From contig NZ_RRCO01000003.1 of assembly GCF_003862475.1 (NCBI RefSeq), forward strand, positions 248,001-312,000: a DNA stretch of 64,000 nt, read 5' to 3'. The translations under genes and the position numbers were made by a program. The DNA comes from Lachnoanaerobaculum gingivalis (GTDB taxonomy: Bacteria; Bacillota; Clostridia; Lachnospirales; Lachnospiraceae). Below, one piece after another: positions 1 to 64,000 of this stretch (its first letter is position 1; each line of letters opens with the position of its first letter). The notes under the pieces were generated by a model, which saw only the letters and a program-made list of their open reading frames with translations, made no database searches and was not told where the DNA came from.

Positions 1-642
1 AAACTTCCTGAACTCCGTGACGCTATTGACGGTTATATCACACCGGAACAGGTCGGCAAACTTAAGGTGATCAAAGCTCATTATGAAAGCCTGGAATCCC
101 GGAAAGCAGAGCTTGAAGAACTCATTCTTGCGCTCGCCTCTCCCTATCAGCAGGAACTTGCCATTCTCAAAACCGCTCCAGGTATCCGTAGCCTCTTTAC
201 TGCCATCGGAATTATTTCCGAAATCGGTACCAACATAGAGGCTTTTCCTTCGGCGAAACACTTATGCTCATGGGCCGGTCTTACTCCGACCAACAATGAA
301 AGTACAGGGGAGAAAAAATCTGTTCGGGTTTCCAAGGCCGGATGCTATATCAAACCTTTACCGGTCCAGTGTGCAAATGCCATTGTTACCAGTAAAAAGC
401 ATCCGGAAATTCGCAACCGCTATCTCCGTCTCAAAAAGCGCCGCGGTCACAAGAAAGCAATAATTGCCATTGCAAGAATGCTTCTGACTGCATTATATCA
501 TATGCTTAAGAACGGTGAAAACTATAATGCGGAACTTTATCGAAAATATGATTTGCCTCCTACTAACTGGGAAATCACGGTAGAACAGGCAATTATTATT
601 GCAAAAAATCAAGGTTATAAAATCAAGTCAGCAACTGCATAG
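1..642 (+). CDS. IS110-family transposase, C-terminal part (5' end outside window)
   Basis: The reading frame is open from base 1, so the gene begins upstream of the window; a GTG at 67 is internal, not the true start. The visible part is the C-terminal Transposase_20 region (PF02371-type) of IS110/IS116/IS902 enzymes: the SAKHLCSWAGLTPTNNEST block about one third in, followed by the RVSKAG and IARMLLTALYHML segments typical of this family. Family knowledge: these enzymes pair an N-terminal RuvC-like DEDD domain with this C-terminal serine-containing domain and use an element-encoded bridge RNA for target choice. The DEDD domain is not visible here. It is the only transposon gene on the + strand and is not part of the neighbouring minus-strand genes. 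Confidence 0.9.
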   Translation, partial: KLPELRDAIDGYITPEQVGKLKVIKAHYESLESRKAELEELILALASPYQQELAILKTAPGIRSLFTAIGIISEIGTNIEAFPSAKHLCSWAGLTPTNNESTGEKKSVRVSKAGCYIKPLPVQCANAIVTSKKHPEIRNRYLRLKKRRGHKKAIIAIARMLLTALYHMLKNGENYNAELYRKYDLPPTNWEITVEQAIIIAKNQGYKIKSATA

Positions 643-822
643 CCTTAACTTTTAATATTCAATTTTTAAAGTAGCCACCAGAAGATGGCTTGTTTATGCT
701 ACGATTAAGAGAATGGATACCCTCTACTTTTCATTTTCAATCTTCCCCTCCAAAGGTAATATGAGATCATATATGTAACCTGGTTTTTCGGTTTTTAATT
801 CCAGTAACAGAAATATACCAGT
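643..822. other. non-coding right flank of the IS110 element
   Basis: 180 bases without a convincing ORF between the transposase stop and the end of the GNAT gene. It contains a short hairpin (AGCCA...TGGCT, about 693-712) and AT-rich sequence. In IS110-family elements the non-coding ends hold the bridge RNA or its partner end. Whether this flank carries any such RNA cannot be decided from one copy. The element boundary is not visible because IS110 elements often lack terminal inverted repeats. Confidence 0.35.
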
Positions 823-1308
823 CTAGTACACCTTTGCCATCATATATTCATCTAAAAATACACCGTCCACCAGCATAGTATCCTTTTTAGTCCCCTCGAT
901 TACAAATCCCTGCCTTTTATACAAGTTTATTGCAATGGTATTTGATACCTCGACAGTTAATTCCAATCTTTTTAAATTGTTTTCCTTTGCCCATTCCTCA
1001 AGTTTATCAAAGAATTTTGATCCGATTCCCTGCTTTTGAAACTCCTGCCTTATTCCGATAACAATATATGCCGAATGTCTTGTTCTTTTATATTTCCCTC
1101 TTTGAGCCGAAAGAAAGCCTATAATTTCCCCATCATTAATAGCTGCTATAAAATAATCATCCTTATCTCCCAAGATCTCTTTCATTTTCTTTTCATCAAA
1201 ATGCCTTTCATCCGGCTCAAGCATCATAAACTTTGTTTCCCTGTCTATATTTTTTAAACAATTAAAAAACAGCTTTGCTTCATTTGTATTTATTCTTCTT
1301 ATATCCAT
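823..1308 (-). CDS. GNAT-family N-acetyltransferase
   Basis: 161 residues, a normal length for a single-domain GNAT enzyme that moves an acetyl group from acetyl-CoA to an amine. The acetyl-CoA pyrophosphate loop is seen as RQEFQKQGIGSKF (R/Q-x-x-G-x-G/A pattern) near residue 90. It is followed by the ELTVEVSNTIAINLYKRQGF block (motif B, N-x-x-A-x-x-x-Y-x-x-x-G-F), which is very typical. The layout resembles RimI/YhhY-like enzymes acting on peptides or small amines; the acceptor cannot be predicted. It stands alone, downstream of a hypothetical gene and convergent with the IS110 element. Confidence 0.9.
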   Translation of the reverse strand: MDIRRINTNEAKLFFNCLKNIDRETKFMMLEPDERHFDEKKMKEILGDKDDYFIAAINDGEIIGFLSAQRGKYKRTRHSAYIVIGIRQEFQKQGIGSKFFDKLEEWAKENNLKRLELTVEVSNTIAINLYKRQGFVIEGTKKDTMLVDGVFLDEYMMAKVY

Positions 1309-1332
1309 ACGCTTATCTCATAAACAGTATTT

Positions 1333-1767
1333 TTACCGTATTTTCATATTTTCCATACAGTTTTTCAGTATAGTACTAATATAATTGCCCTTTTTTCTAT
1401 TAATACATGCCGTTGCAAATGTCATTGGAGCTTTGTATAGTTCTCCTATGTAATCAGGACTTGTCAACACAGGCATAGAATAGTATGCATTCTTTTTATT
1501 CTTTAAATCTATATACCACTTTCCACCTATATGTTTTCTGAATGTCTCTCCAATATATACTGTCAAATAGTCCAAAGTCTTAGAATCATTTATCAAATCC
1601 TTTATCTCACTGTAATTACTAATAATCCAATTTTCCAGTTCATCCAAGGACCCTTTGCTATAGTCAAGTTTTAAATTATTTTCATTAGCAAATGTATCTG
1701 TAAAATATTCCATTTTTAAAGGTATAAGAATGATCCATTCTTCAAAGTTTTCCTGGGTATAAGCCAT
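1333..1767 (-). CDS. small hypothetical protein (possibly DUF3806-like)
   Basis: 144 residues, soluble, no signal peptide or membrane segment. The start is well set: GGAGGTGA lies a few bases before the ATG at 1767. The central block LTVYIGETFRKHIGG followed by KWYIDL resembles the G-E-x-F/L...G-x-x-W core of DUF3806-type and immunity-protein-like families, but this is a visual resemblance only. It ends 24 bases before the GNAT gene and may share its transcript. No function is assigned. Confidence 0.7.
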   Translation of the reverse strand: MAYTQENFEEWIILIPLKMEYFTDTFANENNLKLDYSKGSLDELENWIISNYSEIKDLINDSKTLDYLTVYIGETFRKHIGGKWYIDLKNKKNAYYSMPVLTSPDYIGELYKAPMTFATACINRKKGNYISTILKNCMENMKIR

Positions 1768-1875
1768 TTCCTCACCTCCGATATATTTATTATAAGTAAA
1801 ATCCGGTTTTTATTATACATCCTAAACTTGACCGTCATATGGTAACTACTTACTCTTTGGTATTTCCATATCCTT

Positions 1876-3261
1876 TTACCTGAATTTTGTCAGAATATAT
1901 TTTAACATTCTAAACTTTAACAAATTAAAAGGTGCATATCGTATAGGTAAATCAAGCATTGTTTCATTCCATACGACACTCTTTTTATGACTTAATGTAT
2001 CAAAACCGTACTTTCCATGATATGAGCCTATTCCGCTATTTCCCACACCACCAAAAGGCATATAATGATTTGATACATGAAGAACAACATCATTCACACA
2101 TCCGCCACCATAGGAAATACTCTTAATAATACGCCTTGCTATTTTCTCATTATTTGTAAATACATAGCATGCCAAAGGCTTCTCTCGCTCTTTTATTGTT
2201 CTTATAAGCTTTTTTATATCATTATATTCTATTATCGGAAGGAGCGGTCCGAATATCTCTTCTTTCATAATCTCATCTTCAAAATCCGCTTTCGGTAAAA
2301 CGGTCGGCTCAATCTTTTTACTAAACTCGTCAGCCCTGCCGCCGATTATATTCTCCTCCGCTCTTATCAGATTTAGCAGTCTTTTATAATGATGTTCATT
2401 GATTATTCTTGGGTATGTATTATTATTTAATGCATCCTTGTATCTTGACTTTATCTCTTTTAGTATACACTTAATAAGCTTTTCTTTTACACTGCTATGC
2501 ACCGCCACATAATCCACAGATACACAGGTCTGTCCTGCATTAAGAAGTTTCCCCCATACTATACGCTTTGCCGCAATTTTGATATTTGCCGATTCATCTA
2601 CAATACAGGGGCATTTACCCCCAAGTTCCAAAGAAACCGGAGTCAAATTCTTGCTTGCGGCATTCATTATAACCTTGCCAACTCGTGAACTTCCTGTAAA
2701 AAAGATATAATCATATCTTTGAGAAAGCATATCATTATAATCAATATCCGAATCCACACAATATATATAGTTCTTATCAAATGTATTATTAATAATTTCT
2801 TTAATCAGATTGGAGGTATATTTACTTTCTTTGGAGCATTTTATCACTGCACAATTTCCGGCTGAGATTGCTGCTATAAGAGGGGCTATTGCCAAATTAA
2901 AGGGGTAATTCCAAGGCGACATAATAAGTACTATGCCATAAGGCTCTGAAAACACATAATTCTTAGCCGGAAATGTACCTATAGTACCCCTTGCTCTTTG
3001 CGGCCTGCTCCAGCTTCTCACATTTTTTAAAGCTTCATCTAATTCGGTATATACCATTGCAATCTCAGTCATATATACCTCTGATTTTGACTTTGAAAGA
3101 TCATTATACAATGCGGATAAGATTTTTTCTTCATTAGCAACAATGATTTTTTTAAGTCTTTGCAACATTCTAAGCCTGTATTCCACTGATTTGGTTGCAT
3201 TTGTGTTAAAGAAATTTCTTTGATTTTTTATAATACTTTTTAACTCTTTACCATTGTCCAT
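1876..3261 (-). CDS. aldehyde dehydrogenase, class 3 type
   Basis: NAD(P)-dependent aldehyde dehydrogenase of the class 3 group (ALDH3, fatty/aromatic aldehydes), 461 residues, which is the usual length for this group lacking the longer tetramer tail. The catalytic elements are present: MSPWNYPF near residue 114, the FTGS loop at 188-191, the general-base Glu212 in LELGGK, and the nucleophile Cys246 in NAGQTC. An ATG lies 39 bases further upstream, but the start at 3261 is preferred because GGAGGAG sits five bases before it. It precedes the FGE-like gene's 3' end by about 100 bases and looks monocistronic. The substrate is not predictable from sequence. Confidence 0.93.
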   Translation of the reverse strand: MDNGKELKSIIKNQRNFFNTNATKSVEYRLRMLQRLKKIIVANEEKILSALYNDLSKSKSEVYMTEIAMVYTELDEALKNVRSWSRPQRARGTIGTFPAKNYVFSEPYGIVLIMSPWNYPFNLAIAPLIAAISAGNCAVIKCSKESKYTSNLIKEIINNTFDKNYIYCVDSDIDYNDMLSQRYDYIFFTGSSRVGKVIMNAASKNLTPVSLELGGKCPCIVDESANIKIAAKRIVWGKLLNAGQTCVSVDYVAVHSSVKEKLIKCILKEIKSRYKDALNNNTYPRIINEHHYKRLLNLIRAEENIIGGRADEFSKKIEPTVLPKADFEDEIMKEEIFGPLLPIIEYNDIKKLIRTIKEREKPLACYVFTNNEKIARRIIKSISYGGGCVNDVVLHVSNHYMPFGGVGNSGIGSYHGKYGFDTLSHKKSVVWNETMLDLPIRYAPFNLLKFRMLKYILTKFR

Positions 3262-3367
3262 ACATCTCCTCCATAATTTAGAAATTATATAGTAATTCAT
3301 TGTCTATAATATTATATAATAGTTATCTTTAAAAAAAGCATAAATTTTATATTCTGAAGCTGCTGCC

Positions 3368-4117
3368 TTACCTCAATCCGCTAAAACTGCTCTTTGCTAT
3401 TCTAAAGCCTAAATCATCAATTTGAAACTCCGGAAAACTCTTCCGCCTTGAGGTCGCACCACAGGCTCTTTCCTCACTTGCAAAACTACCTCCCCTGAAT
3501 ATACGATAGTTTCCATACCGTTTTTCATCATATAAATCAAAGCACCATTCCCAAACATTTCCAATCATATCAAAAAGTCCGAAGTCATTTGCCCTCTTCA
3601 TTTTAACTTCCTGCAATCTTTTATCTGAATTTTTATCATACCAAGCTGTCTCTTCAATATCTCCATATCTATAGCCCTTTTTATTCCCCCTGCATGCATA
3701 TTGCCATTCCACATCTGTGGGCAATCTGAATCCGTCTTTTGAATAATCCACTATGGTTTTTTCTGAAACAGAATTTAAAATATAACATTTTTCTAATCCA
3801 AGCTTTCCTGAAAGTCTGTTGCAAAACTCTATTGCTTCCACCCAGCTTACATTAACCACCGGAAAATCCTTTATTTTATCATCACATTCAATACCTGTCA
3901 CATAACTGTACAGTTCATTTGTTACAGTTGTTTTCAGCAATAAAAAGGATAAAACATCCACTAATTCTTCCCTTGTATCTTTCCCCTTCCTTGTACCAGG
4001 GGCAGACATTTTATAATCTGAACTTAACCATTTGACAGGATCGATAAAGTCTCTTATTAACTCCTGCCCTTTGGGGATTAAAACCATATTCTCTTTTATA
4101 TATTCAGCTAAGTTCAT
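3368..4117 (-). CDS. formylglycine-generating-enzyme (SUMF1/FGE) family protein
   Basis: 249 residues of the FGE-sulfatase fold (PF03781). Typical landmarks are VNVSWVEAIEFCNRLS (about 95-110), FRLPTDVEWQYACRG (about 150), the FGLFDMIGNVWEW block (about 195-207) and FRGGSFAS with the closing DLGFRIA. Family members include sulfatase-activating oxidases, EgtB/PvdO-like oxygenases and many non-catalytic C-type-lectin-fold relatives. No sulfatase gene is nearby and the copper-binding cysteine pair of true FGE is not evident, so sulfatase activation should not be assumed. There is no signal peptide, so it is probably cytoplasmic. The start has a purine-rich GAGAGGAAAG upstream. Confidence 0.88.
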   Translation of the reverse strand: MNLAEYIKENMVLIPKGQELIRDFIDPVKWLSSDYKMSAPGTRKGKDTREELVDVLSFLLLKTTVTNELYSYVTGIECDDKIKDFPVVNVSWVEAIEFCNRLSGKLGLEKCYILNSVSEKTIVDYSKDGFRLPTDVEWQYACRGNKKGYRYGDIEETAWYDKNSDKRLQEVKMKRANDFGLFDMIGNVWEWCFDLYDEKRYGNYRIFRGGSFASEERACGATSRRKSFPEFQIDDLGFRIAKSSFSGLR

Positions 4118-4252
4118 TTAATCTTTCCTCTCAGTTTATAATATTTAATAGCATATATTCTATGGCTTTATTATATAGCTTTTTAAAATTTTTGCCAGTT
4201 TAACTCTGTATATTTGCTTATATAAATAATCCCCCTACTACTACCATATAAT

Positions 4253-4288
4253 AAAAAACAGCCACAAGTTAATAAAACCTGTGACTGC
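4253..4288 (-). terminator. rho-independent terminator after the 4307-4840 gene
   Basis: On the minus strand an interrupted stem (CAG-CACA-GTT pairing with AAC-TGTG-CTG, two mismatches) with a TTATT loop is followed by a run of six T. It lies directly after the stop of the gene ending at 4307. Confidence 0.75.
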
Positions 4289-4306
4289 TTTGATTAATTG
4301 AATAAA

Positions 4307-4840
4307 TTATCTACTTGCTCTAAATATTAGCATTTCATCCAATCTCACATTGTCTATAGAACAAGGTATACCACCACGCCTATTTACTTTCAATTTGTAG
4401 AAATCCATACAACTTCTTATATATTGAATTATCAGTGGAGATCTACGCTTATATCCATATTTATTTAATAAAGTTCTAAACTTTATTCTCACATAATTGC
4501 TTTCACCATATAATATTTTAATACGGGTACTTTTGAAAAACAAATCAAAATCTGAGAGTTCGCTACTTAATTGATTTATCTCTAATGTTTTATTTGTATG
4601 CTCAAAATCCATTTGTATAGCAGTTAATTCAGTATCAATTGCTTCTTTATCAAAAATATAATGCATCCAGTGATATGTATCTAGAATAAATTTCCTTTTA
4701 TTTTCTCTATATGATTCGGAAAGAAGTTTTGCATCATTCTCCCATATTAGATCAAGTATTTTGCTCTCTTCCCGACATCCAAGATTCATATCACTTAAAA
4801 TCAATGCAATATCAATTGCCGTATAAAATAATCCATACAT
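4307..4840 (-). CDS. hypothetical protein downstream of HNH gene
   Basis: 177 residues, not recognised. It is soluble and mixed alpha/beta, with a basic C-terminal half (KYGYKRRSP, KVNRRGG) that could bind nucleic acid. Its ATG overlaps the stop codon of the HNH gene in a TAATG arrangement, so the two are translationally coupled and probably form one unit with the helicase remnant upstream. A terminator follows its stop. The coupling suggests a partner of a helicase/HNH nuclease system, but this is inference from position only. Confidence 0.75.
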   Translation of the reverse strand: MYGLFYTAIDIALILSDMNLGCREESKILDLIWENDAKLLSESYRENKRKFILDTYHWMHYIFDKEAIDTELTAIQMDFEHTNKTLEINQLSSELSDFDLFFKSTRIKILYGESNYVRIKFRTLLNKYGYKRRSPLIIQYIRSCMDFYKLKVNRRGGIPCSIDNVRLDEMLIFRASR

Positions 4841-5328
4841 TATTTGTCGCCCTTCTCCCCATTACATCTATGGCAAAGAATCTGTAAATTCTCCAAAACA
4901 GATTTACCTCCATTATTCATGGCAATAATATGATCTACATGAAAAGGAGCTCTGGTTTTGTCTGTAAATCCACAGCAGGCACAGTGGTAATTGCCTTCGC
5001 TATCTGTATACTTCTCAAAAGTACTATCTCTCAACATCTTCTCAAGATCCGGTCTAATTTTTCCAATTTCATGAAGTGGTAAGCTTTCTAAATATTTTTT
5101 CCCATATTCAACAGTTTCTATCTCATATACATCAGGATGTGCTATTTTCATCATCTCAATATCAAACTGTTTTAAGAAATAAAGCTTTCTTCCAAAGAAC
5201 AAACGAAGCATATTGTCATCACTAGAGTCCCAAAGATTGTCAATATATTTAGCTTTCTCACATTCATCCATTTTATTATCCCAAATATACTGTGCAATCT
5301 TTGATATATCCAGCTTATTTCTATTCAC
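4840..5328 (-). CDS. HNH endonuclease domain protein (likely C-terminal piece of a broken helicase-HNH gene)
   Basis: 162 residues ending in a clear HNH module: CACCGF zinc-knuckle pair, then HVDHIIAMNNGG and LQILCHRCNGEKGD with the second Cys pair. A GTG at 5328 can serve as start with weak GAAGAG upstream. However, the same frame is open for about 23 more codons upstream, reading ...YYAQYEEAPRFYTFEEV, back to a stop near 5397 at the very end of the helicase ORF. I infer that the HNH domain was once the C-terminal part of the helicase polypeptide, separated from it by an internal deletion. It could still be expressed on its own. Confidence 0.8.
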   Translation of the reverse strand: MNRNKLDISKIAQYIWDNKMDECEKAKYIDNLWDSSDDNMLRLFFGRKLYFLKQFDIEMMKIAHPDVYEIETVEYGKKYLESLPLHEIGKIRPDLEKMLRDSTFEKYTDSEGNYHCACCGFTDKTRAPFHVDHIIAMNNGGKSVLENLQILCHRCNGEKGDK

Positions 5329-5387
5329 CTCTTCAAATGTATAGAATCTTGGTGCCTCCTCATATTGTGCATAGTATTTTATGATAT

Positions 5388-6407
5388 TTATGACATCTCT
5401 GCTCTCTTAAAAAGTGCACTAAGCTGAATAGCATGTATTACATTGACCGCAAATACAATTGTCTGTCCATATTCATCCTGTTTTTCTTTATATGTTTCCA
5501 CAATCAGTTTATTACGTGCGGCACTCTCCGCCATCTGACTCGCAATATCATCCGGCAAATTATCAAGATATTGAATCCTTTCCCATGACTCAAGCCCCAG
5601 AGAATCTCCATAGTTTTCTTCAGTAAAGTAGCTTTCAAAAATAGGTTTTGAAAGAATCTGCCTGTTTATAAGTTCTTTTAATCCTATTTGATATGTTATT
5701 CCTATGTCTCCTCGTAAAACCTGACCATCACTGACACCGTCAGAGTAGATTTTTCCTAAAAGACCCTGCTCTTCTTCTGCTGTACGGAATGGTGTAGCAG
5801 TTAGACCTATTAGCTTTAAATTTGGCACCTTATCTTTTACATAGTTGATAACTTTTCTATAGGTTTTTGCAGTTGAATGATGTGCTTCATCTACAACCAA
5901 GTACAGCTCTTTTTCTCCTTCCAACCACTTATCAAGTCTTTCAATATTTCTGCCTATGCTGTCCTTACTTATAATCAATAAATTATCATCCGCCTTGATA
6001 TCTATTGTTCTGTCATGGCTTGATGCACCTGACACAATTCTGAATCTGAAAGAAGAAATATGTGGTACAACCTCTGCATAAGCAAACTTTTGAAATGACT
6101 CTGCAGCCTGGTCAAGCAGCATCTGACGATGTGCTATCCAAAGAATTTTCTTTTTCTTATCAATAGCATTTTTTAATAACCACATAGAAGCTGTATAAGT
6201 CTTTCCGCCTCCTGTCGGTAAAACCACGAGAGTACTATAAGAATCCTCTTTATTTATCTTATCAAGTGCCTCCATAGCCTTTTTTTGATGCTCATAAGGG
6301 CTTCTGATGTTTGTTCCCTTTTTTGGTAAAATATCACCACAAGATTTCACTTCCACATAAGTTTTTAAATCATTTACAGAGCCTGTCTCCATCCCCATAA
6401 CCTCCAT
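5388..6407 (-). pseudogene. DEAD/DEAH-box helicase, N-terminal domain only
   Basis: 339 residues with a complete first RecA-like domain of a superfamily 2 (ResIII-type) helicase: Walker A LPTGGGKTYTA (about 64-74), DEAHH (Walker B) and GLTATPFR (motif III). The protein stops just after QTIVFAVNVIHAIQLSALF, where motif IV of the second helicase domain begins. Motifs V and VI, needed for ATPase-driven translocation, are absent here and in the following ORF. The end is immediately followed by the open frame leading into the HNH gene. The simplest reading is a helicase-HNH fusion gene that has lost its middle, so it is called a pseudogene. A deliberately short protein cannot be excluded. Confidence 0.8.
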
Positions 6408-6527
6408 TATGAATTTATTAATTTAATCTTATTTATATATTAATCTACTCTCCTATAATACTTTATATCTCTAAATTTCTCAACTCTAAACCTATACGTA
6501 AGATGACACATTTTAACAATAATCCCC

Positions 6528-6911
6528 CTACTCCAGTATCTCCAAAATATCCTCTGTCTCTACTCCCTCACTTAATACGAGCGTTTTATTATATCCCTCA
6601 TCACATAATAAAACTTCTCTTCCATAAGAAAAGTAGCTTCTGAGCCATATAATATATTTTGCATAATCATAGAGCCTGTTCTTTGAGTTAAAATAATCTA
6701 TCACGAAAACGCTCCTGTCTCTATTTATCCAAAGTTCAAACTCGCATTCAGCCCCATAATATTCAAAGTGAACATCATATTTACAGCTTTCATCGTTTTT
6801 GACTTCTACACTGACTCCCGGAAATCTTTCTTTTATATCTCTGTTAAACTTCTCAAGATCAAAATCAGTATTTTCTTTATCATTAACATAAATAAAATAT
6901 GAAACTGCCAT
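6528..6911 (-). CDS. small hypothetical protein
   Basis: 127 residues, acidic, no membrane segment. Alternating hydrophobic strands and two aromatic stretches (VHFEYYGAECEFELW, IIWLRSYFSYG) suggest a compact alpha/beta fold like that of small immunity or SitI-type proteins, but I recognise no family. It is divergent from the remnant and the membrane-protein gene on the other strand. Confidence 0.65.
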   Translation of the reverse strand: MAVSYFIYVNDKENTDFDLEKFNRDIKERFPGVSVEVKNDESCKYDVHFEYYGAECEFELWINRDRSVFVIDYFNSKNRLYDYAKYIIWLRSYFSYGREVLLCDEGYNKTLVLSEGVETEDILEILE

Positions 6912-6961
6912 ATTACCCCCTTATAAAAGTATTAAATATCGTAAATTGTACAACTAAATGA

Positions 6962-6967
6962 TATAAT
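6962..6967 (+). promoter_or_regulatory. candidate -10 box
   Basis: A perfect TATAAT on the + strand, 40 bases before the degenerate ATG at 7007. No good -35 hexamer sits 16-18 bases upstream, so this is a tentative promoter for the + strand membrane-protein locus. Confidence 0.35.
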
Positions 6968-7006
6968 ACAAGTATACAACTTTTAATTTGAAAAGGGTGA
7001 GTTGTA

Positions 7007-7189
7007 ATGTAAGGGATATTTGTTACTGCACTTTTCTACACACTGTGGATGCTTAGAGTAAGACTTCCGATAAGCTTGCAAACTGTAGGATACTCACTGT
7101 GGGAACGTTATACTATTGAGGCGGTTTTTTTCGAAAATAATTCAGTACACCATTATGGTGTCAGGGCACAACATACAATTTGGGAATAA
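7007..7189 (+). pseudogene. remnant of a paralogue of the following membrane protein
   Basis: The ATG at 7007, preceded by AAAAGGGTGAG, is followed at once by a TAA stop. The same frame is then open for 58 codons and ends in HYGVRAQHTIWE and a stop at 7187-7189. The last 30 residues align with the C-terminus of the 7202-8227 protein: LWERYTIEA against IWKRYSVEA, and an identical VRAQHTIWE end. This is therefore the tail of a tandem duplicate whose body has been deleted. It lies 12 bases before the intact copy. Confidence 0.8.
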
Positions 7190-7201
7190 TGGAGAAATAA
7201 A

Positions 7202-8227
7202 ATGGGATTTACTATATTTGCATTGTTTTTTGGACTTTTGGTCTTAATATGCTTTCTATTAACTATTTATATGTTTTTAAGACTGGTCATTGCAGTATCT
7301 GCAGGTAAGGAAGTTCCAAAGTGGATGTACAATATCGGTCAGGGCTTTCAAGGTAGAATACATATAGACTATGATGATATTACCGAAAATGCTGCACTAA
7401 AAGCTGTATTATTATTTATCTTAGTATATACTTTAGCTAATATTGCCTGCATAGGTATTATATACTACAACACAAATAATTTTATGTTATCACTTTATAA
7501 CTGCTTAAAATATCAGCTGGGAATTGCAGTGCTGAGTTTGATATTTTATCACCTTATACAACTTATATCTACGCTTATAAGTAATCATAAAAATAAAATT
7601 TTTCGACTCTATTCAGCTTCAAATGCGGTTATAGCCGGACTGTTTATTTCACTTTTTACTCTTACTCTCTTTATATCTATGACAGGTTTTCCTGAAAAGC
7701 CTGTTGTAGTACAAATAGATAAAAGCGATATAGTAATCGGTGAAACAAAGGTAGCCAAACTTCTATCAGACGGCTTTTACTTCTTAGAAAAAGATGCAGA
7801 CAGTGAAATCGTAAATAAGCGTGTTGACCACTTTTATTATGGTGAGCTTTTAGAACTATTTCGTGATGATAAATCCTACGGTTTTGTAAGTGTTACTCCT
7901 ACATTAAAAGATAGCGATAAGCTAAAAAACTGTACAATAACTTATTATAGGATTCCGGCAGACAGTGAGGTTTTATCGGAAGTCAAATTTAATAATACCG
8001 ACCTGTCAAAACTGAGTATAGATGACTTTAGAGAAAGAGATTTGACGGATATTTTTTCACTACATCCGATTGAATATGAAGAAGTAAGGAATGATATTTC
8101 ATTTACACTTAAAATTCAGCCGTCCGACTATGTTATATGGAAAAGATACAGTGTAGAGGCTGATTTTAATTCACTTTATAAACCTGATAAATATAGTGTA
8201 AGAGCACAACATACAATATGGGAATAG
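7202..8227 (+). CDS. multi-pass membrane protein with a soluble C-terminal domain
   Basis: 341 residues. There is one N-terminal membrane helix (about 2-30), then helices near 66-90, 100-125 and 140-162, and a soluble C-terminal half of about 180 residues rich in beta strands. The 160-341 part probably lies on one side of the membrane, possibly outside. No enzyme motif is visible and I do not recognise the family. The gene is preceded by the tail of a decayed paralogue and followed by a strong terminator. It is one of the few + strand genes in the window. Confidence 0.75.
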   Translation: MGFTIFALFFGLLVLICFLLTIYMFLRLVIAVSAGKEVPKWMYNIGQGFQGRIHIDYDDITENAALKAVLLFILVYTLANIACIGIIYYNTNNFMLSLYNCLKYQLGIAVLSLIFYHLIQLISTLISNHKNKIFRLYSASNAVIAGLFISLFTLTLFISMTGFPEKPVVVQIDKSDIVIGETKVAKLLSDGFYFLEKDADSEIVNKRVDHFYYGELLELFRDDKSYGFVSVTPTLKDSDKLKNCTITYYRIPADSEVLSEVKFNNTDLSKLSIDDFRERDLTDIFSLHPIEYEEVRNDISFTLKIQPSDYVIWKRYSVEADFNSLYKPDKYSVRAQHTIWE

Positions 8228-8240
8228 ATCTTTAAAAAAA

Positions 8241-8280
8241 TACTGTAGTAGAAGCCGTCCTTCCGCTACAGTACTTTTAT
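8241..8280. terminator. bidirectional terminator between convergent genes
   Basis: TACTGTAG (8241-8248) pairs with CTACAGTA (8266-8273), with an inner GAAG/CTTC stem. The + side is followed by CTTTTAT and the minus side by a run of T (AAAAAAA on +). It separates the + strand membrane gene from the minus-strand DUF6440 gene. Confidence 0.8.
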
Positions 8281-8460
8281 TTATAATCCTTCTTTATCAT
8301 TATATGTTACTACAGGCTTTCCGTCTTTATCCAGTAAAGCTGTCAGGCCTCCTGCATATCCATTTGCACTAAACAAATAGTTTACACCGGTCTCTGTATC
8401 AACCCAGACTTCAAGTATCTCAATCACTCCCTGTCTATAAACTCTCTTAAAGCGATCCAT
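8281..8460 (-). CDS. DUF6440 family protein
   Basis: A 59-residue protein. GGAGG lies a few bases upstream of the ATG at 8458-8460. The sequence contains VWVDTETGVNYLF and GYAGGLTALLDKDGKP, the signature of the short DUF6440 proteins common in Clostridia and Bacilli, whose function is unknown. It ends at the bidirectional terminator and sits just downstream of the ECF transporter operon, transcribed in the same direction. Confidence 0.85.
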   Translation of the reverse strand: MDRFKRVYRQGVIEILEVWVDTETGVNYLFSANGYAGGLTALLDKDGKPVVTYNDKEGL

Positions 8461-8569
8461 AAAGTATCCTCCAATGTTTTCTTTAATTATAGCATATGGT
8501 TAAACTACATTTTTTAAGTTTTGTTTAATAATGATTGATACCTAAGTAATAATCTTTGATTTTGGATAA

Positions 8570-9946
8570 CTAAGCCTTAAATTCCTCCAGACAAAGTATT
8601 CCGTCTGCGGTTTCATTCAAAAATTCAATATCGTGGGAAACTATAAATATAATATTATTTTCAGTTTTCATTTCCTTTATCAGCTCTGATATTCTCATCA
8701 TATTCCCATAGTCCATACCGCTTGTAGGCTCATCAAAAAATATGAATTTTGAATTTTTGCAAAGAACAGAAGCAATAGCCACTCTTTGCTTTTGACCTCC
8801 TGAAAGGCTCATCGGATGTCTGTCCTTAAATTCTATAAGTTCAAGGCCATATAGGACCTTATCTGATCTATCCTGTGACAAATCCTTAACCCCGAGTTTT
8901 ATTTCTTCCTCTACAGAATCCGTAAAAAGCTGATGATTTACATCCTGCATAACCAAAGAGGAATTTTTCAGTCTTTCTCTTTTACTTAGGATATTGCCGT
9001 TAAATAATATCTCGCTATTTCCTTTATCCTCAAGTCCTGTCATCACTCTCAGCAATGTAGACTTACCGCAACCGTTTCTTCCTGTGATACCGTAAATATT
9101 TCCAAAACCAAATGAAATGTCTTCTATCTTTAGTTTTGAACCGTCTTTAAATTTGTACTCAATTTTTTTAACAGTCAAATCATTTCCGCCTGAATTCCTT
9201 TTGACTTTTAAGGCTGTTTTTGTTGCAGAGCGAAGTCCGAGTTCCCTTAATCTTTCACTGTTTAGCAGTTCAGTTTTGGTAAGCTCCTCCCCAAGTTTTC
9301 CATTTTTTACCGGAATAATTCTATCTGCAACATCCATTAAATAATAAATCCTATGCTCTGCAATAATAAGCGTTATTCCCTTATTCTTTAGTATATGCAA
9401 CATTTCTTTTAATATATTGATATATTTATCATCCAGATTTGAGGAAGGCTCATCAAGTACTATTATCTTACAACCTGAAATATAGCATGCAGCCACACAA
9501 AGTATCTGCTTTTCGCCACCTGAAAGATCAAATATGCTACGCCCGAGCAAGTGCTTTATAGGAAAGAGCTTTAGCATATCTTCCATACGACTTTCCATTT
9601 CTTTTCTATCAAGACCTATGTTTTCAAGATAAAATAACAGTTCAAGTGTTGTATCCACATTGAAAAAATGTGTCTTTGGGTTTTGGAAAACGCTGGATAT
9701 CATAAGAGATATTTCATAAAGCTCCATTCCCTTTAAGTCTTTCTTGTCAACCTTTATGTTGCCGCTAAATTTGGTATTTTCATATTCAAAGGCAAGTCCG
9801 TTTATTGAATTTATAATAGAGGATTTTCCACTTCCACTCTCTCCTGTAAGAAGTACACATTCACCGTCCGCTACGATTAAGTTGATATCATCAAGTACCT
9901 TTTTATCCTGTTCGTAAAACAGTGACAGATTCTCTAACGTAAGCAT
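8570..9946 (-). CDS. ECF transporter energizing ATPase (two fused ABC domains)
   Basis: 458 residues with two ABC ATPase domains in one chain. Domain 1 has Walker A GESGSGKSS, signature LSGGE and Walker B IIVLDEP; domain 2 has GRNGCGKST, LSGGQKQRVAIAS and FIFFDEPTSG. Each also has its switch His (AEHR, VSHD). It is the A component that powers an energy-coupling-factor importer together with the next two genes upstream. The start is placed at the ATG at 9946 because GGGAGG lies seven bases before it; the open frame extends 36 codons further without a good site. It overlaps the end of the T-component gene by 13 bases, so they are coupled. Confidence 0.92.
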   Translation of the reverse strand: MLTLENLSLFYEQDKKVLDDINLIVADGECVLLTGESGSGKSSIINSINGLAFEYENTKFSGNIKVDKKDLKGMELYEISLMISSVFQNPKTHFFNVDTTLELLFYLENIGLDRKEMESRMEDMLKLFPIKHLLGRSIFDLSGGEKQILCVAACYISGCKIIVLDEPSSNLDDKYINILKEMLHILKNKGITLIIAEHRIYYLMDVADRIIPVKNGKLGEELTKTELLNSERLRELGLRSATKTALKVKRNSGGNDLTVKKIEYKFKDGSKLKIEDISFGFGNIYGITGRNGCGKSTLLRVMTGLEDKGNSEILFNGNILSKRERLKNSSLVMQDVNHQLFTDSVEEEIKLGVKDLSQDRSDKVLYGLELIEFKDRHPMSLSGGQKQRVAIASVLCKNSKFIFFDEPTSGMDYGNMMRISELIKEMKTENNIIFIVSHDIEFLNETADGILCLEEFKA

Positions 9947-10629
9947 ATCAGACCTCCCACCACTATAATTGTCATTGTGAAAGCATAAATAAAATCTATC
10001 AAATGAATTTTTACTTTTATGTACCTTGTTTTCTTTACAGGATTTGCAATACATTTTGTTTCCGCAGCTTTTGAAATATCATCAGCAATATTTGATGAAA
10101 TAATAAGCAGCGGAACTGCTACATACTCAAGATATTTAACAGGATTTTTTGTTTCTATTCCTCTTATTCTCATTGCCATTTTGATACTGTTTTTCTCCTC
10201 TACAAAAGACGGAAAAAATCTGAACATAACCGCAATAGGGATGGAAACCTCCTTCGGTATTTTTAAAGCATCCATTGATGAGATAATACTTCCGACGTCA
10301 GATGTTTTTATCATAAATTCACCTGCTGCAAAAGGAAGATAAAACATACGAAATATAGCAGGTAATGAAAGCATCATCATTATAAATATGGGAAGCTTTG
10401 CCAAAGCACTAAAACTCGGTACAAAGAACAATACGCCAAATACCAGTATATTTTTTATTGCCTCTCTTCTAAACCCATTCATAAAGTACATAATAGATAT
10501 CGTTAATACAACAGCTACTTCCAAATAGTGATTTATAGAATGTAATACAGTAAACCCCAGTAACACTACAACCAAAAACTTGGTTATAGGATTTGGATTT
10601 AATCTTTTGTCATTGATGTAATACATCAA
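9934..10629 (-). CDS. ECF transporter T component (EcfT/CbiQ family)
   Basis: 231 residues with hydrophobic segments near 15-60, 60-80, 90-110 and 205-228, characteristic of the CbiQ fold. The cytoplasmic coupling region carries the two short helices that contact the ATPases: MAMRIRGIETKNP (about 150) and AAETKCIANP (about 185), corresponding to the Ala-Arg-Gly-type motifs. The start ATG overlaps the stop of the S-component gene (ATGA). Together with its neighbours this forms a complete A-T-S module. Confidence 0.92.
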   Translation of the reverse strand: MMYYINDKRLNPNPITKFLVVVLLGFTVLHSINHYLEVAVVLTISIMYFMNGFRREAIKNILVFGVLFFVPSFSALAKLPIFIMMMLSLPAIFRMFYLPFAAGEFMIKTSDVGSIISSMDALKIPKEVSIPIAVMFRFFPSFVEEKNSIKMAMRIRGIETKNPVKYLEYVAVPLLIISSNIADDISKAAETKCIANPVKKTRYIKVKIHLIDFIYAFTMTIIVVGGLICLR

Positions 10630-11207
10630 ATTATACCTGCTTTTATAAAATGTTTTTTTAGTAATATTCTTCCTATATTCGCTCCTATAAGCCCTCCTGC
10701 TATAGCACCCAGATAGACCAATGCCATATGTGGATATGTGACAAGCCTTTCCAAGGCTTCTACATATTCATTGCCCATCATCATTGTCATCTCAATATAT
10801 TTTTCTCTTGCCCATAACATTTGCATAAGTGAACCGCAGATCCAGGTATTAAATATCGCAAATGAAAGCATATTGTATTTAAATGAATTGTAACTACCTG
10901 CTCTTCTTATCAACTCGGCTATAAGTATCACTGCAAATGCATGCAGAACTAGAATGTAAGTATGTCCTTCTACCATCATAAAAATAGGTGTAAGCATTCC
11001 AAATATCAACAATGCCCACGGTTTTTGTACCTTTGCCATAAATAACATAACAACAGTTCCGCTAACAATACCCAGTATCGTAGGATATACCAGGAATAAA
11101 ATCGGAATAACTCCAATCATTCCCACGCCAAACATAATCACCAAATATATAACTGCAAATACACCGATAGTCACCAGATCCTTTATTTTCAGTTTTTGCT
11201 CTTTCAT
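10626..11207 (-). CDS. ECF transporter S component, MptD/Trep_Strep family
   Basis: 193 residues with about six membrane helices, starting with a short polar N-terminus (KEQKLKIKDLVTIG). The AVIYLVIMFGVGMIG first helix and the long internal loop with LWAREKYIEMT match the Trep_Strep/MptD family of putative substrate-binding subunits. The substrate of this family is not established. Related S-T-A sets travel with YbtP/Q-like ABC pairs in metal- or siderophore-linked loci (from memory, the equibactin locus of Streptococcus equi has this arrangement), so metal chelate or haem is a reasonable guess. Confidence 0.88.
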   Translation of the reverse strand: MKEQKLKIKDLVTIGVFAVIYLVIMFGVGMIGVIPILFLVYPTILGIVSGTVVMLFMAKVQKPWALLIFGMLTPIFMMVEGHTYILVLHAFAVILIAELIRRAGSYNSFKYNMLSFAIFNTWICGSLMQMLWAREKYIEMTMMMGNEYVEALERLVTYPHMALVYLGAIAGGLIGANIGRILLKKHFIKAGII

Positions 11208-11216
11208 ATTTTCCCC

Positions 11217-12938
11217 CTAATAATTAAATGCTTCCGCTAATTTTGTCTTTTCAATCAAGTTTTTATATACCTTTGAATGTTTTATAAGCTCACTATGATT
11301 TCCTGCCGTCTCAACAATTCCCTCATCTATTACCACAATCTTATTCACATTTTCTATTGATTTTAATCTGTGAGAGATAATAATAACCGTTTTGTCCTTG
11401 ATAAGCTTATTTAAACTGTCCTGTATCTTCTTTTCATTGTCCACATCAAGGCTTGCTGATATCTCATCCAATATCAAAACAGGTGCATCCTTTAGAAATG
11501 CTCTTGCTATAGAAATTCTTTGTCTTTCTCCCCCTGATAATTCCGCACCGTTTTCGCCAATTAGAGTATTAAATCCATCCGGTAATTTTTCAATAAAATC
11601 CATACAGTTTGCAAGCACTGCCGCTTCCTTTACTTCCTCATCGGTTGCACTCTCTCTACCCAGACGAATATTTTCCATAATGCTTGTATTAAACAAGGTC
11701 ACATCCTGAAATACTATTGAGACATTCTTAAACAATGAGTCTGTAGATATATTTTTAATATCCTTTCCGTCTATTAAGATACTTCCGGTATCATAGTCGT
11801 ACAGTCTTGATATAAGCCTCAGCACGGAAGTTTTACCGGATCCCGATATACCTACCAAAGCTGTAACCTCACCCTGCTTTGCCACAAAACTCACACCTTT
11901 TAATACCTTTGCATCTTCATTATAAGCAAATGAAACGTTTTTAAATTCTATATCGTAGCTTGAAAGGTCTGTATCTTTACCCTCTTGAAGCGCTGCATTT
12001 TTTATCTCCTTTATTCTTACAATTGCAGGTTCAATATAGGACATTTCGGTCATTCCTTCCCTTGAAACATCAAAAAGTTCTTTAACCTTTATTGCACCTA
12101 TCAGGTATCCTATCAGATATAAAAGGCTAATCTCATTATGAATAAGTAGCTGTATTCCGACAGCCAATACTACTGCAAGGCTTATATATGAAAGTGATGA
12201 AGAAATTCCCACAGCCAACATCGGAAGAACCTCTACTTTAAGATGAATCCTCTCACTCTCTTCCATCTTTTTATACAGGTTTTTCTTCACATTGTCGGCT
12301 TGATTAAAGCTGCTTATCTCCTGTTGTAACTCTATTGTTTCTTGAAAAAGCTCTGAATTATCTCTTAGCACATTAAAGTACCTGCTGTACTCTGAAACTT
12401 CCTTCTGTTTTGCCAAAGGATTGATCATAAAGCTCAAAAGAGTTGGAATAATTGCTGCAAGTCCAAGCTTCCAGTTTCCAATAAGCATAATAAGTCCCAT
12501 CAGAGGAAAGAATAACCACATAGCCACAACCTTGGGTATAGAATGGCTCATAGAATGCTCTACCCTTTCCACATCAGACATTATCGTTTGTGAAAGGTCG
12601 GAGAGATCGTGCTTTGAAAAATAAGCCAGCGGAAGCTGTGCCAGATTCTCTGCTATTCCCTTTCTCAAATTTGCCGATTCTTTATAGGTGGAATTATAAA
12701 GGCTTACATATTCTTCTGATAATAAAATATACATAAATATCAGAATAAGTATTGCCATAACAATATACTGCAAGGTGCTTGATACATTTCCCAAGACCAA
12801 CTGATTAATAAGTCCCATTAAAATAAACATCGGACCAAGGTTTATACAATATGTCAAAAAACAATATATCGTTGCTTTTGTAAGATTTTTTGCACCCTGT
12901 TCTGAGAGAGCATATCTTTTCTTATAATAGTTTTTCAT
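11217..12938 (-). CDS. ABC transporter, fused membrane and ATPase domains (second of a pair)
   Basis: 573 residues: an exporter-fold membrane domain with six helices (about 20-300), then an ABC ATPase with Walker A GISGSGKTS, Q-loop FQDVTLFN, signature LSGGERQR and Walker B VLILDEISASLD. A Ser stands where most relatives have Thr in DE-x-T. The ATG at 12938 is chosen because GGAGGG precedes it at good spacing; an upstream ATG at 12956 lacks one. It overlaps the 3' end of the other half-transporter by 17 bases. The pair probably forms a heterodimer, and the YbtP/Q-IrtA/B class includes importers despite the exporter fold. Confidence 0.92.
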   Translation of the reverse strand: MKNYYKKRYALSEQGAKNLTKATIYCFLTYCINLGPMFILMGLINQLVLGNVSSTLQYIVMAILILIFMYILLSEEYVSLYNSTYKESANLRKGIAENLAQLPLAYFSKHDLSDLSQTIMSDVERVEHSMSHSIPKVVAMWLFFPLMGLIMLIGNWKLGLAAIIPTLLSFMINPLAKQKEVSEYSRYFNVLRDNSELFQETIELQQEISSFNQADNVKKNLYKKMEESERIHLKVEVLPMLAVGISSSLSYISLAVVLAVGIQLLIHNEISLLYLIGYLIGAIKVKELFDVSREGMTEMSYIEPAIVRIKEIKNAALQEGKDTDLSSYDIEFKNVSFAYNEDAKVLKGVSFVAKQGEVTALVGISGSGKTSVLRLISRLYDYDTGSILIDGKDIKNISTDSLFKNVSIVFQDVTLFNTSIMENIRLGRESATDEEVKEAAVLANCMDFIEKLPDGFNTLIGENGAELSGGERQRISIARAFLKDAPVLILDEISASLDVDNEKKIQDSLNKLIKDKTVIIISHRLKSIENVNKIVVIDEGIVETAGNHSELIKHSKVYKNLIEKTKLAEAFNY

Positions 12939-14676
12939 TTGACACCCTCCAATCATTTGCAGTTTCGTAAAGACTAAGGAGTCTGCTGTATAACCCTCCG
13001 GTTTTTACTAATGAATCATTGTCTCCTCGCTCTATTACATTTCCTTTTTCCAAGACTATTATCTCATCCACATTTCTTATACTTGTCATTCTATGGGCAA
13101 TCATTATAACAGTCTTATCCTTCATTAAGTTCTTAAATGCTTTTTGTAATTCGTATTCATTATCTGCATCAATTGCCGCACTCGCTTCATCCATAATTAC
13201 AATAGGTGAATTCTTCAAAATAGCTCTTGCAATAGCGATTCTTTGCTTTTCACCTCCTGAAAGATATACCCCCTTTGAACCTATAATTGTATTTTCCCTG
13301 TCTTTAAACTTTGCGATAATCTCATCACAGCCGGAAAGAGTCAGTGCTTTCATAACCTCCTCTTTGCTTGCATTCTCATCTGCCAGTGCTACATTGTCAT
13401 ATATTGATTTTTTAAACAATTTACTGTCTTGAAATACAAATGAGATATTTCGTATAATCGCCTCCTTTGTATATTCCGAAAGAGGATATCCACCTATTTT
13501 TATTGCTCCTCCATCAACTTTATAAAATCCCGACAGAAGTTTTGCAATGGTGGACTTACCTGAACCCGAATGCCCTACTAAGGCATAAGTTTTCTTCTCC
13601 TCCAAGGTAAATGATAAGTTTTCCAGAACTTTTTTATCACCATACGAAAAGCTGACATTTTCAAATTCAATATTGAAATTATCAAAATGTTCTCTATTGC
13701 CGTAGCTTAGTTTGTCCTCCTGCATCTTTTCATATAATTCTTCCAAACTGTCAATGGCAAAATTTGCATTATAGATATTCATACTTGCCCACATTATTTT
13801 CATAAAAGAGACCATTATTACACCGCTTAAGAAAAAGATCATAATAAGCTCTACAGCCATAAATTTAGGATCTTTTATATCGGTCAAAAAGAAGCTTAGC
13901 GGAATGCTGATAATGGCGATCAATCCCAAAAATATCAGCTGGTATATTACATAGGGTGTTTTACAAGAAAGAGAATAATCATAAGCATATTTTGAATACT
14001 CCATAATAGACTCATGCAATGCCTTAAAGGATCTAAGTTTTGAACCGAATATCTTTACTACCTGTATGCCTCTGATATACTCCACAGTTTCCGAGCTCAG
14101 TTTGTTAAGTGAAGTCTGATAAAGTTTCATAAAATCTTTATTACCCATCATTCCCATCAATATAAGTCCGCTTACAACAGATAAAACTATAATAACGATT
14201 CCTACTCTAAGACTTATGGCAAATGCCAGAATAAATGCAAACACCGGAACCAAAAATGCCTGCGAATTATCAGGCAGCATATGTGCTACCGCCATATGAG
14301 TTTTTGCCGCATTGTCATCTATTGTTTTTCTTATATATCCTGAGGAATGCAGATCAAAAAATCTGAAGCTTGCATCGGTAAGCCCTTCAATTCCCCTTTT
14401 TCGTAAATTTGTTTCCAGTCTAAATGCCAGCTTATGTGAAACAATGCCTGATACTAAATACATTATTGCACTTATAGTTAAACATATAACTATCCTTGTA
14501 GAATAATATCCTGCATTTTCATAATTTCCCTTTACTACCGCTTCTTTTAGAAGTAAAAATATATAATAATACCCATAAACCACCAGAAATGCCGAAATAC
14601 TCGATAATAAAATTGACATATATCCGATATACTTTTCATTCGGCACATATCTGAATAATTTCTTATAAACTCCCAT
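12922..14676 (-). CDS. ABC transporter, fused membrane and ATPase domains (first of a pair)
   Basis: 584 residues, membrane domain (about 15-300) plus ATPase with Walker A GHSGSGKST, FQDSKLFK, LSGGEKQRIAIARAI and Walker B IVIMDEASAAID. It starts within the last codons of the tetR-type gene (14-base overlap), so regulator and transporter are translationally coupled. The two half-transporters are more like each other and like siderophore-type pairs than like LPS or peptide exporters. Direction of transport cannot be told from sequence alone; the attached ECF genes favour uptake. Confidence 0.92.
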   Translation of the reverse strand: MGVYKKLFRYVPNEKYIGYMSILLSSISAFLVVYGYYYIFLLLKEAVVKGNYENAGYYSTRIVICLTISAIMYLVSGIVSHKLAFRLETNLRKRGIEGLTDASFRFFDLHSSGYIRKTIDDNAAKTHMAVAHMLPDNSQAFLVPVFAFILAFAISLRVGIVIIVLSVVSGLILMGMMGNKDFMKLYQTSLNKLSSETVEYIRGIQVVKIFGSKLRSFKALHESIMEYSKYAYDYSLSCKTPYVIYQLIFLGLIAIISIPLSFFLTDIKDPKFMAVELIMIFFLSGVIMVSFMKIMWASMNIYNANFAIDSLEELYEKMQEDKLSYGNREHFDNFNIEFENVSFSYGDKKVLENLSFTLEEKKTYALVGHSGSGKSTIAKLLSGFYKVDGGAIKIGGYPLSEYTKEAIIRNISFVFQDSKLFKKSIYDNVALADENASKEEVMKALTLSGCDEIIAKFKDRENTIIGSKGVYLSGGEKQRIAIARAILKNSPIVIMDEASAAIDADNEYELQKAFKNLMKDKTVIMIAHRMTSIRNVDEIIVLEKGNVIERGDNDSLVKTGGLYSRLLSLYETANDWRVSNEKLL

Positions 14677-15271
14677 CCGTTTTCTCCTTTACTTGTTCAA
14701 ATAAGTAAGTAAATGTTGCTTCCAAATACTGTCTGTTCTTTTTGAAATTTTCTCTTGCATCCAGTACGTCCGAAGCCAGTATCAGAGCATTCATAAAGTC
14801 GGTAACAAACTGAAAAATTTGAGGATCAAACAACCATCCTGAATAATCAATACTAATTGCTTTAAATCTTTCCTTTGTCTGTTCCTGAAGCTCTTCCATA
14901 ATATTATTCAACTCGGGATTTCTCTTTTTCTCAATCAAAAACTCAACATAAAGAGGCATTAAAGGATTGTTGTCTATAACTTTATCAACCAGCTGTTTTG
15001 CCATAAACTTACTCTCACCACCCTTTTCACATTCGACCAAATGCTCCTTAATAATATTGTTTCTATAATCGATCCCGCTTATCATAATGTCTTTAAATAT
15101 TTCTATTACATTCCCATAGTAGTGATATACGCCTCCTTTTGATAAAGTTGTTCCCGCGATGATGTCTTCCATAGTTGCCTTTCCTAAGCCCTTTGCGGCA
15201 ATTACCTTTGCGGCCGAATCCATAATCTCTTTTTTCCTTTCAGCCTCACTGAGTCTCTTCGCAGCAGCCAT
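14663..15271 (-). CDS. TetR/AcrR-family transcriptional regulator of the ABC/ECF operon
   Basis: 202 residues. The N-terminal helix-turn-helix is clear: MDSAAKVIAAKGLGKATMED and TLSKGGVYHYYGN (residues about 17-60). The all-helical C-terminal ligand domain is unlike others I know. The frame is open further upstream to 15343, but that would run through the promoter and operator. The ATG at 15271 has AGGAGG eight bases before it and is preferred. As first gene of the operon with a palindromic operator at its own promoter, it very likely represses itself and the transporter until its ligand, perhaps the transported substrate, appears. Confidence 0.93.
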   Translation of the reverse strand: MAAAKRLSEAERKKEIMDSAAKVIAAKGLGKATMEDIIAGTTLSKGGVYHYYGNVIEIFKDIMISGIDYRNNIIKEHLVECEKGGESKFMAKQLVDKVIDNNPLMPLYVEFLIEKKRNPELNNIMEELQEQTKERFKAISIDYSGWLFDPQIFQFVTDFMNALILASDVLDARENFKKNRQYLEATFTYLFEQVKEKTDGSL

Positions 15272-15286
15272 ATTGTATACCTCCTC

Positions 15287-15312
15287 TTTTACCGACGATA
15301 TCGTCGGTAAAA
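15287..15312. promoter_or_regulatory. 26-bp perfect palindrome, TetR-type operator
   Basis: Both halves of 15287-15312 are exact reverse complements (core ACCGACGATATCGTCGGT, 15291-15308). It lies between the -10 box and the ribosome binding site of the tetR-type gene, covering the expected transcription start. A dimeric regulator bound here would block transcription. No second copy was noticed elsewhere in the window. Confidence 0.85.
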
Positions 15313-15314
15313 TC

Positions 15315-15343
15315 ATTGTATCATAGTTAGGTTTTACTAACAA
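15315..15343 (-). promoter_or_regulatory. sigma-A-type promoter of the TetR/ABC/ECF operon
   Basis: On the minus strand a TTGTTA -35 box (15338-15343) and a TACAAT -10 box (15315-15320) are separated by exactly 17 bases, with TG one base before the -10. The palindromic operator begins two bases downstream. Confidence 0.75.
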
Positions 15344-15370
15344 GTGGTTATTTGTATATTTATTTTATTT

Positions 15371-15403
15371 AAAAAATCAGCCCGGAGCTATCCCGAACTG
15401 ACT
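15371..15403 (-). terminator. rho-independent terminator after the AlbA_2-type gene
   Basis: Minus-strand stem TCAGTTCGGGA/TCCGGGCTGA followed by TTTTTT. The TCAG-CCCGG core is nearly the same as in the terminator at 19081-19116. Confidence 0.85.
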
Positions 15404-15432
15404 TTCAATAAATAATCTTATATTAAACTACA

Positions 15433-16875
15433 TCATTCAATACTTACAATGCTATGATTTGTCTTATAAAACGCCGCTCTTGATAACTTACTCTTTTCTA
15501 AATACCCGTTTTTTTCAAGATTAGCCAAAACTTTCTTTCTAAAATATGTTGAATCACTGATTCCTAAGTATTCCACTATCTCAGAGACCTTATGTGCTCT
15601 ATGATAACAAAATGACAGTACCTTTTTATCAAGCTCCGTCCCTTGTGGAACAGGCTGAAAGCTAATATTTGGTACATTATTATTTTCAATACCTCTATCA
15701 TATGTTAGATCCGGCAATATAAATGTAAAGTGATCGGACTTTGAATAAATATATGGCTTATGTGCTTCATCTGCTGACTTATACTCCTCTACTATCTTAT
15801 CAAAGCCTGTACCTGCCGCCTCCATTACATTACATAAAACTAAAACTCCTGATATTACTTCATTTCTTCTCTTTGAAATAATTTTAGATAAATCATACGT
15901 TTTTCCAAATTTCTCACCTCTGTAAAAACCTCCGGGTGATGATATTTCCAATCTGTCCTTAAACATATCGACTTGAATTTGTGTTCCGTCCAGATAATAA
16001 TCTCTATGAGCAATTGCATTTATTACACCTTCAAATAGGGCTCTTGCCGGATATGAATCAATATCTACTCTACCTTCATCAAGCTTTATAATACTATGAT
16101 TCATTCTTTGATTTACAAAGTCAATAATATAACTTATACTCGCTATTATATTACCTTTAAAGCGATTGATAGTAACGACTCTGTCGCTTCCCCTATTTGA
16201 TCCGGAAAATACGGAGCACTGTACATCAGTTTTGTTACCCTTGTAATCATCTTGAAATAAAACTGCACCGTTAGACAAATAACCTTCTTCATTAAAAAAT
16301 CCTAATAACTGTAATGCTTTATCTTTCAAAATCTTCCCATTATTATATTTCTTATAGAACTCTCTAAGCATTGAAAAATTTTCCGGATTATATTTAATAT
16401 CAGATATTAAAATATCATATTGTGTATTTTTACTTCTTACACTCATATCTATGATTTCTTCATAAGTTGCTCCATTTGTAAATCCGTCACGCCTCATAAA
16501 AATAGCCGGAATATTTTTATATTTTAGAATTACCGGTTTTATAGTAGCTTCTTCTATACTCACCTTTATTATAAATCGTTCATTTCCACGCACCTCATAA
16601 CTTAAAAACGAAATTTTCATTTGTGGTCTTGGTGTCAAATGCTCATTTACTTGATTATTAAAGTAATTTCTTTCATTATCAGCTGCTTTCCTGTCAAAAC
16701 CTATCAGTTTATTCGTCTTATCCTCAACTCCGATATAGAAATCTCCACCTGATGCATTTGCAAATCCGGCAATACTTTTAAGCCAACCAACGACATCTTC
16801 TCTGTTTAAAGCCGCTTTACACTCAAGCTTATCACTTTCCGGCTTTATATCACCTGTTATCTCCTCCAAAAACAT
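15433..16875 (-). CDS. AlbA_2 (Schlafen-like) DNA-binding / ATP-binding regulator
   Basis: 480 residues. The N-terminal 130 residues form an AlbA_2 domain (CKAALN, GFANASGGDFYIGVED, VKPVILKYKN-like strand order). The middle carries a GHKL-type ATPase fragment with FEGVINAIAHRDY and a Gly-rich AAGTGFDKI. The C-terminus is a winged helix with KVSEIVEYLGISDSTYFRKKV. Such proteins are usually annotated as transcriptional regulators or ATP-binding proteins; a biochemical role is not established. The start at 16875 has AGGAG eight bases upstream. Its promoter is embedded in an array of phased repeats, pointing to autoregulation. An IS1182 element has inserted directly upstream. Confidence 0.88.
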   Translation of the reverse strand: MFLEEITGDIKPESDKLECKAALNREDVVGWLKSIAGFANASGGDFYIGVEDKTNKLIGFDRKAADNERNYFNNQVNEHLTPRPQMKISFLSYEVRGNERFIIKVSIEEATIKPVILKYKNIPAIFMRRDGFTNGATYEEIIDMSVRSKNTQYDILISDIKYNPENFSMLREFYKKYNNGKILKDKALQLLGFFNEEGYLSNGAVLFQDDYKGNKTDVQCSVFSGSNRGSDRVVTINRFKGNIIASISYIIDFVNQRMNHSIIKLDEGRVDIDSYPARALFEGVINAIAHRDYYLDGTQIQVDMFKDRLEISSPGGFYRGEKFGKTYDLSKIISKRRNEVISGVLVLCNVMEAAGTGFDKIVEEYKSADEAHKPYIYSKSDHFTFILPDLTYDRGIENNNVPNISFQPVPQGTELDKKVLSFCYHRAHKVSEIVEYLGISDSTYFRKKVLANLEKNGYLEKSKLSRAAFYKTNHSIVSIE

Positions 16876-16898
16876 AATATACACTCCTTGATTGAACT

Positions 16899-16951
16899 AC
16901 TTCAATGTTACTTCAATATCACTTCAAAGTCAACTTCAATATCACTTCAAA
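16899..16951. repeat. five phased copies of ACTTCAAW over the promoter
   Basis: Octamers ACTTCAAT/A begin at 16899, 16910, 16921, 16933 and 16944, i.e. every 11, 11, 12 and 11 bases, about one helical turn. The first copy also forms an inverted repeat with ATTGAA at 16891. All copies face the same side of the helix, a layout expected for cooperative protein binding. The array ends five bases from the IS1182 end. Confidence 0.85.
16905..16933 (-). promoter_or_regulatory. promoter of the AlbA_2-type gene inside the repeat array
   Basis: Minus strand TTGACT (-35, 16928-16933) and TAACAT (-10, 16905-16910) with a 17-base spacer. Both hexamers and the spacer are interleaved with the TTGAAGT repeats. 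Confidence 0.65.
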
Positions 16952-17002
16952 CAAAGGGGCTGTCGGGAAATAAGTAATTTTTCTTCCAGCAGAACGAAAT
17001 AG

Positions 17003-17056
17003 AAATATCCTGACAAATACAAGGCTTTTAGGCTTTGCGACTTTGTCAGGATATTT
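17003..17056 (-). terminator. terminator of the IS1182 transposase gene
   Basis: A 15-bp perfect stem (17003-17017 with 17042-17056) encloses a 24-base loop. It lies between the transposase stop and the left terminal repeat, so transcripts of the transposase end inside the element. Confidence 0.75.
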
Positions 17057-17128
17057 TGTTTTTCTATTATACTGTCTATTTTTGGGCACAAAACCCCCTT
17101 AGCAGAAATTTTGCTTTTGCATTTTTTA

Positions 17129-18883
17129 CTATGCGATTTTCTCCTGTAGTTTTCCTTCAAATTTCTTTAGTTTTGCGTAGAGAAAACGATGATATTTATT
17201 TATATTTCTTCCTATTGCAAAAAGCATAAATTCTTTATATACCTTATCTGAAGAGCGATAGTTAAAGCGTCGGAAATCTTCATTTTCTTTAATATCTCCA
17301 AAATGACCTTCCGTTTGAATAGAGCGTGTCTGTCGTTTCAGAATACCTTTTTCACTCTGTATGTTAGTATGTGACTTCTCTCGAAGCTCTTCCCATACTT
17401 CATTGATCTTCATCACTTTGTTCTTATCAACATCTTTATCAGGATTATATTTGTATAAGCATTTAGACTTATGTTCACATCCACTACAGTCTGAACATCC
17501 ATATACTTCATATGTTTGTGTATAACCATTCTGTCTTTTCTTTTCAGTGTTGATATGTCTCAGTTCACGACCGTCATGACAGATATAGACTTGTTCATCC
17601 TCAAATACCATTGTCTTCATGTTGTAGTATTTACCTATATCTTTACTGTATGCTCTTGTTTTTCTTTTCTCATGATCCTGCAGTTTTATATAACTGTCTA
17701 TCTTATTTTCTTTTAGATATAAGAGATTTTTCTCACTACAATAACCGCTGTCTGCTGTCACTTCTTCAAGTACTTCTCCAAATGCTTCCTTATGCTTTTC
17801 AAGGACCGGAATTAATGTATTATAATCTGTACGATCATTACTTACATAACTATGTACAATAAAATAATTCTCTACTGCTATCTGTACATTGTATGCCGGC
17901 TTTAGCTGCCCGTTCAACATATGATCTTCCTTCATTCGCATAAAGGTTGCTTCCAAATCGGTTTTGGAATAGCTGTTTCTATCTTTCCCCATGATTTCAA
18001 AGCATTCTTTATAGCCCATTAGTCTCTGTCCACAATGTTCAAGTTCTTCATAAAGTTGTTGAAGTTTTGGCTTTCTCTTACCCTTTCCGTTAACAAATAC
18101 AATGCCTTCTCCGTCAGCAATTGTCATAAGATTTTTCTGGAGCTTAAGTATTTCAAGAGGAGAGCAGTTATCAATCTCTATAATACGGTTATTAGATAGC
18201 TTTTTATGTTTTGTAATCTTTCTTTTTCTGTTCTTTTCAATAATATCTCTAACTTTATCAATCCCATCAATCACAAACATTTGTGCATTTCCAAGCTCGT
18301 ACTTTTCGCCAAATCCGTTATCTTTTATAAAAGAATTATAGCTTGAATAAAGCTTATCAATAGAATCTAGAAGACCTGCAAGATGATAATTAATGCTTCC
18401 ACGCCATACAAAAGTATAACGATTAGCATTAGCTTCTATTTTCGTTCCATCAATAAACAATTCTTTTAATGTTACAAATCCTTCTTTTTGTAATCGTCTC
18501 ATAAACTGATAGTTTAAGTCATCCAGGATATCTGAAGTAAGTTTCTTACTTTTAAATTCATAAAAAGCATCTCTTTTAGGCTTCCTCCCTTGAGTAAGCC
18601 AGATAAAAGCGATATCTCTTTCACATAAATCCACAATACGATCAATAGAGCGTATTCCACGCATATTTGCATAAGTAATAACTGCATACATCATGATCGG
18701 ATTGTACCCTGTTCTTCCCTTATCCGAACAATTGGCTAACAGTCCGGAAAAATCTAAATCCTCCATAACTTTTTTTAGGGTATATACTGGATCGTCATTG
18801 GGCAAACTCAATTCATATAAGCTAAAGTTGATTTTCTGTTGACCTATTTCAAAAAAGTCATTATAATAATTAACTGTGAGCAT
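17129..18883 (-). CDS. IS1182-family transposase (DDE type)
   Basis: 584 residues, full length for this family. The N-terminal DUF772-type region (GRTGYNPIMMYAVITYAN, MRGIRSIDRIVDLCERD) is followed by the DDE core: LFIDGTKIEANANRYTF with the first Asp near 145, the second Asp in VTADSGYCSEKNLLYLKE, and the Glu in QTEGHFGDIKENEDF. A zinc-like cluster CSDCSGCEHKSKC is present near 470. No frameshift or internal stop was seen, so the element may be active. Confidence 0.95.
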   Translation of the reverse strand: MLTVNYYNDFFEIGQQKINFSLYELSLPNDDPVYTLKKVMEDLDFSGLLANCSDKGRTGYNPIMMYAVITYANMRGIRSIDRIVDLCERDIAFIWLTQGRKPKRDAFYEFKSKKLTSDILDDLNYQFMRRLQKEGFVTLKELFIDGTKIEANANRYTFVWRGSINYHLAGLLDSIDKLYSSYNSFIKDNGFGEKYELGNAQMFVIDGIDKVRDIIEKNRKRKITKHKKLSNNRIIEIDNCSPLEILKLQKNLMTIADGEGIVFVNGKGKRKPKLQQLYEELEHCGQRLMGYKECFEIMGKDRNSYSKTDLEATFMRMKEDHMLNGQLKPAYNVQIAVENYFIVHSYVSNDRTDYNTLIPVLEKHKEAFGEVLEEVTADSGYCSEKNLLYLKENKIDSYIKLQDHEKRKTRAYSKDIGKYYNMKTMVFEDEQVYICHDGRELRHINTEKKRQNGYTQTYEVYGCSDCSGCEHKSKCLYKYNPDKDVDKNKVMKINEVWEELREKSHTNIQSEKGILKRQTRSIQTEGHFGDIKENEDFRRFNYRSSDKVYKEFMLFAIGRNINKYHRFLYAKLKKFEGKLQEKIA

Positions 18884-18910
18884 AGTTACATTATAACATG
18901 TAACGGAGAA

Positions 18911-18940
18911 AGATGGTTATCGTTAGCCATCTTTTTTTAT
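18911..18940. terminator. hairpin in front of the transposase gene
   Basis: AGATGG (18911-18916) pairs with CCATCT (18927-18932), and on the + strand is followed by seven T. It sits just upstream of the transposase start and could insulate the IS from outside transcription. Confidence 0.55.
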
Positions 18941-18950
18941 GTAAAAACTT

Positions 18951-18985
18951 AGGGAGGAGTGACTCATTTTGAGTTACTCCTCCCT
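18951..18985. terminator. long hairpin near the right end of the IS
   Basis: A 16-bp stem with one mismatch (AGGGAGGAGTGACTCA at 18951-18966 against 18970-18985), loop of three bases, then CTTTT on the + strand. It probably blocks read-through into the element. Confidence 0.65.
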
Positions 18986-19080
18986 CTTTTATGGCTGCCA
19001 TTTCCAGACAGCCCCCTTTTTATGGCTGTCATTTCCCGACAGCCCCTAATTTAAACTTAGCCAGACTTACTGTTATACAT

Positions 19081-19116
19081 AAAAAATCAGCCCGGGGAAT
19101 TCACCCCGGACTGACT
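19081..19116 (-). terminator. rho-independent terminator after the PepSY gene
   Basis: Minus-strand stem TCAGTCCGGGG/CCCCGGGCTGA followed by TTTTTT, 18 bases beyond the PepSY stop. It shares the TCAG-CCCGG stem with the terminator at 15371-15403. Confidence 0.9.
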
Positions 19117-19133
19117 ATAAGTATATATCTCTA

Positions 19134-19748
19134 TTAGTCATCTACCTCTACACTGCTTGAGATTATAGCTCCGTTTGAAACATTGATATCATATTCATAT
19201 TCCAAGTTTCCGACTTTGAACTCAATCTCGTACACTTTAATACTGTTTTCATAATCAAGCTTAGCCTTTTTAAATCTTGCCGATCCCACTCCTGCATGTG
19301 AAAGTGCTATCTGCTTTGCTCTTTCTACTGAAATCTCTGAAGTTTGAGTATTAGCAGCTGATGTACTTGGCTGTGTAGGTATCACATAGTTCTCAATGTC
19401 CTTATCAGCTGACAATATTGCTCCGCTCACTGCATCTATCTCATAATCATATTCTACATTTCCGCTGTAAAAATCAATATCGTACTCATATCTGTTATTA
19501 TCCTCAAGTTCAAGCTCCACTTTAACAAAAGTTACATCCTTTTCCGCAAGTTTTGCGTGTGCAAGTGCAATTCTTTTAGCCTCATCAGCTGTTATTTTCT
19601 TTGCCGCTTTATATGATTTTGATACTTTTGACTTTGCAACAAAGCTGCTTCCATAATATGGAACACCTGTCATTCCTGCCGCAAATAACATACAAGTTAC
19701 AGTTGCCGCACCTATTAAACTCTTACCTAATTTATTAAACTTTTTCAT
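19134..19748 (-). CDS. secreted protein with two PepSY domains
   Basis: 204 residues. Residues 1-35 form a signal peptide (basic KKFNKLGKS, hydrophobic core around GAATVTCMLFAAGMTG). Two PepSY repeats follow: ITADEAKRIALAHA...YEYDIDF...YEIDAVSG and ISVERAKQIALSHAG...YEIEFKV...YDINVSNG, joined by a Thr/Ser/Pro linker. PepSY domains are thought to inhibit proteases or act as extracytoplasmic sensors; here no partner gene is adjacent. The ATG at 19748 is preferred because AAGG precedes it at better spacing than the ATG nine bases upstream. Confidence 0.88.
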   Translation of the reverse strand: MKKFNKLGKSLIGAATVTCMLFAAGMTGVPYYGSSFVAKSKVSKSYKAAKKITADEAKRIALAHAKLAEKDVTFVKVELELEDNNRYEYDIDFYSGNVEYDYEIDAVSGAILSADKDIENYVIPTQPSTSAANTQTSEISVERAKQIALSHAGVGSARFKKAKLDYENSIKVYEIEFKVGNLEYEYDINVSNGAIISSSVEVDD

Positions 19749-19959
19749 TTTTTCCATCCTTTCCGTGTACAGTGAAAATACTTTTATAAATTTATCCTTT
19801 CACTATATTAATGCACGAGGATAGCATTTTATTGCATGATTTTTAAATTTTTTTATTTTTTTATATTATAGCTTTTATTAAACCATAACTGTAACGAATA
19901 TTTAATCAGGTAGGCTATTCTCCTTAGAAAACGGACTCAAATCTATAAATAATTTCTAT

Positions 19960-20127
19960 TTACATGACCATCTCTATAAGTCTGATTAACTCCTCCATAA
20001 TAGATTCGAATTCTATATCTTTGGCATATGGATTCTTATTTTTATATCTTATCCATCTATCTTTATTATATTTATTATAGAAAATTTCAAAGTGACATTT
20101 TTGCACTTTGAATGGCACTTTGGACAT
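19960..20127 (-). CDS. possible 55-residue ORF starting in a dispersed repeat
   Basis: An ATG inside the AAAGTGCC repeat at 20085-20133 opens a 55-codon frame. Its C-terminal half (KDRWIRYKNKNPYAKDIEF and the ELIRLIEMVM tail) looks like real protein, while the first 15 residues come from the repeat. It may be the tail of a lost gene joined to the repeat. No ribosome binding site of note. Function unknown. Confidence 0.3.
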   Translation of the reverse strand: MSKVPFKVQKCHFEIFYNKYNKDRWIRYKNKNPYAKDIEFESIMEELIRLIEMVM

Positions 20128-20133
20128 TGAAAT
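20085..20133. repeat. dispersed AAAGTGCC/GGCACTTT repeat, copy 1
   Basis: TTTCAAAGTGACATTTTTGC followed by ACTTTGAATGGCACTTTGGA matches the sequence inside the Fic gene (22530-22600) with a few changes and a deletion. Copies 2 and 3 are at 22530-22600 and 24305-24350. Confidence 0.7.
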
Positions 20134-20213
20134 AACTTCTCACCAAGTATTACCATATTTACTAACTGCCCATTATACACTTCATAAAGAATCACTGCAT
20201 TCGATATACTTTA

Positions 20214-20744
20214 CTATTTCATCACATAGGGAATATCTCGTTTTTTCAAATCATCTATCAATTTTTTCAGTAAGACACTATTATCTCCACGAATAAAACC
20301 ACCAATACCCAGTCTGAATTTATGTTTTAACATCTTATTTTTAATTTTGATTGAAATCACAAAGTATTCTCCTCGATATACATGTCGCACTATTTTCATA
20401 TATTCTATCTTCTCTATGGGAATTGGTAAAAATCCTGAATGTATATAAAGTCTATCTCTATGAAAATAATAACAATTAGCTCCAAAGTCCTTATATTTAA
20501 AGTAAAACCTTAAACTCGCTGCTGTTACATAAACAAAATAAAGATAAGCCATTACAATCAATGGCTCTAATATATATACCATAAAGTTATATATGAATTT
20601 TTCTCCCTTATAAAAAAATGTTTCTCCGGATGTTATATTCCATTGAAATATATAAAATATGGCCGGTAAAGTTATAACCATCATAAATGTTACATATAAA
20701 GCAACTATCAATCTTCTTTTTATAAGCTTCACTCTATCCTCCAA
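20214..20744 (-). CDS. hypothetical membrane protein with PH-like tail
   Basis: 176 residues. Two membrane helices at about 12-34 and 52-80, followed by about 90 residues with alternating strands (YYFHRDRLYIHSGFLPIPIE, YFVISIKIKNKMLKHKF) that resemble a bacterial PH-like (DUF304/YdbT-type) domain. The resemblance is structural only. No enzyme motif. It lies between the PepSY region and the SRA-like gene without clear operon links. Confidence 0.65.
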   Translation of the reverse strand: MEDRVKLIKRRLIVALYVTFMMVITLPAIFYIFQWNITSGETFFYKGEKFIYNFMVYILEPLIVMAYLYFVYVTAASLRFYFKYKDFGANCYYFHRDRLYIHSGFLPIPIEKIEYMKIVRHVYRGEYFVISIKIKNKMLKHKFRLGIGGFIRGDNSVLLKKLIDDLKKRDIPYVMK

Positions 20745-20877
20745 AGTGGTAACTTCTGATTTTCGTTTACTGATGGCTGAGGTCTTACTTTATCCTAAAT
20801 GTTCTTTCAAATATTTCTTGGCACCCCCGAATAAAATGAGTTCTGCCGTATGCTCATTGTAAAAATCTCATCATTAC

Positions 20878-22098
20878 TTACATCTCCCAATATTTATGGT
20901 CATTTCCAAAAGAACCTTTATCCATTGCTTCAAAACCAAGCCTTTCACAATACTCTCTATATAAAACTTCAAGTTCTATATTAGGAAGAGGTTCACCTTT
21001 TTTTAATACATAGCTAATTACAGGATTAGTTTCTCTACCATCTCTCCAACGATTATTCATATGTTTTAATCTGGAATTATTTTTATAACCTACAAATCTA
21101 CTTGGATAAAACTTATAGTCCCCATTAGTCTTTATTGCTACAAAACAAATTCCACGCTTAATCAAATCCAAAGCATATGAATATTCCGGATCTCTCCTTG
21201 ATTCAATATATTCATCCAATACTTTACAATTAACAAGCAAATCATCTTTACTTGTAATAACCGGCATACCGTCTAAATTTGCGTACATAACGGTAATACT
21301 CTTCAAAAAACTATTCTTATCAAATACATCTTTAAGCAAGCAACAGGCTAACTTATTATCTAGGCTAAACAAATATCCTTTATTTTTATCTGTTTTTGTA
21401 TTTAATTCAGCATATTTTTTTATAATATTATCATTATACTTAACCGGATTTTTTAAAACATGATACTCACAATCTATTTTTAGATTACTGCTATCATCAC
21501 CAACTATACTCTCAACGGAATGATCTGTATGTACACTTTTAAAGCATTTATCTTTTACAATACTAATAGCTCTTACATATCCTTTGACACAATGAAAAAT
21601 AATGTCTCCTGAAATCACATCAAACAACGGATCTCTATAGTGAACTGTACCATCATCTTTTTTAATTCCCTTTATACGTATAAACTGACCTTTGCACTCT
21701 TCTTCATAGTATTCATCTTGAAAAAATAAATACTTAAGTGACTTACCCCTTGTCTTTTTTATTACGTATTTACGTTTAACATTAATGGACTTACCGGCTT
21801 TTGTTTTATTTTTCTTTTCTTGCCGTATATTCTGTTGTTGCCGCTCTTCTTTGGCTTTTTGTACTTCCTCTTCAGCCTTCTTTTTTGCTTCTACATCTAT
21901 TGCCATGGCTAAGTCGGCATTAACGGCATCTGCTATTTTGTTTTCTTCCGGGCTTAAATACTTTTCGAAAGCACTTGGATATGCAAATCTTGCTGTTTTA
22001 GAAGGAAACTTAATAGTTATATAGTTTTCCTCAACATAAATAACTTCTCCTATTCCTAGTGTTTTATGCCTTATTTTTTCACCTAATAAATTTACCAT
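20878..22098 (-). CDS. protein with Tudor/CarD-like N-terminus and SRA/EVE-like domain
   Basis: 406 residues. Residues 1-55 (LGEKIRHKTLGIGEVIYVEE, ITIKFPSKTARFAYP) resemble the small SH3/Tudor-like module seen at the ends of UvrD-type helicases and CarD proteins. Residues 60-120 are a charged coiled coil (EAKKKAEEEVQKAKEERQQQ). From about 130 follows a domain with RDPLFDVISGDIIFHCVKGY and RAISIVKDKCF, like the SRA/EVE (PUA-superfamily) readers of type IV restriction enzymes such as ScoMcrA. I infer modified-DNA binding, but no nuclease motif is seen. A decayed partial copy lies at 24345-24745. Databases sometimes carry misleading names for this group. Confidence 0.7.
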   Translation of the reverse strand: MVNLLGEKIRHKTLGIGEVIYVEENYITIKFPSKTARFAYPSAFEKYLSPEENKIADAVNADLAMAIDVEAKKKAEEEVQKAKEERQQQNIRQEKKNKTKAGKSINVKRKYVIKKTRGKSLKYLFFQDEYYEEECKGQFIRIKGIKKDDGTVHYRDPLFDVISGDIIFHCVKGYVRAISIVKDKCFKSVHTDHSVESIVGDDSSNLKIDCEYHVLKNPVKYNDNIIKKYAELNTKTDKNKGYLFSLDNKLACCLLKDVFDKNSFLKSITVMYANLDGMPVITSKDDLLVNCKVLDEYIESRRDPEYSYALDLIKRGICFVAIKTNGDYKFYPSRFVGYKNNSRLKHMNNRWRDGRETNPVISYVLKKGEPLPNIELEVLYREYCERLGFEAMDKGSFGNDHKYWEM

Positions 22099-22202
22099 TT
22101 CATACTCCTCCTATATTATATTTTCTCTGAATAACACCCTCTCAATCTCATCAGTTCACTGCACCCATTTCAATACTCTCTCCTAGAAAACTGAGATAGT
22201 AC

Positions 22203-22313
22203 CTATACCGCAATACACAAGTTCTCTATGAGCTTATCACTATGTGGCAGATTTATAACATCCGGTGTCTTTTGTCTATATTCTTTTGAAAAATCAGTCC
22301 ATCCTAATTGCAT
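22203..22313 (-). pseudogene. DUF6361 N-terminal remnant, copy B
   Basis: Starts MQLGWTDFSKEYRQK, nearly the same as the first 15 residues of DUF6361 proteins (MxQLGWxDFSxEDRQK), then runs out of similarity after DVINL and stops after 36 residues. It parallels the remnant at 23447-23593. Confidence 0.6.
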
Positions 22314-22335
22314 ACTCTTCCTTCATTAATGCATA

Positions 22336-23424
22336 TTATGATTCTATAAGTATCTTCCACTTACCGTTTCGTTTTCCGTTCTCTCGAGCAATTAAACCTT
22401 TTTCCTGCATTTCTACAGTGCACCTCTTAATTGTTCTCTCCGACTTCCCTACAAGCTCCGATATCTGCTTTTGAGTTAATGCCGGATTAGTCTTTAAGGC
22501 ATTTATAATAGCTAATTCTTCCAAAGATATTTCCAAAGTGCCATTTTGGCACTTTGAAACCGAATTATTGGCACTTTGAATGGCACTTTGGCCATTAAAA
22601 TCAATATGCATATATCTATTTTTTAAATCATGTTTTGCATCCATTAAAAGATTTTCAAAGAATAATTCAAGAAATTCACTTGTAGCATGAATACCTGCTC
22701 TCAGATTGTTATAATTTGCTCGAACTAGAGCATTTCTGAAATACCATGAATTTTTAGCAAATGTATCGTTACTTATGGTAAATCCGAATGTCTTTAAATA
22801 TTTAATAATAAATACTGCAGTTGATCTTGTATTTCCTTCTCCAAACGGATGAATTTGCCATATACCTGATGTAAATTTAGCAAAATGTCTAATAGCCTCA
22901 TGTATATTCAGTCCCCTATAGGAAAAGTTCTTCTCCTGTGAAAAGTCATAATCAAGTGTAGCCATAATACTGTCAAACGATGCATACAGTACTGTATCTC
23001 CCTTAAGTACCCACTCATTTTTTGTAATATTGTAATCTCTTATTCTTCCGGCATAATGAAGTACACCTTCAAATAATTTACGATGAATATTTTGTAATTC
23101 TACCGGTGAAAATTGAAAGGTCTTCTCTCCAAGTAATTTTGTGATTCTTACAGACACAATATCCGCTTCTTTAGTATCTGCTTCCACACCATCTCTGTCT
23201 CTTCTCTCTTTATAGTAACTGCTGATAAGCCTATCCGCTTCAGAAATACTGATTTTACCTTCAATATGATCTTTTGCAGTTTCAATCAAATACTTTGAAG
23301 GCTTAAGTCCGTCTACATCCTGAAGACCGATAGCAGTTTTCCATGCATTACTCTTTTCAACCTTATCCGGTTCACCTTGGCGTATGTATTCGTTTAGCTC
23401 AAGATTCCAGTTCTTATCCGTCAA
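22336..23424 (-). CDS. Fic/DOC-family protein with C-terminal winged helix
   Basis: 362 residues. The N-terminus (AWKTAIGLQDVDGLKPSKYL, then KISISEADRLI) resembles the VbhA-like inhibitory domain fused to many Fic proteins. The Fic core carries IWQIHPFGEGNTRSTAVF (about 205-222); the motif HPFxxGNGR has Thr in place of the second Gly but keeps His, Phe, Glu, Gly, Asn and Arg. A C-terminal winged helix with LTQKQISELVGKSERTIKR follows. Fic enzymes transfer AMP to target proteins. The start is the TTG at 23424, with GGGAGG seven bases before it. Part of its coding sequence (22530-22600) recurs twice outside the gene. Confidence 0.88.
   Translation of the reverse strand: MTDKNWNLELNEYIRQGEPDKVEKSNAWKTAIGLQDVDGLKPSKYLIETAKDHIEGKISISEADRLISSYYKERRDRDGVEADTKEADIVSVRITKLLGEKTFQFSPVELQNIHRKLFEGVLHYAGRIRDYNITKNEWVLKGDTVLYASFDSIMATLDYDFSQEKNFSYRGLNIHEAIRHFAKFTSGIWQIHPFGEGNTRSTAVFIIKYLKTFGFTISNDTFAKNSWYFRNALVRANYNNLRAGIHATSEFLELFFENLLMDAKHDLKNRYMHIDFNGQSAIQSANNSVSKCQNGTLEISLEELAIINALKTNPALTQKQISELVGKSERTIKRCTVEMQEKGLIARENGKRNGKWKILIES
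22530..22600. repeat. dispersed AAAGTGCC/GGCACTTT repeat, copy 2 (inside Fic gene)
   Basis: Contains the palindrome CAAAGTGCCATTTTGGCACTTTG-type core at about 22534-22556 and a further inverted pair up to 22590. It encodes the HIDFNGQSAIQSANNSVSKC linker of the Fic protein, between the Fic core and the winged helix. Confidence 0.7.
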
Positions 23425-23446
23425 AAAATCACCTCCCAACATACAT

Positions 23447-23593
23447 CTATATATAACTACTCTGTCCCACTTCCATGTAATATATACTTCCTATCCCAAG
23501 TTCATCAACCGTCCCCTGCTCACTTAGAAGATTGATAACATCAAGTGCCTTTTGTCTATCTTCTTTTAAAAAATTAATCCATCCTAATTGCAT
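23447..23593 (-). pseudogene. DUF6361 N-terminal remnant, copy A
   Basis: 48 codons reading MQLGWINFLKEDRQKALDVI and then SEQGTVDELGIGSI, matching the conserved start of DUF6361 proteins through the VDELGIG motif. The match then ends and a stop appears at 23447. Full-length members are several hundred residues, so only the start survives. It lies 22 bases before the Fic start codon and may be transcribed with it. Confidence 0.75.
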
Positions 23594-23639
23594 AGTCTTC
23601 CCTTTTTAAGTAAATATTATGCTTCTTAATTGAAACATT

Positions 23640-24239
23640 TCAAACTTCATAGACAAGTACCTCCAAAATACTCTCAATCCTTTCTGATATCCCAAATATA
23701 TTTGCGTAATCTCTAAGCTTCCATATATCTTTCAATCTGTTTTTAATATAAAATTTCCAAGCTTTAGAAAATATCTCCGGATCCTGCCTTTTCCTATCTC
23801 TAACTATATCACAAATAGTCCTTTCCATATCATAGACATAGACAGAATTTCCCATATCTGTGTTTTTTTCCACAACACCGATTTTATGCAACTCCTTTTT
23901 TACTTGATGTACATTAACCATCCCCTTAAATCTCCATGGATTATACCCCTGATACACTGTAACTTCATTTACGTATGGAAGTCTTTCAGTTAATCAATGT
24001 ATGTATAAAGCAGTTTGATAAGAGTATATGCACACTTTATTTTGAAGTTGAAAGAAATACATTTCATCATAGTTGTCAAAACCGCTATTAAAGTAAATTC
24101 CTCGCCCAATTCTCTCAAGCTTTCCCTTTCTAACCATGTCTGTAAGATACCATGAGTCAATACCGTATTTATCAGCTTCCGTCGCAGTAATTATACCATT
24201 GTTTTTCTCTATGATTTTTTTTATATTATCTGTATTCAT
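23640..24239 (-). pseudogene. AbiEi-type antitoxin gene interrupted by one in-frame TGA
   Basis: Two ORFs in the same frame: 24239-23994 (81 residues, helix-turn-helix start MNTDNIKKIIEKNNGIITAT, ending YSYQTALYIH) and 23957-23640 (ending ERIESILEVLVYEV). Reading through the TGA at 23994-23996 gives ...ALYIH-stop-LTERLPYVNEVTVYQGYNP, the unbroken AbiEi sequence. Related proteins have Gly at this place, so a GGA-to-TGA change is the likely cause. AbiEi is the antitoxin/regulator of a type IV toxin-antitoxin abortive-infection pair. No AbiEii toxin gene follows; a DUF6361 remnant does. Confidence 0.85.
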
Positions 24240-24304
24240 AGCTATACTTCCTTTTGTGCTTTATTATATAATAAACAAAGCACAAAAGGAAATAATATAA
24301 AAAA

Positions 24305-24350
24305 TTTCAAAGTGCCATTTTGGTACTTTGAACATTAAAATCAATATGCA
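24305..24350. repeat. dispersed AAAGTGCC/GGCACTTT repeat, copy 3
   Basis: TTTCAAAGTGCCATTTTGGT followed by ACTTTGAACATTAAAATCAA matches the Fic-gene copy, including the flanking ATTAAAATCAATATGCAT, with an internal deletion of about 35 bases relative to copy 2. Confidence 0.7.
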
Positions 24351-24745
24351 TGATCATTTCCAAAGGGACCTTTCTCCATTGCTTAGAAACCAAGCCCTTC
24401 ACAATACTATATACTTTACATACAATAACTGGCATGCCACCTAAATTTACATGCAAAATAATTATAATTTTCATAAAACTATTTCTATTAAATATATATG
24501 TAAGTAACCTTTTAGCTAATTCATTATCTAAATCGAATAAATATTCTTCATTTTCACTTGCGTCTTTATCTACTCGTACAACTATATTTATAATACTATC
24601 ATCATACTTAACAGAATTTTCTAAAATATGATACTCAGAATCTATTCTCATATTATTGCTATCACTACTGACTCTATTCTCACCTATAAAGTCTATAGAC
24701 GAACTCTTAACGTATATGTCTTTTACAATACTAACAGTCGCTATA
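24307..24745 (-). pseudogene. hybrid pseudogene: SRA-like gene fragment fused to Fic-gene fragment
   Basis: A 114-codon ORF (24651-24307) follows the 406-residue SRA-like protein: IDSEYHILENSVKYDDSIIN against IDCEYHVLKNPVKYNDNIIK, and NLGGMPVI against NLDGMPVI. DNA similarity continues upstream to about 24745 without an open frame. Near its end the frame shifts relative to the parent's C-terminus and then enters Fic-gene sequence (MHIDFN..QS). It therefore joins pieces of two genes that now lie 2 kb away. It is unlikely to be functional. Confidence 0.75.
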
Positions 24746-24808
24746 AGAGAATTTTGCCTAATTCTACATAGGTGCCTTTAACATCGACACCAGCATTTTA
24801 TTAAGAAC

Positions 24809-24883
24809 TCAAATTATCTGTGCTACAACAGTAAATGTATTTCCGATAACCTTAAATCTTTCACTCCTGTCACAGAAGAATAC
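24809..24883 (-). pseudogene. possible C-terminal trace of a DNA cytosine methyltransferase
   Basis: 24 codons ending SERFKVIGNTFTVVAQII and a stop. R-[FY]-K-x-[IL]-G-N-[GT]-[WF]-T-V is the closing motif of C5-cytosine methyltransferases. Nothing upstream supports a full gene. Short and therefore uncertain. Confidence 0.3.
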
Positions 24884-24929
24884 TTACCTACCAATATTAC
24901 GCTATGGGAGAATTTTCATCTCTTCTTAA

Positions 24930-25070
24930 TTAAACTTGTTGTTTATAATTTTTTAAATAAAACAGTCGCAGCTGTAATTCAATCATCAACTTAACCTTTT
25001 CCGGCTGTGTAACTTCTTGAAAGACTGAGTTGAAATCACCATGTGATATTTTAGATAACACCTCACTCAT
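24930..25070 (-). CDS. small hypothetical protein after hsdR
   Basis: 46 residues (MSEVLSKISHGDF..., ending LFYLKNYKQQV), beginning 21 bases after the hsdR stop on the same strand. Amphipathic and helix-prone. The ribosome binding site is weak. It may be a small accessory ORF of the restriction operon or the relic of a longer gene. Confidence 0.4.
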   Translation of the reverse strand: MSEVLSKISHGDFNSVFQEVTQPEKVKLMIELQLRLFYLKNYKQQV

Positions 25071-25091
25071 ACTGCGCCTACTTCATCATTT

Positions 25092-28000
25092 TTATTTTTT
25101 GTCTCTGTATGGAACTATATCATCAGCAACAATTCTCATTGTAGATTTTTGTTCGGGATAATTTACAACCTTGCTTCCGGTATTAGGCTCATATGTCATG
25201 TTAAATACCATATCTGACAGCCACTTCTTAAAAGAAGGATTGTCTTGGAATTGTTTAAAAAGTTCCATATTATCCGCCATTACTGAGAAAATAACCTGCT
25301 GTAATGCACGTTCACTTTCCATACGTGCATTCTGCTTATCAGAATTCTTTATTGCATTCTGGTACTTTTCATCTTTTGCAACCATATCCGGAATTGCAAT
25401 AATTTGTCTACGAACATTATCTGGTTCCTTCCAATCAATGTTTCCAAACATATCATTAAAATCATTAAGGATACTAGACAATAAGTCCATCTCAGGATTA
25501 ACAATATGACCTGCACTTCCCGCCGGTACAGGAGCGACCTCTGCATCCATATCCTCAAGCTTTATTGACATTGATTCCTGTGCTTCAAGTCGATAGCTAT
25601 CGAGGTCAATCAAGTCAAGGATTCCTTCTGAGAAATCATCATCTCTTGGTGATGGTAACTTCGGAATCATAAGATTAAGGAATATTGAAAGTTTCTCCCA
25701 ATCTGCATCACCATAAGGAAGAATAGCTCCTAAGAATCCGTATGTACGACAAAAAGCCTTTGCAGAACTCTTAAACTTAATCTGCTCTTCAGTATCAAGA
25801 TTTTTATAAACTGCAGTACAAGCATCAAGAATTGGGTCAAGCCTATCCCTTTCTGCTCCATTTAGATACAAGTCTACAAGCTGCTCCACATGAGCTGTTG
25901 AATATACCTGATACTCTTCCATTGTTGTAATAAGGTCATACAACTTGTTAGGGTCTGTTTCACCGGACAATAACGTAGTTCTATAATACCTTGAGAACGA
26001 CTGCTCAATCATTGCCGGTTTATTTGCAAAATCCAAAACAAAAGTATCATACTTCATTGGATGACATCTGTTCAATCTGGATAATGTCTGAACTGCCTTA
26101 ATGTCATAAAGCATCTTATCAACATACATCGTATGTAACAGAGGTTCGTCAAAACCTGTCTGGAACATATCTGCAACAACCAAAATACGATAAGGGTCTG
26201 TTTTTAATGTTTTAGGAATCTTCGCATCTGGGAATCCATTCATAGCCGCAGATGTTAATGGTGGTTCCTGTCCCTGATACTTGTGTTCACCAGAGAACGC
26301 GACAATCGCCTTATATGGGCTATGTCTAGCTGCAAGACACTTATTAAGTGCATAATAGTACTCTATACATCTTGGTATGCTTGAAGTAACTACCATCGCA
26401 CGAGCCTGTCTACCTATTTTCCCTTTTGAAATCACCTGTTCGTGGAAGTGCTCAATCATCATCTCTGCCTTCTGAGAGATGGTATATGAGTCACTTTCAA
26501 CGAATGCCCTAAGCTTTTTCTGTGCTCGTTTCTTGTCGAACATAGGGTCATCCTGTACAGTCTTCATAAGCTTATAGTAGCTGGCAATCGGTGTATAATA
26601 TTTAAGCACATCAAGAATGAAACCTTCCTGAATAGCCTGCTTCATAGTGTATGAATGGTATGGACGATGCTTTACTTCATCTCCATCCTGATATGGAACG
26701 CCGAAGGTTTCCAAAGTCTTATTCTTTGGTGTTGCAGTAAATGCAAAGTAGCTGGCATTGTTGAGTAACTTACGTCCCTCCATCATTGCATTGATTTTAT
26801 CTTCGTTATCCATTTCATCTTCAGAAGCAAGGCCGGAAAGAGCCAAGTTCATCTGCGCAGAGTTTCTTCCACTCTGACCAGAATGCGCCTCATCTATAAT
26901 AACTGCGAACTTATTTTCCTTATGTTTAGCTCCAATATCAGGAACTACATAGGGAAATTTTTCTATAGTGGTGATAATAATTCTCTTTCCATCTTTAATG
27001 GCATCTCTTAAATCACTGGAATGTTCTGCCCATGCAACCGTATTAGCTACCTGCATGAACTGTTTTATATTATCTCTAATCTGTTTATCAAGAATTCTTC
27101 GGTCGGTAACTACCAGCACAGAATCCAACATGGGATGACCATTTTCCTCAAGGCCAATCAGCTGATGTGCAAGCCGAGAAATTGAATTAGACTTCCCTGA
27201 ACCGGCACTGTGCTGAATCAAATATCTTTTTCCGATTCCATTTTCTTTCACATCAGCAAGTAAGCTTTCAACTACGTCCAACTGATGATAACGAGGGAAT
27301 ATCTGCTTTACACTTTTCCTTTTTGTTTCAGGATCTTCTTCAACAACTACCTGAGCATAATTCTCAATAATACGACTAAGCTTATCCTTGGTAAGAACTT
27401 CTTTCCAAAGATAATCTGTCATGAGCCCATTTGGATTAGGCGGATTTCCTGCACCATCGTTGTATCCTTTATCAAAAGGAAGGAACCAACTGCTCTTACC
27501 ATCAAGCTTTGTACAGAATTTTACCCTTGCATCATCCACAGCAAAATGAACCATGCAACGCTTAAACTGGAATAGCAGCTCTCTAGGATCACGGTCAGTC
27601 TTATACTGGTTTACCGCATCATCAACATCCTGCTTTGTAAACTGATTCTTCAACTCAAAAGTAATTACAGGAAGACCATTGATAAATACACACATGTCAA
27701 GCGCAAGCCTAGTAGAATCATTTGAATATATCAGCTGACGTGTAACACTAAAGATGTTCTTTTCGTACATCTCCTTTGCCTTAACATTATTCTCAGTCGG
27801 TGTAAGATAAAACATGATAAGGCTGGCAGGATATACCTTAACTCCATTACGTAGAACGTCAATAATACCTCTCTTAACTATTTCACTCTGCAGTCGGTTA
27901 AGAAATTGATTCTTCTTTATCTCTGACTTAAAAACCCCAAGCTTATCTAAAGAATCCGGCTGTGTGTCCTGAAGAAAACGGAATAAGTGAGTTTCGTCAA

Positions 28001-28115
28001 TTGCATAATCACGATTGTAGTCTGCGTTGACACCTTGCTCATAGCCATTTTGCTCAATGAGCCACTTTACAATTAATGACTCAAGTCCACTTTCTTTTAT
28101 ATTAGTAAACGACAT
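25092..28115 (-). CDS. hsdR: type I restriction endonuclease, R subunit
   Basis: 1,007 residues, normal for HsdR. The N-terminal nuclease domain has the PD-(D/E)xK strand VITFELKNQ preceded by a conserved Asp (ALDMCVFINGLPV), near residues 130-155. The helicase motor has Walker A SAGSGKSNS (about 305), the DEAH box VIIDEAHSG (about 407), TATPKNKT, and the second RecA domain with MFQTGFDEPLLHTMYVDK and QTLSRLNRCHP. HsdR joins HsdM and HsdS to cut unmethylated DNA after ATP-driven translocation. It starts three bases after the hsdS stop, with GGAGGTGT overlapping that stop. Confidence 0.96.
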   Translation of the reverse strand: MSFTNIKESGLESLIVKWLIEQNGYEQGVNADYNRDYAIDETHLFRFLQDTQPDSLDKLGVFKSEIKKNQFLNRLQSEIVKRGIIDVLRNGVKVYPASLIMFYLTPTENNVKAKEMYEKNIFSVTRQLIYSNDSTRLALDMCVFINGLPVITFELKNQFTKQDVDDAVNQYKTDRDPRELLFQFKRCMVHFAVDDARVKFCTKLDGKSSWFLPFDKGYNDGAGNPPNPNGLMTDYLWKEVLTKDKLSRIIENYAQVVVEEDPETKRKSVKQIFPRYHQLDVVESLLADVKENGIGKRYLIQHSAGSGKSNSISRLAHQLIGLEENGHPMLDSVLVVTDRRILDKQIRDNIKQFMQVANTVAWAEHSSDLRDAIKDGKRIIITTIEKFPYVVPDIGAKHKENKFAVIIDEAHSGQSGRNSAQMNLALSGLASEDEMDNEDKINAMMEGRKLLNNASYFAFTATPKNKTLETFGVPYQDGDEVKHRPYHSYTMKQAIQEGFILDVLKYYTPIASYYKLMKTVQDDPMFDKKRAQKKLRAFVESDSYTISQKAEMMIEHFHEQVISKGKIGRQARAMVVTSSIPRCIEYYYALNKCLAARHSPYKAIVAFSGEHKYQGQEPPLTSAAMNGFPDAKIPKTLKTDPYRILVVADMFQTGFDEPLLHTMYVDKMLYDIKAVQTLSRLNRCHPMKYDTFVLDFANKPAMIEQSFSRYYRTTLLSGETDPNKLYDLITTMEEYQVYSTAHVEQLVDLYLNGAERDRLDPILDACTAVYKNLDTEEQIKFKSSAKAFCRTYGFLGAILPYGDADWEKLSIFLNLMIPKLPSPRDDDFSEGILDLIDLDSYRLEAQESMSIKLEDMDAEVAPVPAGSAGHIVNPEMDLLSSILNDFNDMFGNIDWKEPDNVRRQIIAIPDMVAKDEKYQNAIKNSDKQNARMESERALQQVIFSVMADNMELFKQFQDNPSFKKWLSDMVFNMTYEPNTGSKVVNYPEQKSTMRIVADDIVPYRDKK

Positions 28116-28118
28116 ATC

Positions 28119-29471
28119 CTACACCTCCTCGTCGAAAGATTTCTCATCTTCGGCATCCGCTTCATCATCATCAACTTCTTCTGTTTCTTCAATATACTCA
28201 AATTCAGGAATTTCGATATCCCTTACATCAATCTGCCCTGTCACAACATCAGAAATCAGTTTATTTCGTAATTCATGAAGGACTTCTACTTCTTCTGTTA
28301 GCTTTTTGATTGTTATGTCATATTTTGCAAATGTAGCAGGAATATATTCAACGATAGCCTGTTGCTCATCAGCTGGAGGAACAATAAATGGAATCTCCTT
28401 CATTTTATTAATTGATAGATCCCACTGTCCTACACGTATTCCATCAGAAGCCTGAGAAAAAAAATTCACATAGACTTTACTTCTGATTGCATAATGAAAA
28501 TATTCCAGATTTTCAAAGTCCACATCAAAGATAAAGTATGCTGGACTTACTATACCTGTATATTCTGAAATACCATAAGAACCCTGCCACGCTTTCATCT
28601 TATTCATAGCAAACTGACCCTTTTTCACCATTTTGTAACCGCTAAGGTCATCTGGAATAAAATTATGATTGCTTTCCTTATCCTCAATATCTCTAATGAT
28701 TACCCCCTGCTCTCTAACTACAGAAAGCAGCGGAAGCTCTGGATGGTTTTTCTCACTAAAAGGATGAAGAATCTGTCTCAATTTTATAGTTGTCCAATGT
28801 ACCGGAATATTTCCAAGCCATTCAACGCCGCTGAATTTCATTGGTACATTAGGATTAAGACCATGTGTCACCGCCTCATTTACAACAGTTTTCTTGAGCT
28901 CGCATATTCTTCGAAGTTCTTTCTTCTTGACTTCAATCAATCTATTTATTTTTGATACTTTCCAATCAAGATAACGAACAATCTTGTCTTGCTCCTGCCC
29001 TGACGGGATAGGTAACAGAATATTTTTCATCTCGCTGAAGCGAGTTGTCCATAAATCTGAAACAATTCCCCGGCCATATCGGTAATACTCTTCCGAAAAA
29101 ATATGACTTCTCATCAAATAATGAATATATCTGCCATTCCATTCTTGTCTTGGCTCAAGAACAATATTAATTAGAGAGACAGAACCATCCAAAGGTGATA
29201 TACCACAGGAGCCTTTCCTATCAGACCTACTATTGATAACAAAGTCTCCAGTTTTTACAAGTTTTCTGTTATCACCTGCATCAGTTTTAACTGCACTATC
29301 TAATTGCGGTACAATTCCACCTTTTGATACCGAAAGAGGGGCATAGTCTTTATCTGACACCTTCTCTTTTCGTTGTGAAAATAGACTGCCTATCTTTTTA
29401 CATTCCCATTCAGATGGTAAATTTCCCAACCATGTAGTACCTGAAGGAGAATAGCTACTATATCTCTTCAT
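28119..29471 (-). CDS. hsdS: type I restriction-modification specificity subunit
   Basis: 450 residues with the classic two target-recognition domains: TRD1 from about 12 (LPSEWECKKIGSLF), central helix about 160-195 (KIVRYLDWKVSKINRLIE), TRD2 from about 215 (GNIPVHWTTIKLRQIL), distal helix about 385-420 ending KLISDVVTGQIDVRDI. The last 25 residues form an unusually acidic tail (EEVDDDEADAEDEKSFDEEV). The start overlaps the hsdM stop by one base (TAATG). TRDs define the bipartite recognition sequence, which cannot be read from the protein by eye. Confidence 0.95.
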   Translation of the reverse strand: MKRYSSYSPSGTTWLGNLPSEWECKKIGSLFSQRKEKVSDKDYAPLSVSKGGIVPQLDSAVKTDAGDNRKLVKTGDFVINSRSDRKGSCGISPLDGSVSLINIVLEPRQEWNGRYIHYLMRSHIFSEEYYRYGRGIVSDLWTTRFSEMKNILLPIPSGQEQDKIVRYLDWKVSKINRLIEVKKKELRRICELKKTVVNEAVTHGLNPNVPMKFSGVEWLGNIPVHWTTIKLRQILHPFSEKNHPELPLLSVVREQGVIIRDIEDKESNHNFIPDDLSGYKMVKKGQFAMNKMKAWQGSYGISEYTGIVSPAYFIFDVDFENLEYFHYAIRSKVYVNFFSQASDGIRVGQWDLSINKMKEIPFIVPPADEQQAIVEYIPATFAKYDITIKKLTEEVEVLHELRNKLISDVVTGQIDVRDIEIPEFEYIEETEEVDDDEADAEDEKSFDEEV

Positions 29472-31486
29472 TACTTTAGTCCTCCAAGAACATCCTTAAG
29501 CATCCCGTTAGTTTCTTGTTCAAGTCGTTCCAGGTCAAAAATAATGCTTTCCATAGGACGAAGTTCTGATACCTTATAAAAATATTTTGTGAAGCTTATT
29601 TCATAGCCTATCTGAGTCTTCTTTTCATCTACATATGCATCGGGGGCATAGGGATGAACTTCATTTTCAATAAAAGCTTGAACACCTCCATCATACGTAA
29701 AAGGAACAATCTCTGTATCACGCAGCTCAACATCAGCCTCGCCTTCAATTGGCAATGCATTAGAGTCCCTATCAGTAATATACGGACGTACCTTTTTCAA
29801 GAGCGAAATTTTCAACTTTGTAGCCTTCTCAAAAGCCTTCCAATCATCTAACGTCACAGTAGGTTCCAGTTCATTAATAGCCTCAGCAAAAGCTGCCATT
29901 TCTACATCTTTCAGCACACCTGATGGTATCTTGCGCTCCGGATAGACGCGCAAACGAAGAGGACGTTCAACTGTAACAGCCCAATGTCCAAAATCATCGT
30001 TATTAAAAATCTTGCTAATCTCACTCTGCTCCATCTCAAGAAAAATCCTTATGATTTCGTTACGAATTTCAGTCGTGAATTCGCAGTTCTTTTTGCCCAT
30101 ATTCTTTCGTAAAGGTGATTTCATTGAAGTTGCATCAATTAACTGTATCTTGCCTTTACGTCTATCTTCCTTTTTATTTGATAACACCCAGATATAAGTT
30201 CCTATACCAGTGTTGTAGAACATATTCTCAGGTAAAGCAATAATAGCTTCTACAAGGTCGTTCTCAATCAGATATCTACGAGCATTACTCTCACCACTAC
30301 CGGCATCTCCAGTAAAGATGGAAGATCCATTATGCACCTCTGCAATTCTGCTTCCAAGTGAAGTGTCATTTTTCATCTTCGCAACATTATTCAGAAGGAA
30401 CAGGAGCTGTCCATCACTGGTTCTTGGAATCATCGAAAGCTGTGTTCCATCATCAAGATAAGTGTTAAATCTACTATCAAGGATATCCTTTTTACCACCC
30501 ATCTTCTCAGCATCAGTTTTCCAGCTCTTACCGTATGGAGGATTTGCAAGCATGAAATCAAACTGTCTGCTAGCATTACCATCCGCAGAAAGTGTAGAAC
30601 CATATGCTATATGTTCAGCTTGTTCACCATCACCCTTTAACAGCATGTCGGCTTTACAAATCGCGTATGTTTCTGGTTGAAGTTCCTGTCCAAAAAGATG
30701 AATAGATACATTTTTTCCACGTCTCTTTGCAAGAGTCAAAAGTCTATCTTGCGCAACGGTAAGCATTCCACCTGTACCACACGCACCATCATAGCAAGAA
30801 TAAGTTGCATCCATAAGTTTGTCAGCAATAGGCATAACAACTAAATCTGCCATAAGATCTACAACATCACGTGGTGTCCAGTGTTCTCCGGCTTCCTCGT
30901 TATTATCTTCATTAAACTTACGAATCAATTCCTCAAATACAGTTCCCATACCATGATTATCCAGAGCTGGAAGCTTTATTGTTTTCATAGTATCATCTGT
31001 ATACACAGGCTTAAGACTAAGGTTTATGGTTGGAGAAATAAACTTTTCAATAACTGCACCTAGAATATCCGCATCAATCATCGTATCAATCTGATTACGA
31101 AATTTGAACTTCTCCAAAATTTCCTGAACATTAGGTGAAAAACCATCTAAGTATGCTTCAAAGTCAACTTTAAGAGTCTGTTTCTTTGCTCTACTGGTAA
31201 GGTCTTTTAATAAAAATTGTGAAGAGTTGCAGAAAGCCTGTCCTGCTGCATTACAAAGAGCTGGCCACTGATTAGTAATACCTGCTGCATCCATCTTTTC
31301 CTTCATTTCAAGAACTGCCGGTTTTGTATCCTCTAACATAGCATCAAGACGACGAATAACTGTCATTGGGAGAATAACGTCACGATACTTACCGCGAACA
31401 TATACGTCACGCAGACAGTCATCAGCAATACCCCATATAAAACTCACAATCGCATTGTGTACTTGATTGTCCATATTTTCATCCAT
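29471..31486 (-). CDS. hsdM: type I restriction-modification DNA methyltransferase subunit
   Basis: 671 residues, longer than the roughly 500 of classic HsdM owing to an extended C-terminal part. An N-terminal helical HsdM_N domain (FIWGIADDCLRDVYVRGKYR) precedes the N6-adenine methyltransferase fold. AdoMet motif I is DGACGTGGML (about 234) and the catalytic motif IV is ANPPYGKS (about 313). EHWTPRDVVDLM, typical of the family, lies before motif I. It is first in the hsdMSR operon, preceded by a small helix-turn-helix gene. Methylation by M2S protects host DNA. Confidence 0.96.
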   Translation of the reverse strand: MDENMDNQVHNAIVSFIWGIADDCLRDVYVRGKYRDVILPMTVIRRLDAMLEDTKPAVLEMKEKMDAAGITNQWPALCNAAGQAFCNSSQFLLKDLTSRAKKQTLKVDFEAYLDGFSPNVQEILEKFKFRNQIDTMIDADILGAVIEKFISPTINLSLKPVYTDDTMKTIKLPALDNHGMGTVFEELIRKFNEDNNEEAGEHWTPRDVVDLMADLVVMPIADKLMDATYSCYDGACGTGGMLTVAQDRLLTLAKRRGKNVSIHLFGQELQPETYAICKADMLLKGDGEQAEHIAYGSTLSADGNASRQFDFMLANPPYGKSWKTDAEKMGGKKDILDSRFNTYLDDGTQLSMIPRTSDGQLLFLLNNVAKMKNDTSLGSRIAEVHNGSSIFTGDAGSGESNARRYLIENDLVEAIIALPENMFYNTGIGTYIWVLSNKKEDRRKGKIQLIDATSMKSPLRKNMGKKNCEFTTEIRNEIIRIFLEMEQSEISKIFNNDDFGHWAVTVERPLRLRVYPERKIPSGVLKDVEMAAFAEAINELEPTVTLDDWKAFEKATKLKISLLKKVRPYITDRDSNALPIEGEADVELRDTEIVPFTYDGGVQAFIENEVHPYAPDAYVDEKKTQIGYEISFTKYFYKVSELRPMESIIFDLERLEQETNGMLKDVLGGLK

Positions 31487-31543
31487 ACCTTTCTTTGGCT
31501 AATTTTGTCTTTTTAACGGTAGGTACACTACCACATTATAATT

Positions 31544-31753
31544 CTATAAAATCATGTGTTCTAAAAAACGAACAGCATATTCATCTGGTGCAGAATTATC
31601 ATCTCCAACGCCACTGGAACGAAGCCAATCATCAACTTCTGATAGTTTGAATTTCCAGAGGCGACCAACTTTATATGCCGGCATATTTCTTTTTGAAATC
31701 CACTGCAAAATGGTGTCACATTTAACACCTAAATATTTCTGAACTTCTTTCAA
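31544..31753 (-). CDS. small helix-turn-helix (excisionase/MerR-like) protein
   Basis: 69 residues from a TTG at 31753, with EVQKYLGVKCDTILQWISKR followed by the wing MPAYKVGRLWKFKLSEVDDWL, the usual excisionase-family winged fold. The same frame is open a little further upstream (EKWTTL), where GGAGAT is seen but no in-frame start, so either a rare start codon is used or the 5' end is damaged. Such genes commonly precede hsdM and are likely regulators of the RM operon. Confidence 0.75.
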   Translation of the reverse strand: MKEVQKYLGVKCDTILQWISKRNMPAYKVGRLWKFKLSEVDDWLRSSGVGDDNSAPDEYAVRFLEHMIL

Positions 31754-31909
31754 TGTCGTCCATTTTTCAATAACTTGTTCTTTTACACATTTATCTCCTT
31801 CTCTAATTGCGCTTAAACTTTGTGTCTATCGTTACACAAAATAATGAATCTCTTTCCAGAAACAATTCTCTCTATCAGCATCATGCATTTCCCACTTACA
31901 ATATGTTAC

Positions 31910-32167
31910 TCAATCAAAGTCATGTCCATAAAAAGACGTTGTTGTTTTTATTCTTTCATTCTGCTTTACATCTGAAGTATCAATGGCATAAGAATACGCT
32001 TCATGCCAATCTTTAGGAATATGTTTATATACTAATTTTCTTCTAGCCCAGATAACCTTTCCAATATTCGTCAATTCCCATACATGAGCCACCGAATCAT
32101 AACTGGCTATTTCATGTCTTGCATTTTGATAAATAGAAATATTATAACACTTATATAATGGTTACCT
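31910..32167 (-). pseudogene. gene fragment without start codon
   Basis: The frame is open for about 85 codons and reads as a plausible globular protein (WELTNIGKVIWARRKLVYKH, IPKDWHEAYSYAIDTSDVKQ). The only start is a GTG at 32092, in mid-sequence, without a ribosome binding site. Not recognised. It looks like the tail of a lost gene. Confidence 0.4.
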
Positions 32168-32272
32168 TTACTCTTTATCTTCTAAATACATACCTTCGAG
32201 TTTTATCTTCTGATAATCAAGAATCACCATATCATCTACGTCTTCGGAACCACTATCAATTAGCAATTTCAT
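32168..32272 (-). pseudogene. short ORF, probable gene tail
   Basis: 34 codons from an ATG (MKLLIDSGSEDVDDMVILDY), the frame being open for 20 more codons upstream (SDKDEQKTLAIVLTRQ) to a TGA. Acidic and protein-like. Not recognised, and probably the C-terminal end of a decayed gene. Confidence 0.35.
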
Positions 32273-32939
32273 TTGTCTAGTTAGTACAATGGCTAACGTT
32301 TTTTGCTCATCTTTATCAGAAACTCCTCAATTCTAATAAAACTACACCTACATTTTTTATCTGGTTTTTGAAGAACTACACCAGAGAGTCGTAGGTATCT
32401 TTTCCTATAAGCTGATACTTGTATTTCAACATAAATCTTTCAGCACCCGTAAATAAGTTATTTGGCATGACTCTTTGATACATTACCCTCTCCGCTCGCT
32501 GTGAATAAAACAATTATGAACTTATCTTGGCTTTTTATATTAGCACAGTCAGAGTAAACACATCTACATATATCTTCAAGTTTCGCTCAAGCACCTCCCT
32601 CTCTCAAGTGGGAAAGTGTAAGTCACAAAACAACAAGACTTGCAACCAACATAGAAAAGCCGCAAGTCAAATCTACTCTCGTACCCGAAAACGATAAACA
32701 TCCGGATATGAACAACGAATACTTTGTAAACTCCAATTCTACATCTACTCCATGTATCTTAACCGCAAGCCTCAAACCTATCCTTACTCGCTCTAAGGTT
32801 TATTCTGGTATCCACAATTGTATCAGCATAAGCTTCTATGCATTCAACTGCTCTGGAACGAAGAAATTGCCTGTGGACTTAACAACCTAAACCAAGAACC
32901 TCACTACTAGTTTTAAGTCAAGCGGTGAAGTTTTTTCGA
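32273..32939. other. 667-bp region of gene debris
   Basis: No intact gene. On the minus strand 32759-32878 is open for 39 codons and reads RSRAVECIEAYADTIVDTRI, then a stop; this resembles real coding sequence but has no start. A + strand ORF of 60 codons (32708-32890) overlaps it and is judged a shadow. An imperfect repeat pair ACTTGCAACC / CCGCAAGTC is at about 32626-32668. Confidence 0.5.
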
Positions 32940-33207
32940 TTATTTATTCTTGAAAAATCTTGCAATTTCATCGGAGATTTCTAGGTACCATGCATCAGAA
33001 TTCAACACACCTTTATGCCACATTGAAAACTTGATGCCTACATCAGTTGTACACCAACCGCTAACATAATGAATAGGCAAACCCTTTTTCTCCATAATTT
33101 TGTCTAGGCATCTATACTCTTGATATCTAATCCCACATACTGCAATTTTTCACTACTTCGATTTTGTATAAATCTCCATTGTAATTATGTGGTATAGTTT
33201 TGCATCC
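32940..33207 (-). pseudogene. frameshifted small gene
   Basis: The 3' part, 33095-32940 (51 codons), reads MEKKGLPIHYVSGWCTTDVG then IKFSMWHKGVL to the end KNK. Upstream, the first part (GCKTIPHNYNGDLYKIEVVK) is in another frame. Removing one base from the run of five A (minus strand; + 33146-33150) joins them into KIAVCGIRYQEYRCLDKI and onward without a stop. So this is one small gene broken by a homopolymer frameshift. Family not recognised. Confidence 0.6.
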
Positions 33208-33232
33208 TTACCTTATCTTTGAATTATCAAGT

Positions 33233-33364
33233 TTAGTTATTATCTCTCTGTACAGATGTGGTTAATTCCATCATCTTTCGCGCATATGTATCACCATCAA
33301 TTTCTTCATTGGCATACTGTTGCATAAGCTCATCAATCTGTTCTTTAAGTTCTTCTCTAGTCAT
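33233..33364 (-). CDS. 43-residue hypothetical protein
   Basis: MTREELKEQIDELMQQYANE and IDGDTYARKMMELTTSVQRD form one charged, helical protein with AGGAAAG upstream of the ATG. It reads in the same direction as the frameshifted gene 25 bases downstream and was probably co-transcribed with it. Resembles short accessory ORFs; no function assigned. Confidence 0.55.
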   Translation of the reverse strand: MTREELKEQIDELMQQYANEEIDGDTYARKMMELTTSVQRDNN

Positions 33365-33581
33365 TTTTTACCACTTTCCTAATTAATCGTAATTTTATAA
33401 GTACCAGCCATGCTCACGGTGAGTCAAATCTAGTGTAAATATGCTAGAAATTGCATTAATCACATAAATATGTATACCATAAATTTCATTATATTCATAC
33501 TAAACATCATCCAGTTCATATAGCAATTATTCCATTTCAATTACAGTTCATCGAAACTCATCTTCTGATACTATTCTCCTT

Positions 33582-33944
33582 CTAACTCTTATAATTTGAT
33601 ATGTTTTTCAACATCTCCTCTGACACAAAATATGGATTATTATCTTCTCCAATTTTCTCAATCAAAATGGCATCCTTATCTATTTCAAGTACTCTAATTT
33701 TTTCTCCTATCTTAAATTTTAATCCATCATTGCTAACCCCCTCTGCAGTTACAGAATATACCATTGAATCTGATGTTCTGTGTAATTCTTCCTTATTTAT
33801 TTTCTTTATTATCTTTTTTACAACAATCTCACCACCTTTATATATCACTGCACCTGTGCCAGCAATTATTAAGACAAAATTTTTAGGACCTCCGACCTTC
33901 TTCGCCACAGTAGTCAACCATTGATATGCACCTAAATTACTCAT
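33582..33944 (-). CDS. small membrane-anchored hypothetical protein
   Basis: 120 residues. One membrane helix (about 22-40, NFVLIIAGTGAVIYKGGEIV) is followed by a Lys-rich stretch (KKIIKKINKEE) and a C-terminal beta-rich part of about 60 residues (VTAEGVSNDGLKFKIGEKIR, VLEIDKDAILIEKIGE) that looks like a small SH3/OB barrel. The AAGGAGGTGA before the ATG is a near-perfect ribosome binding site, suggesting strong translation. It lies between the RM remnants and the Qat operon. Not recognised. Confidence 0.65.
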   Translation of the reverse strand: MSNLGAYQWLTTVAKKVGGPKNFVLIIAGTGAVIYKGGEIVVKKIIKKINKEELHRTSDSMVYSVTAEGVSNDGLKFKIGEKIRVLEIDKDAILIEKIGEDNNPYFVSEEMLKNISNYKS

Positions 33945-34134
33945 TCACTTCACCTCCTTCATCTCATCTACCATATCTCAACTCCTATTCAATTAGGTTA
34001 TCTTAATTTTTATATCCAACAAACACAGAAACCACATCTACTATAAATTCGCAATCTTAATGTGTAAATAAATAGCTAGACTTTATCTTTGCAATTTCTC
34101 ATATCAAGAAGCTTTACAAATAGACGCGCACAAA

Positions 34135-34374
34135 TTATTTAATTAGCATTTCATCTTTCATGTCTTGTAACAGATATATTGCATTATTATTTTCATATAT
34201 TAGTCTAAGCATTAATTGAATATCAGGATTATCAGCACTCAATACATTACGCTTACAAACCTCTTTATGTAATACATGTTCTTCAATCAACAAATATATA
34301 TCCATATTTTTTGTCATTCCACGCACAGAGATCATTTGTACTAAATCACTACAATTCCATTCCTTAGTTGTCAT
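34135..34374 (-). CDS. small hypothetical protein downstream of qatD
   Basis: 79 residues, acidic, helical (DIQLMLRLIYENNNAIYLLQ near the end), no membrane segment. It is 171 bases after qatD on the same strand, with a weak ribosome binding site. Not recognised; could be a separate small ORF rather than part of Qat. Confidence 0.5.
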   Translation of the reverse strand: MTTKEWNCSDLVQMISVRGMTKNMDIYLLIEEHVLHKEVCKRNVLSADNPDIQLMLRLIYENNNAIYLLQDMKDEMLIK

Positions 34375-34545
34375 AGTTACTATCGCTTCATGAAGTTATG
34401 AATATACCGCACCTTTTAGGTCTTCTGAGGTTTTATATCTATCGATAACATTATTATATAATACCTTCAAATTTTACTTCACCCATTCTTCTAGTAAATT
34501 TATTTATTTTACCTTAAGCTACGCAAAATACTAAATCGCCTTTAC

Positions 34546-35289
34546 TTAAATGCTATCCTTGGTTTTGACAATTTCTTCAAAATTTGCCTTTACTCGATGC
34601 TCCACCTGCTTCTTTGTCACATTATACATATTAGAAAAATACTCATAGATAATATCATTAAAGTCAATAGAATACTGACTTTTTAGTGACGGAATAAATG
34701 GAGCATCACTTTCTAGTAATATACGTTGTACCGGTATCTTGGAAATTATATTAGCTCCAGACTTACTGTTCAACATTTGTGGATTAATTGAAAAGTAGTA
34801 TCCTCTATCGATAGCTTCCTCAAGATCTTGTATTCTTCCTGAGTACCAATGCATAATAACAGTTCCCGCAAATCCATCTAAATGTTTTAAAACATCTTTA
34901 GAAGCATGTCTACTATGTACGCTTAACACTTTATTTTTCCCTGTTAGGAATTCTAGTATTTCGCTAAATATTCTTTCTTGATCAAGACATATACGTTTAT
35001 CATTGGTTGAACCATCCAGCCCAACTTCACCAATATACCGTGACTTTACTGATAATTTCTTAAATAATTCAATCTGATTTGGAAAGTCTTTTACTAATTC
35101 CGGATGATAACCAATTGCAATTTGAGTGTATTTATATCTACCAACTAATTTCTCGTATCTATTATAAATATCAGGTAGATTTGTCATTGCAATTGTATAT
35201 GATTTCACAGCTTCAATATAGTGTAAAACTTCTATTTTATCCTTATAGAGATCAAAATGCATATGTGCATCCATTAAAAACTCATTCAT
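34546..35289 (-). CDS. qatD: QatD, TatD-like DNase of the Qat anti-phage system
   Basis: 247 residues of the TatD amidohydrolase family. Metal-binding positions are all visible: DAHMHFD (His9, His11), GEVGLDG (Glu near 93), SVHSRHA (His near 125), MHWYSG (His near 152) and LESDAPF (Asp near 196). The ATG overlaps the qatC stop (ATGA). In Qat systems QatD is the presumed nuclease and is required with QatA-C for defence in published work on QatABCD. Confidence 0.93.
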   Translation of the reverse strand: MNEFLMDAHMHFDLYKDKIEVLHYIEAVKSYTIAMTNLPDIYNRYEKLVGRYKYTQIAIGYHPELVKDFPNQIELFKKLSVKSRYIGEVGLDGSTNDKRICLDQERIFSEILEFLTGKNKVLSVHSRHASKDVLKHLDGFAGTVIMHWYSGRIQDLEEAIDRGYYFSINPQMLNSKSGANIISKIPVQRILLESDAPFIPSLKSQYSIDFNDIIYEYFSNMYNVTKKQVEHRVKANFEEIVKTKDSI

Positions 35290-36575
35290 TTAAACTCCTC
35301 TAAATAGCTGGAAATCTCATTAATCCCACGTTTATAAAGATTAGAAAACTCTTCTATATGTTCTTTAATGGATCCATTCATCTGAATACGCATAAAAATT
35401 TGGGTAGGCTGAAACATATCCAAACCTTGTAAATATGAATTTAAGCACATTTTTGCTTCATCGCCTAATTTAAATTGTCTGTCATAATACCTACTTGTAT
35501 CTGACATATTAGCTCTTTTTAAGGCAGCTTGTCTCACAGTGCATGGCAAGCAGTAGCCACAATGCATAGCTTCTTTCTCGCCACGATGACGACCTACATC
35601 TGGATGAGAACATGACATCGTATTTGCAATATTCGCATTTAATATCTCTTGATTTTTACATTCAATTAACATCTCTCCCTTGGTCTTAAATTGATATGGA
35701 TTATAAATATTCAGAGTTATTCCTACGTTGTTCAGTAATTCCTTAAGTAAAGTCATATAATATGGGTGTGTAGTTCTCGTACTACTTGTACCTATTCTAG
35801 AGAATGTAAGAGGAATATTTAGGGAAATAAATCCATTTTCTGAAATAATCATTTTACTGCAGTTGCTATATGCCGTAGCCATTACAATAGCATGTGAAAA
35901 AAACATAAATGATCTTGTTCGTGTTGTATCTTCTACACCATCAACAACCGATGCATGAAATTGTAAAAAATTATCTTCCAATAACTCATATTCGGTTTGC
36001 AATGAGTAAATTACCCTATCTTGGAATTCTTTTGTACCTTTTCCACCTCCATAATGGCTAATAAATAATATATCCTTTTTTCCTGCTTCCAATAGATCTA
36101 TAGCACCTATCAAGGAATCCATTCCTCCAGATAACATTGATACCATTGAAAACATCTGCGTTTTTTCACTACGCGTTTTTTTCTTCCATCGGTTTTCAGC
36201 AAATACTTCTATATCTGATTTTTCTCTTGGACGAAAAAAAATCTTCCAATGATCTCCGCTCAGAAAACTCAAGGTGTTCTGCAAGAGTAATACATTTTCA
36301 TTCCATAAAGTGTATTCTAAAACAGGAATATGTAATTCAATATTTCTACTCCAATTATCTGATGCATCTTCTCTTTTACATAACCTATCCGCTATAAAAA
36401 CAGAAAATGAAATGTATAATAAATCTATTCCTGTATTGGAAAACCAAGAAGAGCAGATAAAATCATGTTGCCAAAAAGTATATCGAAATTGTTTTGCTGC
36501 ATTATAACTAATTCTTAGGTTCTCACACTCTGCAATATATATATCCTTATCACTATGAACAAAATTAATAATCAC
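35286..36575 (-). CDS. qatC: QatC, QueC-like protein of the Qat system
   Basis: 429 residues. The PP-loop ATP-pyrophosphatase motif SGGMDS is at 149-154, and the QueC-like zinc site is at HCGYCLPCTVRQAALKR near 340. An N-terminal extension of about 140 residues precedes the QueC core and distinguishes it from biosynthetic QueC (about 220 residues). The GTG at 36575 overlaps the qatB stop (GTGA) and has GGAGGG six bases upstream, so it is preferred to an ATG 27 bases earlier. By analogy with QueC it may modify a base or a protein terminus; the exact target is not shown here. Confidence 0.93.
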   Translation of the reverse strand: MIINFVHSDKDIYIAECENLRISYNAAKQFRYTFWQHDFICSSWFSNTGIDLLYISFSVFIADRLCKREDASDNWSRNIELHIPVLEYTLWNENVLLLQNTLSFLSGDHWKIFFRPREKSDIEVFAENRWKKKTRSEKTQMFSMVSMLSGGMDSLIGAIDLLEAGKKDILFISHYGGGKGTKEFQDRVIYSLQTEYELLEDNFLQFHASVVDGVEDTTRTRSFMFFSHAIVMATAYSNCSKMIISENGFISLNIPLTFSRIGTSSTRTTHPYYMTLLKELLNNVGITLNIYNPYQFKTKGEMLIECKNQEILNANIANTMSCSHPDVGRHRGEKEAMHCGYCLPCTVRQAALKRANMSDTSRYYDRQFKLGDEAKMCLNSYLQGLDMFQPTQIFMRIQMNGSIKEHIEEFSNLYKRGINEISSYLEEFK

Positions 36576-37354
36576 TCTAATCCCTCCAATGCAATAAAAC
36601 AATCCCCCATGATTTTAGGAATTACATTTTTTGAGCTAAAGTCTATTTGTTCCTTGAGCTTTTTAAACTCTACATCAACTGTACTGTAAACTATTTCCTT
36701 AAAATCATTTCTAATTGTATTGGCCTTAACAATATCAGATTCGTACTTTTCAAATCTACTTTGTAAGTCCCTCTGCATAAGCCCCCATATATATGATTGT
36801 ATATACGCACACATTGATTTTACGGATAATTCCGAAGGCATATTATTTAAACAATCAAAATCCATATTATTTCGCTCCATATATTCATAAACAAAGGACA
36901 TCGCATCCATCATTGCTGATCGAGCTACTATATCCTCCTTTGTTACTGCTTGAGGTGCTAGTGCATCAACCACTAATGAAATTACTTCATTCGCACTTTT
37001 ATCCTCAAACTCAATTTGTAAATTGTGTAATAAGTTTTCGATTCCATAATTACTTATATTGTTAAAGAATCCACCCAATGCTCGACCCGATCTCACACCT
37101 GAATTCGCCGAATGAACCAATCTTGTAGAGCCACCAGCCGCCTTTACATACTGTCCAACTACATGCCCATAGTTTCTTTTTCGATCTCCACTATAGGTAC
37201 CATTTATAATTCTTGACAAATTTGTTTTTACTGTCTTCCACTCTACATTGGGCTGTACAGAACCACCTGACTCTATCTCTTGATCATTTAAATATCCATC
37301 CGGTAGTAAAGGATTATTCTTTACCGGTCCTTGATAAATTGTCGATGTTCCCAT
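36572..37354 (-). CDS. qatB: QatB, Qat system component
   Basis: 260 residues, soluble, mostly helical, with Gly/Ser-rich segments in the N-terminal third (GTYSGDRKRNYGHVVGQYVK, GRALGGFFNNISNYGI). No known enzyme motif. It is assigned by its position between the KAP ATPase and the QueC-like protein and by resemblance to QatB family proteins. Its ATG follows the qatA stop directly, with no gap. Confidence 0.9.
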   Translation of the reverse strand: MGTSTIYQGPVKNNPLLPDGYLNDQEIESGGSVQPNVEWKTVKTNLSRIINGTYSGDRKRNYGHVVGQYVKAAGGSTRLVHSANSGVRSGRALGGFFNNISNYGIENLLHNLQIEFEDKSANEVISLVVDALAPQAVTKEDIVARSAMMDAMSFVYEYMERNNMDFDCLNNMPSELSVKSMCAYIQSYIWGLMQRDLQSRFEKYESDIVKANTIRNDFKEIVYSTVDVEFKKLKEQIDFSSKNVIPKIMGDCFIALEGLE

Positions 37355-39160
37355 TTACCCTTCCTTCCCCAAGCTATTTCTTATTGTTCTAACCAAGGTA
37401 ATATTATCTTTCCACTGGTTAGACATTATCTTTTCTAATTCTTCTTCCATATGAGTTTGTTTAGCAAATTCAGCTATATATGGAGCAGCACCAGCTGTTA
37501 ACTGTGATGCTGAGATTAATTTCAACTGGCTCATCCCCTCCTCATACAACTCTTTTTTAGTTAACGAAAGCCCAGTAAGAATCTTCACTTGTTCTATTTT
37601 CACTTTTTCAGAAGAAACTATTCTATTTACAAACGCTTCTATAACAGCCTTCCCATCATCAATAGACAGATTCCTCATTTCTTCTTCTGCCTTAGTTATA
37701 GACTCTTCTCCTTCAGAAATAACAATGTCAAAAACTCTTTGAGCTAATACCGACATTGTTGCTTTCAATATACTTACACGCTCCTCTAAAGAAGTTCTAG
37801 AAAAATAAAAATATAATCTCAAATCCTCATTTGCTATATGTGGCTCTGTTTTATACCACCTCAAAAGCCATTCATCCTCTATTCCTTCTTGCGTATCCCC
37901 TTCGTTTTCCTCTCCTTCTTTCAACATTTCTTTCAGATCACCTGTTTTTGATAATTCTGCATATTTTTTAAACTGAATAGGTCGATAGTATTCTAGCATC
38001 ATTATTTTTGTCAGAATCTTTTGGTTCAGTTCTTTTCCTTTATATTTGGCCTGCTGAATTCTTAAATCAAGCATGTTTAAAAAACGTTTATATTGTCTTG
38101 GATTACCATTTAGTGCTTGGGTCATTAACTCTGCCAGTTGTATAGCTGATACAATACTTTCTGATTCGTTCAAATTCAGATTTGCTAAAATCTTATTTAA
38201 ATCAACATTCGTAAAGTCATCTTTTTGTGCTGTGTGAAATGCCTCCAAGAATTTCCTAAAGTCATCTTTTCCTATTTTTTTTTGAAGAAACAAGCATGAA
38301 ATGTACCTTGATACTTCTAATGTGTCCAAACGTGGAATTCTGATCGGGTACTGAATCAATTTTTCCATATATTCCTTTCCTATACTTATTTCTTGGCCAG
38401 GTATATCTTTAAACTTACTCTTTACTGCATATTCAATCTGTCTCTCATCTGCTCCTATTACAAATGCTGTTTTTCCTGTGAATAGGAAAAGCTTAATTGC
38501 CTCCAATGTATCTAATATTGTATCAGGACGACACCTGTCTAGTTCATCAACAAATACAACAAGACGTGAAATCTTTGATTCCTCTAGGATATTAGCAAAG
38601 TTCTTTTGAAAAGAACGAATATTCTCTCTAAGCTCTGTGAAATTTAGTTCATCCTTAACATTCTGCTGAATTTTATTTAGTATATCATCGTCTATATTAT
38701 TTACATTATTAAAAACAGCAGACATGACATTTCTTACGGTTAAACTGGTCAATGTTGCCATTCCTCCGGTAAGCATAAAGTCCGCCCCAGCCCCAACTAC
38801 CCTTTTTGCTAATTTAAGTTTATCTATAGAATCCCACAATCCTTTAACTAAACTTTTGGCTCTTTCTGACAATTTTCTTTCATCTGTTATTGCGTCTAAT
38901 ATCTCTCCCAGTAATGCACTCTTAGCGTCTTCATAGTTTTCAAAAAGCCAACCATTAAAAACCATGCATTTTATATCTTTGTCATTGTTTTCAAGCAAAG
39001 ACTTACTCATATGTATAACGCTTGATTTTCCACTCCCCCAATCACCATACAATCCTATACATGCTGGTAGAAGATCATCATTTTCCACAATATCAGTAAT
39101 ACTATTTATTAAATATCCATAATCCAAAAAATCCAACTCGGTCTCGCTGTCTCTCCACAT
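37355..39160 (-). CDS. qatA: QatA, KAP-family P-loop ATPase of the Qat system
   Basis: 601 residues. Walker A is GDWGSGKSS at about 39-47; Walker B is VVFVDELDRCRPD at about 200; a hydrophobic stretch near 120-150 (inserted between the motifs) is typical of KAP NTPases. The C-terminal 200 residues are helical. KAP ATPases are predicted membrane-associated, and in Qat QatA is the first gene of four. The ATG has AAAGGGG seven bases upstream and a candidate promoter at 39178-39206. Confidence 0.94.
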   Translation of the reverse strand: MWRDSETELDFLDYGYLINSITDIVENDDLLPACIGLYGDWGSGKSSVIHMSKSLLENNDKDIKCMVFNGWLFENYEDAKSALLGEILDAITDERKLSERAKSLVKGLWDSIDKLKLAKRVVGAGADFMLTGGMATLTSLTVRNVMSAVFNNVNNIDDDILNKIQQNVKDELNFTELRENIRSFQKNFANILEESKISRLVVFVDELDRCRPDTILDTLEAIKLFLFTGKTAFVIGADERQIEYAVKSKFKDIPGQEISIGKEYMEKLIQYPIRIPRLDTLEVSRYISCLFLQKKIGKDDFRKFLEAFHTAQKDDFTNVDLNKILANLNLNESESIVSAIQLAELMTQALNGNPRQYKRFLNMLDLRIQQAKYKGKELNQKILTKIMMLEYYRPIQFKKYAELSKTGDLKEMLKEGEENEGDTQEGIEDEWLLRWYKTEPHIANEDLRLYFYFSRTSLEERVSILKATMSVLAQRVFDIVISEGEESITKAEEEMRNLSIDDGKAVIEAFVNRIVSSEKVKIEQVKILTGLSLTKKELYEEGMSQLKLISASQLTAGAAPYIAEFAKQTHMEEELEKIMSNQWKDNITLVRTIRNSLGKEG

Positions 39161-39177
39161 AAGATTGCCCCTTTAAA

Positions 39178-39206
39178 GTTATCATTATTTCAATACACGT
39201 TTTCAA
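39178..39206 (-). promoter_or_regulatory. candidate promoter of qatABCD
   Basis: Minus strand TTGAAA (39201-39206) and GATAAC (39178-39183) with a 17-base spacer, 18 bases before the qatA start. The -10 is imperfect and leaves a very short leader, so this is tentative. Confidence 0.4.
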
Positions 39207-39659
39207 AATACTAGCTTATAGCACCATCACTTTTACACTCATTTTCAGTAGATTTTATCCGCTAATCTATTAGTCATTTTCAAATAGTATCTTGGGAGAA
39301 TGTGGACTGAAGCTATCACTTCGATTCTGTCCGTTCACATCCCTAATTTTCCTGGATTCCATTCGCTTAGAATGACTTACAACTCTAAGCCTCATGGCAT
39401 AATAGAAATCCACATAACGCTGATTTACAGTTGTTTCATATCCCTGCTCTACCACCAATTTATTAATAAGATTCTACTTAGATATGCGCTAGATTCTTAT
39501 TTTGTTTAATCTAACAGGTTCAGACCTTGCACCTACTGCGTAGAGTTCAACAGCTAAAATTACACAAATATACTTTCTCAGATGCTTTCCATTCTCTTCC
39601 CTAGCAGCTTTCTTAAACATGAAATACTCTTAAAAGTAAGTAAATTCAAGGCCTCCTAC
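39207..39659. other. mostly non-coding stretch upstream of qatA
   Basis: About 450 bases without a supported gene. A minus-strand frame of 62 codons (39270-39458, TTG start; YETTVNQRYVDFYYAMRLRV) is open a little further upstream and may be the end of a lost gene, but it lacks a ribosome binding site. An interrupted inverted repeat (AATAAGA...TCTTATT) is at about 39469-39506. Confidence 0.4.
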
Positions 39660-41051
39660 TTATTTTCTCTCCATCACCACCACACTCTCCGTATGATAGC
39701 TCCTCGCAAACTGATCCACCACTGTCAGTTTCTTAAGTTCATATTCCTTCTCACATAGCAATTTTAAATCCCTTGCCAGTGTAGAGGAATCACAGCTTAC
39801 ATATACTATTCTCTTTGGTAACAACTTCAGCATTGTATCTATTGCAAGCTTATCAAGCCCCTTTCTTGGCGGGTCTACCACTATGACATCTATATCTCTT
39901 ATATTTCCGTTTTCGTATTCGCCTGTGATAATCTCTTCCGCCTTACCTACGAAAAACTTTACATTTTCTATATTATTAAGCTTTGCGTTCTCTCTTGCAT
40001 TTTGTATGGCGGCATCCACTATCTCAACACCGTAGACAAACTTTGCGGACTTTGCAAGGAAGAGTGAAATCGTTCCTATACCGCAGTACATATCCCAAAC
40101 TGTTTCTTTACCGGTCAGTGCGGCATACTCTAATGCCTTGCTATATAGTTTTTTCGTCTGTACAGGATTTACCTGATAAAATGACTGTGGCGATATTCTA
40201 AACTTCACATCCCCTATGTAATCCTCTATATAGCCGTTGCCATAAAGAGTAACTGTTTTTTCTCCCAAGATGACATTGGTATTCTTTTTATTTATATTGA
40301 TAGAAACAGATTTTAAGTCATTTCCAAGTGCGCTACATAGGCTCTCTACAAGATTGTCACTATGTGGCAGATTGTTTGCGTTTATAACTATGCAAACCAT
40401 CAGCTCACCCGTAGCAAAGCCTTTTCTTATAAGTACATGCCTTACTATGCCGCTTCCATCTTCCTCATTGTAGGCTTCCACACTGTACTTCTCCATAAAA
40501 TCAAGAACTATCTGCAGTACAGTCTTATTTTCTTCTATACCGATAATGCAGTCATCAAACTCTACAATGCTGTGAGTTCTGCCTGCAAAATAGCCTGTGA
40601 TGTTTTTACCGTTCTTTCTCCCGAAGGGAAATTGGGATTTATTTCTATACCTTATCGGCTCTTCCATACCGATAATTTCTTCTATCTCTACATTTGACAG
40701 ATCAAATCCACCTATTCTTTTTAGATGATTTTCCACTTTGTTTTGCTTTAGTCTAAGCTCCGCTTTATAATCAAGGCTCTGTAATGTACATCCGCCACAG
40801 CTTCTTGCCACCGGACATTTGACCTCTATTCTGTCGGGACTCTCATTAACTATGCTCTCCAATCTTGCATATCCGTAACTTTTCTTCGTTTTCATCACCT
40901 TTGCTGTGACTTTATCCCCTATAACAGTATCTTTTATAAACCATGTGAAGGCATCGGTTTTTCCGATGCCTTCGCCATTTTCTCCAAAGTCTGTTATATC
41001 AACTGTTATCATTTCACCTTTTTTGTAACTTGCTGTATTATCAGTTTTCAT
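39660..41051 (-). CDS. rlmD: 23S rRNA (uracil-5-)-methyltransferase, RumA/RlmD family
   Basis: 463 residues. An N-terminal TRAM domain (about 10-65, VDITDFGENGEGIGKTDAF) precedes the iron-sulfur cysteines CPVARSCGGCTLQ (about 79-91). The AdoMet motif is WDMYCGIGTISLFLA (about 318) and the catalytic segment VYVSCDSSTLARDL (about 420). Enzymes of this group make m5U in 23S rRNA (U1939 or U747 in E. coli) or, as TrmFO-independent relatives, in tRNA; several paralogues are common in Clostridia, so the exact position is uncertain. Confidence 0.9.
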   Translation of the reverse strand: MKTDNTASYKKGEMITVDITDFGENGEGIGKTDAFTWFIKDTVIGDKVTAKVMKTKKSYGYARLESIVNESPDRIEVKCPVARSCGGCTLQSLDYKAELRLKQNKVENHLKRIGGFDLSNVEIEEIIGMEEPIRYRNKSQFPFGRKNGKNITGYFAGRTHSIVEFDDCIIGIEENKTVLQIVLDFMEKYSVEAYNEEDGSGIVRHVLIRKGFATGELMVCIVINANNLPHSDNLVESLCSALGNDLKSVSININKKNTNVILGEKTVTLYGNGYIEDYIGDVKFRISPQSFYQVNPVQTKKLYSKALEYAALTGKETVWDMYCGIGTISLFLAKSAKFVYGVEIVDAAIQNARENAKLNNIENVKFFVGKAEEIITGEYENGNIRDIDVIVVDPPRKGLDKLAIDTMLKLLPKRIVYVSCDSSTLARDLKLLCEKEYELKKLTVVDQFARSYHTESVVVMERK

Positions 41052-41113
41052 ATATCTCCATTACTAAACATATAAGACTGCTTTGATAATCAGTCTACGT
41101 TCTCGACTTTATA

Positions 41114-42061
41114 TTATACACTTGTCTTTCTGTAATTGCTCTCAAGTAACTTATTATAACCGAGCCATCCGGTAGCTCCGTCCTGTCCCTGTGCCAACAG
41201 CTCAATAAAGGTCTCCATCTTTGCATCTGCATTATCTGCCAGATTGAGAGCCAAAGCCTCTATAAGTGCAGGTTTTTTAGGTGAACCGTATTCAAGCTCA
41301 CCATGATGTGCAAGTATACAATGTATAAGCTCATTTGAAAGCTTCTTCGGGAATCCCGGAATTTTATCAATTTGCGCTTTTAATATCTCAACACCTATTA
41401 CTATATGTCCCACCAACTGACCTTCATCGGTATAATCATTTGCCGGGAATGCCGACAACTCTCTGGTCTTTCCTATATCATGACAAAGTGCGGATGTGAT
41501 GAGAAGATCATGATTTAATGACTCATAATTATCACAAAAATATTCACAAAGCCTCACCACTCCCAGAGTATGCTCAAGTAATCCTCCAAGGAATCCGTGA
41601 TGCACGGTCTTGGCTGCCGATGATGCTTTAAATGTAGATTGAAATTCAAAGTCCTCTATAAAAATAGCGGTCAAAAGCTTATTTAAGAAAGGATTCTTCA
41701 CCGATTTTATCTTTTCTTTTAACTCCGCAAACATTTTTTCAATATCTTTTTTAGATACCGGTACATAGTCTGATGCTGTATATTCCTTTGCATCAGCTTC
41801 CCTTATCCTTGCAACCTTCAGCTGCAATGTGTTGTTAAAAGATGTAACTTCAGCGTCAACCACTACAAAGGTCATAGCATCTACATCAGAGATACCCGGA
41901 GAATAAAGATCCCATATCTTTGCGTCAATGCTTCCTGTCTTGTCTTGCAAACTGAGGCTGGCATATTCCTTACCTGTCTTTGATACTGCAATAGTTTTGG
42001 ATTTACACAGATAAACCTCTGAAATATGCATTCCTTCTTTTAAGCTTTCAATAAATTTCAT
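41114..42061 (-). CDS. YhaM-type 3'-5' exoribonuclease (OB fold plus HD domain)
   Basis: 315 residues, the normal YhaM length. Residues 1-110 form an OB-type nucleic-acid-binding domain (KEYASLSLQDKTGSIDAKIW). The HD phosphohydrolase domain follows, with HHGFLGGLLEHTLGV (about 155), the paired ALCHDIGK (about 190) and ILAHHGELEYGSP (about 250). YhaM removes nucleotides from RNA 3' ends and DNA; in B. subtilis it is non-essential. It is 12 bases downstream of the HtrA-like gene and probably cotranscribed. Confidence 0.9.
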   Translation of the reverse strand: MKFIESLKEGMHISEVYLCKSKTIAVSKTGKEYASLSLQDKTGSIDAKIWDLYSPGISDVDAMTFVVVDAEVTSFNNTLQLKVARIREADAKEYTASDYVPVSKKDIEKMFAELKEKIKSVKNPFLNKLLTAIFIEDFEFQSTFKASSAAKTVHHGFLGGLLEHTLGVVRLCEYFCDNYESLNHDLLITSALCHDIGKTRELSAFPANDYTDEGQLVGHIVIGVEILKAQIDKIPGFPKKLSNELIHCILAHHGELEYGSPKKPALIEALALNLADNADAKMETFIELLAQGQDGATGWLGYNKLLESNYRKTSV

Positions 42062-42072
42062 TTTCTACCCTT

Positions 42073-43332
42073 CTAGCTCCTGGCACCAATAGTTGTCTCA
42101 AAATTCAATTCGGTAAATCCGTCTTTACCTGAACGATTCACCTTGATATTGATCACTTGGTTTGGTTTTAGCTTCTCCATTATATTTTTAAACCCTGTTA
42201 TAGAGTTTACTTCCTCATTACCAATCATGGAAATAATATCCCCTGATTGTATCCCTATATTATAGGCCGGTGAATCCGTCCTGACTTCTGAGACATAGAT
42301 ACCGCTTGGCATGCCCTCAGGCGCTTTGTCCTTGTCTATATCAAGTGCACGAACTCCCAAGTATGCCGATCCTACACCATTTGTCATATTTTCAATAAGT
42401 ACTTTCAAATCGGATATACCGTATGCCATTGATATGGATGAACTGTCATCCAAATTGGAAACCACACCTACCAGATTTCCTGATGTATCCAGTAAAAATG
42501 TTCCTATGCTGTCCAAATGTTTATCACAGTATATTACTCTTCCGTATCCGTCAAAAAAACTCGCATTCTTATCAATTGCCGTTATATTTCCGATATCGAT
42601 GCTTCTTGATACTCCCACCGGACTGCCTACCGCCAATATAAAAGCACCTTTTTTCAGCTGATAGGAATTTCCAAGTACAACAGGCTCTATACTTTTTATC
42701 TTTTCTTCCATGGAAGAAATATCCACAGAGAGTATCATTAAGTTTGTCAGCTGATCGCTTCCGATTACTGTAGCTTCCTGATTGCTACCGTCGTAAAAAC
42801 CGACTTTTATTCCGCCCTCTTTTTCCATATTTGGAGCCAAAACAATAAGGCTGTCACCCGACTTTGCTATTATGATTCCCGAACAACTGCTTTCATTTTG
42901 CAATGTATTGTTAAACCAGTCAGTGTCTGTAGTGACGGCACTTATTTTTACAATAGTATTATCTTTTTTTTCTGCAACCTTACTCAGACTCTCATACATC
43001 TGCACCAGATTCTTTTCGTTCAAATCAATGCTTTCTATAGCAGATGCAACTATGTCTTCCACATGTTCTGAAGATTCCGCTTCCTCACTACTCTCAACTG
43101 TAGTTTCTTCCTTCGGAATTTCGATAGTGGTCTTTGTCTTTTTGCTAAGTATGTTTTTGTTTATAATATGTGATGTCAATGCCATACTTGGTCCTGCAAC
43201 CATTCCAAAAACAATAGCAAGGCAAGCCGCTGAGATAACCTTCTTATTACGTTCTTTATTATCCTCTATAATAGTCTGCTTTATAAAAGGATTTTTCTCA
43301 TCAGGCTCATGTTCTTTTTTTGTATCTGGCAT
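42073..43332 (-). CDS. HtrA-like membrane protein with PDZ domain, catalytic triad not evident
   Basis: 419 residues: cytoplasmic N-terminus (about 1-30), one membrane helix (about 31-52), an acidic linker, a trypsin-like fold (about 130-315) and a PDZ domain (about 320-415, YLGVRALDID, SPAYNIGIQSGDIISMIG). In HtrA proteases the triad sits in TNNHV, D-x-x-x-D-L-A-V and GNSGGP. Here those places read VLAPNM, DQLTNLMIL and DSIGTFLLD, so His, Asp and the nucleophilic Ser all appear lost. I call it an HtrA-like pseudoprotease that may bind peptides. The strand framework (CSGIIIA, AVGSPVG, ISMAYGI) remains recognisable. Confidence 0.85.
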   Translation of the reverse strand: MPDTKKEHEPDEKNPFIKQTIIEDNKERNKKVISAACLAIVFGMVAGPSMALTSHIINKNILSKKTKTTIEIPKEETTVESSEEAESSEHVEDIVASAIESIDLNEKNLVQMYESLSKVAEKKDNTIVKISAVTTDTDWFNNTLQNESSCSGIIIAKSGDSLIVLAPNMEKEGGIKVGFYDGSNQEATVIGSDQLTNLMILSVDISSMEEKIKSIEPVVLGNSYQLKKGAFILAVGSPVGVSRSIDIGNITAIDKNASFFDGYGRVIYCDKHLDSIGTFLLDTSGNLVGVVSNLDDSSSISMAYGISDLKVLIENMTNGVGSAYLGVRALDIDKDKAPEGMPSGIYVSEVRTDSPAYNIGIQSGDIISMIGNEEVNSITGFKNIMEKLKPNQVINIKVNRSGKDGFTELNFETTIGARS

Positions 43333-43473
43333 AAAAACCCTCTGCTTTCAGGATGTATTACATAATACCTCGCTCTCCCTAAAAAAGATTATACTGGTTT
43401 AGGGTCAATTTATCAAGCAAATGTAATATAGATTTAACACAAAATACATATCTGAATCAATATAATTATAACT

Positions 43474-44577
43474 TTATAATCTCTTCTCCGTTTCCCTCTT
43501 TAGGATATAATAAAGTCCTGCAGCTACAGGCACTGCAACCAGTACACCGAATATTCCTCCGATGCTTCCGCCAAGTGAAACCGCAACTATAACCCACATA
43601 CCCGGAAGTCCTACCGAGCTTCCTACAACTCTCGGGTATATTATATTATTTTCAAATTGTTGTACTAATGTGTGAACTATTATAAATATTATCATGCTCT
43701 GCACAGATTTTGTAAGTATCATCAAAGCGCCTATAAAGAGTCCTGCATATGCACCGATAACCGGTATAAGTGCAGTCACACCGACTAAAATAGAAATAGA
43801 TGAAGCATATGGTAATCTTGCTATAGACATAACCACATATAATAATACACCAAGTATCATCGCCTCTTTTACCTGACTGACAAAATACTTTTTAAAGCTG
43901 TTATCAAAAACACTTATAATATCAATAATAAAGTCTCTTTTTGACGGAAGAAATGCTTTTAGCAGCTTGTCTCCCTGTACTCCCAGCTTTTCCTTATCCA
44001 CAAGTATATATATTGCAAAAACAATTGCCATAAATAAAGAAAATACCGTATTAAAAAATCCTGATATACCGATTAATACTCCGCTCAGTACATTTCCCAC
44101 ACCTGACATTACCTCTTTAATCAGCCTTGCCAGATATCCTGCTATATCTATATTATTGGTATCAATATTAAACATCTTTAAAATATTATTTATCTGCTCA
44201 TTATTTCCGATATCAACTATTATCCGCTTTAAATCACTTGGATTCGTATACATTATAGAAAATGATATTTTTACAAGCTGTGGAATAATTATTCCAAGCA
44301 ATAATGCTATTACCAGTACAAAGGTGAACATAGCCGATATTATTGATACCATTCTTATAATTTTTTTATTATGAAATTTTTTCAAAAGCAGATTTTCATA
44401 AGCATCCATAAGAATATTTATAATATATGCCATCATAGCTCCCACCACAAATGGCATCAAAGCTTTGGTTATATTTTTTATATAGCCTTCTACAGCATTA
44501 AAATATCTGATTATTCCATATATTAAAACAGTGCCTATTATAATATATGCTATATACTTTTTCTTTATACCGTTCAC
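43474..44577 (-). CDS. AI-2E (YdiK/TqsA/PerM) family permease
   Basis: 367 residues with the two-block layout of this family: helices near 10-30, 35-55 and 65-90, a variable soluble section (about 90-155), and five helices from 155 to 350. The C-terminal signature VQQFENNIIYPRVVGSSVGLPG is cleanly present. Members export or take up diverse solutes; the quorum-signal role applies to TqsA only. Downstream of the 331-residue gene with a 4-base gap in the same direction, so part of the same run of genes. Confidence 0.9.
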   Translation of the reverse strand: MNGIKKKYIAYIIIGTVLIYGIIRYFNAVEGYIKNITKALMPFVVGAMMAYIINILMDAYENLLLKKFHNKKIIRMVSIISAMFTFVLVIALLLGIIIPQLVKISFSIMYTNPSDLKRIIVDIGNNEQINNILKMFNIDTNNIDIAGYLARLIKEVMSGVGNVLSGVLIGISGFFNTVFSLFMAIVFAIYILVDKEKLGVQGDKLLKAFLPSKRDFIIDIISVFDNSFKKYFVSQVKEAMILGVLLYVVMSIARLPYASSISILVGVTALIPVIGAYAGLFIGALMILTKSVQSMIIFIIVHTLVQQFENNIIYPRVVGSSVGLPGMWVIVAVSLGGSIGGIFGVLVAVPVAAGLYYILKRETEKRL

Positions 44578-44581
44578 AATA

Positions 44582-45577
44582 TTACCCTTCTGTCATTTTA
44601 CAAAGCGCTATCTTATCTACTTCATCACTGATAAATGCTTGTTCATCAAAAATATCCAACACTCTAAACTTTGAGTATCCTCTTGGCAATGTAATATCCA
44701 AAAGTTCCAAATCTGAAAGACTTAGTAATTTTTGCTTGCCCTTCCATTCACCTGTTTTAAAAATAGGGGATAAGATAAGATATTTTTTATCAGTACTGAA
44801 TTTACCTCTGACTCCATGTTTACCGGGTAGTTTTTCCAATCTTTCCTCACCCCAGATTTTCTTTTTATAAACTCCGTCTTTATTAATTTCTACATACCAG
44901 TAATACTTAAAATAGCTAAGTCCGCATGGATTTACAGTATCAGCCTCCAAGAATACATATATAGCGTCACCCTTTATCATCATACTTCCAATTTGAGGAT
45001 AGTTATATCTATACTCCATCTTATTATAAAGCCCCTCTGCCTTAAGCAATGACTCAAAAAATCTTTTCCTTGTATTTTCTGTTGTAAATACAGGATGTAA
45101 TATATCTTCAAATTTTATAGTATTTTCATTTTTATCATATTTAAAAAATGTAAAGCTGTTGGCAGCCATCGCCTCTACACTTACACGACAAATAACAGGA
45201 AATTTTCCACTCTCTCCCAAAGTTGAGATCTCTGTTATATTTTCTGCAATACAAGGTTTTTCTATATTTATAGGAGTAAATGCTTCATCATATTCTCCCA
45301 ATTTCCACGCCTCATTTTCACTGATTAAAATAATACCGTCATCTGTATTAAGCAAGAGTTTACTGCTTCTTTTGTTATCTGTATTAATTGGAATAAACTT
45401 ATATTCATTATTCCTTAACCACAAAACACCATTATTCTCACCACAGTAAATAACAAACTCATCCTTCGCTCTGGCAAAATGATTCTTTGCATATATCGGT
45501 GCATACTTATATGATACCTCTGAAAGTTTTATATTATCTACCTGCCACTCCGAAAGCTTTTCAAATTTTATTTCCAT
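44582..45577 (-). CDS. hypothetical protein, possible beta-propeller
   Basis: 331 residues, no signal peptide, no membrane helix. Repeated short strand pairs with aromatic ends (DEFVIYCGENNGVLWLRNNE, DGIILISENEAWKLGEYDEA, GDAIYVFLEADTV, KYLILSPIFKTGEW) suggest a propeller-like all-beta protein. It begins three bases after the ABC ATPase gene, hence probably in the same transcript, and is followed after four bases by the permease gene. No family recognised. Confidence 0.7.
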   Translation of the reverse strand: MEIKFEKLSEWQVDNIKLSEVSYKYAPIYAKNHFARAKDEFVIYCGENNGVLWLRNNEYKFIPINTDNKRSSKLLLNTDDGIILISENEAWKLGEYDEAFTPINIEKPCIAENITEISTLGESGKFPVICRVSVEAMAANSFTFFKYDKNENTIKFEDILHPVFTTENTRKRFFESLLKAEGLYNKMEYRYNYPQIGSMMIKGDAIYVFLEADTVNPCGLSYFKYYWYVEINKDGVYKKKIWGEERLEKLPGKHGVRGKFSTDKKYLILSPIFKTGEWKGKQKLLSLSDLELLDITLPRGYSKFRVLDIFDEQAFISDEVDKIALCKMTEG

Positions 45578-45579
45578 AG

Positions 45580-46128
45580 CTAAATCTCCACTATTCTGTC
45601 TGCAAACTCTCTTGCTTCATTTATATCATGTGTCACAAAGAGTACGCTTTTTCCACAAGTATACTCTTTTATAACCGTCATTGCCACAGCTTTTGTCTTT
45701 TCATCAAGGCCCTTTAGAGCCTCGTCAAATATATAAAGCTTGGCTCTTCTTGAAAGGCATCTTGCAAGTGCCACTCTTCTTTTTTGGCCACCACTCATAG
45801 TATTTACATATTTTTTAGTCTCTATACCAAGCTTATCTAAAATTTCTTTTGCAATTTCTTTATTCCCATTCATCAGGCATACATTTGAAATCGCACTGAA
45901 GTCCTCACTTAGTCTGTCTTCTTGAAATACTGTAGATATTTCCTTTGGAACGTCCATATCACCGCAATCAGGTGCTTCAAAGCCCATTATAATATTTAAT
46001 ATAGTGGTCTTTCCCTTTCCGGACTTTCCCATAAGTGCAACATGTTCGCCATCGGCTATTTCCAAAGTGAAATCTCTTAAAACTTCTGTGCCGTCAAAGC
46101 TCTTATATATATTTTTTAAAAACATCAA
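45580..46128 (-). CDS. ABC transporter ATPase, NitT/TauT type (short)
   Basis: 182 residues, about 60 shorter than most family members, but every functional motif is there: Walker A GKSGKGKT (about 34), Q-loop VFQEDRL (about 68), signature MSGGQKRRVALARCL (about 114), Walker B LYIFDEALKGLD (about 133) and VTHD (about 165). Only the regulatory C-terminal part is missing. The start overlaps the permease stop (ATGA). It energises the importer encoded by the next two genes upstream. Confidence 0.92.
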   Translation of the reverse strand: MMFLKNIYKSFDGTEVLRDFTLEIADGEHVALMGKSGKGKTTILNIIMGFEAPDCGDMDVPKEISTVFQEDRLSEDFSAISNVCLMNGNKEIAKEILDKLGIETKKYVNTMSGGQKRRVALARCLSRRAKLYIFDEALKGLDEKTKAVAMTVIKEYTCGKSVLFVTHDINEAREFADRIVEI

Positions 46129-46877
46129 TACACCCTCTTTATCAATCCGAAAAATCTTTTCATTATAAATATTATCAATCTTTCAAAAATTGCACTGCAC
46201 AGTATTACTATTAGCGTAATGGCAAAGACCTTTGAAGTTTCAAGATATATCTTGGCATCAAATAAGAAGAATCCCAAAGTGTTTTTCGGTCTGCCTATAA
46301 CCTCAGCCGCAATACCTGACTTAAAAGCAATTCCCATTGAAGCCACACTTGATGATATCAAAAATGACTCCAGCCCCGGTAAATATATGTATATAAATTT
46401 TGCCTTTTTCCCAAGTTCATATATTTTAGCCATCTGCAGCATCTTCACATCTATAGACTTTAATCCTTCCAGGGTATTGGCATAAAATATGGGCATTACC
46501 ATAAAAAAACATACTAAAACCGAAAGTGCCTCACTTCCAAGCCATATAAGTATTATGATGACAAATGATGCTACCGGTACTGAGCGAATTACCATAATAT
46601 ATGGTGATATATAGATCTCAAACAGTTTAAATCTGTATGAAAGTCCTGCAAGTAATATTCCTACTCCGCCACCAGCTAAAAAGCCCAAAAGTATTTTAAA
46701 TATGCTTTTCCCAAGTCCCATCCAAAATACATTCTTCCCACCAAGCTCAAACAATGCTTTGACTACTTCTACAGGGGATGAAAGTAAAAATGACCTGTTT
46801 AAAATCATTGCCACTATTTGCCAAAACAGCAGTGCAAGAAGCACTGCTGTAATTTTATGTGTTCTATTTTTATTCAT
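46125..46877 (-). CDS. ABC transporter permease, NitT/TauT (SsuC-like) type
   Basis: 250 residues, six membrane helices. The coupling loop EGLKSIDVKMLQMAKIYELG, the EAA-type motif of binding-protein-dependent permeases, lies near 140. KSGIAAEVIGRPKNTLGFFL near the C-terminus is typical of SsuC/TauC-type permeases. It sits three bases after the binding-protein gene. Confidence 0.93.
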   Translation of the reverse strand: MNKNRTHKITAVLLALLFWQIVAMILNRSFLLSSPVEVVKALFELGGKNVFWMGLGKSIFKILLGFLAGGGVGILLAGLSYRFKLFEIYISPYIMVIRSVPVASFVIIILIWLGSEALSVLVCFFMVMPIFYANTLEGLKSIDVKMLQMAKIYELGKKAKFIYIYLPGLESFLISSSVASMGIAFKSGIAAEVIGRPKNTLGFFLFDAKIYLETSKVFAITLIVILCSAIFERLIIFIMKRFFGLIKRVY

Positions 46878-46880
46878 AGA

Positions 46881-47927
46881 CTATTTTCCGGTATAATAGA
46901 ACTCTTCTCCCGGCAATGCACCACCTACCGACTTAGGATTTAAATTAAACAATGTCATTAAATAGTCCTCTGTAGCGCTCTTCATCTCATCTCCTGTTAT
47001 AGATACCAGATTACAATATGGTATTGCCTTGGCTGCAATAGGTGCCTTTATTATATCATTTGCCTCTACCAGCTTAGATGCCTCTTCCACATTTTCATTT
47101 ATCCACTTAACAGAATCTGTATAGTTTGCTATAAACTCGTCTACCAACTCCTTGTTTGACTCAAGAAAATCGTTTCTTACAAACAAACCTGCAGTGATAA
47201 GTTTTCCGCCTGTTCCAAGTGCATCCCATTCCTTTGTAAGATCAAGTACTGTATTTAAGTTCTGCACTTTTGTCTGAGCAACTGTTACAAATGGCTGTGG
47301 TAACATAACTACTGCATTGTCTGTATTTTCGATAGTTGCCAAAACTTCATCTGCTGATGATTTCCAGTCCATAGTAACATCAGTGTTTATATCCATTCCG
47401 TGTCCCGACAGTATATAGCTAAGACTGTACTCAGGTGTAGCACCCTGACCATGTGCTATTATTGTCTTGCCCTTCAAGTCTTCTACGCTCTTTATACTCT
47501 GATTTCCTTTTTCAAGTATATAGAGAATACCCAGAGTACTTATATCAAGCATAGTGACCTTGCCGTCTGAGTTGTTAAAAAGTACGGATCCCATATTTAC
47601 AGGCAATGCCGCAATATCCACTTCTCCGTTTAGAAGCTTTGGTGCCATTACATCAGGTGCAGTCTCCATATCAAAATCGACACTGTAAGCAAGGCTTCCC
47701 TTGTTTGCATCATCTATAAGTTTTACAAGTCCGATGCTTGTAGGACCCTTTAATCCACCCAGCTTTATGCTTCCAAGACTTTCTTCATTTTCACCTGTAG
47801 TGCCAGGCTGTGTACTTTCTGCCACACTGCTCTCAGCACTTGTACTGCTTTCATTTACATTTGCCTTTGCGCAACCTGATAATGCCAATAATGCACATGC
47901 CATTACCGCTAATATTCTTTTTTTCAC
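46881..47927 (-). CDS. ABC transporter substrate-binding lipoprotein, NMT1/SsuA-like
   Basis: 348 residues from a GTG at 47927, chosen because GGAGG lies five bases before it; the frame extends further upstream but would run through a terminator. A lipoprotein signal (ALLALSGC, lipidated Cys at about 17) is followed by a Ser/Thr/Glu linker and the type II binding fold with MAPKLLNGEVDIAALPVNMG and DLKGKTIIAHGQGATPEY. Relatives bind sulfonates, nitrate, thiamine precursors or similar small molecules; the substrate is not clear. It starts the operon with permease and ATPase. Confidence 0.92.
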   Translation of the reverse strand: MKKRILAVMACALLALSGCAKANVNESSTSAESSVAESTQPGTTGENEESLGSIKLGGLKGPTSIGLVKLIDDANKGSLAYSVDFDMETAPDVMAPKLLNGEVDIAALPVNMGSVLFNNSDGKVTMLDISTLGILYILEKGNQSIKSVEDLKGKTIIAHGQGATPEYSLSYILSGHGMDINTDVTMDWKSSADEVLATIENTDNAVVMLPQPFVTVAQTKVQNLNTVLDLTKEWDALGTGGKLITAGLFVRNDFLESNKELVDEFIANYTDSVKWINENVEEASKLVEANDIIKAPIAAKAIPYCNLVSITGDEMKSATEDYLMTLFNLNPKSVGGALPGEEFYYTGK

Positions 47928-47987
47928 TTCTACCTCCAAAATATATTTATTCTGAGCTAAAACATACTTTTTTCCTCTTGTAAAAAA

Positions 47988-48012
47988 GAGTAAAACCATA
48001 AAGGTTTTACTC
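47988..48012 (-). terminator. terminator between the repeat protein and the ABC operon
   Basis: A 10-bp perfect stem GAGTAAAACC/GGTTTTACTC (47988-47997 with 48003-48012) with TTTTTT following on the minus strand. It ends the transcript of the 48050-48571 gene. Confidence 0.85.
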
Positions 48013-48049
48013 TCTTATTTTAATTAATTTCTATAAAAATATCAATGAA

Positions 48050-48571
48050 TTAATTCTGAATGTTGTCGATACCGTCCTTGATGTCTTTCTTCACATCCTC
48101 AACCTTGTCCTCAACATTTTCCTTAACTTCATTAAATGTATCTACAGCCTGATCTTTTACTTCCTCAGCCTTATCAGCTACATCTTCAGCCTTATCCTGA
48201 ACAGCCTCTTTTACTTCCTCAACCTTATCCTCTACTGCATCTTTAACTTCTTCAGCCTTCTTACCTGCAGTATTCTTTACTTTTTCGATTTCAGCATTAA
48301 GACTATCTATATTCTGGAAACGTGCCTTTATATTCTCACAGAATTCCTTTATTTCCTCAGGTACTTCTTCACCCTTGGCAAATTTATCAAAAAGAGCCTC
48401 ACTGATTTTCTTCTTTTCCTTCTCAATCTCCAGCTTCTCTGCAGCGATCTTTGAATTGAGTTTACTTATCTCTAAAGCGTCATTGGTCTTGTCGCTAACC
48501 TGTTTAGCAAGGTCACCTGCTGCTGCTCCCAAGTTCTTTGCAACATCACCTAATTGATCAAAAAATCCCAT
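48050..48571 (-). CDS. Lys/Glu-rich amphipathic repeat protein (LEA/YtxH-like)
   Basis: 173 residues, highly charged. After a short N-terminus (MGFFDQLGDVAKNLGAAAGD) and a helical middle section (about 35-95), residues 98-165 repeat an 11-residue-type pattern KAEEVKDAVEDKVEEV, KAEDVADKAEEVKD and related forms. This pattern is like late-embryogenesis-abundant and apolipoprotein-type amphipathic helices. No signal peptide. Proteins of this kind are linked to desiccation or membrane stress in other organisms; here this is inference. Monocistronic, with its own terminator. Confidence 0.8.
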   Translation of the reverse strand: MGFFDQLGDVAKNLGAAAGDLAKQVSDKTNDALEISKLNSKIAAEKLEIEKEKKKISEALFDKFAKGEEVPEEIKEFCENIKARFQNIDSLNAEIEKVKNTAGKKAEEVKDAVEDKVEEVKEAVQDKAEDVADKAEEVKDQAVDTFNEVKENVEDKVEDVKKDIKDGIDNIQN

Positions 48572-48715
48572 TGTCGTATCCTCCTTAGTGTATATAATCC
48601 TTCATTGAACTATTAACGCGAAATCAAATATGATTTAGTCAATTATATCAAATACGGATAATTTTGCAATTTATTTTATCTTAATATTTATTATATTTTT
48701 GATACTTTTTAAGTA

Positions 48716-49906
48716 TCAATCTATAGCAATATTTCCCGATAGCGCCTGCATATATGCATTGTAATCTGTCTTAAGTTGAAGCCTTGCACTCTCCAATTCC
48801 GCCTGCTTTTGTAAAACCGAAAGCTTTCCTCCAAGATACTGTGCCGTTGAGAGCATGCCAAGTCTTCTCTGTGTATCCAGTGCATTTTCGGTGGCGTTGG
48901 CTGCTTCTACTCCGACATTTGCCGCTGCAAGATTACCTTTATCTGTTATTATATTATTATAAAGTTCATTTATATTTGCTCTTAACATATCTTCATCCTG
49001 ATTTGACTGATACAACTTTGCTTCCACAAATGAACTTGACTTTGAAGATGTATTATGTCTGTTTTTTATAAGTGTTGCATTGTTTCCTATGGCAGTGTTT
49101 ATATCCACACTTGGGTTTAACTTATTTATATCGTCCTCACTTACATCAGGTATATCTGCAACAGTAACGACGGCATCAGGAGACCAACCGCACATAGTTA
49201 TAAGAGTACGATAAAGCTTATCCTTATTAGCCTTTAGGTTCAAAAGATTTGCTCTTGCATTTGCCAGGTCACTTTGAGCCTTTATAATATCCGCATTGGT
49301 CGCCAATCCCAGACTTTCTGTCTGATTTGTGACTCTTATCGCCTCCTCGTACATCTTTATCATACTTTCCAGTATCTTTTCCTGATTTTCTATATTTTTA
49401 TATCCAATCATAAGTGCTCTTACACCTGCCACAACCTGATCCTGTGCATTTCTTATAGGCGCATTTGTACTTGTCACCTGTCTTGACAGCTTATCTTTTG
49501 CAATGCTCATTGCCTGTATACTCATACCAAGGCCCTTGCCCTGTGCCTTATAGAGAATTGTATTTACAACATCACCGTCGTTCATAGCTACAGTCGCATT
49601 ACTGCTCATCTCTCTTCTTGCCGCTTTGAGTGTATCAAGTGCCATACTTAAGCTGTCTACATTTTCATTAAACTTACTCCAAGCTGATGATATATTTACA
49701 TTGAAGTTTTTTACCAAATCTTCTATTTCTACATACTCCAAAGTATTATCCATAAGCTTACTCCATGTCTCTTCACTGTATCCGTTAAGTTGTGCCTGTG
49801 TCTTTTCTACATCTGACGGACTCTTTGGAGACGTCACATATGCATATGATGTTATAGGTGTGGCAAGTGCCATACAAAGAGACAAAGCTATTATTTTATT
49901 TTTCAT
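48716..49906 (-). CDS. TolC-family protein A
   Basis: 396 residues with a signal peptide (about 1-23, MKNKIIALSLCMALATPITS) and long alpha-helical stretches typical of TolC/OEP domains: AIRVTNQTESLGLATNADII and ARANLLNLKANKDKLYRTLI (about 195-245), and at the C-terminus ESARLQLKTDYNAYMQAL. Only 12 bases after its neighbour, with a strong AAGGAGG. In diderms TolC spans the outer membrane; in a monoderm, if the organism is one, its place is unclear. Last gene of the efflux operon. Confidence 0.88.
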   Translation of the reverse strand: MKNKIIALSLCMALATPITSYAYVTSPKSPSDVEKTQAQLNGYSEETWSKLMDNTLEYVEIEDLVKNFNVNISSAWSKFNENVDSLSMALDTLKAARREMSSNATVAMNDGDVVNTILYKAQGKGLGMSIQAMSIAKDKLSRQVTSTNAPIRNAQDQVVAGVRALMIGYKNIENQEKILESMIKMYEEAIRVTNQTESLGLATNADIIKAQSDLANARANLLNLKANKDKLYRTLITMCGWSPDAVVTVADIPDVSEDDINKLNPSVDINTAIGNNATLIKNRHNTSSKSSSFVEAKLYQSNQDEDMLRANINELYNNIITDKGNLAAANVGVEAANATENALDTQRRLGMLSTAQYLGGKLSVLQKQAELESARLQLKTDYNAYMQALSGNIAID

Positions 49907-49918
49907 TTATAAGCCTCC

Positions 49919-51079
49919 TTATGATGTTGATGCAAGTCCTTTTAGTGCCCAATCATAGTTTGCTATTGCCTGATTTATGGCATATCTGCTCTGCTCCAAT
50001 GCTCTTTTTGCATTCTCCGTTGTTACCTTTTGTGTATCAAGTTCAAGCTTACTTATCATTCCAAGTGAGAATCTCTGATTTGCGATAGCCATGTTAGTCT
50101 CTTGAAGATTTGCAAAGCTGTTTGCATAGTTATAGCTTTCCTTTGCAGATGCTATATTTTGTGCTGCCACTGCAAGAGCGGTTGCTATATTTTTCTTATT
50201 ATCTTCTATAGTCAGTTTCAAACTTTGCTTGTCGGAGTCTGCGCTTGCATTTTCCAATTTCTTTTCATTTATTCTCAATGTATAGTTATTTACCAATGCT
50301 TTTTGTAAATCCGCACTCGGATCAAATACTCTGTTCATATCGGGGGTCGGTATATCTCCTACGTTCGGCGTGGCATTATAGCTCCAACCGGTCATTACCT
50401 GCAACTTCTTAAGTACCGTATTGTTATCTGATATTGCCTTAGTCAGAGCATTCTGTGCATTGATTACCTTTTCTTTAGCACTCAGTACATCTATATTTGT
50501 GCCTGTTCCGGCATTTAACTTTGCATTTGCCATATTCAATGCAATATTTGCAAGTTCAAGATTGCCCTTAGCCACATCTATTGCTACTTGACCCGACCTA
50601 TATGAAATCATATTTGTAGTCGCGCTCTGTGCTAAAGTCTTTTCCGACTGTTCATATCCAAGTCTTATAATGTTTGCATCTTCCAATGTGGAATCCGCAC
50701 TTGATAAAAGATTTTGTGCGGTTGCTCTTGCAGTCGCCACACTTGAAAGCTTTGCTATATATGTCGGATCGCTTGGATCCGGGTCATCAAGATTATTTAA
50801 AATTTCTTCTGCATTTTCTCTATACTTATCAGACACTTCAGTGTTTGTTCTTCCGTAGTCTCTTTTAAACTTTGCTAGAGCAACTTCATTTGAACGCACT
50901 GTAGCATTATACTCAGCTATCAAATCTTCTATCTCGCCGTACTCAAGATTATTGTCTTCAAGTGCGGCCCACTCCTCATTACTTCTGTTAAATCTTGGAG
51001 TTCTTGCAAATACGGTTGTAGTCATAAGCATACTGCCTGAAAGTGCAAGGGCTATTATTTTTCTGCCTTTTTTATTCAT
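49919..51079 (-). CDS. TolC-family protein B
   Basis: 386 residues from the ATG at 51079 with AGAGGTGA upstream; an ATG 15 bases earlier lacks a site. Signal peptide (NKKGRKIIALALSGSMLMTT), then two TolC-type helical hairpins with NAKLNAGTGTNIDVLSAKEK and NQRFSLGMISKLELDTQKV. It is a clear but distant paralogue of the following gene: both open with a ...DNxLEYxEIEDLI... segment after the signal peptide. Possibly the two form a heterotrimer or serve different pumps. Confidence 0.88.
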   Translation of the reverse strand: MNKKGRKIIALALSGSMLMTTTVFARTPRFNRSNEEWAALEDNNLEYGEIEDLIAEYNATVRSNEVALAKFKRDYGRTNTEVSDKYRENAEEILNNLDDPDPSDPTYIAKLSSVATARATAQNLLSSADSTLEDANIIRLGYEQSEKTLAQSATTNMISYRSGQVAIDVAKGNLELANIALNMANAKLNAGTGTNIDVLSAKEKVINAQNALTKAISDNNTVLKKLQVMTGWSYNATPNVGDIPTPDMNRVFDPSADLQKALVNNYTLRINEKKLENASADSDKQSLKLTIEDNKKNIATALAVAAQNIASAKESYNYANSFANLQETNMAIANQRFSLGMISKLELDTQKVTTENAKRALEQSRYAINQAIANYDWALKGLASTS

Positions 51080-51237
51080 ATTCACCTCTTTCACAATATA
51101 ATAAATCTATAATAGCTTTGTTAAATACATCTCTATATTTAATTTTACAATAATTTTATTATTCAAATCTTACTTTTATATTCAATTTATATTTTTATTT
51201 GCTCAAGCTTTCCATACGGTTAAGGTAAGCCACCCCG

Positions 51238-51251
51238 GTCAGTATACTGAC
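51238..51251. promoter_or_regulatory. 14-bp perfect palindrome between RND and TolC genes
   Basis: GTCAGTATACTGAC lies in the 198-base gap between the RND pump stop and the first TolC gene. It could be an operator or a small hairpin. Only one copy was noticed. Confidence 0.35.
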
Positions 51252-51277
51252 TTTAATTATTTAATTGCATTTATCTT

Positions 51278-54200
51278 TCAGTCAATATCCAATCCCGCTT
51301 CTAAATGATTTCCTGTAAGCTTTTTACCTGCCTTATCAAGCATTTTATAAAGAGTAGGCAAAAGCAGCAGTGCAAGAAGCGTTGAAGCTATCAAACCTCC
51401 TACATTTACAAGTGCAAGTCCCTGGAGCATATCCGTTCCATAACCAAGAGCCATCGGAAGCATAGATATAATTGTTGTAAGGGTGGTCAAAAGTATAGGT
51501 CTTATTCTTGTCGCTCCCGCCTCCACAAGGGCATCATCAAGAGGCATCTCCACCTTATACTGATTTACCGTATCCACATATAAAATACCGTTATTTACAA
51601 CGGTACCCACCATCATCAAAAAACCTATCATTGACATCATGCTTATCGGTACATCAAATAACCACAGGAGTCCGAATGCTCCTATCAATGAAAACGGTAT
51701 GGTAAACATTACCATCAGTGAAAATCTGGGTGATTCAAACTGCATTGCCATTACAATAAATATTAAAAATATAGCTGTAAGTAATGCATTAAGCAGTGCG
51801 GTCATCTCATCACTCATCATATCATTATATGCATTGGTGGCTCTTTCCACTCCGTTTGGAAGTCCGATACTGTCTACGAATGCATCAGCCTCACTATTGG
51901 CATCTCCCTTATATCCTGCCACCTTATCCGCTGTGATGGATACCTGATATTTTTTATCCGATCTTGTAATAGTAACCGCACTGTCCTCAAATGACACTGT
52001 GGCAAGATCTGAAAGCGGAGTTTTAGTTCCTGTAACACCTGTTATCAAAATATTTTCTATTTCATTGATGGTGTCATAGCTTTCATCGGGATAATTCATT
52101 TTTACGGTAATTGTAGAATCTCCTGAGGAATATTTCATTACCTCCGTATCTGTAAGATTTTGATATACTATACCTGCAACACTTCCAGGAGTCATTCCTA
52201 TAGCCTCAGCCTGTACAGGATCCACATTTATCTTAACTATAGGAGCCGCATTTTCTGCACTTGAATGTACATTTAATAAATAATTTAATGAATGCATTTT
52301 ATCTACTATTTCATTTGCGGTCTTTCTTACCAGATTATAATCGGTACTTTGAAGATTGATTTGCACTGCACGGTTTGATACTCCGCTTGAACTGTTTGAC
52401 TGATTCTTTACGGATATAGAAGTATCAGGAATTTTTGTCAGCACAGGCTGCCACTCCTGTATTACATTTTTGGTTTTTCTGCTGCGTTTCTTTTTCAAAT
52501 ATGCAGTTATTGAAATACCGGTTTTTTCTGAAAACATTTCAGAATTTCCAAAGGTCATCTGATAATTTTCCACATCCGGATCCGCCGCCACAAAATCTTC
52601 TATCTGCTTTGCAATTCTGTCCACATCCTCGATATTAAGCCCCGGAGCCACTGAAACACTTATTGCTATCTGTCCGTCATCCGATTCCGGCATCAGCACC
52701 ATTCCGACATTTCCGGCAAGTATAAAGGATATTACAAGAAGCATTACCGATATTCCGACTACAGTGAATTTTTTCGGTGTTATCTTTTTTACCGTATTTC
52801 TATAGCTATCCTGTACTTTTAAAAGCACTCTGTTTGCCAATGTATCCGTCTTTTCCACAGGATGAAAAAAGAGATATAGAAGCGGAACTATCATTATTGC
52901 GGAGAATAATGATGAAACCATACAAAATACTATGGTGTAACCAAGCTGTGCAAAGAGCTGTCCTGAAAGGCCTTTAAGCATTGCAAGCGGGAGGAATACT
53001 ACACAGGTGGTTATTATAGAACCTGTTATTGAATTTATCACAATACCTGTACCTTCCACGGCGGAATCAAAAAAGTTTTTATCGCTTTTTGATCTGAAGC
53101 AGCTTTCAAGTACGACTATGGACGCATCCACAATCATACCTATTCCAAGTACCAATGAGCCCATGGATATAAGATTTAGTGAAAAGCCTGCCGCACGCAT
53201 AAGTGTAAGAGCTACCATAACAGATATCGGTATTGAACTTCCGACTATCAGCGAAGCCTTGATATCTCCAAAAAATATAAACAGAACTATCATTGAGAGT
53301 ATTACCGCCATTATAAGTGTCTTAAATACATCACTAATTGATTCCTTGATATATTTTGAACTGTCAAATATCGTAGTAATGGTCAAATCCTTGTTATTTG
53401 CCTTCAGCTCCTCTATAACCTTGTTAACCTGCTTTGATACTTCAACTGAAGTGGATGACTGCTGCTTTGTAATAGCTACTGAAACCACCTCTTCACCATT
53501 ATAACGGCTCAGCGAGTTTTTCTCCTCCAAAGCATCATATACATTTGCCACATCCGATAAATGTATTACATCTCCTGTTTTTAGCGGTATTACAATATTT
53601 TTTAATCTGTTGATATCCTTATAGTCGGCACCTATACTTACACTTAGTGATTGCCTTCCATAGTCAACTTTGCCTACAGGTGTGGAAAAATCCGCACTGC
53701 TTATTATATTTCCGATATCCGACATAGCTAAATTATACTGTGCAAGCTTTTCGGGTATCAGCTCAATTCTTATATAACTTGACTGCCCTCCTGATATGGA
53801 AACACTTCCAACCGAAGACATTTTCTTAAATTCAGGAACAATGTTTGTATTCACATAATCCTGCAAATTGCCGTCCGTACCTCCGGCAACGCTCAGCTGT
53901 ATATCACTTTGAGCATTCATATCTATCTCTATAATATTCGGCTCCTCGGCATCCTTTGGCAGGCTTGATTTTACCGAATCCAATACCTTTTTGAGATTAA
54001 TATACGCCTTATCCATATTTGTTCCGAACTCATACTGTAAAAGCATGGTAGAGGCATTTTCCATGGAACTTACACTTACGGTTTTTATTCCCGTCAGTGT
54101 TGAAACCTCGGACTCTATTTTCTTTGATACAAGTTCATCTATATCTGCCGGAGATGCTCCCGGATATATAGTGGATACAACCATCATCGGCAAACTCATC

Positions 54201-54319
54201 TCGGGATTAAGCTCCATCGGTGCATTCATAACAGAGCGCAATCCGAAAAACAAAACCGTTATTACTGCAAGAATAAGAGTTACCGGTCTTTTTAATGAAA
54301 ACCTTGTTAATCCAATCAT
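51278..54319 (-). CDS. RND-family efflux transporter permease (AcrB/SwrC-like)
   Basis: 1,013 residues, full length. Twelve membrane helices in the AcrB layout, with the first at about 12-30 (RPVTLILAVITVLFFG) and two large extracytoplasmic loops, about 35-330 and 555-850. The proton-relay block LGIGMIVDASIVVLES (helix 4, two conserved Asp) near 400 is intact, as is GTVVNNGILYVDT in helix 10. RND pumps expel drugs, lipids or metals using the proton gradient. Nine bases after the adaptor gene and followed by two TolC genes, so a complete tripartite set is encoded. Confidence 0.95.
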   Translation of the reverse strand: MIGLTRFSLKRPVTLILAVITVLFFGLRSVMNAPMELNPEMSLPMMVVSTIYPGASPADIDELVSKKIESEVSTLTGIKTVSVSSMENASTMLLQYEFGTNMDKAYINLKKVLDSVKSSLPKDAEEPNIIEIDMNAQSDIQLSVAGGTDGNLQDYVNTNIVPEFKKMSSVGSVSISGGQSSYIRIELIPEKLAQYNLAMSDIGNIISSADFSTPVGKVDYGRQSLSVSIGADYKDINRLKNIVIPLKTGDVIHLSDVANVYDALEEKNSLSRYNGEEVVSVAITKQQSSTSVEVSKQVNKVIEELKANNKDLTITTIFDSSKYIKESISDVFKTLIMAVILSMIVLFIFFGDIKASLIVGSSIPISVMVALTLMRAAGFSLNLISMGSLVLGIGMIVDASIVVLESCFRSKSDKNFFDSAVEGTGIVINSITGSIITTCVVFLPLAMLKGLSGQLFAQLGYTIVFCMVSSLFSAIMIVPLLYLFFHPVEKTDTLANRVLLKVQDSYRNTVKKITPKKFTVVGISVMLLVISFILAGNVGMVLMPESDDGQIAISVSVAPGLNIEDVDRIAKQIEDFVAADPDVENYQMTFGNSEMFSEKTGISITAYLKKKRSRKTKNVIQEWQPVLTKIPDTSISVKNQSNSSSGVSNRAVQINLQSTDYNLVRKTANEIVDKMHSLNYLLNVHSSAENAAPIVKINVDPVQAEAIGMTPGSVAGIVYQNLTDTEVMKYSSGDSTITVKMNYPDESYDTINEIENILITGVTGTKTPLSDLATVSFEDSAVTITRSDKKYQVSITADKVAGYKGDANSEADAFVDSIGLPNGVERATNAYNDMMSDEMTALLNALLTAIFLIFIVMAMQFESPRFSLMVMFTIPFSLIGAFGLLWLFDVPISMMSMIGFLMMVGTVVNNGILYVDTVNQYKVEMPLDDALVEAGATRIRPILLTTLTTIISMLPMALGYGTDMLQGLALVNVGGLIASTLLALLLLPTLYKMLDKAGKKLTGNHLEAGLDID

Positions 54320-54327
54320 AAATCCTC

Positions 54328-55443
54328 CTACTTATTTCCTGCACTTTCTGTTTCTGCATTGCCTACAGTCTCATCTGCACTGCTTTCTACCCCCTCATTT
54401 TGAGAGAGCAGTACCTCTGCTCCGTCATAGAGTTCATTGCTCCATGTGGATATTACTTTATCGGAAGTGTTAATTCCATCCTTTATCTCTATATAATCAC
54501 TGTCATAAATTCCCACATTTATATTTTTCTTTACAGCCTTGCCTTCCCTGTATAAATATATATATGCATCATTTCCCGAATACATCACTGCCGAGATGGG
54601 GAGAGTCAACACATTATCAGCCTTATTTTTTAAAAGTGTAATCTTTACTTTCATTCCGCTCTGTAATGCTTCTCCCTCAAGGCTTGCCTTTACATCATAA
54701 AGTCCTGTGGAGCTTGAGAGTGCATTTGATATTTCGGTTATATTGCCATTGTATTCAGTACCGTTATGTAAAACTTTTATCTGATCACCTGCTTTCAGAT
54801 GGTTTTGGACATCCACCGTTGCTCCAAACTTTACCTCCATTCCGCTATTGCCTGATATAGTCGCTATTGCTGTACCCTGAGCGATCATATCATGCACTTT
54901 TACACCTTTGGTCTCTACCACTCCCGAAATGGGTGCTTTAATACTTGTATATGAAGACTGTAGTTCATATTGTGACTTGGCAGCCTCGTAGTTTAATGCT
55001 GCGGATGTTGCGGCGGATCTTGCCTGTTCAAGTACCTGTGTGGCAACAGCTCCCGTATCTGCCAGTGCCTGAGTTCTTGAAAGTGCTGTAGCGGTATCAT
55101 TCATAGTGACCTTTGCCGCATCCATCTGAATTTTCAGTGCTGTAAGTGCATCGGAATTTATTGTTGCCAAAACATCTCCGGCATTTACATTATCACCCAC
55201 ATTAAAATTAACTGAAAGTGCCTCACCACCTACCTTGGGAAATACCGATACACTTTGAGTAGGTGCTATTGTTCCTATCTGCTCAGTATATATTACTATA
55301 TCTCTTCTTTCAGGTTCCACTGTCATAACCCCCGGTCTGGTATCCGTTACAACCTCCACCTTCTTTGATCCGACAAATCTATACACTGTAAAAGCCACTG
55401 CCGCAACAACTATTACAGCTATCACTATTCTCCCTATCTTCAT
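54328..55443 (-). CDS. RND efflux adaptor (membrane fusion protein)
   Basis: 371 residues from the ATG at 55443 (GGAGA seven bases upstream; an ATG 12 bases earlier has none). N-terminal membrane anchor IVIAVIVVAAVAFTVYRFV, then the barrel-sandwich/lipoyl halves GEALSVNFNVGDNVNAGDVL and SYTSIKAPISGVVETKGVKV flanking a helical hairpin with AKVTMNDTATALSRTQALAD. It then has the beta-barrel and membrane-proximal domains, and a Glu/Ser-rich tail. First gene of the operon adaptor-pump-TolC-TolC. Confidence 0.94.
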   Translation of the reverse strand: MKIGRIVIAVIVVAAVAFTVYRFVGSKKVEVVTDTRPGVMTVEPERRDIVIYTEQIGTIAPTQSVSVFPKVGGEALSVNFNVGDNVNAGDVLATINSDALTALKIQMDAAKVTMNDTATALSRTQALADTGAVATQVLEQARSAATSAALNYEAAKSQYELQSSYTSIKAPISGVVETKGVKVHDMIAQGTAIATISGNSGMEVKFGATVDVQNHLKAGDQIKVLHNGTEYNGNITEISNALSSSTGLYDVKASLEGEALQSGMKVKITLLKNKADNVLTLPISAVMYSGNDAYIYLYREGKAVKKNINVGIYDSDYIEIKDGINTSDKVISTWSNELYDGAEVLLSQNEGVESSADETVGNAETESAGNK

Positions 55444-55852
55444 ATATTTCTCCATTCTATATATTATTTATGATGCTTATCTGACAGAACTGTTAAAATA
55501 ATAAATTGTACATGTATTATACTACCTTTCAATTTGATATTTAATACTATATTATTTTTACTTTATTATATTTTTATGACTATATTTATGGAAATATAGC
55601 TAAACTCCAATTCTAAACAAAACATCAAATGATTCATGCTTTACTTTTTAATAATTTTATATATAAAAGCATACTGCATGACAATACTACATATGATTTA
55701 TAAAGATGATACCACATAGTACTTTATAATGCAAGGTACTATGTAGTATTTTTTCTTTTTGCAATTACAAAATTCCGGAACGAATTTTATACTGAATCTT
55801 TCTTTAGCAAATCTATATCCAAATTTTAAAAGAAAAAGTGACATACAAAATG
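55444..55852. other. promoter-containing gap upstream of the efflux operon
   Basis: About 400 bases with no gene. A TATAAT -10 (minus strand) is near 55518, with TTAAAT 17 bases upstream as a weak -35. An imperfect inverted repeat with ACATAGTAC (55714-55722) and GTACTATGT (55736-55744) lies upstream; T-runs follow on the + strand, so it may be a terminator or an operator of the ACTATGTAGT class used by PadR/GntR-type regulators. No regulator gene is adjacent. Confidence 0.5.
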
Positions 55853-56137
55853 TCACTCAATTTGTATGTCACTGCCATAATCTCTTCTAATATTTCTATT
55901 ATTTTCCGCAATATCTATTACTACCTTTTCACAACCCCTGCATAAATAAGCGATGCAATATTTATCATAAAAAGGATAGCTTAGTCTTACATTCTTTTTA
56001 TCCAAATTTAAAAGCGATTTTAAAAAACCTCTTTTACTGTCTGTATCCCGCCACCAAAGTGAATACCTTGCACCTTCTATTATGCCCTCACTCATTATCT
56101 TTCCACAGTATGGGCATTTTACTTCCGCTTTTTCCAT
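55853..56137 (-). CDS. small zinc-ribbon protein (PF20097/DUF6487-like), copy 1
   Basis: 94 residues. The N-terminus VKCPYCGKIMSEG contains a CPxCG zinc knuckle; a second pair appears as AYLCRGCEKVVIDI near the end. These short proteins with one ribbon and a middle WWRDTDSKRG-type segment are of unknown function. A paralogue follows upstream at 56234-56506, so the two are a tandem duplication that has diverged. No membrane helix. Confidence 0.8.
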   Translation of the reverse strand: MEKAEVKCPYCGKIMSEGIIEGARYSLWWRDTDSKRGFLKSLLNLDKKNVRLSYPFYDKYCIAYLCRGCEKVVIDIAENNRNIRRDYGSDIQIE

Positions 56138-56233
56138 GAATCCTCCCTTACTAAAATATCCTTTTTACTCTACAGGGAAAAGTCTTTGTATAATGAACTT
56201 TATCTTGAATATATACTGCAAAGCTTCTTGATT

Positions 56234-56506
56234 TTAAATATCGATTATTATTATTTTGCACTCTCTGCAAAGGTAGGCTATGCACTTCTTCTCATCCCCT
56301 AATGTGGGATAATACTTACTCGTTAATTCTATTACTTTATCTTTACCTTCCTGAGAAAAGAAGTATAATAACTCCTCACACCATTTACTTTTTTTGCGTT
56401 CAGGAATCCACTTGATATCATAAGGTGAACGTCCTTCACCTCTGGGGATTTCTCCCCTTTCCATCATCTTTCCACAGTATGGACATATTTTATCAACTTT
56501 TTCCAT
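56234..56506 (-). CDS. small zinc-ribbon protein (PF20097/DUF6487-like), copy 2
   Basis: 90 residues beginning MEKVDKICPYCGKMMERGEI. The ATG at 56506 is chosen because GGGG lies upstream; the open frame extending to 56617 would start inside a terminator. The second Cys pair is in AYLCRECKIIIIDI. It shares KCPYCGK, the W-containing middle and the final YLCR-x-C pattern with copy 1 (about one third identical). Confidence 0.8.
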   Translation of the reverse strand: MEKVDKICPYCGKMMERGEIPRGEGRSPYDIKWIPERKKSKWCEELLYFFSQEGKDKVIELTSKYYPTLGDEKKCIAYLCRECKIIIIDI

Positions 56507-56615
56507 ATAATATCCCCACTGAATACTTCTATCAGTTCTAAATTCACTTCTGTTATTTATGTATATCGTACTATATGGATATCTAAATGTAAATAAGTTT
56601 GTATATATAAAGCAC

Positions 56616-56656
56616 AAAGGGCATATACTTACCCTAAGGTTAAGTATACGCCCTTT
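56616..56656. terminator. strong terminator after fucO
   Basis: A 16-bp stem with one mismatch: AAAGGGC-TATACTTA (56616-56631) with TAAGTATA-GCCCTTT (56641-56656), loop of nine bases. T-runs lie on both sides, so it can serve both directions. Confidence 0.9.
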
Positions 56657-56684
56657 TATTAAAATAATATAGAAGGTAACAATT

Positions 56685-57833
56685 TTACATCAAGCTGAGG
56701 AATAATTCCTTAATATCCTCAAACTTTGGATCTCTTGGATTGCCCGGTCTGCAGGCATCATCCATTGCTGACTGTGACAAGAAGTCTACATCCTCAGGTT
56801 TTACTATTTCTTTTAAATCCTTTGGAATGCCTACATCTTCAGAAAGCTTCTTTACTGCATCAACAGCTGCCTTTTTGTACTCTGCTTCGCTCATATTCTC
56901 TGTGCCTTCCACGCCCATAGCCTTAGCCACATCTCTGAGCTTCTCGCCAACTGCATCAGCATTATATTCCATAACTGTTGGAAGAATAATTGCGTTTGCT
57001 ACACCATGAGGTGTATCATACAATGCACCAAGACCATGTGCCATTGAATGAACTATTCCAAGTCCACAGTTAGAAAATCCCATTCCGGTCAGATACTGTC
57101 CGATAGCCATTCCTTCTCTTCCCTCTGCAGTGTTTTCTACTGCACCGCGAAGTGACTTTGCAATAAGCTCGATAGCCTTTAAGTTGAACATATCTGTAAT
57201 AATGTTAGCACTCTTTGTAGTATATCCTTCGATAGCATGTGTAAGTGCATCCATACCTGTTGAAGCTGTAAGTCCCTTTGGCATACTTGACATCATATCA
57301 GGATCTACGAATGCTACTACAGGAATATCATGTGGATCTACACACACGAATTTTCTCTTCTTCTCTACATCTGTGATAACATAGTTTATAGTAACTTCTG
57401 CTGCTGTACCTGCTGTTGTAGGTACTGCAAAAATAGGAACACAAGGGTTCTTTGTAGGTGAAAGTCCCTCAAGACTTCTCACATCTTCAAACTCAGGGTT
57501 TGTAATAATTATTCCGATAGCCTTAGAGGTATCCATAGACGAACCGCCACCGATAGCTATTATATAATCTGCACCTGATTTTTTAAAAGCCGCTACTCCG
57601 CTTTGAACATTTTCAATTGTCGGGTTTGCTTTTATATCAGAATAAATCTCATACTCAAGACCCTCTTTATCAAGTAAATCAGTAACTTTTTTTGTTACAT
57701 TGAACTTAATCAAATCCGGATCTGAACAAACAAAAGCCTTCTTGAAACCTCTAAGCTTTGCTTCTTCTGTAATGCTTAAAATAGCACCCTGTCCATGATA
57801 TGATGTTTCATTTAATATGATTCTGTTAGCCAT
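56685..57833 (-). CDS. fucO: iron-containing alcohol dehydrogenase, lactaldehyde reductase (FucO type)
   Basis: 382 residues, the same length as E. coli FucO. NAD-binding GGGSSMDTSKAIGI (about 95) and metal ligands in GMDALTHAIEGY (Asp and His, about 195), GIVHSMAHGLG (His, about 262) and YDTPHGVANA (His, about 276) are all present. It reduces L-lactaldehyde from fucose or rhamnose breakdown to 1,2-propanediol, regenerating NAD in anaerobic growth. Last gene of the fuc operon, 40 bases after fucU. Confidence 0.92.
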   Translation of the reverse strand: MANRIILNETSYHGQGAILSITEEAKLRGFKKAFVCSDPDLIKFNVTKKVTDLLDKEGLEYEIYSDIKANPTIENVQSGVAAFKKSGADYIIAIGGGSSMDTSKAIGIIITNPEFEDVRSLEGLSPTKNPCVPIFAVPTTAGTAAEVTINYVITDVEKKRKFVCVDPHDIPVVAFVDPDMMSSMPKGLTASTGMDALTHAIEGYTTKSANIITDMFNLKAIELIAKSLRGAVENTAEGREGMAIGQYLTGMGFSNCGLGIVHSMAHGLGALYDTPHGVANAIILPTVMEYNADAVGEKLRDVAKAMGVEGTENMSEAEYKKAAVDAVKKLSEDVGIPKDLKEIVKPEDVDFLSQSAMDDACRPGNPRDPKFEDIKELFLSLM

Positions 57834-57872
57834 AATGAATCCCCCTAATAATCTGTCACTTACCGACCAAAA

Positions 57873-58304
57873 TTATACAACACCCTTTTGCAACATTATA
57901 TTGCCATAGAGTGCCTTCTCTGATGTCGCAATAATCAAATAAGCTTTTCTTGCTTCATCGTAAAATTTAAATCTTTCAATGCTTCCGATAGCATCTTTTC
58001 TTGTATCATATTTTGATACGATTTCTTTAAACTCATCCCAAATAGGAGTCGCTACTGTATCTCCCGGTACTTTTTCCATAATACTAACCGGGTGTGGATC
58101 ATAGGTGTCAAGTGGAAAGAGCTTTAATATAGCATCCAATATCTCACATACACCATGACCGTCCATTCTTATGATATGGGCATCCTTTCCCACACTATGT
58201 GTGGGGAAATTGCCGTCTGCAATGACCAATCTGTCGGAATGACCCATTTCACAAAGGTATTTTAAAAGTTCCGGTGATATTATCTCGGGTATACCTTTTA
58301 ACAT
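57873..58304 (-). CDS. fucU: L-fucose mutarotase (FucU/RbsD family)
   Basis: 143 residues of the RbsD/FucU fold. The catalytic His lies in LCEMGHSDRLVIADGNFPTH (about 16-36), and KFYDEARKAYLIIATSEKAL (about 115) is the family's C-terminal signature. FucU interconverts alpha and beta L-fucose so that the isomerase receives the right anomer. Its position in a fucose operon makes FucU more likely than RbsD. Ten bases separate the binding-protein gene stop and its ATG. Confidence 0.93.
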   Translation of the reverse strand: MLKGIPEIISPELLKYLCEMGHSDRLVIADGNFPTHSVGKDAHIIRMDGHGVCEILDAILKLFPLDTYDPHPVSIMEKVPGDTVATPIWDEFKEIVSKYDTRKDAIGSIERFKFYDEARKAYLIIATSEKALYGNIMLQKGVV

Positions 58305-58313
58305 ATTTACCTC

Positions 58314-59432
58314 TTATTCATATAAACATGGAGCAATCTTCGGATCTTCCATGTTGTCCTTGTTGTACCATAAAGCACCTGTATCAACATCTGATACGCT
58401 CTCGCCGTTTGCTGCCTTAACTGCAAGCTCAACTGCCTTATATCCGATTTGTACAGGATCCTGTGTTACACTACCTGCAAATAAACCGTCTTTGATTGCC
58501 TGAAGCTGCTTCTTACCTGCATCAAATCCGACTGCAACAACTTTGCCTTCACCGATCTTATCAAGACCTTCGTTAGCTGTGATGATTGCGTTTGCTGCAA
58601 ACTCGTTTGAACCGTAGATTGCAATAAGATCTGACTTCTCAAGTATAGCTGATGCAACAGCTGCACCGTCTGCATCCTTAACTTCTGCAGGAATACCTAC
58701 ATCGATAATTACAGGAGCGCCGCTCTTTTCATTCTTTAAGCTGTCATGTCCTTCAACTGAAACCTTATCTTCTCCGATAAGCTTTGTCATCTCCTCAACG
58801 AAGCCCTTTGTTCTCTCAACGATTGACTGTGAGTTTGACTCCTGAGCAACAACACCGATTCTAACTGTACCTGAAGCACCATCAATTTTGTCTTTGATAA
58901 GCTCATATGTTTCTTTTGCTGCAAGTTTTCCTGCCTCAAGGTTGTTTGTAGAAGCATTAGCCTTGATAGCTCCTGCCGGTGCATCAGGAACACCTGAGTC
59001 AAATCCAATAATTGGGATGCCTGCATCCATTGCTGTCTGGATTGAACCTAAGCTTGCCTGTGTGTCAAGTGCCGCAAAGCATATAGCTGCAGGCTTTTGT
59101 GCTATAGCTGCATCTAAATACTCGATCTGCTGTGCAATTGCTGACTCATTGTCAGGACCCTGGAATGTTACTTCAACTCCTAAATCTGTTCCTGCCTGCA
59201 TTGCACCCTTCTCAACTGCTTTCCAGAACTGATGCTGGAATCCCTTAGCAATAACGTTGATCTTCTTTCCGTCAGCGCTTGCCTCTGCCTTTGTCTCCTC
59301 AGCCTTTGAACTGTCTGCCTGTGCTGCTGTTGTCTTGTCAGCCTCACTTGAACTACTGCTTGATCCTCCACATGCCGCTAATGACATTGCCATCAAGCTT
59401 GCTACTGCAACTGCTAAAAATCTCTTCTTCAT
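58314..59432 (-). CDS. sugar ABC transporter substrate-binding lipoprotein (CUT2, RbsB-like)
   Basis: 372 residues. Lipoprotein signal MKKRFLAVAVASLMAMSLAAC with lipidated Cys21, a Ser-rich linker, then the periplasmic-binding-protein type I fold (KINVIAKGFQHQFWKAVEKG, FAALDTQASLGSIQTAM, IGFDSGVPDAPA, GRPFIIVV-like strands). CUT2 proteins bind ribose, galactose, fucose and similar sugars. The operon context indicates L-fucose. It is followed by 9 bases and the mutarotase gene. Confidence 0.92.
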   Translation of the reverse strand: MKKRFLAVAVASLMAMSLAACGGSSSSSSEADKTTAAQADSSKAEETKAEASADGKKINVIAKGFQHQFWKAVEKGAMQAGTDLGVEVTFQGPDNESAIAQQIEYLDAAIAQKPAAICFAALDTQASLGSIQTAMDAGIPIIGFDSGVPDAPAGAIKANASTNNLEAGKLAAKETYELIKDKIDGASGTVRIGVVAQESNSQSIVERTKGFVEEMTKLIGEDKVSVEGHDSLKNEKSGAPVIIDVGIPAEVKDADGAAVASAILEKSDLIAIYGSNEFAANAIITANEGLDKIGEGKVVAVGFDAGKKQLQAIKDGLFAGSVTQDPVQIGYKAVELAVKAANGESVSDVDTGALWYNKDNMEDPKIAPCLYE

Positions 59433-59445
59433 AATTTCCTCCTTA

Positions 59446-60420
59446 TTAACCCTTTCTTTTTCTATTTAAGATATCCATATACACAGCGAATACTAATATG
59501 ATTCCTGTGATGAAGAGCTGATAATGTGACTGTACTCCGATGTATGGGAAACCGATCTTAAGTACTGTCATGATAAACACACCTATAATTGTTCCAACGA
59601 TTGAACCGACACCACCTGAAAGTGATGTACCACCTATAACTACTCCTGCGATAGCATCAAGCTCAAATCCGTTACCTGTATTCGGCTGTGCTGTTGAGAA
59701 TACTGCTACATATGCAAGTCCTGCAAGTGCTGCGAACACACCTGAGAATACATAAGCAAGTGTCTCATATTTTTTTACATCAATACCGGAAAGTCTTGTA
59801 GCTTCCTTGTTTGAACCTATTGAAAGTATATATCTTCCAAGTCTTGTCTTGTTAAGTACTACTGCCATTACTACAGCACATACTGCTAAAAGTATAAAAC
59901 CTGTAGGGAAATTCTTTGGAAGGATTCCGCCATCCTTTGTTACCATGAATATCTCTCTAAACCAAGCACCTGCACTGTTTCCCTGCGGGAATGATATTGT
60001 CTTTGTCTTTGATACGATTGAGCCCAAACCTCTTGATACCATCATGGTTCCCAGAGTAGCGATAAATGCCGGCAACTCAAAATGTGATACCAAAATACCG
60101 TTTATAAGTCCGAATATCGCTCCAACTAAAAGCATTATCAATATAACAACAAACATCGGTGCACCTTTTTCCATAAAGGTTCCGCCTATAAGTGCAGAGC
60201 ATATAGCAACTGTACCTATTGAAAGGTCGATACCGCCTGTAGCAATAACAAAAGTAACTCCGATTGCCATAAATGCTACATAGTAAGCAGACTTTGAAAT
60301 ATTTGTAAATGTTGTAGCTTGTAAGAACTTATCTGTTAACAGTGAAAACACTATACATATTACTACCAGCGCGGCGATAACCACTGCCTGCTGATTTGAA
60401 AAAATCTTTTTTAGGTTCAT
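59446..60420 (-). CDS. sugar ABC transporter permease (CUT2, RbsC-like)
   Basis: 324 residues, about nine membrane helices. MAIGVTFVIATGGIDLSIGT (about 50) and ATRLSGIDVKKYETLAYVFS (about 210) are diagnostic of RbsC-type permeases, with AIAGVVIGGTSLSGGVGSI near the end. Its start overlaps the ATPase stop by one base. It forms the membrane pore with its own homodimer. Confidence 0.94.
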   Translation of the reverse strand: MNLKKIFSNQQAVVIAALVVICIVFSLLTDKFLQATTFTNISKSAYYVAFMAIGVTFVIATGGIDLSIGTVAICSALIGGTFMEKGAPMFVVILIMLLVGAIFGLINGILVSHFELPAFIATLGTMMVSRGLGSIVSKTKTISFPQGNSAGAWFREIFMVTKDGGILPKNFPTGFILLAVCAVVMAVVLNKTRLGRYILSIGSNKEATRLSGIDVKKYETLAYVFSGVFAALAGLAYVAVFSTAQPNTGNGFELDAIAGVVIGGTSLSGGVGSIVGTIIGVFIMTVLKIGFPYIGVQSHYQLFITGIILVFAVYMDILNRKRKG

Positions 60421-61919
60421 TATTTTGCCCCCTGTCTATTTGTTGCACATGTCATGATTCCCTCTTGACTAGCCTCAGAGATGTCAAGACAACCTGTTAT
60501 TCTGCCTTCACACATTACTACGACTCTGTCGCTCATTCTGAGTACCTCCGGCAATTCCGATGAAATCATTATTATGGATTTGCCTTCTTTAACTAATCTT
60601 TCCATCAAATCATATATTTCACTCTTGGCACCTACGTCAATACCTCTTGTAGGTTCGTCAAATATCAATATTTCAGAATCCTTTACCAACCACTTCGCTA
60701 TAACAACCTTCTGCTGGTTTCCACCTGAAAGTTTCTTTATAATCTGTGTAACACTCGGTGTTTTGGTTCTTAATTCCTGAACATATTTTTCACTGACAGT
60801 CTTTGACTTTGAACCGTCTATAAACAGTCCTTTTGTGAATTTTTCAAGTGAAGATAGACAGGTGTTTTCTTCTACTGATTTGTCTACCAAGAGTCCATAT
60901 CTCTTTCTATCTTCTGACAGATAACCGATACCTGCATTCACGGCATCCTTTGTGGATTTTATACTTACTTCCTTACCGTGAATATATATCTTACCGGAAT
61001 CCATAGGGTCCGCACCGAATATAAGTCTTGCAACTTCTGTTCTTCCTGCACCCATAAGTCCTGAGAAACCGAGTATTTCACCTTTTCTCAGTTCAAAGGA
61101 AACATTCTTTACATGCTTTCCCCTGTTCAGATTTTCACATCTGAGTACTACTTCCGCATCCGCACTTACGTCAGATTTGGTCTTTGGTTCCATAAAGACT
61201 GTTCTTCCAACCATCATCTTAATAATATCGTCTTTTGTACACTCCTTTGTTACCAAAGTACCTACATATTCTCCGTCTCTCATGACAATAACCTTGTCGG
61301 AGATAACATTAATTTCGTCCATTCTGTGTGAGATATAAATTATTCCCGTGCCCTTAGCTCTCAAATCGTTTATAACTTTGAAAAGTTCTTCAATCTCAGA
61401 GTCTGTAAGAGCTGCTGTAGGCTCATCAAATACGATAACCTTTGCATTTGTTGATATAGCCTTTGCAATCTCAACCATCTGTTGCTTTCCTACAGTAAGA
61501 CTTCCTATCTTTACATTCGGATTTATATCTACATTAAGCTTTTTGAACAGTTCCTTTGCATCTTGTGCCATCTTTGCATCGTCTATAAAGATTCCTTTTT
61601 TTCTCTCTTTTCCGATGAAAAGATTCTGTGCCACAGTCAGATCGTTCATCATATTTAATTCCTGATGAACAATTGCAATTCCCGCCTCTTCAGATTCGGA
61701 TACCGACTTATACTCTACTTCTTTTCCTTCAAAGGTTACAGTACCCTCATCCTTAGAATATATTCCTGTCAAAATCTTCATAAGAGTGGATTTTCCTGCA
61801 CCGTTTTCACCCATCAGTGCAACTACTTCACCCTTATTAAGTTCAAGTTCCGCATTCTTTAATGCTGCAACTCCGGAGAAAGATTTCTTTATATTTTTCA
61901 TTGTGAGTAATGCTGACAT
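60420..61919 (-). CDS. sugar ABC transporter ATPase (CUT2, RbsA-like, double)
   Basis: 499 residues, two ABC domains fused as in RbsA/MglA. Domain 1 has Walker A GENGAGKST, VHQELNMM, signature LTVGKQQMVEIAKAI and VFDEPTAALTD. Domain 2 has the degenerate Walker A GLMGAGRTE typical of this group, LSGGNQQKVVIAKWL and IFDEPTRGID. Hence one fully competent and one atypical site per chain. Twelve bases after fucA. Confidence 0.94.
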   Translation of the reverse strand: MSALLTMKNIKKSFSGVAALKNAELELNKGEVVALMGENGAGKSTLMKILTGIYSKDEGTVTFEGKEVEYKSVSESEEAGIAIVHQELNMMNDLTVAQNLFIGKERKKGIFIDDAKMAQDAKELFKKLNVDINPNVKIGSLTVGKQQMVEIAKAISTNAKVIVFDEPTAALTDSEIEELFKVINDLRAKGTGIIYISHRMDEINVISDKVIVMRDGEYVGTLVTKECTKDDIIKMMVGRTVFMEPKTKSDVSADAEVVLRCENLNRGKHVKNVSFELRKGEILGFSGLMGAGRTEVARLIFGADPMDSGKIYIHGKEVSIKSTKDAVNAGIGYLSEDRKRYGLLVDKSVEENTCLSSLEKFTKGLFIDGSKSKTVSEKYVQELRTKTPSVTQIIKKLSGGNQQKVVIAKWLVKDSEILIFDEPTRGIDVGAKSEIYDLMERLVKEGKSIIMISSELPEVLRMSDRVVVMCEGRITGCLDISEASQEGIMTCATNRQGAK

Positions 61920-61931
61920 AAAATCTCCCCC

Positions 61932-62591
61932 TTATTTGTTTTCTTTACTAACCCTCTGACCATATGTCTTGAACTTCTCAGCCATCAAAACCATCTCTTC
62001 ATGAGGTAATATTACAGGCTCACCGATAGCCTTTGCTTTTGTATAAACCTCAGAGCAATACTCTATCTCTTCTACGATATTGAAAGCGTTGAGAAGATCA
62101 TTTGCACCTGCAAGAATTCCATGGTTTGCCAATATAACGGCTTTTCTGTCCTTCATTGCCTCAAAAGCATTCTTTGCAAGCTCAGGACTTCCGTATGTAG
62201 CATACTCTGCTACTCTTACATTCTCTCCGGCCACTGCAATCATATAATGAGTTGCAGGAAGTTCCTGTCTAAGACAAGCCATAACAGTTGCATACATTGT
62301 ATGAGCATGAATAACCGCATCGATATCATCTCTGTACTTATATGGCATTACATGCATTGCCCACTCTGATGAAGGTGTTCTGTTACCTTCTATCACATTT
62401 CCGTCAACATCTATGATAACGATATCCTCAGGCTGTATCTCAAAGAAATCTATTCCTGAAGGAGTGATTGCCACATGTCCGTTCTTTCTGTCAAATATAC
62501 TCAGGTTACCACCTGTACCCTTGGTAAGGCCTGCTTTTACAAGTTTCTTTCCGTACTCTATTAAAAGCAGTCTTTCCTTCTCCATCAACAT
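61932..62591 (-). CDS. fucA: L-fuculose-phosphate aldolase
   Basis: 219 residues of the class II aldolase/adducin fold. TKGTGGNLSIFDRKNGHVAI (about 25) and SSEWAMH with the catalytic Glu (about 73), the zinc ligands HAHTMYATVMAC (His92/His94-type) and ILANHGILAGAN (His155-type) are all visible. The reaction splits L-fuculose-1-phosphate into DHAP and L-lactaldehyde. The ATG at 62591 is favoured because GGGG precedes it; a TTG 24 bases earlier keeps the frame but lacks a site. Confidence 0.94.
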   Translation of the reverse strand: MLMEKERLLLIEYGKKLVKAGLTKGTGGNLSIFDRKNGHVAITPSGIDFFEIQPEDIVIIDVDGNVIEGNRTPSSEWAMHVMPYKYRDDIDAVIHAHTMYATVMACLRQELPATHYMIAVAGENVRVAEYATYGSPELAKNAFEAMKDRKAVILANHGILAGANDLLNAFNIVEEIEYCSEVYTKAKAIGEPVILPHEEMVLMAEKFKTYGQRVSKENK

Positions 62592-62645
62592 AATATTTTT
62601 CCCCTTTACTATCAAGAGGGCAAATCGCCCTCCTGTATTTAATTC

Positions 62646-64000
62646 TTACTTATAAAGCGGACCATAGTAAGCACATGCTCTGTAGTCCTGTCCCTCTAAA
62701 TCAGCTGTACCAAATCCGTTAAATGAATGCGGTCTGAATATTCTCTCGCCCTCAATATTGTGGAATGCTACAGGGATTCTAAGCATTGAAGCCAATGTAA
62801 GAAGTCTGTCTCCTACATGTCCTTCTACTGTTGCACCGTGGTTTGCACCCCACTTAGCCATAACATTATATACTGAATCCGCAGCGCCTACACCGATCTT
62901 TGGTGCGAACCATGTTGTCGGCCAAGTCTTGCTTGTTCTCTCATCAAGGATTCTATGTACATCATCATCAAGTACACATGTATGTCCTTCTATTACCTGA
63001 AGTGTAGGTCCTACACCTTCAACCATATTTACTCTGATCATAGTAACAGGCATTTCTGCTGATGTCTTAAAGTGTGATGAGAAACCGCCGCCTCTAAAGT
63101 ACTCATAGTCGGCTCTGCACCAGTCGGTAGCCTCACAGCATGCCTTAACATCTTCATCTGTAAGGTTCCACCACTCCTTCATTGTTCCGTTACCGTTCTC
63201 ATCCTTAGCTGCCGCACTTGCGTCAAGACAGCTTGCACCTGAGTTGATAAGATGGATGATACCGTTCTTAGCATATCCGCCAAGTTCTTTTCCGCTTACT
63301 CTCTTTACTGCATCAGGTGACCAGTATGTTCTGACATCTGAGAAGATAGGAGCCTTTCCTGTAGAAAGCCATCCGAACATCATAGCTACACCGTTTAATG
63401 TATCATTCTCTGTTGCAAACGGAGTCGGCATTTTCTTACCGTTCCAGTTGAAACCTGAAGCCATAATAGCCTCTGTAAAGTCTGCGTTCGGAAGCCAGTC
63501 TGTCCACATTCTCTGTCCCTGGAATCCGCCTGCAATACCGTTTCTTCCAAGTGACTCCTCATGCCATCCCATTTCGGCAAGCTTCGGATTTCCTTCAAGG
63601 ATATCTCTTACTACCATTGCATGCTTTACGCAGAATTCCCACTGCTCGTCATCCTTGATATATCTTGATTTCTTTATTATCTCAGGGAAGTCCTTACCTG
63701 CATTGATATCCATACCCTCTTTGCAGTATTCCTTTACCCATGCAAGAGCTCTTTCAAACTCTTCATGATCATAGATACCAAGTGTAATTCTTCTAAGAAC
63801 CTCTGTCATATCTACCCATTCGGTTCTCATTCCGAGATACTTCTGTAAGAAGTCTACGTTTACCACACTACCTGCAATACCCATAGATACCGAACCGATA
63901 TTTACATATGACTTATTCTTCATGATACCGACTGCAACAGCTCCTCTTGCAAAGTCTAAGATCTTCTTTGCAACGTCTGCTGTAATAGTTGTTTCATCCT
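62646..64000 (-). CDS. fucI: L-fucose isomerase (5' end outside window)
   Basis: C-terminal 451 residues or so of FucI; the frame remains open to the end of the window, and the ATG at 63923 is internal (FARGAVAVGIMKNKSY runs through it). Recognisable parts: SYVNIGSVSMGIAGSVVNVD, GGFQGQRMWTDWLPN, GWHEESLGRNGIAGG, and the C-terminal HNIEGERIFRPHSFNGFGTA with conserved His and Gly. The full enzyme is about 590 residues and converts L-fucose to L-fuculose with Mn2+. It precedes fucA by 54 bases in the same direction and heads the visible operon. Confidence 0.95.
   Translation of the reverse strand, partial: DETTITADVAKKILDFARGAVAVGIMKNKSYVNIGSVSMGIAGSVVNVDFLQKYLGMRTEWVDMTEVLRRITLGIYDHEEFERALAWVKEYCKEGMDINAGKDFPEIIKKSRYIKDDEQWEFCVKHAMVVRDILEGNPKLAEMGWHEESLGRNGIAGGFQGQRMWTDWLPNADFTEAIMASGFNWNGKKMPTPFATENDTLNGVAMMFGWLSTGKAPIFSDVRTYWSPDAVKRVSGKELGGYAKNGIIHLINSGASCLDASAAAKDENGNGTMKEWWNLTDEDVKACCEATDWCRADYEYFRGGGFSSHFKTSAEMPVTMIRVNMVEGVGPTLQVIEGHTCVLDDDVHRILDERTSKTWPTTWFAPKIGVGAADSVYNVMAKWGANHGATVEGHVGDRLLTLASMLRIPVAFHNIEGERIFRPHSFNGFGTADLEGQDYRACAYYGPLYK

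Follow-up and report, generated by a model that had tools for sequence, protein, structure and literature searches.

We describe a qatABCD operon in a host, Lachnoanaerobaculum gingivalis, that appears from its genome sequence to be unable to make 7-carboxy-7-deazaguanine (CDG), the proposed substrate of QatC. We argue from this, without claiming proof, that QatC may attach something other than host-made CDG. The system is a known one, and the gene set in the 64 000-nucleotide stretch analysed (the window) is an ordinary, clean example of it; what it adds is the host context.

Gene content and surroundings of the operon

Taken together with the mechanism set out below, we consider it probable that the window operon is a complete qatABCD anti-phage operon, for which defence activity is predicted. 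Its four frames are open and lie on the minus strand in the order KAP ATPase, QatB, QueC-like QatC and TatD nuclease (ORF list; Table 1). The first-pass annotation had described them as joined without gaps, and the exact coordinates agree: the qatA TAA stop (37357-37355) abuts the qatB ATG at 37354, qatB and qatC overlap by GTGA (36575-36572), and qatC and qatD overlap by ATGA (35289-35286). The qatC ORF read from its TTG spans 35286-36602; we adopted the GTG at 36575 as the start. The identification as QatABCD holds as well, both by gene order and by PADLOC profile matches for all four proteins (QatA 6.2e-109, QatB 2.7e-17, QatC 2.6e-110, QatD 3.1e-61). In NCBIfam QatC reached 439.1 bits, above its cut-off of 280; QatD (226.9 against 230), QatA (425 against 600) and QatB (74 against 100) scored below theirs, each as the best or sole match, these equivalog cut-offs being a naming threshold and no biological feature.

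Table 1. Genes of the qat operon and the neighbouring type I restriction-modification genes (window coordinates)
Gene	Coordinates	Strand	Description	Length and start
qatA	37355..39160	-	KAP-family P-loop ATPase	601 aa
qatB	36572..37354	-	QatC partner protein	260 aa, N-terminus MGTS
qatC	35286..36575	-	QueC-like ATP-using enzyme	429 aa from GTG
qatD	34546..35289	-	TatD-family metal-dependent nuclease	247 aa
hsdR	25092-28115	-	type I restriction-modification, profile searches	
hsdS	28119-29471	-	type I restriction-modification, profile searches	
hsdM	29471-31486	-	type I restriction-modification, profile searches	

A possible objection is that the window copy could be a leftover in a defence island, decayed or without function. 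Three observations would fit this: the surroundings of the operon held no excess of promoter-like sites over shuffled sequence, a search for terminator-like sites there gave none, and three of the proteins fall under their NCBIfam cut-offs. Against this, the four frames and their junctions are intact, and the window QatC has the common residue at all 24 inspected positions, the five variable ones included. Because the closest QatC in the tree is 54% identical (among the matches listed), the frames have stayed open over a long divergence. We regard decay as very improbable.

The type I restriction-modification system that had been noted beside the operon was recovered by profile searches (25092-31486); its genes are mere neighbours, outside Qat. 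Two small ORFs downstream, also noted before, are present and have no family in PADLOC, Pfam or NCBIfam. Their PHROGs matches were weak (E 0.064 and 0.0072), tblastn against the fetched qat loci returned the window's own copies alone, and the second had no relative in viral contigs. Lacking families, matching phage families weakly and being found in none of the other fetched loci, they were rejected as shown members of Qat. The window QatC likewise had no relative in viral contigs when these were searched with its own peptide patterns, which detect close relatives only.

The four proteins and their known relatives

QatA matches Pfam KAP_NTPase at 150.5 bits (cut-off 20), and no solved chain was matched by its sequence; we take GLYGDWGSGKSS to be its Walker A motif and VVFVDELDRC to be a Walker B-like motif. 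QatD matches Pfam TatD_DNase at 130.9 bits and TatD-type solved chains from 1.9e-37, and contains DAHMH, GEVGLD, HSRHA, MHWYSG and ESDAPF, which, again from the sequence, are presumably metal ligands. In QatB, residues 1 to about 35 are of low confidence (a disordered tail), and a helical domain follows.

QatC carries SGGMDS at 149-154, T266 and T268, and cysteines 322, 339, 342 and 345, and in alignment has counterparts of P. aeruginosa QatC S156, D160, S161, T278, T280 and the four zinc cysteines. It matches PDB QatC chains at 5.8e-64 and 1.6e-63, and the PADLOC QatC model covers its residues 46-427. The N-terminal extension reported in the first-pass annotation is real: the QueC profile alignment starts at residue 145. 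By sequence, extensions flank the QueC core on both sides, the last zinc cysteine being residue 345 of 429. Canonical QueC also carries SGGxDS and four zinc cysteines; compared with it, the window QatC has about 145 extra N-terminal residues, a Thr pair where QueC binds the base with Tyr/Asp, and a score of only 14.8 bits on TIGR00364 (cut-off 150.3), far from the QatC score given above. We therefore rejected qatC as a queuosine enzyme, in agreement with the first-pass separation of the protein from biosynthetic QueC.

The window operon shares with the qatABCD operons of P. aeruginosa and E. coli its gene content and order, the MGTS tail and fold of QatB, and in QatC the ATP motif, Thr pair, zinc site, N-terminal extension and a stretch of about 80 residues past the last zinc cysteine. 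It differs from them in QatB sequence (16% identity by structural alignment), in QatC sequence (30.6% identity to a P. aeruginosa plasmid copy) and in a host without a detectable CDG pathway. Structures of QatBC are 9y01 and 9y02; other QatC/QatB chains are 9zee, 9zef, 9vlk and 9vll. The qat genes of Vagococcus fluvialis plasmid p36B2_p1 (NZ_CP081462.1) have the same A-B-C-D order, with a QatC 42% identical to that of the window; their plasmid is conjugative, 48.6 kb long, and has an IS1216 transposase near the operon, whereas the contig that contains the window measures 388 kb.

Cap9 of type IV CBASS, too, belongs to the QueC family; it modifies the N-terminal end of its partner, as QatC is predicted to do. 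Cap9 retains the Tyr/Asp pair that recognises CDG, where the window QatC has Thr266/Thr268, and is without the QatC extensions. The partner of Cap9 is a CD-NTase, whereas that of the window QatC is encoded by the adjacent qatB; when the four operon proteins, the three hsd proteins and both small ORFs were searched with PADLOC, Pfam and NCBIfam, none matched a CD-NTase family. Biosynthetic QueC, too, is matched by the PADLOC model for Cap9 (PDLC00911), with 80 bits.

The CDG pathway in QatC hosts

We searched for three families, QueD, QueC and QueE, because PF01242 alone overlooks some pathways: a control Bacteroides was positive with the QueC and QueE models and not with PF01242. In the window host genome (99% complete) none of the three was detectable. 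PF01242 had no match, the sole QueC-like match besides qatC is MnmA, and the TIGR03365 match is PFL activase; the host would therefore make no CDG by the known route.

The same profile searches found neither QueD, QueC nor a credible QueE in 22 of the 82 QatC-bearing genomes, 13 of these 22 being metagenome-assembled, titled uncultured or just 78% complete. The survey loci are the best 80 of at least 172 confirmed relatives, ranked by likeness to the window QatC, so that window-like hosts are over-represented. Outside the host survey stand loci L062, L089 and L092, the divergent QatC-like G201 (194 bits) and four matches of under 20 bits. As for the sensitivity of TIGR03365, it missed QueE in G408, a genome positive for QueD and QueC, matched it only in part, at a contig end, in G414, another such genome, and had no match in G605. 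The 22 negatives and 10 other genomes were also searched with a second QueE model, which scored G408 at 42 bits, no higher than negatives, and G416 and G432 at 32 bits each.

All 22 CDG-less hosts keep the QatC ATP motif, Thr pair and zinc cysteines. T266 and T268 are invariant across the 90 aligned QatCs, and QatB starts with ATG, GTG or TTG followed by GTS codons at 71 of 80 loci (the best 80 of at least 172 relatives), among them 18/18 loci with CDG-less hosts; the other four such genomes have a GTS-starting QatB too. Loci were scanned for with SGGxDS and TKGE patterns, so conservation of these two is partly by selection; the Thr pair and MGTS lie outside the patterns. That 22 of 82 surveyed hosts lack the pathway yet keep the QatC motifs and a GTS QatB speaks, short of proof, for a QatC substrate other than host-made CDG.

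CDG-less hosts are spread over the QatC tree in 12 changes, and they are also clustered on it (shuffled labels averaged 19.4 changes, with 0/500 as low). Nine hosts with QueC and no PF01242 match were scored as CDG-capable, and omitting them again gave 12 changes; L043 and L059, with a QueD-family match and no QueC or QueE, carried no label. Two clades are entirely CDG-less, one of 8 rows around the window (support 80), the other a Bacillota clade of 4 rows (support 93). Such clustering would suit a substrate that varies by QatC clade, CDG where the host makes it and something else in the window-type Bacillota clades, as would the replacement of TKGE G300, near the active site, by Arg in 4 of 90 QatCs, all from CDG-less hosts and all in the 4-row clade (L071, L076, L078, L081). 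We nevertheless think this variation rather unlikely, given that 19 of the 24 inspected positions (SGG.DS, R219, R221, F225, E246, N247, S265, T266, T268, H270, K299 and the four cysteines) are identical in the 22 CDG-less hosts and the others, where the frame covers them, and that CDG-less hosts are intermixed with CDG-makers of close QatC; for instance, the QatC of CDG-less L054 is 87-88% identical to those of L050 and L053.

What QatC may attach to QatB

PMC13279940 and PMC13329287 report that, for the P. aeruginosa operon in E. coli, QatB and QatC form a QatBC complex and defence depends on SGGxDS, on the Thr pair, on QatB Gly2 and on the two extensions of QatC; with either operon, that of P. 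aeruginosa or that of E. coli, QatBC by itself is sufficient for protection against lambda vir. QatB and QatC would form the working core of defence, with QatA, a DNA-binding ATPase, and QatD, a TatD nuclease, broadening or tuning the phage range. QatC would couple a small molecule to QatB, a reaction that we infer, and the window copy would act like the published operons, on a molecule that may well not be host-made CDG.

What QatC attaches to QatB is named as a key open question in PMC13279940, and PMC13329287 proposes CDG. QatC would then deazaguanylate QatB as Cap9 does its partner, and CDG-less hosts would salvage CDG or an equivalent, receive it from the infecting phage, or carry idle copies. 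We treat this as a real though doubtful possibility. It gains from the QueC fold and N-terminal glycine tail common to Qat and type IV CBASS, from being the very reaction put forward in PMC13329287, and from the plaque assays described in PMC13279940 having used E. coli; our E. coli control genome was positive for QueD and QueC, and therefore CDG was available in those assays. It suffers, first, from the replacement of the deazaguanine-base-reading Tyr/Asp pair by the invariant Thr pair; second, from the findings of PMC13279940 that defence was lost when Tyr/Asp replaced the Thr pair and that crystals grown with CDG contained none; third, from the 22 pathway-negative hosts; and fourth, from salvage, since the salvaged precursors named in the accessible part of PMC11130926 are preQ0, preQ1, queuine and Q, with CDG not among them.

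The most far-reaching reading, which we hold to be evenly balanced between right and wrong, is that QatC does not deazaguanylate and that a different, widely available small acid would be attached to the QatB glycine. We found no report of QatC hosts without a CDG pathway in the full-text literature, a search that most subscription journals lie beyond.

The host is more important here than the operon: its apparent lack of CDG synthesis helps to narrow down how Qat works. Hosts that carry qat operons and in which QueD, QueC and QueE go undetected offer a natural test of the deazaguanylation model, and window-type operons are material for identifying the true QatB modification. If QatC does attach another small acid, qatABCD would represent a second kind of N-terminal protein conjugation in bacterial immunity, with a chemistry of its own, based on the QueC fold and able to function where the host makes no 7-deazaguanine.

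The qatABCD operon and its neighbourhood

We confirm that the window carries an intact qatABCD operon, a system already known. The first-pass annotation described four genes joined without gaps, and so they are: the qatA stop codon directly abuts the qatB ATG, the qatB-qatC overlap is GTGA and the qatC-qatD overlap ATGA. The PADLOC comparison that it proposed returned for every protein, QatB included, its own Qat model on top (E-values 6.2e-109, 2.7e-17, 2.6e-110 and 3.1e-61 for QatA, QatB, QatC and QatD). Pfam identified KAP_NTPase, QueC (29.8 bits, cut-off 22) and TatD_DNase, and no family for QatB. QatC passes the NCBIfam QatC model (439.1 bits, cut-off 280); QatD (226.9/230), QatA (425.3/600) and QatB (74.1/100) fall below their NCBIfam cut-offs, each model still being the best or sole match. 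QatD shows the motifs HxH, E, H, H and D, which we take to be the TatD metal ligands. The separation of the QueC-like protein from biosynthetic QueC also held, with 439 bits for the NCBIfam QatC model versus 14.8 for QueC, ruling out the latter identity.

Features in and around the qat operon
Feature	Position	Strand	Remark
qatA	37355-39160	minus
qatB	36572-37354	minus
qatC	35286-36575	minus	GTG start; longer TTG-started frame up to 36602
qatD	34546-35289	minus
small ORF	34135-34374
small ORF	33582-33944		120 aa, downstream of qat
hsdR, hsdS, hsdM	25092-31486		type I RM
RNA uracil-methyltransferase-type gene	39660-41051		upstream of operon
transposase, AlbA_2 protein, Fic protein	15-24 kb
RND pump group	48716-49906 and 51278-55455

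The gene neighbourhood fits a defence island. PADLOC, Pfam and NCBIfam profiles confirm the type I RM genes nearby and give the two small ORFs by the operon no family. The N-terminal segment of the 120-aa ORF is hydrophobic; its PHROG match is weak (E 0.0072), and a search for its relatives in viral contigs found none. Elsewhere in the window an AcrB-type RND pump (666 bits), a HlyD-type adaptor and a PF02321 outer-membrane-efflux-like protein are grouped, which would be odd if the host is single-membraned.

The CDG pathway in the window's host

According to the sections of PMC13279940 drawn on here, QatB binds QatC in a 1:1 complex, QatBC is enough for protection against lambda vir, and QatA and QatD affect phage range; SGGxDS, a Thr pair and both extensions of QatC are required, as is Gly2 of QatB. 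The Thr pair stands where QueC and Cap9 (the QueC-family enzyme of type IV CBASS) have the Tyr/Asp that binds 7-carboxy-7-deazaguanine (CDG), and those sections leave the QatC reaction unresolved. A word search of that paper found neither queE nor queD. PMC13329287, in the portions used, proposes QatC as a deazaguanylating enzyme and mentions queE for the CDG pathway and gene neighbourhoods, with no discussion found there of CDG synthesis by QatC hosts.

We asked whether the window genome (3,096,673 bases, 12 contigs, listed completeness 99%) encodes the route from GTP through QueD and QueE to CDG. It has no match to the QueD family (PF01242). PF06508 hits only qatC and, at 21 bits, a protein that is MnmA (445 bits); the TIGR03365 (QueE) match of 31 bits is a pyruvate formate-lyase (PFL) activase (317 bits), and a second QueE model peaks at 32 bits. 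A tRNA-guanine transglycosylase is present (519.5 bits). An assembly gap is unlikely to explain the missing pathway, because its absence is common in the lineage: in searches for QueC only, 31 of 150 genomes of the host's family scored above cut-off, and the one congener searched gave only a weak match.

Survey of QatC-bearing hosts

The survey covered 82 QatC-bearing genomes, 5 from an earlier search and 77 of 80 loci; these were the best 80 of 172 confirmed relatives ranked by likeness to the window QatC, so window-like hosts are over-represented. The QueD family is absent from 19/54 genomes in the first batch and 12/28 in the second. Nine of these 31 have QueC above cut-off; the remaining 22 (14/54 and 8/28) also lack a credible QueE and are termed CDG-less. 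Their QueE-model matches reach at most 39 bits, none beginning at the model N-terminus; seven of the stronger among them, in seven of the 22 genomes, are PFL activase, NrdG2 or another radical-SAM protein. With the second QueE model the 22 give at most 48 bits. Four positive controls (G179, G401, G441, G447) give 304-343 bits and two from Bacteroidota 66-69, but G408 scores no more than 42 despite having QueD and QueC, so this model does not discriminate in all lineages.

Assembly makes nine of the 22 firm. Three are the window genome, G264 and G315, all 99% complete; the other six come from 38 loci with titles that mention neither MAG nor uncultured (Petrocella sp. FN5, Streptohalobacillus salinus, Peptoniphilus catoniae, Marinibacterium profundimaris, Ruminococcus bromii YE282 and Pseudorhodobacter aquimaris). 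Of the remaining 13, G248 is 78% complete and the rest are metagenome-assembled or have "uncultured" in their titles. Two further QatC hosts (L022 in G395, L027 in G400) have QueD and QueE with no QueC match, and may make CDG without preQ0.

Conservation and movement of QatC

Alignment to PDB QatC chains equates window S149, D153 and S154 with P. aeruginosa S156, D160 and S161, T266/T268 with T278/T280, and C322, C339, C342 and C345 with the zinc ligands. Both threonines and all four cysteines are kept in 90/90 aligned QatCs, and SGG.DS in 89; the exception, L052 (Chryseobacterium sp. S0630), is a 283-aa frame without that part, possibly a split or decayed gene. Among 24 inspected positions five vary (R267, T269, T298, G300, E301), the window having the common residue at each, and the other 19 are preserved in all 22 CDG-less hosts. 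Arg replaces G300 of the TKGE motif in L071, L076, L078 and L081 alone of the 90, all from CDG-less Bacillota, and possibly marks a clade with another substrate.

On a quick-method QatC tree of 85 rows (22 CDG-less, 58 counted CDG-capable, 5 unlabelled), the CDG-less label changes 12 times, and starred branches force 11 of these changes. Even so, the label is clustered, chiefly in Bacillota (shuffled mean 19.4 changes, 0/500 as low); firm genomes alone (9 CDG-less versus 32) give 4 changes. A QatB beginning with GTS was found at 71/80 loci, including 18/18 CDG-less ones, and also in the other four CDG-less genomes. Of the nine loci where none was found, three have qatC at the edge of a contig and four an overlong qatC frame; the last two are L052 and L096. 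QatCs are near-identical in distant hosts (L020/L021, 98%; L055/L056, 100%), and therefore the operon moves between hosts. L020 (Petrocella, Vallitaleaceae) and L021 (Streptohalobacillus, Bacillaceae), both CDG-less, mark a recent transfer between distant hosts. At L013 the operon is carried by a conjugative plasmid of Vagococcus, and an IS1216 transposase lies close to it. A divergent QatC-like protein (L008 in G201, 741-2616; 194 bits, below cut-off) follows a protein with MGSS, not MGTS, near its start, a possible outlying QatBC relative.

What QatC may use

The CDG-less hosts, the kept residues, the GTS-starting QatB and the movement of the operon make a general need for host-made CDG hard to square with the survey, which does not prove a different QatC substrate. 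These hosts may obtain CDG by salvage, although the consulted part of PMC11130926 names preQ0, preQ1, queuine and Q as the precursors salvaged; CDG might be supplied by phage, QatC may have switched substrate clade by clade, or the pathway enzymes may be present but undetected. The operon itself is of modest interest; the CDG-less hosts matter more, as a test of QatC's role.
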